Source of the DNA: Novosphingobium sp. HII-3
GTDB lineage: Bacteria; Pseudomonadota; Alphaproteobacteria; Sphingomonadales; Sphingomonadaceae
Direction of reading: 5' to 3'
NCBI RefSeq assembly: GCF_002916655.1
Contig: NZ_PPSM01000025.1
Coordinates: 124,001 to 188,000 of the forward strand
Length of the DNA: 64,000 nucleotides
The notes beneath the pieces were generated by a model. It was not told where the DNA came from. It was given only the letters and a program-made list of their open reading frames with translations, and did not search any database. A program made the translations under genes and the position numbers. Positions 1-64,000 of the stretch are shown here, piece by piece (position 1 is the stretch's first letter; each line of letters opens with the position of its first letter).

Positions 1-1162
1 CCGCCACCACGGCCTGAAGCCCGTCGGTGAGCTGAAATACCGCTGCCACGAACAGAAACTGCACCGCGAATGCCACCATCTCGGCATTTTCCGGTGCCCC
101 GACATCCACATAGGCCGAGATGATCGTGCGCGGGATCAGGAACATGACGAGGGCCGAGAGGCCGACAAAAGCCATGCCGGTCGCGATGGCAGCCCAGCCG
201 GCGCGCCCGATGGCGTCGCGGTCGGCCGCGCCGTAGTGATAGCCCACACGAATGGTCGCAGCCTGGCCGATGCCGAAGGGAACCTGGAACGCGAAGGCCG
301 CGATCTGCAGCGCCACCGTGTGAGCGGCCAGTTCCGTCTCGCCAACGCGGCCCATCAGGAATGCCGCGCCGGAAAACAGCCCGCCTTCCGCGACGAGGGT
401 CGCCGAGATCGGCAGCCCCAGGCGCAGCATCTGCTTCAATCGCTGCCACTCCGGCCGCCAGAAACGCCCGAAGACATGGAACCGCCGCAGCCTCTGGTTG
501 AAACGGATCGCCAGGACGTACGCTATTACCGTCGCGCACGCCGTGATCACGCTCGCCATCGCCGAGCCGGTCAGGCCGAACGCCGGAGCGCCGAAGTTGC
601 CGAACACCAGGATATAGTTGCCCAGCGCGTTCACCCCGATCGCAAGAGCCGTGATGACAGTGGCGAAAACCGGCCAGCCCAGCGCGGATACGAAGGTGCG
701 CAGGACGTTCGATACAGCCATCGGCACCAGAGCCAGCGAGACGACCCGGATGAAGTGGCCGGCGATCCGCGCCACCTGTGGGTCCTGACCCGTCAGCAGC
801 ATGATCCGCTCACCCTGGATGCAGATCCCGACAGCCAAGACCCCAAGCCCTACGGCCAGCCACAAGGCCATTCGGGTCGAGCGGCGCACCTCCCTAACCG
901 CGTTGCTCCTGCGCCCGATTTCGGCGGCGATCAGTGGGGCGACCGCGCCCGTCACGCCGTTCAGGCCCATCATCAGGACAGCGACGATGGCGATGGCGAG
1001 GCTCGACGCCGCAAGCGCCTCCTGCCCCAGCCGGGCGACAAATATCACATCCACCGCGAAAACCGCCATTTGCAGCATGTTCGCGACGGCAAGGGGCCCG
1101 GCGAGACGCAGGGTGGCGCCGAGCTCGCAGCGAAAGGGATGGATGTTGTCGCTCTCAGGCAT
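1..1162 (-). CDS. MATE family multidrug/Na+ efflux protein (C-terminus cut by window edge)
   Basis: The reverse strand reads without a stop from an ATG at 1162 to base 1, so the gene continues left of the window. The 387 residues seen begin MPESDNIHPFRC and form a run of about ten hydrophobic helices. Stretches such as AGPLAVANMLQMAVFAVDV near residue 20 and LMGRVGETELAAHTVALQI near residue 290 match the MatE repeat pattern of two six-helix bundles. The family uses Na+ or H+ gradients to export cationic drugs or metabolites from the inner membrane. No convincing Shine-Dalgarno sits before the ATG, so the start is uncertain. The divergent neighbour is a cytochrome c lipoprotein. The substrate cannot be told from sequence. 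Confidence 0.85.
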   Translation of the reverse strand, partial: MPESDNIHPFRCELGATLRLAGPLAVANMLQMAVFAVDVIFVARLGQEALAASSLAIAIVAVLMMGLNGVTGAVAPLIAAEIGRRSNAVREVRRSTRMALWLAVGLGVLAVGICIQGERIMLLTGQDPQVARIAGHFIRVVSLALVPMAVSNVLRTFVSALGWPVFATVITALAIGVNALGNYILVFGNFGAPAFGLTGSAMASVITACATVIAYVLAIRFNQRLRRFHVFGRFWRPEWQRLKQMLRLGLPISATLVAEGGLFSGAAFLMGRVGETELAAHTVALQIAAFAFQVPFGIGQAATIRVGYHYGAADRDAIGRAGWAAIATGMAFVGLSALVMFLIPRTIISAYVDVGAPENAEMVAFAVQFLFVAAVFQLTDGLQAVVA

Positions 1163-1295
1163 GTCGAGCCGGGCGATAGAGACGCCGTCCAGCAGAGGGA
1201 AGCGATTCCTGTCCGCGTGGCAGAGGACGGCGAGGTGCCCCCTTCCCTGAAGCGGACGATCGCACTACCCCGGTGCTGAACAAGGAGCAGACTGC

Positions 1296-1733
1296 ATGAC
1301 GAAGCCGGCGACCCTCTTGGCTCTCTCAATGGCCGCAACGGTGGCCGCCTGCGGTGACAAGGCCCCGGATCAGGCCGCCTCCCCCACAGTATCTTCATCG
1401 CCTGCCGCTGCACCCGCGCCGGCCGGTGCCGCCGCCCTCAGCGATCCCGCGCCGCCGGCCTTCGCCACCTGCCGCTCCTGCCATTCCACGCAGCCGGGCC
1501 AAAACGGCATAGGGCCGAGCCTGCACGGCATCGTCGGCGCAAAGGCCGCCGGTGTGCCGGGTTATGCCTACACCCCTGCGCTGAAGAATGCCGGCATCAC
1601 ATGGACGCGCGATTCGCTCGACACCTGGCTCGCCGGTCCGATCAAGATGGTTCCCGGAACCAGAATGGTCCTGCCCGTGCCCGACGCCGCAAAGCGCAAG
1701 GCCATCATCGATTATCTGGAAACCCTGAAGTGA
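1296..1733 (+). CDS. Monohaem cytochrome c lipoprotein
   Basis: This is a 145-residue class I cytochrome c. The N-terminus is a lipoprotein signal with lipobox ending TVAAC, so Cys19 should be lipidated and the protein membrane-anchored on the periplasmic side. An Ala/Pro linker (residues 25-50) leads to the haem domain. The haem-binding motif CRSCH covers Cys59, Cys62 and His63, and the axial methionine is probably Met118 or Met124 in KMVPGTRM. GIGPSLHGIVG is typical of the c2/c552-like fold. It is probably an electron carrier between membrane complexes, but the partner is not shown. The stop codon overlaps the GTG start of the next gene, so the two are likely translated together. Confidence 0.9.
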   Translation: MTKPATLLALSMAATVAACGDKAPDQAASPTVSSSPAAAPAPAGAAALSDPAPPAFATCRSCHSTQPGQNGIGPSLHGIVGAKAAGVPGYAYTPALKNAGITWTRDSLDTWLAGPIKMVPGTRMVLPVPDAAKRKAIIDYLETLK

Positions 1734-2098
1734 CCGCTCATGAGGTGGCCGCCCTGGCCCAGATACACCAGCTCCTCGCGAAGTGCGCCCAGGCCGGAGA
1801 CACTCGCCGGGCGGAGGACTACGCAGGCTGCTTCACGGCGGATGGCGTTCTCCAGCTCGCGCACGAGACGATCACCGGTCAAGACGCCATCGCTGCCTGG
1901 ATGCACGCGCCATCCCCCATACCGCCCCCGCCCGGCGCCGCCCCGGGCTTCGTCAGCCATCACCTTACGACGTGCCACGTCACCTTCGCCGACCTCCAGA
2001 GCGCCACAGCCCGCACCTACTGGCTCGTCATGAGCGCTGCCGGTCTCGACCACAGCGGCTACTACGTCGACCAGCTGCGCTGCGTGACTGCCGCCTGA
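1730..2098 (+). CDS. SnoaL/NTF2-like small protein
   Basis: The chosen GTG start overlaps the preceding cytochrome stop (GTGA), giving a 122-residue protein beginning VTAHEVAALAQIHQ. The pattern fits the SnoaL_4/NTF2-like cone fold: an N-terminal helix, YAGCFTADGVL near residue 29, a glycine turn (ITGQDAI), paired histidines (FVSHHLTTCHV) and a terminal GYYVDQLR strand. Members include dehydratases, isomerases and ligand-binding proteins of unknown function, so the activity is not assigned. The protein ends soon after the GYYVDQLR strand, where relatives usually carry another 10-20 residues. The downstream bases stay open in another frame, so a frameshift is possible. Confidence 0.7.
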   Translation: MTAHEVAALAQIHQLLAKCAQAGDTRRAEDYAGCFTADGVLQLAHETITGQDAIAAWMHAPSPIPPPPGAAPGFVSHHLTTCHVTFADLQSATARTYWLVMSAAGLDHSGYYVDQLRCVTAA

Positions 2099-2244
2099 CG
2101 CGTTTCCTGTCGCCGCCCACGGACGCTTTGGGTCAGCCCGAGCAGCGTGCTCCACCAGCGGTAAGGCGCCAAACACCGGTAGCGCGCTTCCTGCAACCTT
2201 CCGGAACACAGCACGAGCCGCTGCGCAACGCGAGCCGCGCACAT

Positions 2245-2275
2245 GAAAAAAGGCGGCCCCTCGCGGAGCCGCCTT
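2245..2275 (-). terminator. Rho-independent terminator after rplL
   Basis: Inverted arms AAGGCGGC (2250-2257) and GCCGCCTT (2268-2275) enclose a 10-base loop. On the reverse strand they are followed by a T run (2250-2245). It lies just past the rplL stop codon and ends the rplJ-rplL transcript. Confidence 0.85.
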
Positions 2276-2307
2276 CCTGTTTTCGTCCGGCAACAACCGG
2301 AAGAAGA

Positions 2308-2685
2308 TTACTTGAGCTCGACGGTGCCGCCAGCTTCCTCGATCTTCTTCTTGATGTCTTCGGCTTCAGCCTTCGAAGCGCCTTCCTTGACGGGCTTCGG
2401 AGCGCCTTCGACGAGAGCCTTGGCTTCAGCGAGGCCCAGGCCCGTGATGGCGCGGACTTCCTTGATGACCTGGATCTTCTTGCCACCGTCGCCGGTGAGG
2501 ATCACGTCGAATTCGGTCTTCTCTTCAGCAGCGGCGCCAGCGTCGCCACCGGCAGCCGGAGCGGCTACGGCAACGGCAGCAGCGGCGGAAACGCCCCATG
2601 CTTCTTCAAGAGCCTTGGCGAGGTCAGCGGCCTCGAGGACGGTCAGCTGCGACAGTTCTTCAACAAGCTTGGCGATATCGGCCAT
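2308..2685 (-). CDS. rplL: 50S ribosomal protein L7/L12
   Basis: This is a full-length 125-residue L7/L12. The N-terminal helical dimerisation domain begins [22 protein letters not shown]. An Ala/Gly-rich hinge covers roughly residues 35-55, and the C-terminal factor-binding domain contains EKTEFDVIL and [23 protein letters not shown]. Multiple dimers bind L10 to make the ribosomal stalk, which recruits the GTPase translation factors. It lies 88 bases downstream of rplJ on the same strand, as is usual. A clear terminator follows. The pair points away from rpoB, unlike the usual one-direction arrangement. Confidence 0.98.
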
Positions 2686-2773
2686 GTTACTTCACTCCTG
2701 ATCTGTGGTCCCGCCGCGGCCTCATGCCGGCAACGGGATAAATCGCTTAAGAATCGAATGCTGGGCTTGAAGC

Positions 2774-3289
2774 TCAGGCAGCGTCCTTGTCGGCGTAGGC
2801 GGCGAAGACGCGCGCCAGCTTGGCCGCCGGAGCGGTCGAAAGCTGAGCGATCTTGGTCGCCGGAGCCTGGACGAGGCCGATGAGCTTGGCGCGCAGTTCG
2901 TCGAGCGAGGGCATCGAGGCGAGCGCCTTGACACCTTCGGGGGTCAGAACCTGCGAACCCATCGCGCCGCCGACGATCTCGATCTTGTCGGTCGTCTTGG
3001 CGAAATCAACGACAGCCTTGGCGGCAGCGACGGGGTCGACCGAAGTCGCGATGGCCGTCGGGCCGGTCAGGAAGTCGCCAATACCGACATAGTCGGTGTC
3101 CGCGATTGCAAGCTTGGCAAGACGGTTCTTCGCAACCTTGTAGGTCGCACCCGCATCACGCATCTTTCCACGCAGGGCGGTGGACTGCGCCACCGACATG
3201 CCGAGGTTGCGGGTGATCACCACCGCGCCGGCCTCGGAGAAGACCGCGTTGAGCTGGGCGACCGATTCGGCTTTCTGCGAACGATCCAT
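2774..3289 (-). CDS. rplJ: 50S ribosomal protein L10
   Basis: The 171-residue L10 begins [17 protein letters not shown], with the typical [25 protein letters not shown] and [13 protein letters not shown] segments of the rRNA-binding domain. The C-terminal helix (from about residue 135) binds L7/L12 dimers. A good Shine-Dalgarno (GAAGGAGT on the reverse strand, about 3292-3302) precedes the ATG. In many bacteria L10 represses its own operon by binding the mRNA leader. The leader here should lie in 3290-3560 on the reverse strand, and it holds a short CGTGTT/AACACG hairpin near 3400-3412. No rplK or rplA is seen upstream on this strand. Confidence 0.98.
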
Positions 3290-3903
3290 GCCTTACTCCT
3301 TCACAATGGCTGCAATGAGCGAACCCACCGCAGCCGGCTACGTATTGTCCAGAGCACTGTCAGCACCCTGGGCGAGTCCGTCGAAGGGGAAGGAGTTTCG
3401 TGTTGAACACGAATTTGGCACCACGCTCTAAGGAGCGAGAACCGGGTAATTTCCTTTTCCCCGTCTAGGCTGCAAATTAAGAGAGAAGCTCTCGGCAGCG
3501 GTCTCGGACGGATGACCGATGGGAATCAACCCGCCGGTCGAGCGGCCCAATGGCTGATGACCGCATCTGAGTCAAGGCGGCACGGTTCCGAAAAGCCGCG
3601 AAAACCCGCGCCGAATTGACTCTGCGGGGCACGTGCCATATATGCGGCGCTCGCTCGACCGCTTCGAGCAAGGCGGGTCCATGCGCGGGGACACGCCCGG
3701 GAAGGAGGCGGTCGGGATTTCATCCGACGTAGAAGGCTGCAGGCCGCAGGAGTTCCGAATGGCGGATTTCCATGTGCCAGGCGGCCTTTCTTGCGTTCCG
3801 GATGGCTTGCCTCGCGGCAGGCGACCGTCACTCGCGACGACGAATTTTCATGGGGCCGCTTCGGTAGCGAATCGGCTCTCACACGAAGAGGCAAGACCAG
3901 CTC
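3290..3903. other. Divergent intergenic region between rplJ and rpoB
   Basis: These 614 bases separate the leftward rplJL genes from rightward rpoBC. They must hold promoters for both directions and the rplJ leader. I can place a rightward promoter (3616-3644) and a small hairpin near 3400 in the rplJ leader. An ATG at 3760, preceded by AGGAG, opens a short frame (MADFHVPGGLSC...) that runs into rpoB out of frame. I cannot tell whether it is translated. No tRNA or other gene is visible. Confidence 0.6.
3616..3644 (+). promoter_or_regulatory. Probable sigma-70 type promoter for rpoBC
   Basis: TTGACT (3616-3621) and TATATG (3639-3644) are separated by exactly 17 bases, a good match to the -35/-10 consensus. 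Transcription from about 3651 would give a leader of about 250 bases before the rpoB ATG. The assignment rests on sequence match alone. Confidence 0.6.
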
Positions 3904-8070
<4,167 letters not shown>

Positions 8071-8078
8071 GGAACTCA

Positions 8079-8101
8079 GGGCGGGGCTTCGGCCTCGCCC
8101 C
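8079..8101 (+). other. GC-rich hairpin between rpoB and rpoC
   Basis: GGGCGGGGC, TTCG, GCCTCGCCC forms a nine-pair stem with a tetraloop right after the rpoB stop. No T run follows, so it is more likely an RNA processing or stability element than a terminator. Confidence 0.5.
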
Positions 8102-8144
8102 CTCCCCGCCCGGAAAAAGAATTCACCCCCAGAGGGATTGAACT

Positions 8145-12443
<4,299 letters not shown>

Positions 12444-12471
12444 GCCGGCCTGACCGCAAGCCAACGAATTG

Positions 12472-12502
12472 GCCCCGTCGGAGCGATCCGGCGGGGCTTT
12501 TT
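12472..12502 (+). terminator. Rho-independent terminator of rpoBC
   Basis: GCCCCGTCGGA (12472-12482) pairs with TCCGGCGGGGC (12487-12497) with one G-U wobble and a four-base loop. It is followed by TTTTT. It sits 28 bases past the rpoC stop. Confidence 0.9.
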
Positions 12503-12771
12503 CGTGAACCGCTTCTGTAACCAAAAAGTCACACCTTCTGCATCTTTGCACCGCACCGGAACCCTGCATTCCGCCGGGCGCTTAACCTGCGAGACGGATG
12601 GAACGTCGAGATCGTTGAGTGCAGCCGGTTGATCGGGCCTGGCGGGGTTTCCTGTACCAGGCAGACTTGCCGCCGGACCGGGCACTCATGGTCCTCAGGG
12701 ATGCGTCCACCACCCTCGCCCGGTGAACACATGTCGGGAAGCCGAATGCTTCCTCGGTACGGAGTATTATG
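12503..12771. other. Intergenic stretch upstream of the outer-membrane barrel gene
   Basis: I see no gene in these bases. They should hold the promoter for the barrel gene at 12772, but no clear -35/-10 pair stands out. GGAG at 12761-12764 serves as its ribosome site. Confidence 0.5.
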
Positions 12772-13347
12772 ATGAAGAAAATCGCCCTTCTGGCGGCCGC
12801 CTTGGTGGCCTCGCTTCCCGCAGCGGCTTTCGCACAGGACCAAAGCACCACCACCGCCGCGGACACGGCACCCGACGGCACCCCCGCCTTCGGCATCGAG
12901 CCTTACGTCGGCATCATGGGTGGCTATGACACTTATGATCGCAACAGCGAGTTCGGCTCGCCTCGCGGTGGCAACATGAACGGCGGACTCATCCAGGGTG
13001 TGCTTGGCGTGAATGTCCCGCTTGGCCCCGTTTTCGTTGGTGTCGAAGGCAATGTGGCGAAAGGCTTTGGAGATATCGACTGGGAATACGGGGTGAAGGG
13101 TCGCCTTGGCGCCCGCGCAGGCGATAGCGGCATGATCTACGCCAGCGCCGGGCACGAATGGGTAAACGGGAAGCGCGCCTATTCCGACGAGAAGGACTGG
13201 ATCTACGGTGTCGGCGTTGAAGTTGGCCCCAAGGACATCGGTCTGGGTGGCATCACCGGCAACAGCGGCATCCGCTTCCGTTTCGAGGTCGACACCTACG
13301 ACTTCGACAGCATCCGTCCGATGGCCGGCGCCGTCTTCCACTTCTGA
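12772..13347 (+). CDS. Outer-membrane beta-barrel (opacity/OmpA-like porin family) protein
   Basis: There are two adjacent ATGs (12769 and 12772). The second is better spaced from GGAG, giving a 191-residue precursor. The signal peptide is MKKIALLAAALVASLPAAAFAQ. The mature part begins with a low-complexity Ala/Thr stretch. It continues with alternating hydrophobic strands rich in Gly and aromatic residues (IEPYVGIMGGYDTY, VFVGVEGNVAKGFG, GMIYASAGHEW) and ends in AGAVFHF. A terminal Phe in a beta strand is the classic Bam recognition signal. The size fits an eight-strand barrel. The function is not known; related proteins are structural or adhesion porins. It is monocistronic, between two terminators. 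Confidence 0.8.
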   Translation: MKKIALLAAALVASLPAAAFAQDQSTTTAADTAPDGTPAFGIEPYVGIMGGYDTYDRNSEFGSPRGGNMNGGLIQGVLGVNVPLGPVFVGVEGNVAKGFGDIDWEYGVKGRLGARAGDSGMIYASAGHEWVNGKRAYSDEKDWIYGVGVEVGPKDIGLGGITGNSGIRFRFEVDTYDFDSIRPMAGAVFHF

Positions 13348-13390
13348 TCGCCTTTAGCGAACAGCACGTCAGCCTCGCCTGACAAAGAAG

Positions 13391-13424
13391 AAGCCGCCCC
13401 CGGTTCACCCGCGGGGCGGCTTTT
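13391..13424. terminator. Bidirectional terminator between barrel gene and ispG
   Basis: AAGCCGCCCC (13391-13400) and GGGGCGGCTT (13413-13422) form a 10-bp stem followed by TTTT on the plus strand. The A-rich left flank gives a weaker T-rich tail on the other strand. It separates two convergent genes. Confidence 0.8.
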
Positions 13425-13492
13425 CTGTTCCTGAAGAGACGGTCGGTTCAGCAATCAGGAGCCGCACTGGCGCGCAGCTCCGTCTGCTCAGC

Positions 13493-14620
13493 TCATTCCG
13501 CCGCCTGAGCCTCAACGGCGTTTGCAGCCTCTATCTGCGCTGCCTTGGCCTCCACCAGCGAGACGATGTGGTCCAGCATCTCCTCGCTCTGGACGGTATG
13601 GTCGGTCACGCCTGACAGGTAGACCATGTGCTTGCCGTTGCCGCCGCCCGTCAGGCCGATGTCGGTCTCTCGCGCCTCTCCGGGACCGTTCACGACACAG
13701 CCAAGTACGGAGAGCGAAAGCGGTGTCTTGATGTGCTGCAAGCGCTCTTCCAGCGCTTCCACGGTGCGAATGACGTCGAAACCCTGACGCGCGCAGGACG
13801 GGCAGGAAACGACACGAACGCCGCGGGTGCGCAGGCCAAGCGCCTTCAGCATCTCGAAACCGACGCGCACTTCCTCCTCCGGTTCGGCCGAGAGCGACAC
13901 GCGCAGGGTGTCGCCGATGCCTGACCACAGGAGCATTCCCATGCCGATCGAGGACTTCACGGTGCCGCCGATCAGGCCGCCCGCCTCAGTAATCCCCAGG
14001 TGCAGCGGGCAGTCAACCGCCTCGGCCAGCCCCTGGTAAGCGGCAACGGCGAGGAAGACGTCGCTGGCCTTCACGGCCACCTTGTATTGGTGAAAGTCGT
14101 GGTCCTGCAGCAACTTGATATGATCAAGCGCTGATTCCACAAGCGCTTCGGGGCAAGGTTCGCCATACTTCTCAAGAAGATCCTTCTCGAGACTCCCGGC
14201 GTTGACGCCGATGCGAATTGCGCAGCCATTCGCCTTGGCAGCCCGCACCACTTCGGCAACGCGATCGTCGCCGCCGATGTTGCCCGGATTGATGCGCAGA
14301 CAGGCCGCCCCCGCATCCGCCGCTTCCAGCGCACGCTTGTAGTGGAAGTGGATGTCGGCGATCAGCGGCACTCGCGCCTCTCGGGCGATCTGGCGGAACG
14401 CTGCCGTGCTTTCCACATCCGGGCAGGAAACGCGGATGAGGTCAGCCCCTGCATCTTCGCAGCGGCGAATCTGGTCGATCGTCGCCTTCGCGTCGGATGT
14501 CAGGGTGTTGGTCATGGTCTGGACCGTGATCGGGGCGTCGCCACCCACGGGCACGGTGCCGACCATGATCTGGCGGCTCTTGCGGCGCTCGATATCGCGC
14601 CATGGACGAACGGAGGACAT
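13493..14620 (-). CDS. ispG: (E)-4-hydroxy-3-methylbut-2-enyl-diphosphate synthase (flavodoxin)
   Basis: This 375-residue IspG/GcpE catalyses the next-to-last step of the MEP isoprenoid pathway, the reductive ring opening of MEcPP to HMBPP. The N-terminal TIM barrel contains [31 protein letters not shown] and LRINPGNIG. The C-terminal 4Fe-4S domain has the cysteines of SCPSCARQ (near residue 271) and [11 protein letters not shown] (near 306), plus the conserved NGPGE glutamate. The short form without an insert is the usual bacterial type. It appears to be a single gene. The downstream barrel gene is convergent, and a GNAT gene lies 172 bases upstream on the same strand. Confidence 0.98.
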
Positions 14621-14792
14621 GCCTTCTCTATAGGCGCATGAGGTGACGGTTTGAAGCCGCTTTACGTCGCAACAACGCCGGGTCTTCTTCCCCTGAAAGC
14701 AGGGGGTGTATCAGCTGTGATCCGTCCACCCTCCCGAGCCTCTCCGAAGTGTTCAAAGGGTGGCGAAGCTCCAGACGGGCCGGAGCGCGCGC

Positions 14793-15305
14793 CTAAAGGA
14801 GCCTGGCGAAGAGGAACTCCTCATCCCGGTGATCCCCAACCATGAAATGAATGTCCGCAACTTTCGAGAAGCCATAGCGAGCGTAGAACTTCTGTGCGCC
14901 TGGATTGTCCGAATAGACGGACAGCTGCATCTCGTCCGCCCCGAAGATCGCGGCTTCCGCCAGCGCCCAGTCCATCAGTTGCGAGCCGATACCTTGTCCC
15001 GTCGCCTCGGGGTCGGTGTAGAGTTGCTTGAGCTCGATGGTGCGCTGGCCCCGTGCATACTCGGGCCAGGCGCAGTTCATCACCAGCTTGCAGAACCCGA
15101 GCAGACGCCCCTGCTCTTCGGCCACCATGATGCGCATCCCGGGATCATCAAGTTCCGTGGCTATCTTTTCTTCCGAGTGCGAAGCCGCAAGAAAGGCCGC
15201 CAGATTTTCCGGCACGTAGAGGTGACCGAACTTGGCAACGAAGCTGCGGGCGCCAAGATCTGCGAGTGCCGAAGCATCATCGGTGCGCGCGAGGCGTAGG
15301 CTCAT
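14793..15305 (-). CDS. GNAT family N-acetyltransferase
   Basis: The ATG at 15305 (MSLRLARTDD) gives 170 residues; a TTG nine codons upstream is the alternative. The GNAT fold is clear. It shows an N-terminal beta-alpha pair, MRIMVAEEQGRLLGFCKL, IELKQLYTDPEATGQGIGSQ with the acetyl-CoA pyrophosphate loop (Q/RxxGxG/A as TGQGIGSQL near residue 107), and the late NPGAQKFYARYGF motif. It transfers acetyl groups from acetyl-CoA to an unknown amine, possibly a protein N-terminus, polyamine or antibiotic. Nothing around it points to the substrate. It stands alone between ispG and glmS on the same strand. Confidence 0.85.
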   Translation of the reverse strand: MSLRLARTDDASALADLGARSFVAKFGHLYVPENLAAFLAASHSEEKIATELDDPGMRIMVAEEQGRLLGFCKLVMNCAWPEYARGQRTIELKQLYTDPEATGQGIGSQLMDWALAEAAIFGADEMQLSVYSDNPGAQKFYARYGFSKVADIHFMVGDHRDEEFLFARLL

Positions 15306-15497
15306 CGTCAATTGCTGCTTTGTCCCTGTCAAAGATGAGGGGCCGACGGACCAGCGGGAGGTTGCCGCGAGGGTTCAAAGGGCACCCACGCTGACGCTGA
15401 CCACAATCGCGCCTGCCGACCCACCGCCTCGTGACGGGAACCGCTTACCGCTCAGGCGGTATTCGACCGTTCCAAGGCGGTGAACAGGCTATCAGCT

Positions 15498-17321
15498 TTA
15501 TTCCACCGTCACGCTTTTGGCGAGGTTTCGGGGCTGGTCCACGTCGGTGCCCTTTGCACAAGCCACATGATAGGCCAGAAGCTGGACCGGCACTGCGTAG
15601 ATGAGCGGAGCGATCAGGGGATGCACCTGCGGCATCTCGATCGTCGCGATGCAGCCGTCACCGGCTTCGGCAATGCCGGCAGCGTCGGAGATCAGCACGA
15701 CCTTGCCGCCGCGGGCGCGCACCTCCTGCATGTTGCTGACGGTCTTCTCGAACAGCGGGCCTGAAGGGGCCAGAACGATGACGGGCACCGCCTCGTCGAT
15801 GAGCGCGATGGGGCCATGCTTCATCTCCCCGGAAGCATAGCCTTCAGCATGAATGTAGCTGATTTCCTTCAGCTTCAGCGCCCCTTCGAGAGCAAGCGGG
15901 TAATCCGGCCCACGGCCGAGATACAGCACGTCGCGTGCGGGAGCGATGAGGTGCGCCATAGCCGCGATCTCGTCGTCATGGGCCAGTGCGGCGTTGAAGC
16001 AGGCAGGCACCTCGAGCAGATGCTGGACGACCTCGGCCTCTTCCGCCCGGTCCATCCGGCCCCGCTTCACCGCGAGGTGAGCAGCCAGCGCGGCCAGAAC
16101 GGCGAGCTGGCAAGTGAAGGCCTTGGTCGAGGCGACGCCGATTTCCGGACCCGCGTGTGTGGGAAGGAGGAGGTCCGCCTCCCGCGCCATGGAACTGGTC
16201 GGCACATTGACGACAACGGCAATGGTCTGACCGGCCGCCCTGCAATGGCGAAGGGCGGCAAGGGTGTCGGCCGTTTCGCCCGACTGGGAAATGAAAAGTG
16301 CCAGCCCGCCCGGTTCGAGGACCGGATCGCGGTAGCGAAATTCGCTGGCGACATCGATATCGACCGGGAGCCGCGCGAATGTCTCGAGCCAGTACTTGGC
16401 AATCATGCCCGCATAGTAGCTCGTTCCGCATGCCACGATGGTGATGCGCTTGATCGTGGAAAGATCGAAATCGATCTGCGGCAGAGCCACAGATTGATCG
16501 ACCTGGCGGAGATAGGAACGGAGCGTCTGCGCCACGACAGTCGGCTGCTCGAAGATCTCCTTCTGCATGAAGTGGCGATAGTTCCCCTTCTCGATCGCGA
16601 TGACCGAAGCGCCCGAGTGGACCACCTCGCGCTCGACCGGATTGTTCTGGGCATCATAGATGCGCGCGCCGTCGCGCGTGATGACGACCCAATCGCCTTC
16701 CTCCAGATACGTGATCTGCTGGGTCAAAGGCGCCAAAGCCAGAGCGTCGGAACCTAGGTAGGTTTCACCGTCTCCATAGCCGACCACGAGCGGCGACCCC
16801 AGCCGTGCGCCGATCAGCATGTTCGGGTAGCGTTTGAAGGCGATTGCCAGGGCGAAGGCACCGCGCAGTTCTGGAAGGACAGCTTTGACCGCGTCTTCCG
16901 GCGCCAGTCCCGCTTCTACCTGCTCCGATATGAGGTGAGCCACCACTTCCGTGTCGGTCTGGCTTTCAAATGTCCGACCACGGGCTTCGAGCCCCTCGCG
17001 CAGCGGCTTGAAGTTCTCGATGATGCCGTTGTGAACCAGCGCCAGTTCGGACGTCGCATGGGGGTGGGCATTGACAGCTGTCGGTGCTCCATGGGTCGCC
17101 CAGCGGGTATGCGCGATACCGGTGAAGCCAGGGGCAGGATTGCCGCCGATTTCCTTCACCAGGTTGTTTAGCTTCCCTTCGGCGCGGCGACGGACAAGCT
17201 CGCCCTGGAAAAGCGTACAGACGCCTGCGCTGTCATAGCCGCGGTACTCCATACGCCGTAAGCCGTCGACCAGGCGATCTGCCACGTCTTCCTTACCGAC
17301 AATGCCGATGATGCCACACAT
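15498..17321 (-). CDS. glmS: Glutamine-fructose-6-phosphate aminotransferase (isomerising)
   Basis: The 607-residue GlmS begins MCGIIGIVGKEDVADRLVDG, where Cys2 is the nucleophile of the N-terminal glutaminase domain (EYRGYDSAGV and THGAPTAVNAHPH follow). The two sugar-isomerase (SIS) domains follow, with SQSGETADTLAALRHC near residue 347 and the second half from about 455. The C-terminus ends RNLAKSVTVE as in all GlmS. It makes glucosamine-6-phosphate for peptidoglycan and lipopolysaccharide. GlmM, the next enzyme, lies far away at 60071. No glmU is adjacent. The ribosome site before the ATG is weak (GACGAGC). Confidence 0.98.
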   Translation of the reverse strand: MCGIIGIVGKEDVADRLVDGLRRMEYRGYDSAGVCTLFQGELVRRRAEGKLNNLVKEIGGNPAPGFTGIAHTRWATHGAPTAVNAHPHATSELALVHNGIIENFKPLREGLEARGRTFESQTDTEVVAHLISEQVEAGLAPEDAVKAVLPELRGAFALAIAFKRYPNMLIGARLGSPLVVGYGDGETYLGSDALALAPLTQQITYLEEGDWVVITRDGARIYDAQNNPVEREVVHSGASVIAIEKGNYRHFMQKEIFEQPTVVAQTLRSYLRQVDQSVALPQIDFDLSTIKRITIVACGTSYYAGMIAKYWLETFARLPVDIDVASEFRYRDPVLEPGGLALFISQSGETADTLAALRHCRAAGQTIAVVVNVPTSSMAREADLLLPTHAGPEIGVASTKAFTCQLAVLAALAAHLAVKRGRMDRAEEAEVVQHLLEVPACFNAALAHDDEIAAMAHLIAPARDVLYLGRGPDYPLALEGALKLKEISYIHAEGYASGEMKHGPIALIDEAVPVIVLAPSGPLFEKTVSNMQEVRARGGKVVLISDAAGIAEAGDGCIATIEMPQVHPLIAPLIYAVPVQLLAYHVACAKGTDVDQPRNLAKSVTVE

Positions 17322-17857
17322 TAAGCTCGTCTTTCGCTAAAGAGTACAGGGGACGCGGATCTCCGATCTCGTGTCCGGCAGATCCCTGATATCGCAGGTT
17401 TGAGATACGTTTTTGCTGCATCGGCTTCGTAGGGCGCACAGCAGGTCGCGGGTGGGACCCGGCCGAAAGCGTCCACCGCAAGGCTGCCGCCTGAACGTGT
17501 CGATGAAGTCCGGGGCGTACGATCAGCGAAAGGTGCTGGTTCGCCAACTTGCCCCCACCCGCCGCGATCAGTGGGGATCGAGCGAGTCGAAACCATCGAT
17601 CGCGGGGCAGTGATGCCGGCCCTAGAAAATCCGGCGCTGCGCATCGCACGGATCCTACACGGCATCTGCATGTGTGGGATCCTCAGCGCAGCAGCCTTCT
17701 CGCTCCGCAGGTAAATGTCAAAGCCAGAAAAGCCAGCCAGATCATGCCGCATCCGGGCGCGATATCGTGGTCTGCCCGGTTTCACAAGCGGCAGGAGGGA
17801 GCGAAAGTGCCCTTTATTGGGACAAGATGATGAACGCTTCTAAAGAATGCCTGATCC
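17322..17857. other. Intergenic region upstream of glmS
   Basis: There is no recognisable gene in these 536 bases. An open frame on the reverse strand (17785 to 17321) has no ribosome site and a biased composition. A 20-codon hydrophobic frame starting near 17745 (MIWLAFLALTFTC...) also lacks a ribosome site. The glmS promoter is presumably here but I cannot place it. Confidence 0.5.
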
Positions 17858-18001
17858 TCAATGGCCGTGCGTTTTTACGCCTCGACGCCGCAGCGCTTCG
17901 CGCTTCTTGCGAGGAAGATTCTTGAGGTAGACTATGGAAGGAACAAGAATCATCATAGCAATCAGAAAGTACGCTACTTCTTCGCGTGTAATGCTGGCCA
18001 A
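17858..18001 (-). CDS. Small single-pass membrane protein, 47 residues, unrecognised
   Basis: A TTG start at 18001 follows a strong ribosome site (GGGAGAG, five bases upstream). The 47-residue product starts MASITREEVAYFLIAMM, followed by ILVPSIVYLKNLPRKKREA and LRRRGVKTHGH. It has one membrane helix (residues about 9-26) with a polar N-terminus and a strongly basic C-terminal tail, so by the positive-inside rule the tail should be cytoplasmic. The amino-acid make-up looks like a genuine protein rather than chance reading. It lies just past the terminator of the 80-residue gene at 18090, so it needs readthrough or its own promoter. I do not recognise a family. The ATGs within the helix are too late to be sensible starts. 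Confidence 0.55.
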   Translation of the reverse strand: MASITREEVAYFLIAMMILVPSIVYLKNLPRKKREALRRRGVKTHGH

Positions 18002-18035
18002 TTCAGCTCTCCCGTTAGCTAACCGCCACCTTCCA

Positions 18036-18069
18036 AAAGAAAAATGGCGGCCCTTTCAGACCGCCATTT
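18036..18069 (-). terminator. Terminator after the 80-residue membrane protein gene
   Basis: AAATGGCGG (18042-18050) and CCGCCATTT (18061-18069) form a nine-pair stem around a 10-base loop. On the reverse strand it is followed by a T-rich tract (TTTTTTCTTTT). Confidence 0.85.
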
Positions 18070-18089
18070 CCATCCGTTCCGAGAACCGA

Positions 18090-18332
18090 TTAGTTGCTGT
18101 CGCTGTCGTCGTCGCCGTCGACTGCGATAACAACACCGGCAACAACTGCAGCAGCAGCCAGGACGCCGACCAGAGCGCCGCCCTGAAGCTTGCTGGCCTT
18201 CTTCGAGGAAGTGGCAGCCTTCACGTTCGACGCGTTAGCGACCGAGAGCGACGAGGCCGAGTTTGCCAGAACCGGGGTAGCCACCAGTGAAGATGCAACG
18301 ACACCGGCAACAAGCAGATTGCTAATACGCAT
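18090..18332 (-). CDS. Small exported protein with C-terminal membrane helix and acidic tail
   Basis: This 80-residue product starts MRISNLLVAGVVASSLVATP with likely signal cleavage near VLANS. It continues with a Ser/Ala/Lys segment (NVKAATSSKKASKLQ), a second hydrophobic helix (GALVGVLAAAAVVAGVVIAV) and the acidic end DGDDDSDSN. AAAAAGGAC serves as ribosome site. Similar short proteins are common in sphingomonads and have no assigned role, which is from memory and not checked. It could be a small periplasmic or membrane regulator. It has its own terminator and a long AT-rich upstream region. Confidence 0.7.
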   Translation of the reverse strand: MRISNLLVAGVVASSLVATPVLANSASSLSVANASNVKAATSSKKASKLQGGALVGVLAAAAVVAGVVIAVDGDDDSDSN

Positions 18333-18762
18333 ATCTTTTTGTCCTTTTTAAAAACACAACTCCAACTATCCGCTATCATCGGCAGCCAGGTCATGCAAGC
18401 GGCTTCATGGTCTTTGCGGAATGCCGTGTCCAGTGTTGATTTTACACAACAATCCTAAAACTTGTGACACAGCCCTGATTAACTTTTATACACCCGCCTT
18501 TGCGCAGATGCAGCCTCGCAACCGGAAATTTGCCTGGAGTGGCAGCATAGCAACATCAACTATACAGAAGATCGCACGCCGGTGCATAACAAATATCAAG
18601 ATATATATTGCTGATGAACTTGCGCACTATTCAAGACTTTTGGCGGGAACGCGGGGTGGGCGAATCGGTTCCAAACCTCTGCCGCACGTCGCAAAAACTA
18701 TCTTCCCACAAGGCCGACAGCACGTGAAAACCTGTGCTCTTTCAAATGCCAGAAGAAGGTTG
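18333..18762. other. AT-rich divergent intergenic region
   Basis: These 430 bases are markedly AT-richer than the surroundings, with runs such as TCAAGATATATATTGC near 18600. They separate two divergent genes and must hold both promoters. I see no coding frame with a ribosome site. The frame that extends the protease gene upstream to 18421 looks non-coding. Confidence 0.5.
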
Positions 18763-19776
18763 ATGCTGCGCTTCAAATCTCTCCTTCTCGCCGCAGCGAT
18801 GATCGTCGGCCCTGCTCCGGTGACTGCAGGGCCCGACAGCGCCTTGTTCGAGGATATTCGTGCCATCGACAGCGATCTGGCACGGATCGGCGAAAGGCTG
18901 GCCGTCGCAAATGCCGCCTTGTGTGATCGCCAGAAGCCCGGCCTGGGACTGCTGCTACACACGCCGGAGCAGTATGCGCCCGAAACCCGCGAGGCGGCGA
19001 TACGTCATTTTCAGATCGACGGCCCCGTCGGGGTGGAGGCGGTCCTGGAAAATAGCCCCGCAGCGATGGCAGGCCTGCGCGCCGGGGACACGCTGCTGGG
19101 GATCGAGGCGATTCGCTTTGCCCCGCCCCGGCGGGATGCGAAGGCGAGCACCGCGGCTCTCATCAAGGTCGAAAAGCAGATCGCCGAACTACCCGCAGAT
19201 CGACCGCTCAGGCTTTATGTCCGGCGGAACGGCAGCGATACGAATTTCACGGTGAAGCCCAAACCATCCTGCCGAACCCGCTTCGAGCTGGCGGTCGGTC
19301 CTGAGTTTGCGGCGCAGGCCGACGGAGAGATGGTGCAGATCGGAAGCCGCTTCTTCGCCGAGTACCCGGACCTGGTCCCCGCACCCATCGCGCACGAGCT
19401 CGCCCACAACATACTCCGCCATCGGGAGCGGCTTGAGGCCAGGGGGGTCAGCTTCGGCCTTCTCTCAGGCTTTGGCCGGAACGTCCGCTACTTTCGGCAG
19501 ACAGAGCTGGAGGCAGACATCCTGTCCGTGTCGCTGCTTGCCAACGCCGGCTACGACCCTGCCATCGCTCTGCGCTTCTGGAGCCGCTTTGGTCCCTCGC
19601 AGGACATGGGGCCGTTAGGCAGCCGCTCCCATCCGGCCTGGAGAGACAGGGTCGCCACGATGGAACGGGCGATCGCCGGCCTGGGCGCTGCACGCCCGCA
19701 TCGGCCCGCCATTCTCGACACAAGAGATCGGCCGCTCGACGGCGATTGGCAGTCTCTTCTGGTGAAGGCGCAATAA
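18763..19776 (+). CDS. Exported PDZ-domain metalloprotease, M48-like
   Basis: The ATG at 18763 is preceded by AGAAGAAGG and yields 337 residues with a signal peptide (MLRFKSLLLAAAMIVGPAPV...). A PDZ domain lies at about residues 86-150 (VEAVLENSPAAMAGLRAGDTL). The protease domain has the zinc motif HELAHNILRH near residue 210 and a downstream ligand glutamate in TELEADILSVSLL near 248, as in M48 peptidases. LANAGYDPAIALRFW is typical of periplasmic M48 (BepA/YfgC-like) proteins. It probably acts in periplasmic protein quality control. The in-frame extension back to 18421 has no signal-like start and is rejected. Confidence 0.85.
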   Translation: MLRFKSLLLAAAMIVGPAPVTAGPDSALFEDIRAIDSDLARIGERLAVANAALCDRQKPGLGLLLHTPEQYAPETREAAIRHFQIDGPVGVEAVLENSPAAMAGLRAGDTLLGIEAIRFAPPRRDAKASTAALIKVEKQIAELPADRPLRLYVRRNGSDTNFTVKPKPSCRTRFELAVGPEFAAQADGEMVQIGSRFFAEYPDLVPAPIAHELAHNILRHRERLEARGVSFGLLSGFGRNVRYFRQTELEADILSVSLLANAGYDPAIALRFWSRFGPSQDMGPLGSRSHPAWRDRVATMERAIAGLGAARPHRPAILDTRDRPLDGDWQSLLVKAQ

Positions 19777-19915
19777 ACAAAGCGGAACAGCTGGGCCCTC
19801 GCCGATCCAGCCACGCTTGCCCGTCAACGCTACCGGACGAAAGCGGCCTGCGTCGACACCCCTGGTGCGCATCGGTCTGATGCACACATCATGCGAAAGG
19901 CCCGAGGGCGGTCAA

Positions 19916-20815
19916 TCACCCCCGCACACGCGCCTGCCTGTATGTCCCCAGCGGCCGCACATATTTGCAATGGAAGGCCAGTTCCTGCAGCGCCAGGTCC
20001 ACACGCGGATCCCCCGGGGCCCCCTCGATGTCGGCGTAGAAAGTCGTCGCGGCGAAGCTTGCACCGATCTGGTAGCTCTCCAGCTTGGTCATGTTCACGC
20101 CGTTCGTGGCGAAGCCTCCCAAGGCCTTGTAAAGCGCCGCCGGAATATTCTTCACCTCGAAGATGAAGGTCGTCACCGCCTGTACGTCGCTCAGGAGAAA
20201 TGGGTCGAGTGGTTCGCGGGCGAGGACCACGAATCGCGTGGTATTGTTCGCGGCATCCTCGACATTGTTCTCGATCACGTCGAGCCCATAGAGCTCCGCC
20301 GCGAGCCTTGGCGCAATGGCGCACGCCTCCTGCTCGCCCTTCTCCCGAACCAGCGCCGCGGCGCCCGCCGTATCGGCATAGGCCATGGGAACGATGCCCC
20401 GCTCCCGCAAGTAATGGCGGGACTGCCCCAGCGCCTGCGGATGGCTGTAGGCGGCGGCGAACGGCCCCCGCGCGCCGGGCAACGCCATCAGGGCGTGGTG
20501 AATGGACATGAAATGTTCACCCACGATGGCCAGTCCGCTTTCCGGCAGCAGAAAGTGGATGTCCGCGACCCTGCCATGCTGGGAATTCTCGATCGGGATG
20601 ATGGCCCGATCCGCGCGTCCTTCCTTCACCGCGTCCAGCGCATCCTCGAACGAGAAGCATGGCAGCGGCAGGCACGCGGCGTCGTATTCGAGCGCCGCGC
20701 GGTGGCCATTGCACCCCGGGGCCCCCTGGAACGAAACGGCGCGAACGGGCTGCGCGGCAGCGGTGGCTTCCATCTCGCTGACAAGAGCAATGGCGGGCTG
20801 GGGATAGGCATGCAT
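19916..20815 (-). CDS. pheA: Prephenate dehydratase
   Basis: The start MHAYPQPAIALVSEMEATAA at 20815 gives 299 residues. It converts prephenate to phenylpyruvate in phenylalanine synthesis. The catalytic domain has VSFQGAPGCNGHRAA, IPIENSQHGRVADIH, YSHPQALGQSRHYL and the key threonine motif NNTTRFVVLA. A C-terminal ACT domain (FEVKNIPAALYKALGGFATN, MTKLESYQIG) is the phenylalanine-sensing allosteric part. It is the monofunctional P-protein lacking chorismate mutase. The frame stays open upstream to 21052, but that overlaps the divergent cytochrome gene and looks non-coding. No clear ribosome site is seen. Confidence 0.95.
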   Translation of the reverse strand: MHAYPQPAIALVSEMEATAAAQPVRAVSFQGAPGCNGHRAALEYDAACLPLPCFSFEDALDAVKEGRADRAIIPIENSQHGRVADIHFLLPESGLAIVGEHFMSIHHALMALPGARGPFAAAYSHPQALGQSRHYLRERGIVPMAYADTAGAAALVREKGEQEACAIAPRLAAELYGLDVIENNVEDAANNTTRFVVLAREPLDPFLLSDVQAVTTFIFEVKNIPAALYKALGGFATNGVNMTKLESYQIGASFAATTFYADIEGAPGDPRVDLALQELAFHCKYVRPLGTYRQARVRG

Positions 20816-20951
20816 GACGTGCGCGCGATTAGGCGTAGCAACGAGGTTGCGCAATGGCGGAAATCGGCAATGGCACTTGCTTTGACCCAAGGCGGACAGT
20901 AGAGCCGCACACCAACAGGATGAGCTAATAATCACCCGCGGGGCATGCTGA

Positions 20952-21608
20952 ATGGACGATCGTTTCAATACAATCGCCGGTTGGACTCTGTTTGCAGGCA
21001 TCGTAGGCCTGGGACTGAGCATCACCAGCTCGATGTATTTCCAAGCTGACAAGCATCATGCCCCGGAAACTCCCGGGTACGAAGTCGAAGGCGTCGCCGA
21101 AGAAGGAGAAGGCGGCGGCGAAGTTCCTATCGCCAATCTGCTGGCTGCAGCCGACGTGGCGAAGGGTGAGGCCACCTTCGCGAAGTGCACCTCGTGCCAC
21201 ACCATCAATGCAGGCGGGGCGAACGGCATTGGGCCCAATCTCCACGGCGTCCTTGGTGAACCTGTCGGCCAGGGTGCCGGCGGCTACCCGTTCTCCGATG
21301 CCTTGAAGAGCAAGGGCGGCACCTGGACGTTCGAGATGATGAACGACTGGCTCAAGAGCCCGAAGGCGTTCGCTCCGGGCACCAAGATGACCTTCGCCGG
21401 CCTCTCGAAGCCGGAAGATCGCGCCAACGTCATCGCGTTCCTGAATTCGCAGGGTTCCAATCTGCCGCTGCCGGCTCCTGAGGCTGCTCCCGCCGCCGAT
21501 GCCGCAGCGGAAGGTGATGCCGCCGCCGCTCCCGACGGAGAGGCTACCGGCGTTCCGGCCGAACCGGCAGACGCGGCGAACCGCGCGGTCGGTACCGTCG
21601 GCGAGTAA
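20952..21608 (+). CDS. Membrane-anchored cytochrome c (c552/CycM-like)
   Basis: The 218-residue protein has an uncleaved N-terminal anchor (residues about 9-28, WTLFAGIVGLGLSITSSMYF). A charged linker rich in Glu/Gly (40-58) follows, then a class I cytochrome c domain with CTSCH (Cys79, Cys82, His83), GIGPNLHGVLGEPVG, and axial Met146 in PGTKMTF. It probably carries electrons from the bc1 complex to the terminal oxidase, like CycM of rhizobia. The tail from about residue 172 is an unusual Ala/Pro/Glu-rich repeat-like extension. It is divergent from pheA and followed by a terminator. Confidence 0.93.
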   Translation: MDDRFNTIAGWTLFAGIVGLGLSITSSMYFQADKHHAPETPGYEVEGVAEEGEGGGEVPIANLLAAADVAKGEATFAKCTSCHTINAGGANGIGPNLHGVLGEPVGQGAGGYPFSDALKSKGGTWTFEMMNDWLKSPKAFAPGTKMTFAGLSKPEDRANVIAFLNSQGSNLPLPAPEAAPAADAAAEGDAAAAPDGEATGVPAEPADAANRAVGTVGE

Positions 21609-21631
21609 CGAGTCCGGCACCGCCGGCTGAA

Positions 21632-21673
21632 AACGGTCCGCTAGCGCCACCGAGTCGCTAGCGGGCCGTTTTC
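21632..21673 (+). terminator. Terminator of the anchored cytochrome c gene
   Basis: AACGGTCCGCTAGCG (21632-21646) pairs with CGCTAGCGGGCCGTT (21656-21670), 15 bp with one wobble, followed by TTTT. It faces the convergent rlmE end and may serve both. Confidence 0.9.
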
Positions 21674-21720
21674 GTCCGAGAGACATGCTCCCGCCTTACC
21701 GCGCGTCGAGCCCGGTGGCG

Positions 21721-22380
21721 TCAGCCCTTGAACCCCTTGGCGATCACGTACCATTCCGAGGAATCCTTGCGGCTAGCCGGCGGCTTGGCGTGCTTGACGC
21801 TCGTGAAATGCTTTTTCAGCAGCGTCAGGAGCTGCGTGTCGGTTCCTCCGGCGAGAACCTTTGCGACGAACGTTCCGCCGGGCGCGAGATACTGAATGGC
21901 GAAGTCCGCCGCCGTCTCCACCAAGCCCATCGTACGCAGGTGGTCCGTCTGCTTGTGTCCGACGGTGTTGGCCGCCATGTCCGACATGACCAGATCGGGA
22001 GCCCCGTCAAGCGCGCCTTCCAGCGCGGCCGGTGCCTCATCCGCCATGAAGTCCATCTCGAAGATGGTCACGCCTTCGATGGGGTCGGTGGGCAGAAGGT
22101 CGATGCCGACGATCTTCGCCTTCGGGCGTTTCAGCCGCAGCACCTGACTCCAGCCCCCCGGTGCGATGCCCAGGTCCACCGCGCGCTCCACGCCCTTGAA
22201 GAGGTCAAACTTCTCGTCCAGTTCGATCAGCTTGTAGGCTGCACGGCTGCGGTAGCCGTCGGCCTTGGCCTTCTTCACGTAAGGATCGTTGAGCTGGCGG
22301 GTCAGCCATCGCGCCGAACTGGTGGAGCGCTTCTTGGCGGTGCGAAGACGTTCGCCGGGGTCGCGGCCAGACCGGCTCAT
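21721..22380 (-). CDS. rlmE: 23S rRNA (uridine-2552 2'-O)-methyltransferase
   Basis: This 219-residue RrmJ/FtsJ methylates U2552 in the peptidyl-transferase A-loop using SAM. The sequence shows the basic N-terminus, YRSRAAYKLIELDEKF with the first catalytic Lys, the SAM loop DLGIAPGGWSQVL (Ile replaces the usual Ala/Cys), DLVMSDMAANTVGHKQTDH with the catalytic Asp, GGTFVAKVLAGG with the second Lys, and SSEWYVIAKGF with the Glu. This completes the K-D-K-E tetrad. The ATG overlaps the stop of the upstream phosphatase gene (ATGA), so they form an operon. Confidence 0.96.
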   Translation of the reverse strand: MSRSGRDPGERLRTAKKRSTSSARWLTRQLNDPYVKKAKADGYRSRAAYKLIELDEKFDLFKGVERAVDLGIAPGGWSQVLRLKRPKAKIVGIDLLPTDPIEGVTIFEMDFMADEAPAALEGALDGAPDLVMSDMAANTVGHKQTDHLRTMGLVETAADFAIQYLAPGGTFVAKVLAGGTDTQLLTLLKKHFTSVKHAKPPASRKDSSEWYVIAKGFKG

Positions 22381-23735
22381 CGGGCGTGTACTGCGTTGCG
22401 GATCGTGTGTGACATGGTTCGTATTCCGGAAGCTCGCTCCGCGCCTGAAAGCGGGCTGTGCGAGGCAATGAGGCTGCGCAGGATGCCCTCGCGTATGCCG
22501 CGGTCGGCAACGCCAAGCCTGGCTGCGGGCCAGAGGTCGAGTATGGCTTCAAGGATCGCGCAGCCGGCGACGACGAGATCGGCCCGTTCACGCCCGATGC
22601 AGTTCAGTTCGCGCCGCTCCTCGATCGCCATCGCCGAAAGGCGCGAACTGATGCCCCGCATGGACTCCGCCGGGACGATGAGGCCGTCGACCATGCGGCG
22701 GTCGTACTGCGGCAGCTCCAGGTGGAGGCTGGCGAGCGTCGTGACCGTGCCGCTGGTGCCGAGGAGCCGCAGCGGGCCCTCCTGGCTGGCACTCTCCCGC
22801 GCGGGAGCCACCCGCTTGGAGAACGCGGCGAAACTCTCCGCAACGAGGCTGTGCATGTAGCGGTAGCGGGCCAGGCGTTCATCCCGCGTGGTGCCCTCCG
22901 GCCCGCAACTCTCAGTCAGGGAGACCACGCCCCAAGGCACGCTCTGCCAGTCTAGGATACGGGGCACCGTGCCGGTGCTTTCGATCAGCACCAGTTCGGT
23001 GGAGCCGCCGCCGATGTCGAAGATCATCGCAGGCCCGAAACCATCTTCCAGCAGCACGTGGCAACCCAGCACGGCCAGCCGCGCCTCCTCGCGTGCCGAG
23101 ATGATGTCCAGCGCTATGCCGGTTTCCTGGCGCACCCGCTCAATGAATTCAGCACCATTGCATGCGCGGCGACAGGCTTCGGTGGCAACCGAACGCGCAA
23201 GGTAGACGTTGCGCCGCATCAGCTTGTCGGCACAGACCCGCAACGCCGAAAGCGTCCGCTCCATCGCCGCGTCCGACAGACGTCCCGACTGCGCGATACC
23301 TTCTCCCAGCCGCACGACGCGACTGAAGGCGTCGATCACGGTGAAGTTCTCACCGGACGGGCGCGCGATCAGGAGCCGACAGTTGTTCGTTCCCAGATCG
23401 ATCGCGGCATAGGCCTGCCGGCCCGACAGCGGGCTGGCAGACAGAGGCTGCCCGGAGGGTGCCCCAGCGGCCGCTGCCGGAGCCTTGCGGACCTGCGGAG
23501 CCGCCGCCTCGGACGGGCCCGCCTTGTTTTCTGCGCGCGGCGCCTTGCCTGCCTCGGATTTCCCGGCGCTTCCTGATGGGCGCGCCTTCGCCTTGGCTGC
23601 CGTACCGGCGGACTTGGGGTTGCCTGGTGCTTTCGCCCTTCCCCTTCGCCCCTTGCGTTTTCGCGCCGGTCGCCCCGGCGCTTCAACTTTACCCGACACT
23701 TCGACTTTAGCTGCCGGCGGATCGTGCTCCGCCAT
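22377..23735 (-). CDS. Ppx/GppA family exopolyphosphatase/guanosine pentaphosphatase
   Basis: The start at 23735 (MAEHDPPAAKVEVSG) is preceded by GAAGAG; a GTG at 23780 is an alternative. The 452-residue protein opens with about 105 residues of Lys/Arg/Ala/Pro-rich low-complexity sequence. The conserved ASKHA core follows: AYAAIDLGTNNCRLLIARP, FSRVVRLGEGIAQSGRL, VATEACRRACNGAEF, ISAREEARLAVLGC and FDIGGGSTELVLIE. The core hydrolyses polyphosphate or pppGpp. The basic extension may bind nucleic acid or polyphosphate. It lies upstream of rlmE in the same transcript, a pairing I recall in other alphaproteobacteria. Confidence 0.9.
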   Translation of the reverse strand: MAEHDPPAAKVEVSGKVEAPGRPARKRKGRRGRAKAPGNPKSAGTAAKAKARPSGSAGKSEAGKAPRAENKAGPSEAAAPQVRKAPAAAAGAPSGQPLSASPLSGRQAYAAIDLGTNNCRLLIARPSGENFTVIDAFSRVVRLGEGIAQSGRLSDAAMERTLSALRVCADKLMRRNVYLARSVATEACRRACNGAEFIERVRQETGIALDIISAREEARLAVLGCHVLLEDGFGPAMIFDIGGGSTELVLIESTGTVPRILDWQSVPWGVVSLTESCGPEGTTRDERLARYRYMHSLVAESFAAFSKRVAPARESASQEGPLRLLGTSGTVTTLASLHLELPQYDRRMVDGLIVPAESMRGISSRLSAMAIEERRELNCIGRERADLVVAGCAILEAILDLWPAARLGVADRGIREGILRSLIASHSPLSGAERASGIRTMSHTIRNAVHAR

Positions 23736-23888
23736 GATATCGATACTCTTCAAATGTCTTCCCGCCGATCGGGCGGGCACCTGAGCACGATGCTAACGAC
23801 CTGCGGCCCAACCGGCAAGGGCTGCACTTTTCTATGAAACAAGGAGCTTGACCCGAATCAATCGCCCTACTACAGGGCGCCCTCCGGT

Positions 23889-23962
23889 TGCCCCGTCGTC
23901 TAATGGTAAGACTACGGATTCTGATTCCGTCTATCGAGGTTCGAATCCTCGCGGGGCATCCA
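23889..23962 (+). tRNA. tRNA-Gln(CTG)
   Basis: The cloverleaf folds fully. The acceptor arms are TGCCCCG and CGGGGCA, with a D arm GTC...GAC, anticodon stem ACGGA/TCCGT around loop TTCTGAT (anticodon CTG), and T arm CGAGG TTCGAAT CCTCG. The 3' CCA is encoded (23960-23962). The discriminator base is T (23959), not the G common in tRNA-Gln of enterobacteria. Confidence 0.96.
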
Positions 23963-24198
23963 ATCTCCCATATCAGCCGATCTCAACCAAGCGCAGCGCG
24001 CCCCTGCGTAGGCGTTGGTTCTTCTGGCATTTGCGTCTTACCCCGTCTCAGCCAAGCCCAGCTCCACGGGATACTTTGCCTTTCACACAGGTGCGCAGAG
24101 CTTTCTGCAGCCGTGATGAAAAACGGCGATGGTGTAGGCGCGATTCGCGCGTCCGCATCAGGCATCTGGCGGGGCCGCGAATTCGGCGGATCTTGCAC

Positions 24199-24912
24199 TT
24201 ATCGGCGGTCACCGGACTTTCGCGCTCCGCACGAAGGAGACAAGGGCGTTTTCTCGCTCAGCATCCTGGAAGCTCCGACGAATTTCGCTGGCGCCAGAGC
24301 GCGGTCGGTGAAGCGAACCTTGCACACGGCACCGCGGAAGAAGTTGACGCGGTTGTAGCGGACTCCCACGGAGGTATTGCCCGGCCCCTGCGGCGTGAAG
24401 CCTGAGACCTTCGCCTCACTCTCCAGCACCCCGTTGACATAGCTGCGGTACATCGTGCCGTCGAAAGTCTGCGCAACGTGGTACCAGCGGCCGATGGGAT
24501 GCAGCTTCTCCGGGTCGATCAGGACCTGCGAATAGCCCTTCCCCTTGATGAAGCTGTCCAGATACCAGGACTGGCCGGTCACACGGATCTCGAACAGCAA
24601 CCGGGTCTGGTTTGCCGGATCGTCGGAGGCGAGATGTAGCCAACGCTGTTCGAATGCACCGCCGTCGGGCCGGAACACCGCCTCCACGGTGAACTGGCGC
24701 GCCCCGGCGAGAGGATGACGGGGAAGATAAAGGGCGTCGTCCACCCCATCGAAGGCGATGGCGCCATCCTCGACCACCGGTGAGCCGATGACCTGAGTGG
24801 ATATCCCTCCAATCCGGTCGAGGCGGTCGAAATTCCACGTCTCCTGTTTTGCCTGCACGGAAGCAGGAAGGGCTGCCAGCGCCAGCACGCACATGCCCGG
24901 TATGCGATGCAT
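24199..24912 (-). CDS. Exported LamG-like (concanavalin-fold) protein
   Basis: The 237-residue precursor has a signal peptide (MHRIPGMCVLALAALPASVQA). Essentially one LamG/jellyroll domain follows: DGAIAFDGVDDALYLPRHPL, FTVEAVFRPDGGAFEQRWLH, WYHVAQTFDGTMYRSYVNGV and late VNFFRGAVCKVRFTDRAL. Such domains bind carbohydrate or serve as modules beside catalytic domains. Its start codon overlaps the stop of the large upstream gene (TGATG), so the two are translationally coupled and probably act together in the periplasm or on the surface. I see no catalytic motif and it may be a glycan-binding partner. It is the last gene of the leftward run. Confidence 0.75.
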   Translation of the reverse strand: MHRIPGMCVLALAALPASVQAKQETWNFDRLDRIGGISTQVIGSPVVEDGAIAFDGVDDALYLPRHPLAGARQFTVEAVFRPDGGAFEQRWLHLASDDPANQTRLLFEIRVTGQSWYLDSFIKGKGYSQVLIDPEKLHPIGRWYHVAQTFDGTMYRSYVNGVLESEAKVSGFTPQGPGNTSVGVRYNRVNFFRGAVCKVRFTDRALAPAKFVGASRMLSEKTPLSPSCGARKSGDRR

Positions 24913-27900
24913 CAGTGGTTCTCCCTGCCCAGCACGACGACATCGTTCCGGCGCGTGACCTCCGCCACGCCGGAAGTGACCCGGACATGCAGGGTTTCCG
25001 GCGCACCGGCCGGAACGGCAAGAGCGATCCGCGCCGTTTTGGGCGCCAGGTCCGTCGGCGCCTCAAGCGCAGGCACCGCAGCAGTGGCAAGCGCCCTGCC
25101 CTCGGGCGTCTCAAGCGTCACCGTGCCCGCAGGCGCCGCCACCGAACCGAGGCTGTGGACGGTCACCGTCACCCGGTTGCCCTTGCGCACGACGTCGTCC
25201 GTGCCGATGCCGAGGTCCGGGCGGTGCTCGGGCTGGACGGCCGCCTTCTCCTTCAGGCGGAAGGTCATGACCGTGGTGGTGCCCGGCGCGAAAGAGACCG
25301 GCAGGGAGCCGCTGCGCTCCAGCTCAATCTCACGGTGGGTCACGTCTCCCTGCGCGACATCGCCGCCATCAGGGGCAAGGCCCTGCGTCATCTCCCAGGT
25401 CCCGGCCACGACATTCCAGGTGCCCATCTCCGCATGCTGTTCGCGGGCGGTGGTGTTGTAGCCTATGACGGTGAACTGCTCGGGCGTCGCATCACGCACG
25501 AGAATCGCAACCTTCACGGCGCTTTCCGGATCGGCAAAACGCCAGCTCACCGCATTGCCCGGATAAGTCTGGTTCCGCTTGAGAGCGATGCCACCCAGCC
25601 GTTCGCGCTGCAGATATTCGTTGGGTGCATCGACACGGTCGCTCCACCAGTGGCCTTCGGTGTACATGTACATGTGCTGCGCCTTGTCGGAGATGCCATG
25701 GGCGTTGAGCGCCTCCAGCCACGCCTTGTCACCGGTTGTGTTCCAGGCTTCGAACCGGGCGAAGTCGTCACCGCTGCGCGCGCGGCGCAGCATGACGTCG
25801 CTCGCGAAGTCGCGCTTTCCCAGAAGGGTCAGCGCGTTTTCGTTAATCTCCGTCAGGGCGCCGAAGTTGTCCTTGCCGACGCGGCCGAGAATCGGGCGCA
25901 GGTACTTGTCGTCACCTGTGAAGCGCCACGCCGCCCAGGCCGACTGCATCGGAAGCGAGGCGCCGCCGCCGTCGCCGGGGCGTTCGGTATCATGCAGGAA
26001 GCTGATGTCGTTGGGGAATGTCCAGAGCCCGTCCGCCCCCTGCTTGCCATGCGCGAGCAGCCCGTCCATCAGCCCGGTGACCAGCCCGCGCGCGGTGGGA
26101 TCGGCGTTGTAGGTGCCTAATAGCACAGGCGTGTGCATGACGACGAAGCCATAGGGCTTCTGCCAGGCCCAGGGGTCATCCATATAGATCCTGCGCCCAC
26201 CGTACCAGCTGGACGAGATGTGCATGTGGCCCGCCGGGTTCGTGCGGATCACGCGGCCGAGCGCCTTTACAGTGGCCATCATCCGTTCGACCGCCTTGGG
26301 CTCCCCCCAATTGAGGTAGAGTCGCTCGGCGTCCGAATTGATGCCTTCCTCGTAGACGTGCAGTTCGTCGGTAGTGATGGCGCTGAGGCCGTCGACGATC
26401 ATTCCATTCTTGTAGACGGCGTCCGAAAGCGCCCGCAGCGAAGCGTTGATCTTGTCCGGATCGACGCCCATCAACGCCAGCCCCGGCCACTGCTGCGTCA
26501 GGTCGGTATCGTCGGAAATGCCGCCGCCGAAGTCGCCGTAGGGCACCTGCCTCTTGTCGATCCACCAGTTCACGAACTGGCGCGTCAGCTTCAGGTCTTC
26601 CAGCTGGCGGAAGGCCCAGAGCGGCATTCCGGCCGGCGGCTCGGGCTGGACGAAAGGCGGCAGCTGCGCTTCGGAATAACCGATGTCGGCCCAGTAGCGG
26701 CGGGCTTCCAGATTGCCGGGATCGACGCGCAGCAGGTCCGTGATGTCCCCGTAGAGCCGGCGGTAGAGCGCCGCCCGCTTGGATGCGGTGTGTTCCTCGA
26801 CGAGGAACGCCCAATTGTCCTTCACCTGATTGAAACGATCGGCGACGTGCTCCACCTTGGCCGCCTCCCGATCCTTGAAGATCATCTGCACGGTCATTCC
26901 GTCCAGCGACTTCGTGCCGAAATCCGGAGCGGCCGAGGCGATCGTGAGGTATAGACTATCGGCGGTCAGAATGCGGTCGCGCAGGTCCAGCCAGAGGGTG
27001 CGCGGCTGCCCGGGGCGGACCGAAACCTGCACGTCGATCAGATCACGGTCAGGCCAGATCGGATCCTTCACGCGGATGTCGAGAGGGATCACGCCCTTCG
27101 CATCGGGTTCCGCGTCGATCGGCGGCAGGACGATGGCGATGCCGTCCAGACCGTCGTGGACGTTCTCCCAGCCGTAGTTCCACGCCCGCGCGAGCGGACG
27201 GTCCGCAGGCGCATCGCCGAAGTTGGAGGGGATCAGGACATGCACGATCGGCAGAGCCCCTGCCGAGGGCTGCGCGGTGCCGGACCCGGCCGCGCTGCCT
27301 GCGCCGACGGCCGCCTTCACCCCGCTCGTCGGCAGCGCCACGACGGTCGCGCGTTCATGCGCGGGATAGCGCCCGGCGATATGGGCGTTGAGCGCCTCCA
27401 GCGCTCCCAGATCCGCTGCGGCATCGGTGCGTACGGTGTAGCTCAACTGGAACGTGCCCCTGGGAACGTCGCCGGCGTGGATGCCGTAGGCCCAGATCTC
27501 CTGGATCGGCTGTTCCTGCATCACGTTGGTGAAGCGCAGCGTCCCGCCCTTCCGTGTGGGTACGTCAGTCAGCGAACGCACCACGCCGCGCGGGCGCGTC
27601 GCCAGCTTCTGCCAGGCTGACCTGCCATCCGCCGACCATTCCAGCTCGCCATAGGCCGCGCCGCGGATTTCGACGCGGTTGAAGCTGGCATTCTGGGGCA
27701 GGGTCAGCTCGTAGGCCTTGCCGCCATCGACATAGACGTTCCAGTCGGGAAGCTCGAAATAGTCGTTCCGCCCCGGCAGGCCCGATCGGTTATAGACGCC
27801 GGGCCAGGTCGTCTCGGCGATGCCGTCCACCCCTTTCCACATCCATTGCTTGAGATCCTTGGCGTCGGCAAACTCGATCTTGCGTACGGTGGTGACAGGA

Positions 27901-28769
27901 TCGCTCAGCACCGGCGGGCTCTGCGTGTCCCAGCCGAAGCGGTGCAGCCAAGCCTTTCGCAGGTCGGGCCTGGACGCAACAGGCTTCACGTCCTGGCGGT
28001 TCGCCAGCTGCGCCACTTGCGCGCCGTCGAGCATGTGATCGTAGACGCGTACGTCGTCGAGATCGGACCCGCGCATGAAATTGTAGCGGCTCTGCACCTG
28101 ATGCGGGGCGATGACGCGGCCGGCCAGACCGAACTGGTCCAGCGCCATGTCGAGGTCGGCCGCCTGCGCCTTCGCGGCGACTTCCCGGCCGTCCCAGAAC
28201 AGCTTCACCCCGGCGTTCTCATCCCAGGCGAAGGCGATATGATGCCACGCGTCCGGAGACAGCTTTTCGGCAGAACCGGTCGTAGGCAATGTCCAGCTGA
28301 CGCGCACGCGCGAGAGGTTGGCATCGGTGACGAAGGCATCGAAGCCGCTGCCGTTCCAGTCGATCCGCAGGAACGCCATGTCCCAACTGGAATGATCCCC
28401 TGCGCTGGCGCGGAAGATCACGAAGGGGGCCTCTCCCACCGGCGTATGGCTGCGCCAGAAGAACGACAAGGTGCCCCGCTGCGCATAGATGTTGCCCGGT
28501 GCCTGCCACGCAACGTAGCCCCCGTCACTCCAGCGCCCCGCCCCGCCGATGGCGCCGTCGCTCACGACCGACACGTCGCTCCTGAAATTGGGGCGCGCCT
28601 CTCCGCCGGCGATGCTGGCGTCGAAACCGGTGTCGAGCGGCGCGTGAAAAAGAAGCCCGCTCGCCTCCTCGGCATCGGCCGTTGAAGCCGAACCGCAGAT
28701 GCCCGCGGCAACCAGGGCAATCAGCGATGTCTTCAGATAGCGGGTAATGCGCCGATCACGCTGCCACAT
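24912..28769 (-). CDS. Large exported multidomain LamG protein, candidate new polysaccharide-active enzyme
   Basis: The start at 28769 (MWQRDRRITRYLKTSLIALV) has ribosome site AGAGGA; an ATG nine codons upstream lacks one. The 1285 residues comprise a signal peptide and a LamG domain (about 35-255; LSFFWRSHTPVG, WHHIAFAWDENAGVKLFWDG). A discoidin-like beta region follows (about 330-440; FNRVEIRGAAYGELEWSADG), then more beta sequence to about 640. A long helical region (about 650-1090) holds DFGGGISDDTDL near 745, GHMHISSSWYGGRRIYMDD near 850 and EGHWWSDRVD near 1045. A CARDB-like C-terminal beta domain ends the protein. The acidic/aromatic motifs in the helical part look like an alpha/alpha-toroid lyase or hydrolase. 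I cannot name the family. The uronate setting supports a lyase or hydrolase, by inference. Confidence 0.7.
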   Translation of the reverse strand: MWQRDRRITRYLKTSLIALVAAGICGSASTADAEEASGLLFHAPLDTGFDASIAGGEARPNFRSDVSVVSDGAIGGAGRWSDGGYVAWQAPGNIYAQRGTLSFFWRSHTPVGEAPFVIFRASAGDHSSWDMAFLRIDWNGSGFDAFVTDANLSRVRVSWTLPTTGSAEKLSPDAWHHIAFAWDENAGVKLFWDGREVAAKAQAADLDMALDQFGLAGRVIAPHQVQSRYNFMRGSDLDDVRVYDHMLDGAQVAQLANRQDVKPVASRPDLRKAWLHRFGWDTQSPPVLSDPVTTVRKIEFADAKDLKQWMWKGVDGIAETTWPGVYNRSGLPGRNDYFELPDWNVYVDGGKAYELTLPQNASFNRVEIRGAAYGELEWSADGRSAWQKLATRPRGVVRSLTDVPTRKGGTLRFTNVMQEQPIQEIWAYGIHAGDVPRGTFQLSYTVRTDAAADLGALEALNAHIAGRYPAHERATVVALPTSGVKAAVGAGSAAGSGTAQPSAGALPIVHVLIPSNFGDAPADRPLARAWNYGWENVHDGLDGIAIVLPPIDAEPDAKGVIPLDIRVKDPIWPDRDLIDVQVSVRPGQPRTLWLDLRDRILTADSLYLTIASAAPDFGTKSLDGMTVQMIFKDREAAKVEHVADRFNQVKDNWAFLVEEHTASKRAALYRRLYGDITDLLRVDPGNLEARRYWADIGYSEAQLPPFVQPEPPAGMPLWAFRQLEDLKLTRQFVNWWIDKRQVPYGDFGGGISDDTDLTQQWPGLALMGVDPDKINASLRALSDAVYKNGMIVDGLSAITTDELHVYEEGINSDAERLYLNWGEPKAVERMMATVKALGRVIRTNPAGHMHISSSWYGGRRIYMDDPWAWQKPYGFVVMHTPVLLGTYNADPTARGLVTGLMDGLLAHGKQGADGLWTFPNDISFLHDTERPGDGGGASLPMQSAWAAWRFTGDDKYLRPILGRVGKDNFGALTEINENALTLLGKRDFASDVMLRRARSGDDFARFEAWNTTGDKAWLEALNAHGISDKAQHMYMYTEGHWWSDRVDAPNEYLQRERLGGIALKRNQTYPGNAVSWRFADPESAVKVAILVRDATPEQFTVIGYNTTAREQHAEMGTWNVVAGTWEMTQGLAPDGGDVAQGDVTHREIELERSGSLPVSFAPGTTTVMTFRLKEKAAVQPEHRPDLGIGTDDVVRKGNRVTVTVHSLGSVAAPAGTVTLETPEGRALATAAVPALEAPTDLAPKTARIALAVPAGAPETLHVRVTSGVAEVTRRNDVVVLGRENH

Positions 28770-28839
28770 AGTCGATCCTCTTCCCGGGCTGGGCATCAGG
28801 CGTGCCCCAACAAGTTATACGCTTGGTATCCGGCCCTGA

Positions 28840-28853
28840 TGATACCGGTGTCA
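28840..28853. promoter_or_regulatory. Operator-like palindrome TGATACCGGTGTCA upstream of the large LamG gene
   Basis: This is a near-palindromic 14-mer with a CCGG centre, matching the sites at the TonB receptor, kduI and lacI/hydratase promoters. On the reverse strand it supplies TTGACA, a perfect -35. A TATAAC box lies at 28819-28814. It is probably a binding site for a LacI-family regulator, most likely the one at 51692. Confidence 0.6.
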
Positions 28854-28926
28854 ATAGCCGATGCTCGATGTTTTTCCCGGATAATTCCTCCCGAATGATC
28901 GGCCCCTGGTGGCAGAGAGGAGGGCG

Positions 28927-30003
28927 TCAGGCGGGGGGAGCGGCGTCAGACTGGCGCAGAACCAGTTCAAACCCCATTCGGGTATGACGCGGCGACGGAC
29001 TGCGGCCGTCACGAACCGTCCGGATGTCGTCCACCAAGAGTTGCACCGCCGCGCGGGACATGTCGGCGATGGGCTGGCGTATGGTCGTCAGCTCCGGCCA
29101 GGTCGTCGTCGCCTGGGGCGCATCGTCGAAACCGACCACGCTTAGATCGCCCGGCACATCAAGCCCCAGCCGATGCGCGACCGCTACCGCCGCTGCCGCC
29201 ATGTCGTCATTGCTGGCGAAGATGGCAGTTGGGGGAGGCACGAGGGCCAGCAGCCGTTGCGCTGCCTCAAGCCCCGATCGGTAGGTGAAGAGCCCCTGCA
29301 CCACCAGTTCAGGTTCGGAGGCGAGCTGTTCTTCGCTTAAGGCATCGCCATAGCCTTGCAGGCGCAGCGCCGACGCTGTCTGGTCCGGAGCGCCGGAGAT
29401 GAAGCCGATGCGCCGGTGCCCCAGCTCTGTCAGGTGGCGTGTCATGGCCGCTGCCGCGGCGCGGTCGTCGATGCTGACGGAGGACAAACCAGCCGGCGGA
29501 CGGCCCGAGGCGACCACGACCGCGGGAATCTCGGCTTCCTGCAGGAAGCGGTGGATCGCATCGGCGTCGCAGAGCGGCGGCGGCAGGATCACACCGTCCA
29601 CCCCGCCTTCGACCAACCGCTGCACGATGGCGGCCCGCTCTTCCGGCCTCTCGCAGAGTTGCACCACCAGTTGCACGTTCGCGCGGCTGGCCTGGTCCAG
29701 GCTGCCGACAAGAAACTCGTTCAGGTATCCTGCGCTCGGGTTGCTGTAGAGCAGGCCAATGCGGATCTCGCTGGCGGCGGCGAGATTGCGGGCTGCCATG
29801 CTCGGCGAATAGTTCAAGGCCTTGATCGCGGATTGCACCCGTTCGCGGGTTTCCTCCCGCACATTGGTCTTGCCGTTCATCACGCGCGATACGGTCATCA
29901 GCGAGACCCCGGCCTCGCGCGCGACGTCCGATATCGTCGGCCCGGCCCGCGAACGGCGGGAAGAACGCGCGCGCACGGGCAGGCCCTCGATTTCGTCAAC
30001 CAT
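28927..30003 (-). CDS. LacI family transcriptional regulator (first of three)
   Basis: This 358-residue regulator has an extended N-terminus (MVDEIEGLPVRARSSRRSRA). The helix-turn-helix and hinge follow (ISDVAREAGVSLMTVSRVMN, near residues 24-43; YSPSMAARNLAA). The ligand-binding domain is of periplasmic-protein type, with [40 protein letters not shown] and LSVVGFDDAPQATTTWPELT. It is the last gene of the leftward xylose operon (GH43 to here). By position it could be a xylose- or xylonate-responsive repressor, like XylR of Caulobacter. Its target may be the AGCGCT-centred sites. Both statements are inference. Confidence 0.9.
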   Translation of the reverse strand: MVDEIEGLPVRARSSRRSRAGPTISDVAREAGVSLMTVSRVMNGKTNVREETRERVQSAIKALNYSPSMAARNLAAASEIRIGLLYSNPSAGYLNEFLVGSLDQASRANVQLVVQLCERPEERAAIVQRLVEGGVDGVILPPPLCDADAIHRFLQEAEIPAVVVASGRPPAGLSSVSIDDRAAAAAMTRHLTELGHRRIGFISGAPDQTASALRLQGYGDALSEEQLASEPELVVQGLFTYRSGLEAAQRLLALVPPPTAIFASNDDMAAAAVAVAHRLGLDVPGDLSVVGFDDAPQATTTWPELTTIRQPIADMSRAAVQLLVDDIRTVRDGRSPSPRHTRMGFELVLRQSDAAPPA

Positions 30004-30072
30004 GCGCGATCCTCTCCCGGATGGAGCCGGCGGTGCTATCCTGCGGGAGACCCGCTTGCAAATCCACCCCCA

Positions 30073-30915
30073 TCAGCGGACGCGGATCTCCATGGCAAGG
30101 CGCTGCGTCGCACCCGCTGACAGGACCCTGCCGCCTGCCGCGGCAAAAGGCGGCCGGTTCACGGCATCGGGCATCTGGCTGGTCGGCTCCAGGCAGATGA
30201 AGTCCTTACCGGGCGGCGCGAAGACATGCAGGTAGCGCGCTTCTGGCGATGACACGATGATTGTCTTATCCCAAGTCGCCGTACCGTCCCAGCCGTGCCA
30301 GCAGTTGTCGATCATGCCGGCGCCTTGCGGCTCCGCACCCTTTGCGAAATCGCCGAAGCTATCAGCGGGCATCGCCTCGACCGGCAGATCATCCGCGTCG
30401 TTGCGCCAAACACCCTTTGCCGTGAACGCCAGCACCGCACCCGGCCTTCGCACGAGATAGGGATGATGGCCAAGTCCGCAGGGCATCGGCCTGGACGAGC
30501 GGTTGACGGCATCGAGCGTGACGCGCAGCGCGCCGTCCTCCAGCATAAAGTGCTGGGTGGCGGACCAGTCCCATGGCCAGTCGGCATCCGCTTCGTGCGT
30601 GCAGGAAAGCAGGGCGCTGTCTACGGTCTGACGGTCGACGGTCCACGTCTTCAGCCAGCCAAGGCCATGCAGCGGATGCGCGAACTCGGGAACATTCCGC
30701 GGCAGGGCGTGGTCCTCGCCGTCGAAAGTGAACCGGCCCCTGGCTATACGGTTGCAATAGGGCACCAGCGGAAATGACGCGCTGTCCAGCGGATGCGCCG
30801 CAGCGGATGCTGTCGGCCGAAGAACGGCGCGCCCGGCCACCGAAAAGCTGCCGATCGCGCCGCCCAGATGAGGCAGCAGCATCGCTTCGCTGCTGCCGGC
30901 GCGCAGGTGGATCAA
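30073..30915 (-). CDS. Aldose 1-epimerase
   Basis: The 280-residue protein is read from TTG at 30915, which overlaps the upstream transporter stop (TTGA), so the genes are coupled. GalM-like features are FPLVPYCNRIARGRFTFDG near residue 48, HPLHGLGWLKTW with the catalytic His near 85, GLGHHPYLVRR with the second His near 147, and EPTSQMPDAVN near the end (the general-base Glu). It interconverts alpha and beta anomers of sugars. In this operon the likely substrate is xylose or another sugar brought in by the adjacent porter, supplying the anomer used by the dehydrogenase. Confidence 0.88.
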   Translation of the reverse strand: MIHLRAGSSEAMLLPHLGGAIGSFSVAGRAVLRPTASAAAHPLDSASFPLVPYCNRIARGRFTFDGEDHALPRNVPEFAHPLHGLGWLKTWTVDRQTVDSALLSCTHEADADWPWDWSATQHFMLEDGALRVTLDAVNRSSRPMPCGLGHHPYLVRRPGAVLAFTAKGVWRNDADDLPVEAMPADSFGDFAKGAEPQGAGMIDNCWHGWDGTATWDKTIIVSSPEARYLHVFAPPGKDFICLEPTSQMPDAVNRPPFAAAGGRVLSAGATQRLAMEIRVR

Positions 30916-32351
30916 CCCGCCATCTCCTCCAGCGTCCGGCCGCGCGTTTCAGTGACCATGGCGCGCACGAAGAAGAACGAGAGAAGCGCGCTCATCGCGT
31001 AGAACCCGTAAGTGAGTGGAAGGCCCAGCCCCGATGCCATCGCCGGGAAGCTGACCGAGATGCCGAAGTTGGCGATCCACTGCGCAAAGCCCGAGACGGC
31101 CAGGGCCGAACCGCGGATCTGGTTGGGGAACATCTCGCCCAGCATCACCCACATGACCGGGCCCCAGCTCAGATTGAAGAACACGACGTAGGCATTCGCG
31201 GCGATCAGCGCGACAAGGCCGGTCTGGTCGGACAGCGTCAGGTGACCGTCCACGAAGGTGCCACTGGCAAAGCAGACCGCCATCGTGCCGAGCGTGACCG
31301 CCATGCCTGCCGAGCCGGCGAGCAGCAGCGGCTTGCGTCCCAGCCTGTCGATGAGCAGCACCGTCACGAGACAGGCCAGGATCGAAAGCGAACCGGACAG
31401 GATGTTGATCAGCAGCGCGTCGCTTTCGGAAAAGCCGACCGACTGCCACAGCACGGCGCCATAGTAGAACACGATGTTGATGCCGACCAGTTGCTGGAAG
31501 ATGGCGATACCGATACCCGCCCAGACCAGCCGGCGCAGGCGACCGGTGGCAGGATCCTTCAAATCGGCGAAGCTGGGGCGGTGGTTATCCGCAGCAAGGC
31601 TCGCGCGAATGTCGGCGACCATGCCGGTCGCGGTAGCACTTCCGAAGATGCGCTTCAGGACGGCGTAAGCCTCGGCTTCACGGCCGCGCGCGACGAGATA
31701 GCGCGGGCTCTCCGGAATCATGAACAGCGCTCCCAGGTAGATCACGGCGGGGATCACCTGCATCCAGAACATCCAGCGCCATGCCGGAAGGTCCAGCCAC
31801 AGCGGATCGGTGCTGGAACCGGCGTTCCTTGCCAGCGCCCAGTTGGCCACGAAAGCGCCCGTCAGGCCAGTGATGATCATGATCTGCTGCAGACTGGACA
31901 GCCGCCCGCGGATCGAGGCGGGCGTCACTTCGCTGATATAGACCGGTGCCAGCACGCTGGCCGCGCCCACGCCCACGCCGCCGATGAAGCGGGCGATGAT
32001 GAACAGCGCGGAACTTGTCGCAGCCCCGGCGCCCAGGGCGCTGACCACGAACAGCGCCGCGCCGATCATCATGACGCTGCGCCGGCCCCAGACGTCGGCC
32101 AGCCGCCCCGCCACGAAGGCGCCGACGGCGCAGCCCAGCAGGATTGCCCCGACGTTGAGGCCGGTCCCGAGGTCGGACAAGTCGAAGGCGCTTTCCAGCC
32201 CGTCCTGCGTGCCGTTGATCACCCCGCTGTCATAGCCGAACATGAAGCCACCGATCGTCGCGACCGCAACGATCATGGCGACGAAGGCCATGTTGACCCT
32301 GCCTTCGGGCGCGAGCCCCCCATCCGTCCTGCCGATATCCACCGACGCCAT
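30912..32351 (-). CDS. Sugar porter family MFS transporter (probable xylose:H+ symporter)
   Basis: This 479-residue protein has 12 predicted membrane helices. Sugar-porter signatures are FGYDSGVINGTQ in helix 1, GRLADVWGRR in loop 2-3, IPESPRYLVARGRE after helix 6, QQLVGINIVFYYGAVLW in helix 7, DRLGRKPLLL in loop 8-9 and VTETRGRTLEEM at the C-terminus. The QQLxGIN stretch is characteristic of XylE-type xylose and glucose symporters. It sits between the xylose-oxidising enzymes and an epimerase and overlaps the latter. Import of D-xylose is likely but not proven by sequence. Confidence 0.9.
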   Translation of the reverse strand: MASVDIGRTDGGLAPEGRVNMAFVAMIVAVATIGGFMFGYDSGVINGTQDGLESAFDLSDLGTGLNVGAILLGCAVGAFVAGRLADVWGRRSVMMIGAALFVVSALGAGAATSSALFIIARFIGGVGVGAASVLAPVYISEVTPASIRGRLSSLQQIMIITGLTGAFVANWALARNAGSSTDPLWLDLPAWRWMFWMQVIPAVIYLGALFMIPESPRYLVARGREAEAYAVLKRIFGSATATGMVADIRASLAADNHRPSFADLKDPATGRLRRLVWAGIGIAIFQQLVGINIVFYYGAVLWQSVGFSESDALLINILSGSLSILACLVTVLLIDRLGRKPLLLAGSAGMAVTLGTMAVCFASGTFVDGHLTLSDQTGLVALIAANAYVVFFNLSWGPVMWVMLGEMFPNQIRGSALAVSGFAQWIANFGISVSFPAMASGLGLPLTYGFYAMSALLSFFFVRAMVTETRGRTLEEMAG

Positions 32352-32392
32352 CCGCTGATCCTCTTCCCGTTGTCTTGCTCGTGCCGGTCGTT

Positions 32393-33256
32393 CTAGACCG
32401 AAGGATATTCGGGCGCGAGCCCCGGCACCTTAACCGTGAATGTGAACAGGTCCCCGGCGGCGGGCTGCGCCGCCAGTTCGCCTTGCGACAGGCCCTTGCG
32501 CGCGGTAGTGGCGTAGACGGTGGTGAGGTCGGCACCGCCAAATGCGATCTTGGTCACATTGGCGACCGGGAATTCCACCTTGCCGAGCATCGTCCCATCC
32601 GGCGCGAAACGCACCACGCCCCAGCCCCCGAACAGCCCGACCCACACAGTACCCGCGCTGTCCACGGCCGGGCCGTCGGGGTAACCCATGCCAGGAGGCA
32701 CACGCGCGAAGATCCGCGTCACGCCGGGGTGACCCTCGGCATCCACCGGCGCAGACAGGATCGTTCGCTCCAGCGTGTCGACCAAGTAGACGGTCCGCCC
32801 GTCGGGCGAGAAGGCCGGACCGTTGGTGATGACCATCGGCTTGGGCGAGAGTGCCGTGCAGACGCCCGCATGGAGGCGATAGTAGCCGCCGCTTGGCGCG
32901 TCCTCGGCATTGTCCATGGTGCCCAGCCAGACCGAACCGTCCGGGTGGACGGCGGCGTCGTTCAGGCGGTTGCCCGGCAGGTCCTGCTCCACGGCATGAA
33001 GCAGCGTGAAGGCGCCGCGGGCATGGCGGTGCACGCCCGCCTTCGCGCCGACCAGCAGCGCGCCGTCACGCAGCGGGACAACCCAGCCCGGTTCCTCGGG
33101 AGCGGCCGTACTCTCCAGCGCGCCCGTCTTCGGATCGAAGCGATGCAAACGATGGCCCTTGATATCGACGAACCACAGGCATTCGCGCGCGGCGTCCCAG
33201 ACCGGCCCCTCGCCCAGCGCAGCGCCGACCTTCACGGCGACTTCGGGAATCATCAT
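32393..33256 (-). CDS. xylC: SMP-30/gluconolactonase family lactonase, probable xylonolactonase
   Basis: The ATG at 33256 overlaps the stop of the upstream dehydrogenase (TGATGATG), giving 287 residues starting MMIPEVAVKVGAALGEGPVW. The six-bladed SMP-30 propeller is shown by LGEGPVWDAARECLWFVDIK with metal-ligand Glu, RLNDAAVHPDGSVWLGTMDN with Asn/Asp ligands, GPAFSPDGRTVYLVDTLERT, and GYPDGPAVDSAGTVWVGLF. It opens sugar lactones with a divalent metal. Next to a XylB-like dehydrogenase it should hydrolyse xylono-lactone to D-xylonate, as Caulobacter XylC does. The longer reading frame to 33298 would overlap the dehydrogenase and lacks a ribosome site. Confidence 0.9.
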   Translation of the reverse strand: MMIPEVAVKVGAALGEGPVWDAARECLWFVDIKGHRLHRFDPKTGALESTAAPEEPGWVVPLRDGALLVGAKAGVHRHARGAFTLLHAVEQDLPGNRLNDAAVHPDGSVWLGTMDNAEDAPSGGYYRLHAGVCTALSPKPMVITNGPAFSPDGRTVYLVDTLERTILSAPVDAEGHPGVTRIFARVPPGMGYPDGPAVDSAGTVWVGLFGGWGVVRFAPDGTMLGKVEFPVANVTKIAFGGADLTTVYATTARKGLSQGELAAQPAAGDLFTFTVKVPGLAPEYPSV

Positions 33257-34047
33257 CAGCGCCAGCCCGCATCGACGAAATACTCGTGCCCGGTACACAT
33301 GCGCGCATCGTCGGAGGCGAGAAACAGCGCAAGGGCTGCTACATCAGCAGGCTGCACCCGCGCCTTGAGGCACTGGGCGTCAAGGATCTCGCGCTCGCCT
33401 TCGGGCGTGTACCATCTTTCCTGCCGCGGGGTCTGGACATTCCCCGGAACGATCGCACAGACACGGATGTTGCGCTCACCCAGTTCCCGGGCCATCGCCC
33501 GGGTCATGCCCTCGATACCGGCCTTGGCCGTCTGGTAGAGCGAGAGCTGATCGAGCGCGAGGTGCCAGCTGATCGAACCGAAGTTCAGGATCACGCCGCC
33601 GCCTGCCGCTTCCATCAGAGGCACGGCAGCCTGCGCGGCAAAGAACAGGTGCCGCAGGTTCACCGCCATGCGGTCGTCCCAGTATTCGGCCGTCACGTCT
33701 TCCAGTGCATGGCGATCATCGTTGGCGGCGTTGTTCACAAGCACGTGAAGACCGCCCAGCTGGTCATGCGCCGCAGCCACCTGCGCCTTCACGAAGGCCA
33801 GATCGCGCAGATCGCCCGCAACGAAGCGCGGGGCAAACTCGACCGTATCGGCCAGATGCTCCACCAGCGCGTGCGAGGGTTCGGCTGCGATGTCGACGAA
33901 GAAGACTTTCGCTCCCTGCCGCGCGAAAGCCTCCACAAGGGCCGCACCGATGCCGGAGCCACCGCCCGAGACGAATACCCCCTTGCCCGCAAGCGATGGA
34001 TAACGCGCCGTAGGCGTTTCGGGCCGGGGGGAGGCGGTGGTCAGCAT
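33256..34047 (-). CDS. xylB: Short-chain dehydrogenase, probable NAD-dependent D-xylose 1-dehydrogenase
   Basis: This is a 263-residue SDR. The NAD loop SGGGSGIGAALVEAF is near residue 24, with NNAANDDRHALEDVTAEYWD, the catalytic set ISWHLALDQLSLYQTAKAG (Ser, Tyr, Lys near 155-172) and GNVQTPRQERWYTPEGE. The last segments match Caulobacter XylB as I recall it, including NDDRH, QERWYTPEGE and CTGHEYFVDAGWR at the C-terminus. It oxidises D-xylose to D-xylonolactone, the entry to the Weimberg pathway. It lies in a tight operon 24 bases downstream of the XylX-like gene and overlaps xylC. Confidence 0.93.
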   Translation of the reverse strand: MLTTASPRPETPTARYPSLAGKGVFVSGGGSGIGAALVEAFARQGAKVFFVDIAAEPSHALVEHLADTVEFAPRFVAGDLRDLAFVKAQVAAAHDQLGGLHVLVNNAANDDRHALEDVTAEYWDDRMAVNLRHLFFAAQAAVPLMEAAGGGVILNFGSISWHLALDQLSLYQTAKAGIEGMTRAMARELGERNIRVCAIVPGNVQTPRQERWYTPEGEREILDAQCLKARVQPADVAALALFLASDDARMCTGHEYFVDAGWR

Positions 34048-34071
34048 GATCGTCCTTCGGGTCTGGATGAG

Positions 34072-35223
34072 TCAGGCCAGCGCATCGGAGCGGGTGGCGT
34101 GGCCTGCCACCGTCAGCCCGCGCAAAGCCAGGTTGCGGTAGAGAGCGGAGATGCCGGTTTCCCAGGCGGGTGCATCACGCGATGTGGTCACGGTGTTGAC
34201 CAGCCTGCCCAGCCGTGCACTCGAGATGGTCACCACATCCCCCACCTTGTGCGTGAAGCCGCGCCCGGATGCATCGCGGTCCTGCGTGGGCGCGAACAGC
34301 GTTCCCAGGAACAGCACCACGCCGTCGGGATACTGATGTTCGGAGAAGCACTGGCGCAACAGCTCAAGCGGTGGGCGGCTGATCTGCGACATACGGCTTT
34401 CGCCTTCCAGCGTGAAGCCGTCGGTGCCATCGATCCGCAGCAGAACCTGCGCAGTCTCGATGTCGTCGACGCCGAAAGCCGCGTCGAAAAGGCGCACGAA
34501 CGGGCCGATCGAGCAGCTGGCGTTGTTGTCCTTGGCCTTGCCCAGCAACAGCGCCGAGCGCCCCTCGAAGTCGCGAAGATTGACATCGTTGCCCAGCGTT
34601 GCGCCTATCGCCGTGCCCCCCGCATCGGCAAGGATGACCACTTCAGGCTCCGGGTTATTCCAGCCGGAATCCGACCGCACGCCGATCTCGGCGCCCGATC
34701 CGACCGTGGAAAGCACCGGCGCCTTGGTGAAGATCTCGGCATCCGGCCCGATCGCCACTTCCAGATACTGCGACCACATCCCGTCCTCAATCAGAGCCGC
34801 CTTGAGCGCCGCGGCCTCCGGACTGCCCGGCACGACGGCGCGGATGGACCCCCCGATGCGCGCCTCCAGCCCGCTGCGCACCGCTTGCGCCTTTTCCGCG
34901 TCCCCGCGCGCGCGCTCTTCGATCACGCGCTCCAGCGCGGAGACGGCGAACGTGACGCCCGCCGCCTTGACGCATTGCAGGTCGATCGGACTGAGCAGCG
35001 TGGCCATCGCCAGCACCTCCTCCACCGGCCCCACCGCCTTGCCACGCGCCGGATCGAAGGCGCCCATAGCGACGAGGTCGGAAACGGTGGGTGCAACGCC
35101 GGACATGTCGTGGACGAAGCCGCCTTCCAGCAGGACCGGGGTGGGGCCTTCCCCCAGGTCAAGCCGGCCGAGGAACAGGCCTTCACGCCAGTCCGAAGGG
35201 AGCATCGATAGAACGTCGGCCAT
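34072..35223 (-). CDS. xylX: FAH-family dehydratase, probable 2-keto-3-deoxy-D-xylonate dehydratase
   Basis: The 383-residue protein has the fumarylacetoacetase fold. TVGSGAEIGVRSDSGWNNPE followed by PEVVILAD carries metal-ligand acids, and GATLGNDVNLRDFEGRSALL then LGKAKDNNASC is the hallmark of the XylX group. With XylB and XylC alongside, it should convert 2-keto-3-deoxyxylonate to 2-oxoglutarate semialdehyde. XylD (xylonate dehydratase) and the semialdehyde dehydrogenase are not in this window. It lies 14 bases downstream of the GH43 gene. A related activity on deoxy-arabonate or deoxy-fuconate intermediates is possible. Confidence 0.85.
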   Translation of the reverse strand: MADVLSMLPSDWREGLFLGRLDLGEGPTPVLLEGGFVHDMSGVAPTVSDLVAMGAFDPARGKAVGPVEEVLAMATLLSPIDLQCVKAAGVTFAVSALERVIEERARGDAEKAQAVRSGLEARIGGSIRAVVPGSPEAAALKAALIEDGMWSQYLEVAIGPDAEIFTKAPVLSTVGSGAEIGVRSDSGWNNPEPEVVILADAGGTAIGATLGNDVNLRDFEGRSALLLGKAKDNNASCSIGPFVRLFDAAFGVDDIETAQVLLRIDGTDGFTLEGESRMSQISRPPLELLRQCFSEHQYPDGVVLFLGTLFAPTQDRDASGRGFTHKVGDVVTISSARLGRLVNTVTTSRDAPAWETGISALYRNLALRGLTVAGHATRSDALA

Positions 35224-35237
35224 GTCGTGAGGCTCCT

Positions 35238-36866
35238 TCAGAGGGCGCGGAACTTGAAATCGCGGAACCGGGCAGCCCCCTTCCCCGCAGCATAGAGGCC
35301 GGGCCGCAGCATGAGGAAGCCGCCACGGACATTGTGGTGATAGCCGGATGTCTCCATGCCCCGGTCGAAGCGCTTCCAGGTCTTCCCGCCATCGCCGCTG
35401 GTGTGGAACGAGACGATGTGGCGGTCATTGCGCACGCGCATCAGCATACGGCTACCGTGCGGATTGGCCGGCCGCCCACGCTCCAAGCCATACTGGTGTG
35501 TCACGAACTTCTGCCCGTCGAAGCCCAGACCGCAATAGAGCTGATGATCGTAGAACAGCAGCAGTCCGGCCGTGACGCCGGGATCGATCTCGATCTCGCA
35601 CTGGAACTCGTAAGCGGTATCACCCGCAATCAGCAGCAGCGGCGAGGAATTGGCGGGCGCGGTGCCGCTGGCCGTGAGATGCAGGCGCTTGTCCGCCACC
35701 CGGAGGCGCTTCGCTTCGTCCGGCGCGGGCTTGAAGAAATTCCAGCGCCGCCCGATCTCCAGCGTCGAGAAGTCATCGGAAAGCGGCATGCCGTGGGGTC
35801 CGGCCTTGCTGCCCCCCTTGGGTGCGGCCAGCGGTCGCGAAAGATCGCCGCCGTCCATGCGGAACCAGCCGTCGGCCGTCCAGGTCACCGGATCGAGCAG
35901 GGTCTGGCGGCCCAGCGTCCAGAAGTCCTTCTCGAACCCGTGGTAGACCGACCACCAGTCCCCCGCCGGCCCCTCGAAAACAGTCGCGTGCCCGCGCGAC
36001 CACCAGGCTTGCGATATGTCGGTGGTCCGCACGATGGGATTGTGCGGGCAGTTCTCCCAGGGACCGTGGATCGACCGGGATCGTGCGGCGATCACCATGT
36101 GACCCGTCGGTGGACCGGCGGTGCCACCCACCGCGGTCACGAGGTAGAAATATTCGCCGCGGCGCACGATCTTGGGACCTTCGGGAGAGAACCCCTCCAC
36201 TTCCCAATCGTCGGGATAACGCCATGGATCGTAGACATGCTCCACCTCGCCCACGGTGGAAAGGCCGTCCTGGGCAAGGCGGATGCGGTCCCCCCCTGAA
36301 AGGAACAGCCAGCGCGAGCCATCCTCGCCCACGGCGTGGCCCGGATCGATGTGATTGGGCAAACCGAGGCTGACCGGCTCGCTCCACGGCCCTTCCGCCT
36401 TATCGGCCCACACCACGTACTGCGCGTTCGGTGAGGCCTTGACCGTGAAATAGATGAAGAAGCGCCCGGCGTGCTTGCTGATGTCCGGCGCCCAGACCGA
36501 TCCAAGGTTCTTCTGCAGCGCCGCCGTGAGCGGCCGCCAGTTGATCAGGTCGCGCGAGTGCCAGACCACCAGACCCGGATAGGAATCGAAGGTCGAGAAG
36601 GTCATGTAGTAGTCCTTCCCGTCCTTCACGATGGTGGGATCGGGATGGTCGCCGGCCATCAGCGGGTTGAGGTAACGGCCGTCACCCAGATCCGCGATGC
36701 GCTGGTTGTCGAACCCGCGTCGATAGGGGGGTACAGGTCCGCTTACCCCGGCCGTTGAAGCGGTAGCCGGGCACTCGTCTTTCGCCGCGGCGCGCGAGGT
36801 CTGGACGCTGGCCAGCGACAGTGCCCCTATGCCCGCCGTCAACGCTTCCCGCCGGTCGAACTTCAT
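35238..36866 (-). CDS. Tat-exported glycoside hydrolase family 43 protein
   Basis: This 542-residue protein has a twin-arginine signal (KFDRREALTAGIGALSLASV). The five-bladed GH43 propeller shows all three acids: the base Asp in MAGDHPDPTIVKDGKDYYMT, the pKa-modulating Asp in GSVWAPDISKHAGRFFIYFT, and the acid Glu in WEVEGFSPEGPKI. A C-terminal beta-sandwich from about residue 355 (LSDDFSTLEIGRRWNFFKPA) is a GH43 accessory domain. The family includes beta-xylosidases and arabinofuranosidases. With xylose genes downstream, release of xylose (or arabinose) from oligosaccharides in the periplasm is likely. It is the first gene of the leftward operon. Confidence 0.9.
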   Translation of the reverse strand: MKFDRREALTAGIGALSLASVQTSRAAAKDECPATASTAGVSGPVPPYRRGFDNQRIADLGDGRYLNPLMAGDHPDPTIVKDGKDYYMTFSTFDSYPGLVVWHSRDLINWRPLTAALQKNLGSVWAPDISKHAGRFFIYFTVKASPNAQYVVWADKAEGPWSEPVSLGLPNHIDPGHAVGEDGSRWLFLSGGDRIRLAQDGLSTVGEVEHVYDPWRYPDDWEVEGFSPEGPKIVRRGEYFYLVTAVGGTAGPPTGHMVIAARSRSIHGPWENCPHNPIVRTTDISQAWWSRGHATVFEGPAGDWWSVYHGFEKDFWTLGRQTLLDPVTWTADGWFRMDGGDLSRPLAAPKGGSKAGPHGMPLSDDFSTLEIGRRWNFFKPAPDEAKRLRVADKRLHLTASGTAPANSSPLLLIAGDTAYEFQCEIEIDPGVTAGLLLFYDHQLYCGLGFDGQKFVTHQYGLERGRPANPHGSRMLMRVRNDRHIVSFHTSGDGGKTWKRFDRGMETSGYHHNVRGGFLMLRPGLYAAGKGAARFRDFKFRAL

Positions 36867-36890
36867 GCCTCTCTCCCTTTTCGCTATTTA

Positions 36891-36923
36891 TGCTAGCGCT
36901 ATTATTCCTGGCTTTGGTGTCAA
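36891..36923 (-). promoter_or_regulatory. Promoter/operator of the xylose operon
   Basis: On the reverse strand TTGACA (36923-36918) is a perfect -35 box. It is followed by the AGCGCT-centred palindrome TGCTAGCGCTATTA (36891-36904), placed where the -10 box would be, 25 bases before the GH43 ATG. A bound LacI-type repressor would block the promoter directly. The same centre occurs between uxaA and uxaC. Confidence 0.6.
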
Positions 36924-36975
36924 CGCGAATTCGGGATGAAACATTTTCCTGAGCACTAATGCGGGCCTTCAGCTC

Positions 36976-38490
36976 TCAGAGCGTGACACCACGCTTCCAG
37001 ATGCCGATGGCGCGCTCGTCGTTGCTTTCGTTGCGGGCGGGTTCGCCGCTGGCGATGGCAAGGATGCGGGTCAGCAACGCTTCCGCCGCGCCTGCCATGC
37101 CCAGTTCAAGCACTTGCCCGCCGTCGAAATCGATCCAACCGGCCTTGCGCTCGGCCAACGCATGATTGGACGCGATCTTCACCGTCGGCACGGGGCTGCC
37201 CAGGGGAGTGCCCCGCCCGGTCGAGAACAGGGTGATCGTAGCCCCTGCCGCTGCCAGCGCCGTAGTGGAAACGGCATCGTTTCCAGGCGCCTCCAGCACT
37301 GTCAGGCCACCCGGCGCCCTCCTTGCACAGATGCGCTCGCCATAGGCGATGACGTCCTGCACCGGGGCAAGGCCACCTTTCTGCACCGCTCCCAGCGACT
37401 TCTCCTCCAGTGTGGTGATGCCGCCCGCGATATTGCCGGGGCTGGGATTTTCCGAAACCGGTTCGCCGTGCTCGATGAAGTAGCGCTTGAACCCATTCAC
37501 CAGCTCGGAAAGCCGTTCGAACACGGTTTCGCTGGTGGCGCGTTCCAGCAGCAGGTTCTCCGCGCCGAAGATCTCGGGAATTTCGGTCAGGATGGCAGCG
37601 CCGCCCGCCTGAGTCACCGCATCCGCCATCAGCCCGATGAGCGGGTTCGCGGTGAGACCGCTCATCGCATCCGACCCGCCGCATTTCACACCCAGCCGCA
37701 GCTTCGACAGCGGCACTTCGGTGCGCTTGTCCGCCGCCATGAGCCCGATCAGTTCCTCCACCAGCGCTTCTCCGGCAGCGAATTCGTCACCGGCCGATTG
37801 GGCGCGCAGCACGCGCAGACGCTCCCGCCGATCCTCGGGGATGCGCTGCAGCAACTGCTCCAGCTGGTTCGATTCGCAGCCCAGCCCCAGCAGCAGCACG
37901 CCGCCTGCGTTCGGGTTGAGCGCCAGCGAGGCGATCACCGCCGCCGTACCTTCCAGATCCGCTCCCAGCTGCGAACAGCCGAAGGGATGGTTGAAGGCAT
38001 GGACACCATCGACGCCCGGCGCCTGCTTCAGATTGGCTCTGGCCGCGAGCCTTTCACCAAGACGGCCGACGCAGCCGACTGTCGGCAAGATCCAGAGTTC
38101 GTTGCGCGTGCCCACGCTGCCATCGGCGCGAACATACCCCCGGAAGGTGCGCGACGAGGCAGTGGCTTCAACACGCGGAGGAGAGCCGGTGAAGGCATAG
38201 ACCTGTTCGCCGGAAAGCGCGGTCCGGACGTTGTGGGTGTGCACATGCTCGCCCACCGCGATGTCGCACGTGGCAAGGCCGATGGGAGCGCGATAGCGGC
38301 GCACCGGAGCCCCTGCAGCGATCGGGGCGACAGCGAACTTGTGGCCTGCCGGGATCGCCTCGCGCAGCCGGATCGCCTCACCGTCCACCTTCACGTCCAC
38401 CCCCGCCTCCAGCGGTTGAAGAGCAACGGCGACGTCGTCTTCAGCGCCAATCTTCATTACGGACACAGGGGAAGCAAGAGTATCGACCAT
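36976..38490 (-). CDS. uxaA: Altronate dehydratase
   Basis: The start MVDTLASPVSVMKIGAEDDV at 38490 gives 504 residues. The N-terminal SAF-like domain (AVALQPLEAGVDVKV, AGHKFAVAPI, GEHVHTHNVRT) and the large C-terminal domain (GTRNELWILPTVGCVGRLGE, NHPFGCSQLG, GLGCESNQLE, VKCGGSDAMSGLTANPLIG, ENPSPGNIAGGITTLEEKSL, LFSTGRGTPLG) follow E. coli UxaA closely. The conserved cysteines suit its metal dependence. It dehydrates D-altronate to 2-keto-3-deoxygluconate in the galacturonate branch. It is divergent from uxaC-uxaB, with a perfect operator palindrome between. Confidence 0.95.
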   Translation of the reverse strand: MVDTLASPVSVMKIGAEDDVAVALQPLEAGVDVKVDGEAIRLREAIPAGHKFAVAPIAAGAPVRRYRAPIGLATCDIAVGEHVHTHNVRTALSGEQVYAFTGSPPRVEATASSRTFRGYVRADGSVGTRNELWILPTVGCVGRLGERLAARANLKQAPGVDGVHAFNHPFGCSQLGADLEGTAAVIASLALNPNAGGVLLLGLGCESNQLEQLLQRIPEDRRERLRVLRAQSAGDEFAAGEALVEELIGLMAADKRTEVPLSKLRLGVKCGGSDAMSGLTANPLIGLMADAVTQAGGAAILTEIPEIFGAENLLLERATSETVFERLSELVNGFKRYFIEHGEPVSENPSPGNIAGGITTLEEKSLGAVQKGGLAPVQDVIAYGERICARRAPGGLTVLEAPGNDAVSTTALAAAGATITLFSTGRGTPLGSPVPTVKIASNHALAERKAGWIDFDGGQVLELGMAGAAEALLTRILAIASGEPARNESNDERAIGIWKRGVTL

Positions 38491-38508
38491 GCCCCGCCAA
38501 TATCGCAT

Positions 38509-38522
38509 TGCCAGCGCTGGCA
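38509..38522. promoter_or_regulatory. Perfect palindromic operator TGCCAGCGCTGGCA
   Basis: This 14-base perfect palindrome lies in the 80-base gap between divergent uxaA and uxaC. Its AGCGCT core and LacI-type CG centre match the site before the GH43 gene. One bound repressor could control both directions. The regulator may be that at 41456 or 28927. Confidence 0.65.
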
Positions 38523-38570
38523 CAACTCGGTAATCGGCTGTCAAAGCCACTGACGCCCGGGAGTATCCTG

Positions 38571-40028
38571 ATGCCCAACCTGTCGTTGCACCCCGACCGC
38601 CTGCTCCCCGCAGACCCGACCACTCGCGCGATCGCCCGGGAGCTTTACGCGCAGGTGGCCGGACTGCCGATCATCAGCCCGCATGGCCACACAGACCCGG
38701 AGTGGTTCGCCACCGATGCGGCCTGGACCAACGCGACCGAGCTGCTGCTGGCGCCTGACCATTACCTGTTCCGCATGCTCTATTCGCAAGGCGTGGACCT
38801 CGACGCGCTGGCGGTCCCCCGTAAGGGTGGCGTCGTGCCGCAAACCGACCCGCGTGAGGCGTGGCGCGTGTTCGCCAGCCACTGGCACCTGTTCCGCGGC
38901 ACGCCGTCGAGCATGTGGCTGCCGCATGTCTTCAGCGAAGTCTTCGGCATCGACGTCGCGCTGGATGCGGACACGGCAGACCACTATTACGATACCATCG
39001 GCGAGGCGCTCGCCTCTCCCGCGTTTCGCCCCCGCGCCCTGTTCGAACGGTTCGACATCGAACTGCTCGCCACCACGGAGGGCGCTGGCGACGATCTGAA
39101 GCACCACAAGGCAATCCGGGCCTCGGGCTGGAAGGGCAAGGTCGTCACCACGTACCGGCCCGACTCGGTGATCGACCCAGAGCATGACAGCTTCGCACGC
39201 GACATTGCCCGCTTCGCCGAGCTTTCGGGCGAGAATGTCGAGACATGGTCCGGCTACCTGGCCGCCCACCGCAAGCGCCGGGCCGACTTCCGCGCCATGG
39301 GGGCGACGGCGACCGACCACGGATTCCTCACGGCACGCACCGCCAATCTCTCGACGGCGGAGTGCGAAGCGCTGTTTGCAAAGGTGATGCGCGGGGCCCA
39401 CGGGCAGACGGGGCCGAGCGCCGAGGAGGCCGAACTGTTCCGCGCGCAGATGCTCACGGAAATGGCGCGGATGAGCGTGGAGGACGGCATGACGATGCAG
39501 ATCCACCCGGGCGCCACCCGCAACCACAACGCCCGCCTCTTCGCCAGCCATGGGCGGGACAAGGGCGCGGACATCCCCCGCGCGACCGAGTACGTCGAGG
39601 CGCTGCGCCCCATGCTGGACCTGCTGGGCAACGAACCGGACCTGAAAGTCATCCTCTTCACACTGGACGAGACGACGTATGCCCGCGAACTGGCGCCGCT
39701 CGCCGGGCATTATCCGTGCCTGAAGCTCGGCCCGGCGTGGTGGTTCCACGATAGCCCCGAAGGCATGCGCCGCTTCCGGGAGATGACAACCGAGACAGCG
39801 GGGTTCTACAACACCGTGGGCTTCAATGATGACACGCGCGCCTTCCTCTCGATTCCGGCGCGCCATGACGTCGCGCGGCGGATCGACTGCGGATTCCTCG
39901 CCCGCCTGGTTGCCGAACACCGGTTGCAGGACTGGGAAGCCGCGGAGCTTGCACAGGAGCTGACCGTCGGACTGGTGCGCAAGGCGTACGGCCTGGAAGC
40001 GCCGGTGCGCGTTGCGGAACCGGCATGA
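38571..40028 (+). CDS. uxaC: Glucuronate/galacturonate isomerase
   Basis: The ATG at 38571 follows GGGAG by about seven bases, giving 485 residues. This is the amidohydrolase-like UxaC family. PIISPHGHTDPEWFATD (near residue 32) carries the metal-binding HxH, with LLAPDHYLFRMLYSQGVDL, VTTYRPDSVIDPEH, MQIHPGATRNHNARLFASHG and LKLGPAWWFHDSPEGM. It isomerises D-glucuronate to fructuronate and D-galacturonate to tagaturonate in the cytoplasm. It overlaps uxaB by ATGA and is divergent from uxaA. Confidence 0.97.
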   Translation: MPNLSLHPDRLLPADPTTRAIARELYAQVAGLPIISPHGHTDPEWFATDAAWTNATELLLAPDHYLFRMLYSQGVDLDALAVPRKGGVVPQTDPREAWRVFASHWHLFRGTPSSMWLPHVFSEVFGIDVALDADTADHYYDTIGEALASPAFRPRALFERFDIELLATTEGAGDDLKHHKAIRASGWKGKVVTTYRPDSVIDPEHDSFARDIARFAELSGENVETWSGYLAAHRKRRADFRAMGATATDHGFLTARTANLSTAECEALFAKVMRGAHGQTGPSAEEAELFRAQMLTEMARMSVEDGMTMQIHPGATRNHNARLFASHGRDKGADIPRATEYVEALRPMLDLLGNEPDLKVILFTLDETTYARELAPLAGHYPCLKLGPAWWFHDSPEGMRRFREMTTETAGFYNTVGFNDDTRAFLSIPARHDVARRIDCGFLARLVAEHRLQDWEAAELAQELTVGLVRKAYGLEAPVRVAEPA

Positions 40029-41455
40029 CCCGGCTCTCCCAGGCAGCTCTGACCGCTCTGCCCGAAGGCATCGCAGCGCCACGGTATGACCGCTCAACCG
40101 TCACGAAGGGCGTCGTTCATTTCGGCCCCGGCGCCTTCCATCGCGCTCATCAGGCGGCTGCGTTCGACACCCTGCTGGCGCACGATCCGCGCTGGGGGCT
40201 GACCGGCATCAGCCTCAATTCGCGCGGAGTGGCCGACGCCCTGAACCCACAGGACGGGCTCTACACGCTGGCGCTGCTCGATCTGGAGACGAGCTACCGT
40301 GTCATCGGGTCGATCGGACGGGTACTGACCCGGGATGATCCGGAGGCGATCCTCACGGCACTGGCGCATCATGATACCCGTGTGATCTCCTCCACCGTGA
40401 CGGAGAAAGGATACTGTCTGAACGCCGACGGCGCTCTGGATCTTGCGAACCCGGCCATCGCGACGGACCTCGAGGCGGCCAGAGCCGACGACTGGACGCC
40501 GGTCTCGTTCACCGGCTGGCTGGTTCGGGGCTTCCAGGTCCGCCGCCACGCCGGGTTGCCGGGCGTAACGGTGCTGTGCTGCGACAACTTGACGGACAAC
40601 GGCCGCAAGCTGGAAGCGGCAGCCCTCGCATTGGCAGGCGAGATCGATCCAGACACCGCGCGATGGATCGCCGACAACGTCGCTTTCCCCAATGCCATGG
40701 TCGATTCCATCACTCCCGCCACCGACCCGGCCCTGCGCACGCGCGTGGCGCACGAGACCGGCCTTGAAGATGCCTGGCCGATCCAGCGCGAACGCTTCAC
40801 CCAGTGGGTCATCGAAGACCGCTTCGCCGGCGAGCGTCCGGCGCTCGACGTCGCGGGCGTCACCTTCGCATCCGACGTGCGTCCGTTCGAAACTGCCAAG
40901 CTGCGCCTGCTCAACGGCGCGCACAGTTCGCTGGCCTATATCGGGCTGGGCATGGGCCTTGAAACGGTGGCCGAAGCCATGGCCGACAGCACTCTGGCCG
41001 CTTTCGTCGAGCGGCTGATGCGCGTGGATATCGCGCCATCGGTCACCCCGCCACCCGGCCTCGATCTCGACGGCTACATCTCGGACGTGCTGGCACGGTT
41101 TCGCAATCCCGCAATCCGGCACCTGCTCTCGCAGATTGCCTGGGACGGTTCGCAGAAATTGCCTTACCGCCTGCTCGACACCGTGCGCGATGCCCTCGCC
41201 GCCGGACGCAGCGTGGAACGGCTGGCGCTGCCCATCGCGGCATGGCTGCGCTTTCTGGTGAGGGCAGCGAACGAGGGCCGCACGATCACTGACCCGCTCG
41301 GCCCGATGTTGCTGGCGCGCGCCGGAGACTGGCGCAGCGTTCTGGCCTTGCGCGAGGTCTTCGGCGATCTCGGCAGCGAGCCGCGTTTCGCACATGCGGT
41401 GGCGGCCGGACTGGCCTCGCTCGAGGCGGGACAGCGGGCACCGGCAGGCGTCTGA
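40025..41455 (+). CDS. uxaB: Mannitol-dehydrogenase family uronate reductase (tagaturonate/fructuronate reductase)
   Basis: The 476-residue polyol dehydrogenase-type protein starts four bases inside the uxaC stop. It has the NAD-binding N-terminus VVHFGPGAFHRAHQAAAFDT, the middle VLCCDNLTDNGRKLEAAALA, DSITPATDP, FTQWVIEDRFAGERP and the active-site helix ETAKLRLLNGAHSSLAYIG with the catalytic Lys. It reduces tagaturonate to altronate (UxaB) or fructuronate to mannonate (UxuB). The family does not separate these cleanly. Because UxaA is adjacent and no UxuA is present, the altronate route is preferred. It ends exactly where the convergent LacI gene ends. Confidence 0.9.
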   Translation: MTRLSQAALTALPEGIAAPRYDRSTVTKGVVHFGPGAFHRAHQAAAFDTLLAHDPRWGLTGISLNSRGVADALNPQDGLYTLALLDLETSYRVIGSIGRVLTRDDPEAILTALAHHDTRVISSTVTEKGYCLNADGALDLANPAIATDLEAARADDWTPVSFTGWLVRGFQVRRHAGLPGVTVLCCDNLTDNGRKLEAAALALAGEIDPDTARWIADNVAFPNAMVDSITPATDPALRTRVAHETGLEDAWPIQRERFTQWVIEDRFAGERPALDVAGVTFASDVRPFETAKLRLLNGAHSSLAYIGLGMGLETVAEAMADSTLAAFVERLMRVDIAPSVTPPPGLDLDGYISDVLARFRNPAIRHLLSQIAWDGSQKLPYRLLDTVRDALAAGRSVERLALPIAAWLRFLVRAANEGRTITDPLGPMLLARAGDWRSVLALREVFGDLGSEPRFAHAVAAGLASLEAGQRAPAGV

Positions 41456-42508
41456 TCAGCTTGCGGCCGGGGCTGGTCCCGTCGACTCGGCCGGTACGAG
41501 CCTGAGCGCCATCTCCGGCAAGGGCGGGACCTGCGTTCCCTCTATGGCCGCGATCAGCCTTGTAGCGGCGGCGGCGGCCATTTCTGCGAAGGGGCGCTGC
41601 ACCGACGTCAGCGCGGGCGTCAGCATGCGGGTAAGCAGGCTTCCATCGAAGCCGATCACCGAAAGCGCCTCTGGAACCGCGATCCCTCTGATCGCCGCAA
41701 CCTTAAGCACGCCGGCGGCCATGATGTCGTTGACGGCGAAGATCCCCGTCGGACGCATGGTCTGAGACAGAAGTTGCTCCGCACCGGCGACACCCGAGGC
41801 GAAGTCGTAGTCGCCGGGCGCTTCGAGGACTTCCGCTCCACCCTCAAGCGCGGCCTCGATGAAGCCGGCGCGCCGTTCGGACGCGGAGGAGACGTGCGCC
41901 GGACCATTGACGATCCCGAGCCGCCGATGGCCGAGGGCCAGCAGGTGACGGGCCACGTCGGCCCCCGCCGCACGCTCCTTGCTGATGATAACTTCGCTAA
42001 AGCCCGGAATAGGGACGGACGACAGTGCGACGGCGCGCACCTGCGCCTCCGCGAGCGCGGCGGCCAGACCGGATATGCCGGATACCGGCGGCAGCACGAC
42101 GAGCCCGTCGACCCGCGAGCGATCGACGAACGCCAGCACGTCGCGGGCCGCTTCGCGCGGGTCGAGCGGGGTGGGATGCACGATCAGTTCATAGCCGCTC
42201 TCAGCCGTTCGTGCCGCCACGCCACGCTGGATGGCGTCAAGCACCAGCGCATTGCGGTCGTTGTGGATCAGCCCGATCAGAAAGGAACGCCGCAGCGCCA
42301 GCGCCCTCGCCCGCGCACTGGGCTTGAACTGCAGCGCCGCGATCGCGTCTTCGATCCGCGCGCGCGTCTCCGCGTTGACCTTGGAAGACTTGTTGAGCAC
42401 CCTCGATACCGTGCGGATCGAAACGCCTGCTGCCGCAGCGACATCCTCGATGGTGGCGTCACCGCCGTGGGGCTTCACGGCGTGCGGGGCTGTAGGGGCA
42501 TCGTCCAT
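41456..42508 (-). CDS. LacI family transcriptional regulator (second of three)
   Basis: The start MDDAPTAPHAVKPHGGDATI at 42508 gives 350 residues; the longer open frame upstream is non-coding. The DNA-binding head is IEDVAAAAGVSIRTVSRVLN (near residues 20-39), the hinge is FKPSARARALALRRSF, and the effector domain includes VNGPAHVSSASERRAG, TGIFAVNDIMAAGVLKVAAI and LSVIGFDGSLLTRMLTPALT. It lies between uxaB and the esterase/TonB receptor genes, so it may sense a uronate or KDG. The ALRRSFLIGLIHND segment resembles the third regulator (51692), which suggests paralogues. Confidence 0.9.
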   Translation of the reverse strand: MDDAPTAPHAVKPHGGDATIEDVAAAAGVSIRTVSRVLNKSSKVNAETRARIEDAIAALQFKPSARARALALRRSFLIGLIHNDRNALVLDAIQRGVAARTAESGYELIVHPTPLDPREAARDVLAFVDRSRVDGLVVLPPVSGISGLAAALAEAQVRAVALSSVPIPGFSEVIISKERAAGADVARHLLALGHRRLGIVNGPAHVSSASERRAGFIEAALEGGAEVLEAPGDYDFASGVAGAEQLLSQTMRPTGIFAVNDIMAAGVLKVAAIRGIAVPEALSVIGFDGSLLTRMLTPALTSVQRPFAEMAAAAATRLIAAIEGTQVPPLPEMALRLVPAESTGPAPAAS

Positions 42509-42557
42509 TGGCAGACTTCTATGCCCTGCGCCGCCCCGATCAAGCGCCAGCGTCGCT

Positions 42558-43556
42558 TCAGGCGAAACCCACCGTCCGCGTCCAGGCGCGCCATAAGTCC
42601 GGCCAGGCTTCCACCGGCTTGCCGATCGCCCGGCGCAGGCCGAAGCCGTGGCCGCCATTGGCGAAGAGGTGCGTTTCCACCAGTATGCCCCGTACCTTGA
42701 GCGCCGCGCGCAGACGCACGCTGTTCTCCACCGGCACGACATCGTCGTCCTCGGCGTGGACCAGGAAGTGCGGCGGTGCATCGGCCGGCACTGTCTGGTC
42801 GGGTGAATGCACCGCTGCGTCCTGCAGCGACGGCGCGGGGCCGAGCAGCAGATTGCGCGATCCGGCGTGGGCGATCGCCGGATCCATGCTCACCACCGGG
42901 TAGATCGGCGCGGCACAGTGCGGCCTGGCGGACAGACCGTCCGCCGCATCCACCGGATCGTAGACCCTGGCGGCAAAGCGCGTGCTGAGATCCGCGCACA
43001 GGTGTCCACCCGCCGAAAAACCCATCGCCGCGACTCTCTCCGGATCGATGGCGTATTCCTTTGCGCGATGCCGGATCAGGCGCATGGCGCGCTGCGCATC
43101 CGCAAGGGCGGTGTCGGCTCCGCTCGACCAGCCCTCACCGGGCAGGCGGTAGAACAGCACGAAGGCGGTGAAGCCGCGCGCGGTGAGCCAGCGGGCAATC
43201 TCGTAGCCTTCCTTGTCGACCACAATCCAGCGATAGCCGCCGCCCGGCGTGATCATCACCGCCGCGCCGTTAGGCCGGTCGGGCCGGAATACCGCAAGGC
43301 GCGGACGGGTGATGCCGTAAACGGCGCGATCGGTCACGAGGGCGTCGGCGGAGCGTTCGTTCACCGTCTCGGTCAGCGCTGCCTTGAGCCTGGCCGGCGG
43401 GCCCTTCGGCCACAGGTCGATCGTCTCGTGCGGTTGAGGCAGTCCGGGCGGCAGCGCGTTCGAAGCGGTCGGCGGCGGCGTCTGTGCCTCCGCCCGCGCG
43501 GCAAAGCCGGCAGCGGCAAGGGAACCGGCGATGAGGGTCCTGCGATCGAAGTCCAA
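42558..43556 (-). CDS. Tat-exported alpha/beta-hydrolase esterase (acetyl-xylan-esterase-like)
   Basis: The TTG at 43556 follows GAAGGGAG by six bases and gives 332 residues; the ATG-like frame start at 43613 lies inside a terminator. The signal reads DFDRRTLIAGSLAAAGFAAR, twin-arginine type. The hydrolase core has an oxyanion-hole motif VMITPGGGYRWIVVDKEGYE, nucleophile GFSAGGHLCADLS (Ser near 180), an acid in HAEDDDVVPVENS and catalytic His in ANGGHGFGLR. This subgroup removes acetyl or similar groups from xylan and pectin-type glycans. It lies downstream of the TonB receptor. Confidence 0.85.
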   Translation of the reverse strand: MDFDRRTLIAGSLAAAGFAARAEAQTPPPTASNALPPGLPQPHETIDLWPKGPPARLKAALTETVNERSADALVTDRAVYGITRPRLAVFRPDRPNGAAVMITPGGGYRWIVVDKEGYEIARWLTARGFTAFVLFYRLPGEGWSSGADTALADAQRAMRLIRHRAKEYAIDPERVAAMGFSAGGHLCADLSTRFAARVYDPVDAADGLSARPHCAAPIYPVVSMDPAIAHAGSRNLLLGPAPSLQDAAVHSPDQTVPADAPPHFLVHAEDDDVVPVENSVRLRAALKVRGILVETHLFANGGHGFGLRRAIGKPVEAWPDLWRAWTRTVGFA

Positions 43557-43574
43557 CGACGGCTCCCTTCGAAA

Positions 43575-43615
43575 AGAAAAAATGCGTGGCCCGCCGCAAA
43601 GGCGACGAGCCACGC
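43575..43615 (-). terminator. Terminator after the TonB receptor gene
   Basis: GCGTGGC (43584-43590) and GCCACGC (43609-43615) form the outer stem, with further pairing inside (GCCGC/GCGAC region). On the reverse strand it is followed by ATTTTTTCTTTTC. It separates the receptor from the esterase gene. Confidence 0.8.
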
Positions 43616-43630
43616 GTCAGGGGGAGGGAA

Positions 43631-46522
43631 TCAGATCTTTGCGCGCGCGCCGAACAGGATCGTGCGTCCGAAGTGGTTGTTCTCGTAGTTGCGGTTCGCG
43701 TAGATGTCGTTGGTGCGGTAGCGATACTCGTCGGTCAGGTTATTGCCATCGATCGAGAGTTCCAGCCATTCGGTAGCCTTGTAGCGGATCGCCGCATCAA
43801 CGCTGGTGTACGAGCCGTACCCTTCGAAGATGTTGCCGGTCGCGCTGGTGGCGTCGCTGAAGGGCCCGCGATAGCTGACCGAGCCGCGGATCGAGAACTT
43901 GCCGTCGTCGTAGTAGAGCGTCGCGTTCCAGGCCTTCTCCGACACACCCAGGAGCGTGTTGTTGTAGATCGCCGAAACGCCGGTGAGACCGCAGGCGCCC
44001 GTCGTGGGATTGCGAGTGCAGGCCGTGACCGCCGGGCCGGTGATCTGGTAGTCGGCGCTGCTGTCGATGAAGGTCGCGTTGCCCTGGAAGCCGGTGTTGC
44101 GCAGGATGCCCGGCAGGAAGGTGAAGGGCATCTGCAGCGCGATCTCGACACCCTTGAGCGTCGCACCCTCGCCGTTGACCTGCGACGACACCACGTATTC
44201 CTGATTCGGATCGTAGTTGAGGTAGGCAGGCGTGCTGGTGCCCAGCACGTCACGGCCCAGCCCGAGCTGCGGCAGAGTGGCGGTATACGTACCAGCGACC
44301 GGGAAGCTTTCGATCTTCTTGATAAAGCCCGCGACCGAAACCAGGGCCTGCGGCGCGAAGTACCACTCGACCGAAGCGTCGAAGTTGGTCGCACGGAACG
44401 GGTCGAGGAACGGATTGCCGAAGGTCACGCGATAGTTGAAGCCATCGACGGAGCCGCCCGGATTGAGGTTGCCGAGCGAGGGCCGGGTGATCACCTTGGC
44501 GATCGCGCCGCGCACGATCACGTCGGAGTGCGGGTAGAACGCCAGGTTCATCGACGGCAGCCAGTCGTCGTAGGTCCGCTCGACAGTGGCCGCCACCCCG
44601 GCGGTGTAGCCGGTCGACGTCTGCTTGGTGTGGGCGTAGCGGATGCCGGCGTTGCCCGCGTACTCCAACCCGAAGATCTCGCCCTTGACGTCGAACTGCA
44701 CGTAGCCGCCCGAAGTCTCTTCGCGCACGCGGCGATTGTTGCCTAGGTCCTCCATGGCGGTGCGCCCGTAGAGGTTGGTGTAGTCGGCCGCCTTGTCGAT
44801 GTCGGCCACCAGCCACGAACTGGTGGTGCCGCCGGGCTGGCCCGCGTCGCCAAGCTCGATCAGGCGCGAGAAGTCGGCCAGGACGGGCAGGCCGTAGACG
44901 CTGGACGAACAGGTCACCTGGCCCAGGATCAGGTCGGGCTGACCGTTCGCGGCGCAGGCGGCGGTATCACGCATGAACAGCTGAGTGCGGAAGTCGTAGC
45001 GACGCCACACGGCGCCTGCCTTCACTGTGAAGCCTTCCGTCATGTCCCATTCGGTGCGCAGCTGCGCGGTCTTGAACTGGTTCTTGACGTAGGAGGGACG
45101 GTCGCGAATTTCGGCAAGCTGGAAGTTCGCCGGGTCAGTGACGTCGAGGTCGTAGCTCAGCACCGGCGACTTCATGTCGCTGTAGTCGAAGCTGAAGCCG
45201 TTGGCGTTGCGGTTGTCGTAGGCGAACGTCGTCTCGACCGGGATGTCGGCGTCAGACTGCGAGAAGCCGCCGAGCAGGGTGAAGCGGAAGGTGTCGCTGA
45301 CGTCCTGCTCCCAGGTCGCGCCAACCTGGTAGAACTCGGTTTCCGACTTGCGCAGGTAGCTTTCAGTACGGACCCAGGCGTTGTTGTACGTACCGCCGAT
45401 CATTGTGCCGGTATCGTCGTAGACCGGGTTCACCAGATTAAAGCGACGCTCGTTGGAGCGGGCGAGAACCTCGAGCCACTGTTCCTTGCGGTCTTCCTTG
45501 AACGAGGAATAGAGCCCGTCGATCGAGATCTTGGTGCGGTCGGTCGGCTCGAACTGGACCGAGCCCGTGAGGCCCAGGCGGCGGCGGTCATGTTCGACCT
45601 TGCCGTAGCGCGGGATGCGGGCGTGGAACGAAAGCGCGGCAGCGTCGCAGGCTGCGGACGGACGATAGCCGCCGCCCGAGTTCACCGGGCTGCCCCCCGT
45701 CGGACCCACGTCCGAGTAGAAGCAAGGCGTTCCGTTGACCGAGTTGAAGTAAGCCTGCGCCCAGCGCACGGTATTGTTGCCGGTTTCAAGCGTATCGGTA
45801 TGCGAATACGCAGCCGACAGGTTGACGCCGAAGGTGCCTGCATCGTTCCTCCAGGACAGGAGGCCGGCGGCGCGGGGGCCGACATTGTCCGACAGGTCGT
45901 TGTACGAACCCTGGAGGTTGAGCACCCCTGTGAACCCCGCCTTGCCCGCAAGCGGATTGCCGGTGTTGAGGTCGACCACGGCGCCCAGTGATCCTTCATC
46001 AAGGCTGGCTTCGGCGGTCTTGTGGACGACAAGGCTGCTGAACAGTTCCGAGGCGAAGACGTTGAAGTCGAACGCGCGGTCGCGGTTGGCGGATGCGCCG
46101 TCCGAGCTGGTGGCGATCGTTTCAAGGCCGTTCACGCGCACGCGGGTGAACTGCGCGCCAAGACCGCGCACGGTGATGGCACGGCCCTCACCGCCGTCGC
46201 GCTGGATCGAGATGCCGGGAATGCGCTGCAGCGATTCGGCAAGGTTCTGGTCCGGAAACTTGGCCATGTCCTCGGCGACGACGGCATCGACGGCCGAGAT
46301 CGCTTCGCGCTTCACATTGAGCGCCGCTTCGAGCGACTTGCGGAAACCGGTGACGATGATCTCGTTCGCGGTGGCCGACTGATCTGCCGTTGCGGCATCG
46401 GCCGCAGCCTCGCTCACTTCCTGCGCCAGCGCCGCCTGCCCAAGTGTGCTCGATGCGGTCAGAGCGCTGCCTGCGAACAGAGCAGCCTTCAACAGCGTAA
46501 TTCCGGTAACATGCCTGCGCAT
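43631..46522 (-). CDS. TonB-dependent outer-membrane receptor (Caulobacter-type glycan receptor)
   Basis: The 963-residue receptor has a signal peptide, a TonB box-like start and a plug. The plug includes ANEIIVTGFRKSLEAALNVK, AVVAEDMAKFPDQNLAESLQ, RIPGISIQRDGGEGRAITVR and GLGAQFTRVRVNGLE. A 22-strand barrel follows, ending NNHFGRTILFGARAKI. The KFPDQNLAE...GLG pattern is the Caulobacter TIGR01782 group, linked to uptake of plant sugars and oligosaccharides. A gut-type SusD partner is not present. Two operator-like sites lie upstream. It is the probable entry gate for oligouronides in this locus. Confidence 0.95.
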   Translation of the reverse strand: MRRHVTGITLLKAALFAGSALTASSTLGQAALAQEVSEAAADAATADQSATANEIIVTGFRKSLEAALNVKREAISAVDAVVAEDMAKFPDQNLAESLQRIPGISIQRDGGEGRAITVRGLGAQFTRVRVNGLETIATSSDGASANRDRAFDFNVFASELFSSLVVHKTAEASLDEGSLGAVVDLNTGNPLAGKAGFTGVLNLQGSYNDLSDNVGPRAAGLLSWRNDAGTFGVNLSAAYSHTDTLETGNNTVRWAQAYFNSVNGTPCFYSDVGPTGGSPVNSGGGYRPSAACDAAALSFHARIPRYGKVEHDRRRLGLTGSVQFEPTDRTKISIDGLYSSFKEDRKEQWLEVLARSNERRFNLVNPVYDDTGTMIGGTYNNAWVRTESYLRKSETEFYQVGATWEQDVSDTFRFTLLGGFSQSDADIPVETTFAYDNRNANGFSFDYSDMKSPVLSYDLDVTDPANFQLAEIRDRPSYVKNQFKTAQLRTEWDMTEGFTVKAGAVWRRYDFRTQLFMRDTAACAANGQPDLILGQVTCSSSVYGLPVLADFSRLIELGDAGQPGGTTSSWLVADIDKAADYTNLYGRTAMEDLGNNRRVREETSGGYVQFDVKGEIFGLEYAGNAGIRYAHTKQTSTGYTAGVAATVERTYDDWLPSMNLAFYPHSDVIVRGAIAKVITRPSLGNLNPGGSVDGFNYRVTFGNPFLDPFRATNFDASVEWYFAPQALVSVAGFIKKIESFPVAGTYTATLPQLGLGRDVLGTSTPAYLNYDPNQEYVVSSQVNGEGATLKGVEIALQMPFTFLPGILRNTGFQGNATFIDSSADYQITGPAVTACTRNPTTGACGLTGVSAIYNNTLLGVSEKAWNATLYYDDGKFSIRGSVSYRGPFSDATSATGNIFEGYGSYTSVDAAIRYKATEWLELSIDGNNLTDEYRYRTNDIYANRNYENNHFGRTILFGARAKI

Positions 46523-46558
46523 GACAACATCCCCTCACAGCCCGGTCAAAGGCACTTA

Positions 46559-46572
46559 TGACATCGGTGTCA
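46559..46572. promoter_or_regulatory. Operator-like palindrome TGACATCGGTGTCA before the TonB receptor
   Basis: One mismatch from the TGACACCGGTGTCA consensus, located 37 bases before the receptor ATG. On the reverse strand it contains a TTGACA. Confidence 0.6.
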
Positions 46573-46692
46573 AAAGGAAGCGCGCATTCCGCAGCACTAC
46601 TTCCGGCACCTCTACTCCCGCTCCTTCCGGAGCACGACGGCGACCCGCGGGGGATCGCCTCACCAGTTCCGAAGATCATCCTTGCGATCAGT

Positions 46693-46706
46693 GGTAACCG
46701 GTGTCA
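46693..46706. promoter_or_regulatory. Operator-like site GGTAACCGGTGTCA between receptor and cupin genes
   Basis: Same CCGG-centred motif as at kduI (51636-51649, identical 14-mer). A third degenerate copy ending CGGTGTCA follows at 46725-46738 and gives TTGACA (46739-46734) on the reverse strand. The divergent region therefore holds at least three half-sites. Confidence 0.6.
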
Positions 46707-46763
46707 TCAATATGTGACGCAGCGGGACTGCGGTGTCAATAGCCCGGTCGCAACACGATAAAC

Positions 46764-47222
46764 ATGGGAGAAGACGATGCAAATCTGGCGTATTTCAAAG
46801 CATTTCGCACCCCATTCGGAGCCGGCAGCGTGATTGCCGCGACTCTGCTGCTCCTCGCGGCAGCGCCGCCCATGGTGGTGATCGACGAGCGCGATACCGT
46901 CCGCGAGGAAGCCCCGCCGCATGGCAGCATCGGCATGAGCACCGCCTACCGCATCTCCGATGCCGCCCCTCCGCCCCGCACAATGGAATTCCGTCGCCGC
47001 GTCCTTCACAAGGGCGCTGCGATCGGAGAACATCCGATTGCCCATGACGAGGTCTACTACGTCCTCTCGGGCGTTGGCGAAGTGGTGTCGGATGGCAGGC
47101 GTGAGACGCTGCGCGCGGGCATGACGGCCTACCTCTACGATGGCGCGGTGGTGGGTATCTGGCAGCGCGGCGAGGAACCGCTTTCGCTGATCGTCGCTTA
47201 CCCCAACCCTCCGAAGAAGTGA
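46764..47222 (+). CDS. Exported cupin-domain protein (possible KdgF-like role)
   Basis: As drawn the protein has 152 residues, but the ATG at 46764 lacks a ribosome site. A GTG at 46830 (GGAG eight bases before) would give about 130 residues starting with a hydrophobic signal-like stretch. The cupin barrel shows RRVLHKGAAIGEHPIAHDEV, YYVLSGVGEVVSDGRRETLR, AGMTAYLYDGAVVGIWQRGE. The metal motif is H-x3-H-x-E, and the second cupin motif has no His. Its place in a uronate locus with kduI and kduD suggests a KdgF-like role in opening unsaturated uronates, which is inference. It is divergent from the TonB receptor. Confidence 0.75.
   Translation: MGEDDANLAYFKAFRTPFGAGSVIAATLLLLAAAPPMVVIDERDTVREEAPPHGSIGMSTAYRISDAAPPPRTMEFRRRVLHKGAAIGEHPIAHDEVYYVLSGVGEVVSDGRRETLRAGMTAYLYDGAVVGIWQRGEEPLSLIVAYPNPPKK
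46777..46833 (+). CDS. Possible 18-residue upstream ORF coupled to the cupin gene
   Basis: An ATG at 46777, six bases after GGGAGAAG, encodes MQIWRISKHFAPHSEPAA and stops at TGA 46831-46833. That TGA overlaps a GTG (46830-46832) in the cupin frame. It has a better ribosome site than the cupin ATG. It could be a leader peptide that couples translation, or chance. Confidence 0.35.
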   Translation: MQIWRISKHFAPHSEPAA

Positions 47223-47226
47223 CCGC

Positions 47227-48783
47227 TCACACCCCCGGCTGCACGTAGGGCGCCTTCGCCCAAAGCTCCCGTTCCCAGCGGCGGGGGTCGTTCACCACCC
47301 GCGATCGCGCATCGAAGACCATGGTTGCGCGATTGGGCAGGCGATAGGACGACCATTCCGCCAGCCCGGGGCTGCCTGTCCTGGCCAGCCCGGTGAAGGC
47401 CGTCATCATCGTAGTGCTCAGGCCGCGCGCGACCGCATCGGTGCCCGAATAGCTGCCCGGTGCGTCAAGGGTACCGAAGACATAGGGGATGTCGTCGGTG
47501 TGCGCGGCGCCCCGCAGCGGGTCGCGCGGCGAACTGCGGTCCAGCTGATAGACCCACGTCGCCGTTGCCCCCGCAGCAGCGCGTTCGTCGGCTTCGATCA
47601 CCTGCCCCGGCCAGGAGCGGCCCGCGGTGGTCGCCGCGTAGTAGACCTGCTCGGGCGTCCAGGCCGGTTCATGAAGGCGATACTGCTCCACCACCCAGAC
47701 TGGATCGAGGTCTATCTTGATCTCGGGCTGGATGCGCGCGGCAAGATTGCTCCAGTCGAGACCCTTCAGCTTCGGGCCGCGGGGATCGAGGAAGGCGCGG
47801 GTTTCGTCGCGCACATTGCCCAGGATCATCGGAACACTTAGCGATTGCGGCGCGGCGTCGGGCCAGAAGGGATGACGCGGAAGGTTGGTCATGTCGAGTA
47901 CCGGCCCGAAATAGACGCTTCCGCCCAGTATCGGATCGACCGCCGCCAGCCCTTCCCTCAGCCGCTCAATCGGCATGGTGCGCAGGCCTTCGACATCGGT
48001 TTTCAATGCCGCCAAAAAAGCCTGCGTGCGCGCCCAGGCGTGCGCAGGTCCGCTGGCCTGAACCTGCTGGCCGCTCATCGTCGCAGCACTGTGGAACAGC
48101 CCCCTTGCCGCAGGCATCGCCATCAGCGTGGCGATCTTGGCGCCTCCGCCGGATTGGCCGAAGACCATGACCCGCGCAGGATCCCCACCGAACGCCTCGA
48201 CATGCGCCCGCACCCATTGAAGCGCCAATATCAGGTCCAGCTGGCCAAGGTTGCCGCTGTCCGAGTATCGCGTGCCGAACGGCTTGAGCCAGGCATAGCC
48301 CAGCGCATTCAGCCTGTGGTTGACCGTCACCACCACGACGTCGCCGTCCGCCGCCAACCTGCCGCCGTGAGTCAGCGGGTCCGTCACCGAACCAGTGGTG
48401 TAGGCCCCGCCGTGGAAGTACACCATGACCGGCCGTTTCGCCCGAGGATTGATCTCTGGTGTCCAGACGTTGAGATAGAGGCAATCTTCCGCCTGTGCTT
48501 CATCCCCCAGCGCCCGCTGCGGGCAGATCGGCCCGAACGAGGTGGCCTGAAGGGCAGAGCCGTGCCACGGCTCCGCCACGGGCCGGGCGAAGCGTTCGGC
48601 GCGGGCGTAGCGGATACCCTTGAAGGCGAAGACGCCGTTTTCGGTGAGGCCCGCATAGCGGCCCGCTCGCGGAGCCTTGGCGGTGCGGGCAAGAACCGGC
48701 AGCGGCGACGCCAAGGCGGCGGCCGACCCAGCGGCCGTGGCAACAAGGGTGCGGCGGGTGAAATTGGCGTACGTCATGTTCAA
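47227..48783 (-). CDS. Tat-exported type-B carboxylesterase
   Basis: The 518-residue carboxylesterase/lipase has a Tat-like signal (YANFTRRTLVATAAGSAAAL). Family marks are GVFAFKGIRYARAERFARPV, EDCLYLNVWTPEINPRAKRP then VMVYFHGGAYTTGS (oxyanion hole), nucleophile VMVFGQSGGGAKIATLM (Ser near 207), and the late His in GAAHTDDIPYVFGTLD. It cleaves carboxylic esters. In this locus it may remove methyl, acetyl or feruloyl groups from pectin or xylan fragments. It is 111 bases downstream of kdgK on the same strand and convergent with the cupin gene, four bases away. Confidence 0.9.
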   Translation of the reverse strand: MNMTYANFTRRTLVATAAGSAAALASPLPVLARTAKAPRAGRYAGLTENGVFAFKGIRYARAERFARPVAEPWHGSALQATSFGPICPQRALGDEAQAEDCLYLNVWTPEINPRAKRPVMVYFHGGAYTTGSVTDPLTHGGRLAADGDVVVVTVNHRLNALGYAWLKPFGTRYSDSGNLGQLDLILALQWVRAHVEAFGGDPARVMVFGQSGGGAKIATLMAMPAARGLFHSAATMSGQQVQASGPAHAWARTQAFLAALKTDVEGLRTMPIERLREGLAAVDPILGGSVYFGPVLDMTNLPRHPFWPDAAPQSLSVPMILGNVRDETRAFLDPRGPKLKGLDWSNLAARIQPEIKIDLDPVWVVEQYRLHEPAWTPEQVYYAATTAGRSWPGQVIEADERAAAGATATWVYQLDRSSPRDPLRGAAHTDDIPYVFGTLDAPGSYSGTDAVARGLSTTMMTAFTGLARTGSPGLAEWSSYRLPNRATMVFDARSRVVNDPRRWERELWAKAPYVQPGV

Positions 48784-48894
48784 CTCTCCCGGCCCCGCTC
48801 ATTATCCGCGAATTGCTCCGGCAGCGGTGGCTCTCTTGAGGTCTGCCTGCCTCGGCGTCGAGGCGCTCTGCCGAAGGTCTGACAATCCCCGGCC

Positions 48895-49920
48895 TTACCG
48901 CCGCACATCCCCTCCGCTGGCCGAAAAGGATTCAAGCTCCTGCGGCCCGACCAGGCACATATCGCCCGGCACGGTATGCTTGAGCACCGTGTAGCCCAAC
49001 CCCGCCTGCGCCGTAGCGACAAGGTCTGCGCCTTCCAGCCACTTGTGCAGTACGCCCGCTGCGAAAGCGTCGCCGGTACCGATGCGGTCGACGATACCGG
49101 TCACGTCCACTTCGCTGGTCTGGTGGGCGCCGTCGCGCGCATCGACGCGGGCTGCGATGCGATGATGCCCGGAATTGACCACGTGCCGCGCGGTAGAGGC
49201 AATCAGTTGCAGCTTCGGAAAGGCGTCGAAAGCCGCCAGTGCCGCTTCACGCCGCCGTTCGGAACCGTCGCCGGAAAACGCCTTCCCTAGCAGCAGCGAG
49301 ATGTCGCGATGGTTGCCGATCATGATTGTGGCCGACTGCATCAGGTCCGTCAGGATCTCACGCGGGTTGCTGTCCCAGGCATCCCACAGCAGGGCGCGGT
49401 AATTGCCATCGAAACAAACAGGCACGCCGGCGCTGACGGCTGCGGCGACGGCGGCTTGCGCAAGCGCGACGCCCCCGGGGCCGAGCGCCGGCGTGATGCC
49501 CGACAGGTGGAGCAGTCGGGCACCCTCCAAAGCGGAGGCGAAGTCGAACTGGGTCGCCTTGGAGGTTGCGAACACCGAACCCGCGCGATCATACGTGATC
49601 GACGAGGGCCTCAAGCCCGCTCCGCTTTCGAGGAAATAAAGTCCCATGCGGCCGGCATCGCGCCCGATGTGGGCGGTATCGATCCCGGCGGCATTAAGCG
49701 CCGCGCGCGCCCGGTCGCCCAGTGGGCTGGACGGCAGGCGCGTGAGCATCGTCACGTCATGCCCCAGCGAGGCCAGCCCCGCCGCGACATTGGCCTCTGC
49801 TCCGCCCACCACCATGTCCAGCGCATCACACTGGACCATCAGCCGCCCGCCCGGTGTCGCGAAACGCAGGAGGACTTCGCCAAAGGTGACGACGTGGCCG
49901 GTGCGGGTGAAACGTGGCAT
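48895..49920 (-). CDS. kdgK: 2-dehydro-3-deoxygluconate (KDG) kinase
   Basis: This 341-residue PfkB-family kinase phosphorylates KDG to KDPG for Entner-Doudoroff cleavage. It shows VVTFGEVLLRFATPGGRLMV, GGAEANVAAGLASLGHDVTM near residue 39, LHLSGITPALG, VCFDGNYRALLWD, and the ATP/anion-hole motif VDRIGTGDAFAAGVL near 278 with the catalytic Asp. RLMVQCDALDMVVGGAEANV resembles characterised KDG kinases. The ATG overlaps the kduD stop (TGATG). The aldolase that splits KDPG is not in the window. Confidence 0.92.
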   Translation of the reverse strand: MPRFTRTGHVVTFGEVLLRFATPGGRLMVQCDALDMVVGGAEANVAAGLASLGHDVTMLTRLPSSPLGDRARAALNAAGIDTAHIGRDAGRMGLYFLESGAGLRPSSITYDRAGSVFATSKATQFDFASALEGARLLHLSGITPALGPGGVALAQAAVAAAVSAGVPVCFDGNYRALLWDAWDSNPREILTDLMQSATIMIGNHRDISLLLGKAFSGDGSERRREAALAAFDAFPKLQLIASTARHVVNSGHHRIAARVDARDGAHQTSEVDVTGIVDRIGTGDAFAAGVLHKWLEGADLVATAQAGLGYTVLKHTVPGDMCLVGPQELESFSASGGDVRR

Positions 49921-50675
49921 CAGCGCGCGAGCCAGCCGCCATCGACGGCCAGGATCTGGCCGGTGACGTAATCGGATGCCTGCGAGGCGAGGAACACCGC
50001 GGCCCCCGCGATATCTTCCGGCCGGCCCCAGCGGCCGGTTGGGATGCGCTCCAGGATCTGGCGGTTGCGCGTCTCGTCGGCGGCCAGCGCGGCGGTGTTG
50101 TTGGTGGTGATATAGCCAGGCGCGATCGCGTTGACCTGCACGCCCTTGGGGGCGAGTTCGTTCGCCATTGCCTTGGTCACCCCGCTCACGCCCGACTTCG
50201 CCGCCGCGTAGCTGGGGACACGGATGCCGCCCTGGAAGGTCAGCAGGGAGGCGATGTTGACGATCTTGCCGCCCTCGCGCTCCACCATGCCTCTCGCCGC
50301 TGCCTGGCTGAGGAAGAACAGCGTCTTGAGATTGGTGTCGATCACCGCATCCCAGTCTTCCTCGGAGAACTCCAGCAGATCGTCGCGGCGGATGATCCCG
50401 GCGTTGTTGACGAGGATGTCCACCTTGCCAAGACCCGCGACCGCTTCGTCGATGACGCGTCCGACCGGCTCGATGCTCGACAGGTCGGCCTTGATGTTCA
50501 CCGCCTTGCGCCCGGTGGCGGCGATCGCGCCGAGCGTCTCGGTCGGCTCGGACCGGCCAGCCACCGCAACATCGGCGCCGGCTTCTGCCAGAGCCACGGC
50601 AATGGCCTGGCCGATGCCCGTGTTGGCACCTGTGACGAGCGCACCCTTGCCCGTCAGGTCGAAGGAAATTGCCAT
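49920..50675 (-). CDS. kduD: 2-dehydro-3-deoxy-D-gluconate 5-dehydrogenase
   Basis: The ATG at 50675 (MAISFDLTGKGALVTGANTG) has AGGA six bases ahead and gives 251 residues; upstream in-frame starts are less likely. SDR features are TGANTGIGQAIAVALAEAG, DILVNNAGIIRRDDLLEFSE, IVNIASLLTFQGGIRVPSYA followed by AAKSG with the catalytic Ser/Tyr/Lys, and PGYITTNNTAAL. NNAGIIRR and the TTNNT stretch are KduD-like. It reduces 2,5-diketo-3-deoxygluconate (DKII) to KDG with NADH. It is second in the kduI-kduD-kdgK operon. Confidence 0.95.
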   Translation of the reverse strand: MAISFDLTGKGALVTGANTGIGQAIAVALAEAGADVAVAGRSEPTETLGAIAATGRKAVNIKADLSSIEPVGRVIDEAVAGLGKVDILVNNAGIIRRDDLLEFSEEDWDAVIDTNLKTLFFLSQAAARGMVEREGGKIVNIASLLTFQGGIRVPSYAAAKSGVSGVTKAMANELAPKGVQVNAIAPGYITTNNTAALAADETRNRQILERIPTGRWGRPEDIAGAAVFLASQASDYVTGQILAVDGGWLAR

Positions 50676-50751
50676 GTGTCCTATCCCGTCAGTATGTGTC
50701 TTGCCCACGTCCCTCTCTTATTCCGGGACGCGGGCCTGAAGACAGTGCCGC

Positions 50752-51588
50752 TTACTGCAGCTGGCAGATGTCGAGCACGTTCATGTCAGTGTAGTCGAGG
50801 TTTTCCCCGCCCATAGCCCAGATGAAGGCGTACTTCTTAGTGCCCGAACCCATGTGGATCGACCACGGCGGGCTGATGACGGCTTCTTCGTTGGCGATCA
50901 CGATATGACGCATCTGATCCGGCTCGCCCATGTAGTGGAAGATGCGGTCGTTCTCCTCGGGGAGTTCGAAGTACAGGTAGATCTCGCTGCGACGATCGTG
51001 GAGGTGCGGCGGCATGGTGTTCCACACCGAACCCTCTTCAAGCACGGTCAGGCCCAGCAGCAGCTGCGCGCTCTCGCATACGCCGGGGATGACCAGCTGG
51101 TAAATCGTGCGCTGGTTGGAGTTGGCAAGGTCTCCGCGCGCCAGCGGATTGGCCTGGTCAGGCGTGATGTGCTTGATCGGCAGCGCCTTGTGCGCAGGAA
51201 CCGACGCGATGTAGAAGCGCGCGCCTTCGCCTTCAAAGATGACCTCCTGGCTGCCCATCGGCACGTAGAGGCATTCCTTGTTCTTCATTTCGAAGCGCTG
51301 ACCGTCGACCGTGATCGCGCCCGGGCCGCCGATGTTGGTGATGCCGGCTTCGCGGCGCTCGAAGAACGACTTGCCTTCGGCGCTCTTGGGCGCGGTCTGC
51401 AGCGGCAGGGCCAGCGGCATCGCCCCTGGAACCGCGCCACCGATGATGAAGCGTTCGTTGTGCGAGTAGTTGAGGTTGACCTCACCCGCCTTGAACATGC
51501 CCGTCACCAGGTAACGATCGCGCAGCTCCTCATTGGAGACACACTCCATCATGTCCGGATGGGTGGCGTGGTACGTCTTGCAGAACAC
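50752..51588 (-). CDS. kduI: 5-keto-4-deoxyuronate isomerase
   Basis: The 278-residue cupin enzyme is read from GTG at 51588, eight bases after GGGAGAG. It isomerises DKI (the ring-opened unsaturated uronate) to DKII. The zinc site is visible in [20 protein letters not shown] (His, His, Glu near 195-203) and the late His in [44 protein letters not shown] and [19 protein letters not shown] at the end match KduI. It is the first gene of the operon. Its -35 box is embedded in an operator palindrome. Confidence 0.97.
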
Positions 51589-51627
51589 TGCGAACTCTCC
51601 CGTTCATCTCTTCGGCGTGAAGCGTAT

Positions 51628-51650
51628 CCGCTTTAGGTAACCGGTGTCAA
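51628..51650 (-). promoter_or_regulatory. kduI promoter with embedded operator GGTAACCGGTGTCA
   Basis: On the reverse strand TTGACA (51650-51645) is followed, after 17 bases, by ATACGC starting at 51627. The operator palindrome (51636-51649) covers the -35 and part of the spacer. A bound repressor would exclude polymerase, so the operon should switch on when the regulator binds a uronate intermediate. Confidence 0.6.
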
Positions 51651-51691
51651 TGCGGCTTCGGCCAAATTGGCGTCCGCCTTTACACAGGCCC

Positions 51692-52711
51692 TCACGCGGC
51701 GCTGCGGGGAACTGCGGAGGCGCGCCGGATGAGGTCGGAAAGGAAGAACGAAGGCTCCGAAGCCGCCGATGCGGGCCTGATCAGCTTTGCGGCCGCCGTC
51801 TTCGCCATGGCGCGGATCGGCCAGCGCACGGTAGTGAGCGGCGGCCAGATGTGTGCAGCGGTGGCGGTATCGTCGAAGCCGATGATTGAGAGGTCATCCG
51901 GCACATTCAGCCCGCGCTCGCGCGCCGCATGGAGGATGCCGGCCGCCATCTCATCGTTGCTGGAGAAGACGGCGGTCGGGGGAATGTCCGCGGCCAGCAG
52001 CTTCTCGCCTGCGGCCTTGCCCGATTCGAAGCGGTACGTGCCGCGGGCCATGATCGCCGGGTCCGGGCTGAGCCCTGCCCCCGCCAGACCTTCGAGAAAA
52101 CCCTGCTCGCGTTCGTTGGCCGAGCGGAAGCCTTCAGGACCCGCTACGAAGCCGATCCGCGAATGGCCCAGTTCCGCCAGCCAGCCCACCGCCTCGCGGA
52201 CGGCCTGCCGGTCGTTGGAGGCAACCAGGTGAGCATCTTCGTCCAGCCTGGCAGAGCCCATGCGCACGACGGTGCAGCCAAGATCACGGCACAGATCGGC
52301 CAGATCATCGCGCTCGGAAAGCGGCGGCAGGAGCATGACGCCGTACAGCCGCTGCTGCTCAATGAAGCGGCGGATATCGTCATGCAGCGTCGGCGAATAG
52401 CGGTTCACCGGATGAACGACGAGCGCGAATTCAGTATCGCGGATGGTGTCGAGAATGCCTTCCTGCACCCCCAGCACCATTTGCGCGTTCGGGTTGTCGT
52501 GGATGAGACCGATCAGGAAGTTGCGCCGCAACGCCAGCGCCCGCGCCTGCGGATTGGGCACGTAACCCAGTTCGGCGATCACCGATTCCACCTTCTCGCG
52601 CGTGCTCGCATTGAGCAGCGGCGATTTGTTGATCACGCGGCTGACCGTCTTCTTGGACACGCCCGAAAGGCGCGCCACATCATTGATCGTCGGTTTCTGG
52701 CCTTCTGCCAT
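51692..52711 (-). CDS. LacI family transcriptional regulator (third, candidate uronate repressor)
   Basis: The 339-residue regulator begins MAEGQKPTINDVARLSGVSK with the helix-turn-helix at about residues 8-27 (VARLSGVSKKTVSRVINKSP). The LacI hinge is YVPNPQARALALRRNFLIGL. The effector domain has TAVFSSNDEMAAGILHAARE and LSIIGFDDTATAAHIWPPLT. It lies between the kduI operon and the divergent hydratase-exuT genes. Operator-like palindromes lie on both sides, 51636 beyond its end and 52798 upstream of its start, so it is the best candidate for the TGACACCGGTGTCA regulon and for controlling itself. Confidence 0.92.
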   Translation of the reverse strand: MAEGQKPTINDVARLSGVSKKTVSRVINKSPLLNASTREKVESVIAELGYVPNPQARALALRRNFLIGLIHDNPNAQMVLGVQEGILDTIRDTEFALVVHPVNRYSPTLHDDIRRFIEQQRLYGVMLLPPLSERDDLADLCRDLGCTVVRMGSARLDEDAHLVASNDRQAVREAVGWLAELGHSRIGFVAGPEGFRSANEREQGFLEGLAGAGLSPDPAIMARGTYRFESGKAAGEKLLAADIPPTAVFSSNDEMAAGILHAARERGLNVPDDLSIIGFDDTATAAHIWPPLTTVRWPIRAMAKTAAAKLIRPASAASEPSFFLSDLIRRASAVPRSAA

Positions 52712-52797
52712 GCGGCATCCTTGTTGATGTACGCCGGGCTATCGAGGAACCGGGGCGCTTTTTTTCGGCTTGCCTTCCCGCGAGGTGAAAGGCAATA

Positions 52798-52811
52798 TGA
52801 CACCGGTTACC
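52798..52811. promoter_or_regulatory. Operator-like site TGACACCGGTTACC before the third lacI gene
   Basis: The exact reverse complement of the kduI and 46693 sites. It lies 87 bases upstream of the lacI ATG, consistent with self-control. Confidence 0.65.
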
Positions 52812-52932
52812 ATCTTTCCGTTTATCATGTCATCGGCGGAAAGAAAGCAGGTCCATCCATAGGATGGCGCTGTCGGTGACCCTCCCGACAGAGCGGACAC
52901 TCTGAATACGACGGATTGCTATTGGCGTTGGG

Positions 52933-52946
52933 TGACACCGGTGTCC
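52933..52946. promoter_or_regulatory. Operator-like site TGACACCGGTGTCC before the hydratase gene
   Basis: 13 of 14 bases match the perfect palindrome TGACACCGGTGTCA. It lies 29 bases upstream of the hydratase start, within the likely promoter. Confidence 0.65.
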
Positions 52947-52974
52947 AGACGATCCGGGCACGATAGGAAATGGG

Positions 52975-53784
52975 TTGGGGATCGTTTTGACAGACACCGC
53001 AAAAGCAGTGGCCGAAGCTTTCGTGACGGCACGGCGCGAAAAACGCGCACTGGATACCTATCCGGGGCAGATCCCCGCCGATCTCGGCGGCGGCTATGCC
53101 ATCCAGGACATCGCCATCCGGTTTGACGGCCGCGAGATCGCAGGCTGGAAGGTCGGCAAGATCAACCCGCCGCTTGACGTGCAACTGGCCAGCAACCGCC
53201 TGGCCGGGCCTATCTTCAGTGACAGCGTGGTGACCGTGGCTGACGGGGAAGCACCGGCGATGCCTGTCTTCGCGGACGGTTTTGCCGCAGCCGAGGCGGA
53301 GTTCCTGCTTCATGTCGCGCCCGGCTGGGATGGCATGGTGCCGCAGGACGATGCGGGCACGCGCGCCATACTGGACGCAGTGCATATCGGCATCGAGGTC
53401 GCCAGTTCCCCTTACCCCGGCATCAACGCGGATGGACCGCCGGTGACTGTCTCCGATTACGGCAACAACTACGGCATGGTCATCGGCCCGCTGCTGGAAG
53501 GCTGGGAAACCGTTGACTTCAACGCCATCACCGTCCGACTGGACATCGATGGCGACACGGCCGGTGAGGCGACCACGACGACAATGCTGGACGGACCGCT
53601 CGGCGCCGTCCGCTTCCTGCTGGGCCATCTCTCGGCGCGCGGGATCGACTGCAGCGCCGGCACCTGGGTTTCGACCGGCGCGGTCACGGGTGTTCATCCC
53701 GTCACGCCGGGCCAGCATATACTGGCGAACTTCGACGGCCACGGTACGGTCGCTTGCGGCATTATCGCGGCAAGGCAGGACTGA
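52975..53784 (+). CDS. 2-keto-4-pentenoate hydratase/FAH-like enzyme
   Basis: The 269-residue protein is read from TTG at 52975 with AGGA six bases ahead; a nearby ATG at 52970 is out of frame. It belongs to the hydratase/decarboxylase (MhpD/HpcG) branch of the FAH fold. ADLGGGYAIQDIAIRFDGRE, GWKVGKINPPLDVQLASNRL, GPIFSDSVV, AEAEFLLHVAPGWD (metal-ligand Glu pattern) and TVSDYGNNYGMVIGPLLEGW are seen. In the uronate locus it may hydrate or dehydrate a 2-keto acid, but the substrate is unknown. It lies 63 bases before exuT and shares its promoter. Confidence 0.8.
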   Translation: MGIVLTDTAKAVAEAFVTARREKRALDTYPGQIPADLGGGYAIQDIAIRFDGREIAGWKVGKINPPLDVQLASNRLAGPIFSDSVVTVADGEAPAMPVFADGFAAAEAEFLLHVAPGWDGMVPQDDAGTRAILDAVHIGIEVASSPYPGINADGPPVTVSDYGNNYGMVIGPLLEGWETVDFNAITVRLDIDGDTAGEATTTTMLDGPLGAVRFLLGHLSARGIDCSAGTWVSTGAVTGVHPVTPGQHILANFDGHGTVACGIIAARQD

Positions 53785-53847
53785 CGAAAAGAGCGATCGG
53801 AAAATATGGCCGTGGTGAACGGCGCGAGGTCGCAAGGGAGCAGGAAA

Positions 53848-55152
53848 ATGGATGCAGAAACCGGCAGCACGGCCGGCCAGGCAAGGACAGGCGCTCCGCT
53901 GAAGGTGGGGCGCTACCGCTGGGTAGTGGTGGCGCTGCTCTTTGCAGCGACGGCCATCAACTATGTGGACCGCCAGATGATCGGCGTGCTCAAGCCCACG
54001 CTGTCCGCCGAATTCAACTGGACCGAATCCGACTTTGCCGGGATCGTCTTCTGGTTCCAGCTGGCCTATGCCATCGGCTATCTCTCCTTCGGCAAGATCG
54101 TCGATACCTTGGGCGCCCGGCTGGGGTATGTTCTGGCCATCGTCATCTGGACCGTCAGCCACATGGCCCACGGCTTCGCGACCGGCATCACCTCCTTCGC
54201 GATGGCCCGCTTCGGACTGGGATTGGGCGAATCGGGTAACTTCCCCGCCGGCATCCGCGCCGTGACCGACTGGTTCCCACAGAAGGAACGGGCACTGGCA
54301 ATCGGCATATTCAACGCCGGCGCGAACGTCGGCGCGATTGTGACCCCGCTGCTGGTGCCGCTGCTGGTGCTGTGGTTCGACTGGCGCATGGCGTTCTTCG
54401 TCACCGGCCTGTTCGGGATCCTGTGGCTGGGCGCCTGGTGGGCATTCTATCGCCACCCGAGCAGCCATCCCCACGTGACGCCGCAGGAACTGGCCTACAT
54501 CCGTCAGGACCCGGCCGATCCAGTCGAGAAGATCGGTTGGGGGCGACTGCTCATCGTGCGCGAAACCTGGGCCTATGCGCTCGGCAAGTTTCTCATCGAC
54601 CCGATCTGGTGGTTCTTCCTGTTCTGGCTGCCGGGCTACCTGTTCGACCGCTACGACCTGGACCTCAAGACCTTCGGCCTGCCGCTGGCGGCAATCTACC
54701 TGATCTCGGACGTTGGCAGCATCGCCGGCGGCTGGATGTCGTCCAAGCTGATTGCCACTGGCCGCAGCCCCAACTTCGCGCGCAAGGCGACGATGCTGCT
54801 GTGCGCAGTGTGCGTGCTGCCAATCTGGTTCGTCCAGGGCGTCGACAACGTCTGGACCGCCGTGCTGATCATTGGCCTTGCGACCGCAGCCCACCAGGCC
54901 TTCTCCGCCAATCTCTACACCCTGCCTTCCGACGTGTTCCCGCGCGGAGCGGTCGGTTCGGTGGTGGGCATCGGCGGCACCGCAGGCGCCGTGGGCGGCA
55001 TGGGTATGGCCCTGTTCGCGGGCTACATCCTCGATGCGACTCACAGTTACGAGGTGCTCTTCGCCATCTGTGCAAGCGCTTACCTGCTCGCCCTGCTCGC
55101 GGTCCACGTGCTCAGCCCGCGCCTCAGACCGGTGAGCATCGAAGCGAAGTAA
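53848..55152 (+). CDS. MFS hexuronate transporter (ExuT-like)
   Basis: The start MDAETGSTAGQARTGAPLKV at 53848 has AGGGAG seven bases ahead; an upstream ATG at 53806 is less good. The 434-residue protein has 12 helices and the anion:cation symporter pattern: FAATAINYVDRQMIGVLKPT, SYLSFGKIVD-like loop 2-3, GLGESGNFPAGIRAVTDWFP, NAGANVGAIVTPLLVPLLVL and MSSKLIATGRSP. This is the GudP/ExuT branch that brings in glucuronate and galacturonate with H+. Its place after the operator-controlled hydratase fits uptake of uronates. Confidence 0.9.
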   Translation: MDAETGSTAGQARTGAPLKVGRYRWVVVALLFAATAINYVDRQMIGVLKPTLSAEFNWTESDFAGIVFWFQLAYAIGYLSFGKIVDTLGARLGYVLAIVIWTVSHMAHGFATGITSFAMARFGLGLGESGNFPAGIRAVTDWFPQKERALAIGIFNAGANVGAIVTPLLVPLLVLWFDWRMAFFVTGLFGILWLGAWWAFYRHPSSHPHVTPQELAYIRQDPADPVEKIGWGRLLIVRETWAYALGKFLIDPIWWFFLFWLPGYLFDRYDLDLKTFGLPLAAIYLISDVGSIAGGWMSSKLIATGRSPNFARKATMLLCAVCVLPIWFVQGVDNVWTAVLIIGLATAAHQAFSANLYTLPSDVFPRGAVGSVVGIGGTAGAVGGMGMALFAGYILDATHSYEVLFAICASAYLLALLAVHVLSPRLRPVSIEAK

Positions 55153-55206
55153 GGGACCCGCGCCAGGCGGTCCCCGGGGAAGGGACAGCGCGTTATTCCT
55201 CACGGT

Positions 55207-55239
55207 CAGGGAATCACGGACCACATCCGGGATTCCCTG
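55207..55239. repeat. Inverted repeat between the two transporter genes
   Basis: CAGGGAATC (55207-55215) and GATTCCCTG (55231-55239), nine perfect pairs around 15 bases. There is no T run, so it may be a weak RNA structure or protein site. The surrounding 290 bases hold nothing else I can name. Confidence 0.45.
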
Positions 55240-55442
55240 GCACCTCCTCCAACGCGGGCCGTTCCCGAGATCGCTCTCCCGAATCGCAGCGATGAAGCGG
55301 AGCCCGGCCGAGGAGCCGGGTTCATGCCGACACCGCCAGCGCCATCAGGTTTTCCAATCTTCGCGACATGCCCCGGGTCTTTCGCCCTCTCGTCATCGGC
55401 CCCGGGTCCGGCTAGAGGGGTGCTACGCGAGGGGAGCCATCG

Positions 55443-56693
55443 ATGAACGTCTACCGCCAGAATGCCCGGGTGCTCACTGCAAGCCTGGTGGGCACCGCGG
55501 TCGAGTTCTACGACTTCTACATATACGCCACGGCTGCGGCTCTGGTTTTCGGGCCGCTGTTCTTCCCGGCCGAATCGACGGCGGTGCAGCACCTCGCGTC
55601 CTATGCCAGCTTCGCCATCGCCTTTATCGCCCGGCCGGTAGGCGCAACGCTGTTCGGCCACTTCGGGGACAGAGTCGGACGCAAGTCCACCCTTGTCGCA
55701 TCGCTCCTGCTCATGGGGGGCGCAACCGTGCTGATCGGCCTGCTGCCGACATACGAAAGCGCCGGATGGATGGCACCCGCCCTTCTGTGCCTGATGCGCT
55801 TCTGCCAGGGACTCGGGCTGGGCGGTGAGTGGGGCGGCGCTGCCCTGCTGGCGGTGGAGAACGCCCCGAAGGGCTATGAGGCGCGCTTCGGCATGTTCCC
55901 GCAACTTGGTGCGCCTGTGGGATTCTTCGCGGCGAACGGGCTCTTCCTCGTCCTAAGCTCGGTGCTGACGGACGAGCAGTTCGCCGATTGGGGATGGCGC
56001 GTTCCTTTCCTGTTGAGCGCGGTGCTGGTCGGCCTCGGACTGTGGATCCGCTTTCGTCTCTCGGAAAGCCCCGTCTTCGTGCAGGAAGATGAAAAGCACC
56101 GCGCGATCCCCGTGGTCGAGCTGTTCCGCACGCACCTGCGCGAGACGGTGGCCGGAACCTTCGCGGTGATCGCCTGCTTCGCCCTCTACTATCTCGCCAC
56201 CACCTTCGCACTCGGCTACGGGACGGGCACGCTGGGCTATGGACGCCAGCAGTTCCTGAGCGTGCAGCTGTTCGCGATCCTCTTCATGGCTGCGGGGATC
56301 GTGGTTGCGGGATACGCGGCGGACCGGCGGTCCTCGCGCTCGGTCCTCATGTTCGGATGCTTCTGTGCGGTGCTCCTCGGCACCATCATGGGGTTGATGT
56401 TCTCGGCCGGATCCCTGTTTGTCATTGGCCTGTTCCTTTGCCTCGCGCTGTTCACGATGGGGCTGGTCTACGGCCCGATCGCGGAACTGCTGCCGCGCCT
56501 GTTCAAGGCTCGGGTAAGGTACACAGGCGCCTCCATCGCGTTCAACGTGGGTGGCATCATCGGCGGCGGCTTCGCACCGGCCACCGCGCAGGCGCTGGCG
56601 GACAGTGGCGGCGTTCTCTTCGTCGGCCTCTACATCTCGGCGGCGGCCCTGCTCAGCCTGTTCGGGCTCATGGCCGTGCAGGTGAAGCGCTGA
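55443..56693 (+). CDS. MHS-family MFS transporter (KgtP/ShiA-like)
   Basis: The 416-residue metabolite:H+ symporter has an ATG with GAGGGGAG upstream. Hallmarks are GTAVEFYDFYIYATAAALVF in helix 1, FGHFGDRVGRKSTLVASLLL, MRFCQGLGLGGEWGGAALLA, FRLSESPVF, and RVRYTGASIAFNVGGIIGGG near the end. This group transports 2-oxoglutarate, shikimate, citrate and betaines. It has no operator-like site and is 290 bases after exuT. A link to the uronate locus, for instance 2-oxoglutarate transport, is only by position. Confidence 0.88.
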   Translation: MNVYRQNARVLTASLVGTAVEFYDFYIYATAAALVFGPLFFPAESTAVQHLASYASFAIAFIARPVGATLFGHFGDRVGRKSTLVASLLLMGGATVLIGLLPTYESAGWMAPALLCLMRFCQGLGLGGEWGGAALLAVENAPKGYEARFGMFPQLGAPVGFFAANGLFLVLSSVLTDEQFADWGWRVPFLLSAVLVGLGLWIRFRLSESPVFVQEDEKHRAIPVVELFRTHLRETVAGTFAVIACFALYYLATTFALGYGTGTLGYGRQQFLSVQLFAILFMAAGIVVAGYAADRRSSRSVLMFGCFCAVLLGTIMGLMFSAGSLFVIGLFLCLALFTMGLVYGPIAELLPRLFKARVRYTGASIAFNVGGIIGGGFAPATAQALADSGGVLFVGLYISAAALLSLFGLMAVQVKR

Positions 56694-56700
56694 CGCATTC

Positions 56701-57765
56701 CTAGACGACCGCCGGCTCAAGCAGACGGAGCGTTCCCGCGTCTGCATCCATCTCGGCCATGATGCCTACGGGAACACTGATCTGGTTTGCCACGTGCCCT
56801 ATCATGAGGCCTTGGAAGGCCGGCTTGCCAAGAGAGCCGAAGCGTTGGTCCAGCACTTCGTAGAGAGTGAAGTTGGAATAGCCGCCATCCGGATTCTCGC
56901 ACCGGGTACACTGACCGAAAACCACACCCGCCACCTTGTCGAGCGCGCCTGACAAAGCGAGCTGGGTCAGCATTCGGTCGATCCGGTACTCTGCCTCGTT
57001 GGTATCTTCCAGGAAGAGGATGGCGCGGTCGAAAGACGGAAGGAAAGGCGTGCCGACAAGCGCGCTCAGGACCGTGAGGTTGCCCCCGACCAGTCGCCCT
57101 TGAGCCTTGCCTCCGCGAAACGTCCTCACGCCGGTTCCCCGCCCGCCAAGGCCGGGGCCATCCCGCACGGGCACGGAATAGGTCGGCAGCCTGCCTTCGA
57201 ACGCGACCCGGTGGAACGACTCCCACGAGGCCTGCGGCCACGAAGCCGAGGCGTTCGGCCCGTGTATCGAAACGACACCCTGGCTGGCCAGCGCCAGGCA
57301 GAGGGCCGTGTTGTCGCTGAAGCCCGCGAAAAGCTTCGGCTTCTTGCGGATGGTGGCGAAATCGAGGTGAGGCAGCAGTCGAGCCGATCCCCACCCGCCG
57401 CGAACCGCCAGGATGCCCCTGACATCATCGTCAGCGAACATGCTCATGAGATCGCGGGCGCGCACGTCGTCCGTGCCTGCAAGATAGCCGTGCCGCTGAG
57501 TCAGATGCGGCGCTACGCGGGGCACGAGGCCCATGGCACGAACCGTGGCGGCGACCTCCTCGATCCCGAAGCGGTCGGCTACGAAGCCGGCAGGCGCCAC
57601 GATGCCCAAGACATCGCCGTTGCGCAGGCGCGGCGGCTTCACCATATTGACCGGTGCCGATGGCAGGCCTCCGCGCGCCACCGCCCCCCGGGCGGGAAGC
57701 GCGCAGAGACCGCCGCCGATCCCCACAAGTGCGCCTCGCCGCGTCAAAGTCCGACTGTTCATCAT
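56701..57765 (-). CDS. ldcA: Exported LD-carboxypeptidase (S66 family)
   Basis: The 354-residue precursor (start MMNSRTLTRRGALVGIGGGL; a GTG two codons upstream is also possible) has a Tat-type signal. S66 features are GDVLGIVAPAGFVADRFGIE, DVRGILAVRGGWGSARLLPH, FAGFSDNTALCLALA with the nucleophile Ser, GGNLTVLSALVGTPFLPSFD, FLEDTNEAEYRIDRMLTQLA with the catalytic Glu, and the late GHVANQISVPVG with His. It removes the terminal D-alanine from tetrapeptides in peptidoglycan recycling. Most LdcA are cytoplasmic, so export is notable. It is convergent with the MHS transporter. Confidence 0.88.
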   Translation of the reverse strand: MMNSRTLTRRGALVGIGGGLCALPARGAVARGGLPSAPVNMVKPPRLRNGDVLGIVAPAGFVADRFGIEEVAATVRAMGLVPRVAPHLTQRHGYLAGTDDVRARDLMSMFADDDVRGILAVRGGWGSARLLPHLDFATIRKKPKLFAGFSDNTALCLALASQGVVSIHGPNASASWPQASWESFHRVAFEGRLPTYSVPVRDGPGLGGRGTGVRTFRGGKAQGRLVGGNLTVLSALVGTPFLPSFDRAILFLEDTNEAEYRIDRMLTQLALSGALDKVAGVVFGQCTRCENPDGGYSNFTLYEVLDQRFGSLGKPAFQGLMIGHVANQISVPVGIMAEMDADAGTLRLLEPAVV

Positions 57766-57856
57766 CCTCACAGCCTAGCCTGTATGCAACGCCGTGCAAC
57801 CAGCGGCACCGACAACTGTTCTGGACCCGCCCGACGCGTCGGGCCATGGAGCACCA

Positions 57857-58732
57857 ATGACCGAAAAAGAAGATAAAGACCTCACCGAACGCCGCTTCTA
57901 CAAGGCCGAACAGGAGGCCGGCTTCGCCGAAAAGCAAGCCGACACCATCCAGACCGAGCATCCGGCCTATCGTCTCGCCTTCCGCGACACCGATTTCCTG
58001 CTGAGGGACGAACTGCGCCCCATTCGCTTCCAGCTGGAGCTGCTGAAGCCGGAAATGCTGCTTGAGGAAGCCAACATCGGCTCCACCCTCGTCATGTATG
58101 GATCCGCGCGCATACCCTCTCCGGACCGTGCGGACGCGCTCGTGGCGGCGGCCGCGACCGACTACCAGCACAAGGTGGCCGAACGGCTGGCCGCGAAGGC
58201 CAAGTACTGGGAGGAAGCCCGCACGCTGGCGCGCCTGGCCAGCCAGTGCGCCATCGTCGAGAAGGGTATGCGCCAGTTCGTCGTCTGCTCCGGTGGCGGC
58301 CCCTCCATCATGGAAGCGGCCAACCGGGGCGCGGCAGACGTCGGCGCGGAGTCGCTGGGGCTGAACATCGTCCTGCCTCATGAGCAGGCGCCCAATCCCT
58401 ACGTGACGCCGCGCCTCTCGTTCCAGTTCCACTACTTCGCGCTTCGCAAGATGCACTTCCTTCTGCGCGCGCGCGCGGTTGCCGTGTTCCCCGGCGGCTT
58501 CGGCACATTCGACGAGTTCTTCGAACTGCTGACCTTGATACAGACCGGGAAGATGAAGCCTATCCCCATCCTGCTTTACGGACGCGAGTTCTGGGAACGC
58601 GTGGTGAACTTCGAAGCCCTGGCCGAAGAGGGCGTCATCAGCCCCGACGATGTCAACCTCTTCCACTGGTGCGAAACGGCGGAGGAAGGTTGGGGTCACA
58701 TCAAGAAGTACTACGATCTGGACTGCGGCTGA
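57857..58732 (+). CDS. LOG family protein (lysine-decarboxylase-like Rossmann fold)
   Basis: The ATG at 57857 (MTEKEDKDLTERRFYKAEQE) has GGAG seven bases ahead, giving 291 residues. The N-terminal 70 residues are helical and charged. The Rossmann core has LVMYGSARIPSPDRADALVA, FVVCSGGGPSIMEAANRGAA, GLNIVLPHEQAPNPYVTPRL and the catalytic PGGFGTFDEFFELLTLIQTG near residue 211. LOG proteins release cytokinin or other bases from nucleoside monophosphates. This longer bacterial type has no settled substrate. The gene stands alone. Confidence 0.88.
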   Translation: MTEKEDKDLTERRFYKAEQEAGFAEKQADTIQTEHPAYRLAFRDTDFLLRDELRPIRFQLELLKPEMLLEEANIGSTLVMYGSARIPSPDRADALVAAAATDYQHKVAERLAAKAKYWEEARTLARLASQCAIVEKGMRQFVVCSGGGPSIMEAANRGAADVGAESLGLNIVLPHEQAPNPYVTPRLSFQFHYFALRKMHFLLRARAVAVFPGGFGTFDEFFELLTLIQTGKMKPIPILLYGREFWERVVNFEALAEEGVISPDDVNLFHWCETAEEGWGHIKKYYDLDCG

Positions 58733-58852
58733 AGCAGCAGGCGCCCGGTGCACTGTTCGGAAATATCGAACACAATGAGCGAACTTATCCGGGTGCATCG
58801 ATAAGGGAATCGGGTGCATCTGCAGGGGCATGACCCAAGCAGATGCAAACCC

Positions 58853-59020
58853 ATGAGCACCCTTGTAGAGCCGCTGCACCAGCGGGCCCGCATGCTTGCT
58901 GATTACGTGCAGCCCGTCATTCTGGCGCTGGGCACTGCGGGCATCACCGGCGGTGCCATGGCCGCCGCAGGAATGCTTGCGGACACGGCGCTACGGCGGC
59001 ACCGTCAGTCCCAGGATTGA
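58853..59020 (+). CDS. Small membrane protein, unrecognised
   Basis: 55 residues from ATG at 58853 (MSTLVEPLHQRARMLADYVQ); a GTG at 58814 preceded by AAGGGAA would add 13. A single hydrophobic stretch (PVILALGTAGITGGAMAAAG) lies in the middle and a basic end (LRRHRQSQD) follows. The family is unknown and no strong ribosome site precedes the ATG, so it may not be a gene. It lies four bases before the convergent thiD end. Confidence 0.4.
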   Translation: MSTLVEPLHQRARMLADYVQPVILALGTAGITGGAMAAAGMLADTALRRHRQSQD

Positions 59021-59023
59021 CGG

Positions 59024-59773
59024 TCAACGCACCGCCTGATGCCCCATCGGTCCATGGCCTGCGCCAAACCCCGGCGCTGCGAGCAACGCTGCCCGAACGA
59101 ACTCCCGGCCATCCCGCACCGCTTCCTCAAGCGTGGCGCCCTTCCCGAGGAGGGTGGCGATCGCACTTGAGAGCGTGCAGCCGGTACCGTGTGTGTGGCG
59201 GGTGTCGATGCGCGAGCCGGTCCATACCACCGGGTCCGTGCCGTCCACGATCAGGCGATCCACCACCATCTCGCCGGGCGCGTCTCCTCCCTTCGCGAGA
59301 TAGGGTATGCCCCGGCCAACGAACGCTTCATCGCCGCCAAGCGCTGCGAGTTCATCGAAGTTCGGAGTCGTGAGGCAAGCGATCGCCATAAGTCGCCCGA
59401 ACTGCTGCACCGTCGCTTCGTCCGCGAGAACCGACCCCGCGGTCGAGATCATGACAGGGTCGAAGACCACAGGCACGCCGAGCTTTTCCAGCCGATCCGC
59501 TACCACGCCTGCGATCTGCGGGCTTCCCAGCATCCCGATCTTCACAGCGTCCACCCCGATGTCGGACGCGCAGGCGTCTATCTGCGCGCCGACCATGTCG
59601 GCGGACAAGGCGGTCACCGCCGTCACGCCACGAGTGTTCTGGGCGGTAATAGCCGTAATCGCCGTCATCGCGAAGCCACCCAGCATCGTGATGGTCTTGA
59701 TATCGGCCTGGATGCCGGCGCCGCCGGAACTGTCGGACCCGGCGATGGAGAGGATGCGAGGGGGCTGGTTCAT
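59024..59773 (-). CDS. thiD: Hydroxymethylpyrimidine/phosphomethylpyrimidine kinase
   Basis: The start MNQPPRILSIAGSDSSGGAG at 59773 follows AAGGAG and gives 249 residues. It catalyses two phosphorylations of HMP in thiamine synthesis. Ribokinase-like motifs are IAGSDSSGGAGIQADIKTIT, AITAITAQNTRGVTAV, DAVKIGMLGSPQIAGVVADR, VFDPVMISTAGSVLADEA, and the ATP/anion hole TRHTHGTGCTLSSAIATLLG near residue 205. No other thi gene is nearby. It is 29 bases downstream of the DUF1272 gene, so they probably share a transcript. Confidence 0.95.
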   Translation of the reverse strand: MNQPPRILSIAGSDSSGGAGIQADIKTITMLGGFAMTAITAITAQNTRGVTAVTALSADMVGAQIDACASDIGVDAVKIGMLGSPQIAGVVADRLEKLGVPVVFDPVMISTAGSVLADEATVQQFGRLMAIACLTTPNFDELAALGGDEAFVGRGIPYLAKGGDAPGEMVVDRLIVDGTDPVVWTGSRIDTRHTHGTGCTLSSAIATLLGKGATLEEAVRDGREFVRAALLAAPGFGAGHGPMGHQAVR

Positions 59774-59802
59774 GACCGCGCTCCTTATCCCCTCACCCCC
59801 GA

Positions 59803-60039
59803 TCAAGTCGAGCCTTGCCCCTTGAAACGTCGCTGCTTCGATGGAGGCGCCGAATCGTGGTGCCGCTTGGCGCGGGTGGGACGATCGACGAGTTCGCCCC
59901 CGCACGTCGGACACAGGTCGTCCAGCGCATCCGCGCATTCGGCGCAATAGGTACACTCGAACGAGCAGATGAACGCGCCGGGCGCCTCTGCAGGAAGGGA
60001 CGTGCCGCAGCGTTCACAGTCAGGCCGCATCTCTAGCAT
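59803..60039 (-). CDS. DUF1272 small zinc-binding protein
   Basis: The ATG at 60039 (MLEMRPDCERCGTSLPAEAP) is nine bases after GGGAGG; an ATG at 60048 touches it. The 78 residues have eight cysteines arranged as DCERCG, FICSFECTYCAECA and LCPTCGGEL, which should hold two zinc ions in a zinc-ribbon-like fold, followed by a basic end (RPTRAKRHHDSA). DUF1272 members are small metal-binding proteins of unknown function. It lies 31 bases downstream of glmM on the same strand and upstream of thiD. Confidence 0.85.
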   Translation of the reverse strand: MLEMRPDCERCGTSLPAEAPGAFICSFECTYCAECADALDDLCPTCGGELVDRPTRAKRHHDSAPPSKQRRFKGQGST

Positions 60040-60070
60040 CAGCAGCATCCTCCCCGGAATTCCAAGAGAA

Positions 60071-61411
60071 TCATGCCGCTGCCTTCTCGACGGCGTGGCA
60101 GATCGAGGCCACGGCCGCTTCCACTTCGCCGGCATCGTCGCCTTCGGCCATCACGCGGATGACCGGCTCCGTGCCCGAGGGGCGGATCACGAGGCGCCCC
60201 CGACCGTCGAGCGAGGCCTGCGCATCGGCGATGGCCGCCCTGACGCTGTCCTCCTCAAGCGGGCGGCCGCCGGCAAAGCGCACGTTGCGCAGCAGCTGCG
60301 GCACGGGATCGAACAGATGGAGCAATTCGCTCGCCCGCTTGCCCGACTGAACCAGGGCCGCCAGCACCTGCAGCGCTGCCACCGTTCCATCGCCCGTCGT
60401 CGCATGATCGAGCAGGATCATATGGCCGGACTGCTCCCCGCCCACGTTGAAGCCGCCCTCCCGCATGCGCTCGAGGACGTGGCGGTCCCCCACGGCCGTG
60501 CGTTCGAGCGAGAGGCCCTGTCCGTTGAGGAAGCGCTCCAGCCCGAGGTTGGACATGACGGTAGCCACGACGCCGCCGCCGCGCAGTTCACCCCGGGCGG
60601 CAAGCTGGCTTCCGGTGAGCGCCATGATCTGGTCGCCATCCACAGTCCTGCCCTTTTCGTCCACGACGATCAGGCGGTCCGCGTCACCGTCGAGAGCGAT
60701 GCCGATATCAGCGCCGCAGGAGACTACGGTTTCCTGAAGCAGATCGACGTGAGTCGAGCCGCAGCGCTCGTTGATGTTTCGTCCATTGGGGGACACGCCG
60801 ATCGAGACGATCTCCGCCCCGAGTTCCCAAAAGGCCGCGGGTGCGACCTGGTAGGCCGCGCCATTCGCGCAGTCGACGGCGATCTTCAGGCCATCGAGCC
60901 GCACCGACGAAGGCAGCGCGGCCTTCACCGCGTGGATGTACCGGCCGTTGGCGTCGTCAACGCGGCGGGCGCGGCCGATTTCAGCGGATGGCGCAAGGGG
61001 CAGATCCTGCGCAAGCATCGCCTCGATCGCCAGCTCATCCGCGTCGGAGAGCTTGAATCCGTCAGGGCCGAACAGCTTGATGCCGTTATCCTCGTACGGA
61101 TTGTGGCTGGCCGAGATCATGACGCCCACATCGGCCCGCAGTTCCCGCGTCAGCAAGGCCACGGCGGGCGTGGGCATGGGGCCGAGGAGGACGACGTCCA
61201 TGCCAACGCTGGTGAAACCGGCCACCATGGCGTTCTCCAGCATGTATCCGGAAAGCCGCGTATCCTTGCCGATGACCACCCGGTGGCGGTGGGCGCCGCG
61301 AAGAAAATGAGTGCCAGCCGCCTGGCCCACCCGCATCGCCGTGGCCGCGGTCATCGTCCCTTGATTGGTTCGGCCCCTGATACCGTCCGTGCCGAAGAAC
61401 TGTTTCCCCAT
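60071..61411 (-). CDS. glmM: Phosphoglucosamine mutase
   Basis: The 446-residue GlmM converts glucosamine-6-phosphate to glucosamine-1-phosphate for cell-wall precursor synthesis. It begins [20 protein letters not shown]. The active-site serine motif [20 protein letters not shown] is at residues 99-118 (phosphoserine Ser102). The metal loop is [20 protein letters not shown], the sugar loop has [18 protein letters not shown], and the phosphate loop [15 protein letters not shown] is near the end. It is full length with a clear DNA-strand context: thiD and DUF1272 follow. GlmS, which supplies its substrate, is 44 kb away. Confidence 0.98.
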
Positions 61412-61644
61412 TCTCTGACCTTTTCTATGCAGCGTTCAATATAGCTTCGAAACGCCGATGCCTTGTCTGGCGCGACATAGGCACCCTGACTTTGGCGCGC
61501 CCTTACAGCTTGATCGTTGATCCGTCGAACAGATAACCGTCACCCGCCGTCTGCTCGCGACGAAAGCATAGCGCAAGGATAATGCTTCGAAGGCCCCTGG
61601 GGCAAATTGCCATCCGGAGCACTGACGCTTATTTGTCGCTGCGC

Positions 61645-62925
61645 ATGACTTCGCTATCCCCCGCTTCATCAAGCACCTCGCGCATCCCTGAAATCCGCGT
61701 TCCCGGCGCGCTGACGCTGACAGGCCTGATCTGCGGACTGGTCCTTGGGCTCATCCTCGCGGGCAAGCCTCAGGCGCAGCCGGCCCTGGCGATTGCGGCC
61801 CCGGTCGGCTCGTTGTGGCTGCAGGGCCTGCAGATGACGATCCTCCCGCTCGTCGCCGGCCTGCTCTTCTCCGGCATTGTGGAGACGGTGGCTGCGGCCA
61901 AGGCCGGCCTCATGGCGCGGCGGACCCTGGGCATCATCGTGGGTTTCCTCGCCTTCAGTGCCATCCTTGGTGCCGTGGCAATGCCGCTACTGCTCGACCT
62001 CTTCCCCGCCCCCGCCGGCGTCAGCTTCGCGCAGGGCGTCACCCCGGGGAAGGTACCGGGCCTGTCCGACTTCCTCGCATCCCTGCTGCCCTACAACGTG
62101 GTCTCGGCTGCGGCGGCCAGCGCGATGCTCCCGGTCATCGTCTTCGTCGGGCTGTTCGCCTTCGCGTCCACGCGGCTTCGCGACGAGCCCCGCAAGCTTC
62201 TCGCACTGCTGTTTGAAGGGCTTGCCGGCGCTATGATGGTCGTCATCGGCTGGGTCCTGAAGCTCGCTCCGATCGGCGTCTTCGCTCTGGGTCTGTCGCT
62301 TGGCGTGCGCAGCGGCGGTGCGGCGCTCGGGGCGCTCGCGCATTACATCGTGCTTGTCGTCACCGTCGGCACCGTGGTGATGATCGCGGGCTATGCGATC
62401 GCAGTCATCGCGGGGCGGCGCAGCCTCTCGGCCTTCTTCAAGGCCATGCTTCCGGCGCAGGTCGTCGCCGTGTCCACCCAGTCCTCGCTGGCCACCCTGC
62501 CGACGATGCTGGCGGCGAGCCGCAGGCTGGGCGTTGCGACCACCACGGCGGAGTTCGCCCTTCCGCTCGCCGTCACTCTGTTCCGCGCGACCGGGCCGGC
62601 GATGAACATGGGCGTGGCGATCTACGCGGCGAAGCTCGCCGGGGTGGAACTGAGCGCAGGCGCTCTGGCGGCGGGCGCCTTTGTCGCCTTCGCCACCACG
62701 TTTGGCGCGGTATCGCTGCCCGGCACGATCAGCTTCGTCTCCTCCATCGGACCGATCGCCGCCACGATGGGTGTGCCGCTAGGGCCGCTCGGCGTACTGG
62801 TGGCGGTCGAAGTGGTGCCCGATCTTATGCGGACGCTGGGCAACGTCACCATGGACGTGGCGGTATCGACGGCCGTCGATGCCGGGATGAAGACGGAGGA
62901 AGCGCCCGAGGAGACTCTTCACTGA
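61645..62925 (+). CDS. Dicarboxylate/amino acid:cation symporter (DAACS family)
   Basis: 426 residues from ATG at 61645 (MTSLSPASSSTSRIPEIRVP); no clear ribosome site is seen, and the frame stays open to 61582. It has about eight helices plus re-entrant loops. Family motifs are GLQMTILPLVAGLLFSGIVE, LPYNVVSAAAASAMLPVIVF, STQSSLATLPTMLAASRRLG (Ser-rich loop HP1) and LPLAVTLFRATGPAMNMGVA. It is related to GltP/DctA, which bring in glutamate, aspartate or C4-dicarboxylates with H+ or Na+. The NMxxxT-like sodium motif is altered (NMGVA), so substrate and ion are uncertain. Confidence 0.85.
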   Translation: MTSLSPASSSTSRIPEIRVPGALTLTGLICGLVLGLILAGKPQAQPALAIAAPVGSLWLQGLQMTILPLVAGLLFSGIVETVAAAKAGLMARRTLGIIVGFLAFSAILGAVAMPLLLDLFPAPAGVSFAQGVTPGKVPGLSDFLASLLPYNVVSAAAASAMLPVIVFVGLFAFASTRLRDEPRKLLALLFEGLAGAMMVVIGWVLKLAPIGVFALGLSLGVRSGGAALGALAHYIVLVVTVGTVVMIAGYAIAVIAGRRSLSAFFKAMLPAQVVAVSTQSSLATLPTMLAASRRLGVATTTAEFALPLAVTLFRATGPAMNMGVAIYAAKLAGVELSAGALAAGAFVAFATTFGAVSLPGTISFVSSIGPIAATMGVPLGPLGVLVAVEVVPDLMRTLGNVTMDVAVSTAVDAGMKTEEAPEETLH

Positions 62926-62943
62926 GCGGGAGCAGCCTGCCCG

Positions 62944-63552
62944 CTACTCCTCCAGTTCGATGTCCCAGTACAGCCAGTCACGCCAGGTTTCGTGCAGGTA
63001 GTTTGGCGGGAATCCGCGCCCCCGCTCCTGCAGTTGCCAGCTTGTGGGGCGGATTGGCGGGACGAGCGGCGGCATCTTGGCCTGTTTCGGTGTTCGCCCG
63101 CCCTTGCGCAGGTTGCAGGCCGAACAGGCGGTCAGGATGTTTTCCCAGCTTGTGCGGCCGCCCAGCCGGCGCGGCACCACGTGATCGAAGGTCAGGTTGT
63201 GCGGACTGCCGCAGTACTGACAGGAAAAGCGGTCCCGCAGGAAGACGTTGAACCGGGTGAAGGCGGGAAACTCACTGGGTTTCACGTACTGGCGCAGCGC
63301 GATCACGGACGGGATCTGCATCGTCCAGTTCGGGCTGTGGACGGCACGCTCGTAACTGGAGACGATATCCACCCGCTCCAGCACCACGGCTTTGATCGCG
63401 GTCTGCCAGGGCCACAGGCTGAGGGGGTAATAGGAAAGCGGCGTGTAATCCGCGTTGAGAACAAGAGCAGGGCAGTCTGAAAGACTTCGGGAGGAGTCCC
63501 CCTCCGCGCTGCGGAACCGGGCCGCGCGCTCGATCAGCTCCGACTTGAGCAT
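62944..63552 (-). CDS. HNH endonuclease domain protein
   Basis: The 202-residue protein has an ideal ribosome site (CAGGAGG). It begins MLKSELIERAARFRSAEGDS. The N-terminal part (VLNADYTPLSYYPLSLWPWQ) is typical of the large RE-alpha/HNH5 group seen in most alphaproteobacteria. The HNH zinc site is FSCQYCGSPHNLTFDHVVPR with CxxC, Asp-His, and CSACNLRKGGRTPKQAKMPP with the second CxxC. The family is common and chromosomal; the role is unknown, with DNA repair or nicking proposed. No methylase is adjacent, so it is not a restriction system. Confidence 0.9.
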   Translation of the reverse strand: MLKSELIERAARFRSAEGDSSRSLSDCPALVLNADYTPLSYYPLSLWPWQTAIKAVVLERVDIVSSYERAVHSPNWTMQIPSVIALRQYVKPSEFPAFTRFNVFLRDRFSCQYCGSPHNLTFDHVVPRRLGGRTSWENILTACSACNLRKGGRTPKQAKMPPLVPPIRPTSWQLQERGRGFPPNYLHETWRDWLYWDIELEE

Positions 63553-63708
63553 GGCCTCCTGTCGCAGGCCCGGATTGCGGTTTCATGGCACTCCATGCGG
63601 CTATTTCGAGCACTTGCGTGCGAGTACGTCAAGATGCCGCATGACCGGAGCCCCGCCGATCCACAGCACGGCTTGCCTGCGCCGCCACGCACGCTACGAC
63701 CCGCAGCG

Positions 63709-64000
63709 ATGCGCACGCGTTTCGCCCCCAGCCCCAATGGCCCGCTTCACCTCGGGCATGCCTATGCAGCCCTTGTCGCCCACGACACGGCACGTGCGCG
63801 CGGCGGCGCGTTCATCCTGCGCATCGAGGACATAGACGGGGAACGAAGCCGCCCCGCCTTCGTCGAGGAAACCCTGCTGGATCTAAAGTGGCTGGGCCTG
63901 CCCTGGAATGGCGAACCGGTGTTCCAGTCGCAGCGGCTCGAAAGCTACGCCGCCGCGGGAGAGCGGCTGAAAGCGATGGGCCTTCTTTACCCGTGCACCT
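63709..64000 (+). CDS. gluQ: Glutamyl-Q tRNA(Asp) synthetase (GluQ-RS), C-terminus cut by window edge
   Basis: Ninety-seven residues are seen from ATG at 63709 (MRTRFAPSPNGPLHLGHAYA); an in-frame ATG at 63634 is possible. The class I HIGH motif is PLHLGHA at residues 12-18, with FILRIEDIDGERSRPAFVEE and LGLPWNGEPVFQSQRLESYA, then LYPCT where the zinc-ligand region starts. This is the truncated GluRS paralogue that adds glutamate to queuosine-34 in tRNA-Asp. The very short spacing between HIGH and RIEDxD suits GluQ rather than full GltX. It runs off the right end. Confidence 0.85.
   Translation, partial: MRTRFAPSPNGPLHLGHAYAALVAHDTARARGGAFILRIEDIDGERSRPAFVEETLLDLKWLGLPWNGEPVFQSQRLESYAAAGERLKAMGLLYPCT

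Follow-up and report, generated by a model that had tools for sequence, protein, structure and literature searches.

We identified, in a 64,000-nucleotide stretch of the Novosphingobium sp. HII-3 genome (the window, meaning the whole stretch analyzed), a large LamG protein that we propose, at roughly an even chance, to belong to an undescribed family and to act as an exported enzyme on pectin oligogalacturonides, probably in an exo manner, thereby feeding both KduI and UxaC. Taking the parts of this proposal separately, we consider it highly probable that a pectin pathway is the setting of the large protein and likely that the protein is an enzyme, and we put forward exo release of monomers more tentatively; lyase and hydrolase action of the candidate enzyme are both compatible with the data. 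The analysis shows a sequence family, a fold model, a conserved locus, and the absence of the searched standard enzymes from some genomes; export, catalysis, substrate and exo mode are inferred.

A large LamG gene and its overlapping small partner

The preliminary description of this DNA reported a LamG protein of about 1285 residues followed by a second, small LamG gene that starts in the stop codon of the first. Both open reading frames were found on the minus strand (Table 1), and the overlap was confirmed, with the ATG of the small gene sharing the last base of the TGA of the large gene. The likelier start of the large protein is codon 10, an ATG at position 28769, which gives 1285 residues and is directly followed by a segment that we judged by eye to resemble a signal peptide. 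Chance can be excluded as an explanation for this large open reading frame, because relatives with 45-85% identity over the best segment are encoded in 76 loci, all found in one scan of genome contigs.

The small LamG gene is present in 11 of these 76 loci and adjoins the large gene in 10 of the 11, all of them in Novosphingobium, i.e., the small partner is almost confined to this genus. In each of the 10 related loci in which the small gene comes second, an in-frame start codon (ATG or GTG) overlaps the large gene's stop, and since this overlap is kept throughout, the two genes show conserved coupling. The suggestion that the small protein is a general glycan-binding partner of the large one is not supported for the family as a whole, given this restricted distribution and our survey of gene order, in which many other sphingomonad loci carry a DUF885 gene in its place; the gene calls behind that survey sometimes took the wrong strand and overlooked PL10 genes.

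Table 1. Coordinates in the window of the LamG gene pair, the domains of the large protein, and the neighboring genes
Feature	Position	Strand	Basis or detail
Large LamG protein, open reading frame	24912..28796	minus	1294 codons from first ATG
Small LamG protein, open reading frame	24199..24912	minus	237 aa; signal-peptide-like N-terminus
Stop/start overlap of large and small LamG genes	24910..24914	minus	TGATG
LamG (ConA-like) domain, residues 91-261 of large protein	28014..28526	minus	Pfam PF13385, E 9.2e-10
CBM32/discoidin-type beta-sandwich, about residues 303-439	27480..27890	minus	Fold match; no Pfam match
Predicted (alpha/alpha)6 toroid, about residues 725-1071, proposed catalytic domain	25584..26624	minus	AlphaFold2 and VIA
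Beta-sandwich 3' of toroid, about residues 1083-1184	25245..25550	minus	DSSP of AlphaFold2 model
CARDB-type C-terminal domain, about residues 1191-1294	24915..25226	minus	Fold match
GH43 glycosidase	35238..36866	minus	Pfam E 2.3e-85
Altronate/galactarate-type dehydratase, UxaA-like	36976..38550	minus	Pfam GD_AH_C and GD_AH_second; below NCBIfam cut-off
Uronate isomerase UxaC	38508..40028	plus	Pfam; NCBIfam NF002794, 574 bits, over cut-off
Mannitol-dehydrogenase-family uronate reductase, fructuronate/tagaturonate reductase-like	40025..41455	plus	Pfam; below NCBIfam cut-offs
Esterase, best match pectin acetylesterase PaeX	42558..43613	minus	NF041902, 308 bits (cut-off 550)
TonB-dependent receptor	43631..46522	minus	
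Type-B carboxylesterase	47227..48783	minus	Pfam E 8.5e-75
PfkB sugar kinase, KdgK-type	48895..49920	minus	Below NCBIfam cut-offs
KduD dehydrogenase	49920..50708	minus	TIGR01832, over cut-off
KduI isomerase	50752..51588	minus	NF002091, over cut-off
FAA-fold, 2-keto-4-pentenoate-hydratase-like protein	52975..53784	plus	Weak matches
MFS transporter nearest 2A0114 (galactonate-type) subfamily	53806..55152	plus	Pfam; below NCBIfam cut-off

Sequence searches and domain architecture

Laminin_G_3 (PF13385) was the sole Pfam family matched by either protein, with the listing for the large protein extending up to E 1, and both exceeded the gathering cut-off of 27.6 bits (39.3 bits for the large protein; 72.4 bits for the small protein, at residues 55-209 with E 5.9e-20), whereas neither protein matched NCBIfam at E 0.001. 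The discoidin-like region and CARDB-like end described earlier were both recovered at the level of fold: the CBM32/discoidin-type region matched 7blg with a VIA Z of 9.7 (rmsd 3.3, 121 aligned) and 5xnr with 9.5, and the C-terminal end matched 2l0d with 10.4 (95 aligned). A Pfam CARDB sequence match was found in one of 37 relatives (E 4.5e-4), the window protein itself having none.

When these 37 relatives were searched against Pfam with the LamG part removed, that CARDB match and one chance-level match were all that was returned. The window protein and the 37 relatives gave no match over cut-off to PF07470 (GH88/GH105) and no Pfam match to GH76, PL1, PL9, PL10 or PL22; 78 core sequences run against NCBIfam gave chance-level matches only; and the protein and two profiles, when compared with PDB sequences, returned nothing or chance-level matches, with no convincing relative. 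Our literature search on the protein and its context, which covered papers outside subscription, recognized no description of the large protein. The core lies outside every Pfam and NCBIfam model and thus apparently represents an undescribed family, CAZy standing outside this comparison.

Predicted fold of the core

The preliminary description noted an uncharacterized helical region in the large protein, inferred a new lyase or hydrolase, and proposed structure prediction and fold search of residues 640-1100 as well as a CAZy/Pfam search. The AlphaFold2 model of residues 690-1190 (pLDDT 93.2, pTM 0.93; 83.5 pLDDT for residues 275-1294) resolves this region into a predicted (alpha/alpha)6 toroid and, after it, a beta-sandwich, and this toroid, which lacks a convincing Pfam or NCBIfam family, keeps the region a candidate for such an enzyme. 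Three motifs mark the toroid, DFGGGISDDTDL, TDELHxYEEG and EGHWWSDRVD, and the two that had been quoted beforehand, including EGHWWSDRVD, were both located in the large protein.

Among the matches listed by VIA-align for the 690-1190 model, GH76 scored Z 13.8-16.4, GH88 13.9-14.6 and GH105 13.2, while GH47 and sugar epimerases reached about 12-13, all Z values of a kind that helical models can give without kinship. Scores in the same range came from AprG, a transaldolase (about 14), from a Brucella protein with a DsbH domain (7tkv, 15.8) and from a protein of Listeria (3k7x, 15.0). The best 50 VIA rows contained no polysaccharide lyase, which does not count against such an identity. Foldseek gave weak E-values (GH127 at 7e-4), also listing, weakly, PL8 and PL17 (2x03 and 7bjt) for the arrangement of toroid and beta-sandwich, and a viral structure library gave no match to the model at E 0.001 or better. 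Because non-glycosidases score alike, because helical models carry this caveat, and because the Foldseek E-values are weak, we claim the toroid fold for the core and not membership of a family. The core is thus predicted to be a toroid of the carbohydrate-enzyme type, in which fold and sequence do not separate a lyase from a hydrolase.

The closest parallels by fold are the GH76 alpha-1,6-mannanases (6y8f, 4d4c), which share the toroid (best Z 16.4, 277 aligned, rmsd 4.0), whereas the large protein has a uronate/pectin context and LamG, CBM32-type and CARDB-type modules; identity to the nearest carbohydrate-enzyme folds (GH76, GH88 and GH105) is 5-11%. The unsaturated uronyl hydrolases of GH88/GH105 share the toroid (2fv0, 3wiw and 4xuv, with Z of 14.6, 14.4 and 13.2) and the supposed position in the pathway, upstream of KduI, but the large protein is far bigger, in addition to its lack of a PF07470 match. 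Alignment of the core profile with six close sphingomonad GH105 sequences using hhalign gave a probability of 0.9%. A link between the motifs SDDTDL of the core and WDDTLMM of GH105 was dropped, since hhalign showed no relation and the catalytic positions seem to map elsewhere: the GH88 and GH76 catalytic residues, including the Asp-Asp pair of GH76, fall, when interpolated from the aligned ranges, near residues 810-817 and not 762-765.

Conservation of the core

Examination of the 78 core sequences demonstrated that 35 polar residues are conserved at 97% or above. The invariant residues include D762, D763, D765, Q769, D810, E811, H813, Y815, E816 and N820, as well as R838, N853, D911, H916, D1053, R1054, Q1063, R1064, R1066 and R1074, and many of them cluster in the stretches GGGISDDTDL, TDELHxYEEG, HWWSDRV and LQRERLGG. 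We read this pattern as enzyme-like, and it suits a lyase and a hydrolase alike. The ends of putative inner helices are conserved to the same degree as those of outer helices (0.657 v 0.652).

That the large protein is not an enzyme at all, and instead binds glycans or acts as a scaffold, as an exported part of the pectin uptake system, we regard as quite improbable. Such a role would be in keeping with its several binding-type domains, with a helical core that lacks a convincing family match, and with core conservation no higher than in the rest of the protein (mean column identity 65%, versus 66% for residues 275-1294), but the invariant acidic runs in the toroid would be unusual for a fold that only binds.

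Gene neighborhood in the window and in related loci

The large gene was previously placed beside genes of the KduI, KduD and KdgK type. These genes are present, but at a distance of 20-23 kb, measured from the 5' end of the large gene, and a pentose-catabolism cluster and other genes intervene. The pentose genes (28.9-35.2 kb) seem to stand outside the LamG/uronate cluster, because they are nearly absent from the 76 loci, with four of the six found in none, one in two and one in a single locus. The earlier statement that the window contains no known lyase is borne out for the window open reading frames scanned with Pfam, which are a part of all its open reading frames. A cupin at 46764-47222 was considered as KdgF and rejected, as it has no NCBIfam match and its four PDB matches carry other names.

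The uronate setting proposed at the outset is supported by the neighborhoods of relatives, which correspond to a uronate pathway in many species. We class loci of at least 21 kb as well flanked (54 of 76; 40 alphaproteobacterial and 14 gammaproteobacterial), and 44 of these 54 contain one or more of seven uronate/pectin markers (KduI, KduD, KdgK, UxaABC and PaeX-like) within about 10 kb, with none of the seven in the other 10. Using tblastn with identity thresholds of 35-50%, depending on the gene, over half the length, by which diverged genes may escape, and counting loci from related species that are not independent of one another, we found the following neighbors among the 54: FAA-like protein in 37, KdgK in 36, TonB-dependent receptor in 34, carboxylesterase in 33, KduI and KduD in 29 each, MFS transporter in 27, UxaC and PaeX-like esterase in 20 each, GH43 in 14, UxaA in 10 and the reductase in 6. 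In the 14 gammaproteobacterial loci, KdgK and the receptor are each present in 13, the PaeX-like esterase in 11, the FAA-like protein in 10 and KduI in one. Additionally, a PL10 pectate lyase gene is located directly upstream, in the same orientation, in 9 of the 76 loci, all xanthomonad, with a gap of -12 to 1001 bases; a tenth PL10-like match (locus L049, 22% identity, downstream) was left out of these nine.

The distance to KduI varies. Within the window's own bacterial family, 6 of the 15 genomes that encode the large protein have KduI within 23 kb, with the others having it farther away or on another contig, and in ten family-positive genomes of a second bacterial family, drawn from 23 of its 53 KduI-positive genomes, it shares a contig with the large gene, at a distance of 7 to 62 kb. 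On a plasmid of Novosphingobium capsulatum, a GH43 gene, an MFS gene and a hypothetical gene precede the LamG pair, and kduI, kduD and other uronate genes stand beside it. A comparable setting is described for the pectin CUT loci of Xanthomonas (XCC0120), in which a TonB-dependent receptor gene adjoins pectin methylesterase and pectate lyase genes, and which are induced by polygalacturonate (PMC1790865); these share the combination of receptor and pectin-enzyme genes, but the part of that report available to us describes no LamG/toroid protein in them.

The uronate glycan originally suggested as substrate can be narrowed to pectin as the favored one, because of PL10 upstream in nine loci, the PaeX-like esterase and the altronate/galactarate-type dehydratase. 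The same three features count against the alternative, which we consider unlikely, that the enzyme acts on a different part of pectin (rhamnogalacturonan or the arabinan side chains) or on a uronate glycan other than pectin, for instance glucuronan or arabinogalactan protein. This alternative would account for the GH43 genes near the large gene in 14 of the 54 well-flanked loci and for the window's uronate reductase, which scores better as a fructuronate than as a tagaturonate reductase and so would fit glucuronate, a counterpoint to pectin; UxaC, for its part, acts on both uronates.

Distribution of the family

The hosts of the 76 loci are Sphingomonas, Novosphingobium, xanthomonad genera, Niveispirillum and others, i.e., relatives are found mainly in Sphingomonadaceae and Xanthomonadaceae. 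In even draws that count the window's own genome, 8 of the 149 genomes drawn from its own bacterial family carry the protein family, as do 6 of the 398 from its phylum, to which the whole-genome search was confined. Three plasmid records carry the family, one of them from Asticcacaulis, and the core encoded on the N. capsulatum plasmid is identical to that of locus L047.

Standard pectin enzymes in genomes with the family

We searched 49 family-positive genomes, hand-picked (our own and 48 reached through the 76 loci, with that of locus L004 left out), for GH88/105, PL22, PL1, PL10, GH28 and PL9, with PL2, PL3 and rhamnogalacturonan lyases outside the search. Matches over cut-off were found for GH88/105 in 25 genomes, the PL22 profile in 15, PL10 in 18, GH28 in 18 and PL1 in 8 (4 of these at 47 bits or more), with PL9 in none of the 49. 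Both GH88/105 and PL22 are absent from 24 of the 49 genomes, and 9 of these 24, all xanthomonads, contain a strong PL1 or PL10. These nine should therefore form unsaturated oligomers, yet they lack the searched enzymes that release monomers, and it is this presence of an endolyase in genomes with none of the searched monomer-releasing enzymes that argues for exo action of the large protein.

Twelve of the 49 genomes lack GH88/105, PL22, PL10, GH28, PL9 and a convincing PL1, and our own genome belongs to these twelve only if a weak PL1 match (30.2 bits, at C88) is discounted on score alone. KduI, looked for in the locus only and with our own window counted, is present in 10 of the 24 genomes and in 7 of the 12. 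The large protein might thus be a lyase acting directly on polymeric pectin, in endo or processive fashion, as the main depolymerase where no standard one is found. LamG modules are commoner on polymer-acting enzymes, a counterpoint to action on oligomers in exo mode, and together with the CBM32-type module would suit polymer binding; the toroid with its beta-sandwich may also resemble PL8 and PL17, which Foldseek listed weakly. We nonetheless judge polymer cleavage improbable, in that a second depolymerase would be partly redundant in the nine xanthomonad loci where a PL10 gene precedes the large gene, and the host species could depend on fragments that other organisms release, or use PL2, PL3 or other families.

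All 8 family-positive genomes among the 149 are also KduI-positive, compared with 57 of 347 in a wider draw, and one family-positive genome (G284) lacks KduI. Of 80 KduI-positive genomes, 25 contain the family, 25 contain GH88/105 over cut-off, 12 contain both and 42 contain neither, so that the two co-occur above expectation (odds ratio 3.0, P 0.04). This co-occurrence speaks against a simple replacement of GH88/105 by the large-protein family. Of the 25 genomes that have both KduI and the family, 13 have no GH88/105.

Proposed role in pectin use

We favor a pectin enzyme because an exported-looking toroid with binding-type modules is encoded near esterases, a receptor, both uronate branches and, in nine xanthomonad loci, PL10. 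In the mechanism that we propose, the LamG and CBM32-type modules would hold an acidic glycan or oligosaccharide, and the invariant acidic, His, Tyr and Arg residues of the toroid would cut it. The TonB-dependent receptor would take up oligogalacturonides, the two esterases would de-esterify them, and an exo step, in or outside the periplasm, would turn them into monomers. Since KduI/KduD and UxaC with the reductase and dehydratase are both present, the output would comprise unsaturated monomers, passing to KduI/KduD, as well as saturated ones, passing to UxaC, the reductase and UxaA, and both branches would end in 2-keto-3-deoxygluconate, the substrate offered to KdgK. The stop/start overlap probably serves, in Novosphingobium, to produce the small LamG protein in step with the large one, to which it may add glycan binding.

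PL22 oligogalacturonate lyase and the PL9, PL10 and PL1 pectate lyases would likewise feed unsaturated uronate to KduI/KduD, but the large protein has no Pfam match to any of them, and the propeller and beta-helix folds of PL22, PL1 and PL9 differ from its own. Exported pectin-processing enzymes are a known kind of thing, and what is new here is the family and not the category. We raise as a possibility, somewhat short of an even chance, that these proteins form a new family at CAZy level, of multimodular toroid exo-enzymes that free unsaturated and saturated galacturonate from oligogalacturonides, playing in sphingomonads and xanthomonads a role like that of PL22, PL9 or GH105 in other organisms, such that the pectin pathway would be complete without these three. 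Genomes with KduI that lack the usual enzymes releasing unsaturated monomers present an annotation gap, and this family is a candidate for that slot; if the proposed activity is true, it would be simpler to predict pectin use across many Sphingomonadaceae and Xanthomonadaceae.

Relatives of the large LamG protein

Our survey of genomes encoding relatives of the large LamG protein identified a second, remoter family member in three of them (loci L111, L113 and L114, in genomes G614, G602 and G715, respectively), with 46-48% identity to the large LamG protein of the window. In two other genomes, G762 and G125, the sole full family member (L112 and L115) is of a similarly remote kind. A DUF885 gene, assigned by a Pfam run on one member, was found in 32 sphingomonad loci, in most of them downstream of the large LamG gene. 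This DUF885 gene occupies the slot held in Novosphingobium by the small LamG gene. We also observe that a 611-kb plasmid of Novosphingobium capsulatum (NZ_CP140001.1; L085) carries the pectin cluster, including the LamG pair.

Features of the window and of one related locus
Feature	Position	Strand	Remark
Pentose cluster	28927-35223	-	between LamG pair and uronate cluster
Small cupin protein, exported-looking	46764-47222	+	inside uronate cluster
FAA-fold, 2-keto-4-pentenoate-hydratase-like protein	52975-53784	+	
DUF885 gene	L068:13935-15383		example locus; 31 more loci carry the gene

Conservation of the neighboring genes

The pentose cluster, which contains genes for a LacI regulator, an aldose epimerase, a sugar transporter, an SMP-30 lactonase, a D-xylose dehydrogenase (NCBIfam) and an FAA protein, is probably an insertion, since it is scarcely present among the 76 related loci. 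The cupin gene occurs in 4 of these 76 loci, and its product matched no named family in NCBIfam. The FAA-fold gene at 52975-53784 is commoner than KduI (37 versus 29 of the 54 well-flanked loci, each at least 21 kb long), and the substrate of its product may be an unsaturated or keto-deoxy uronate.
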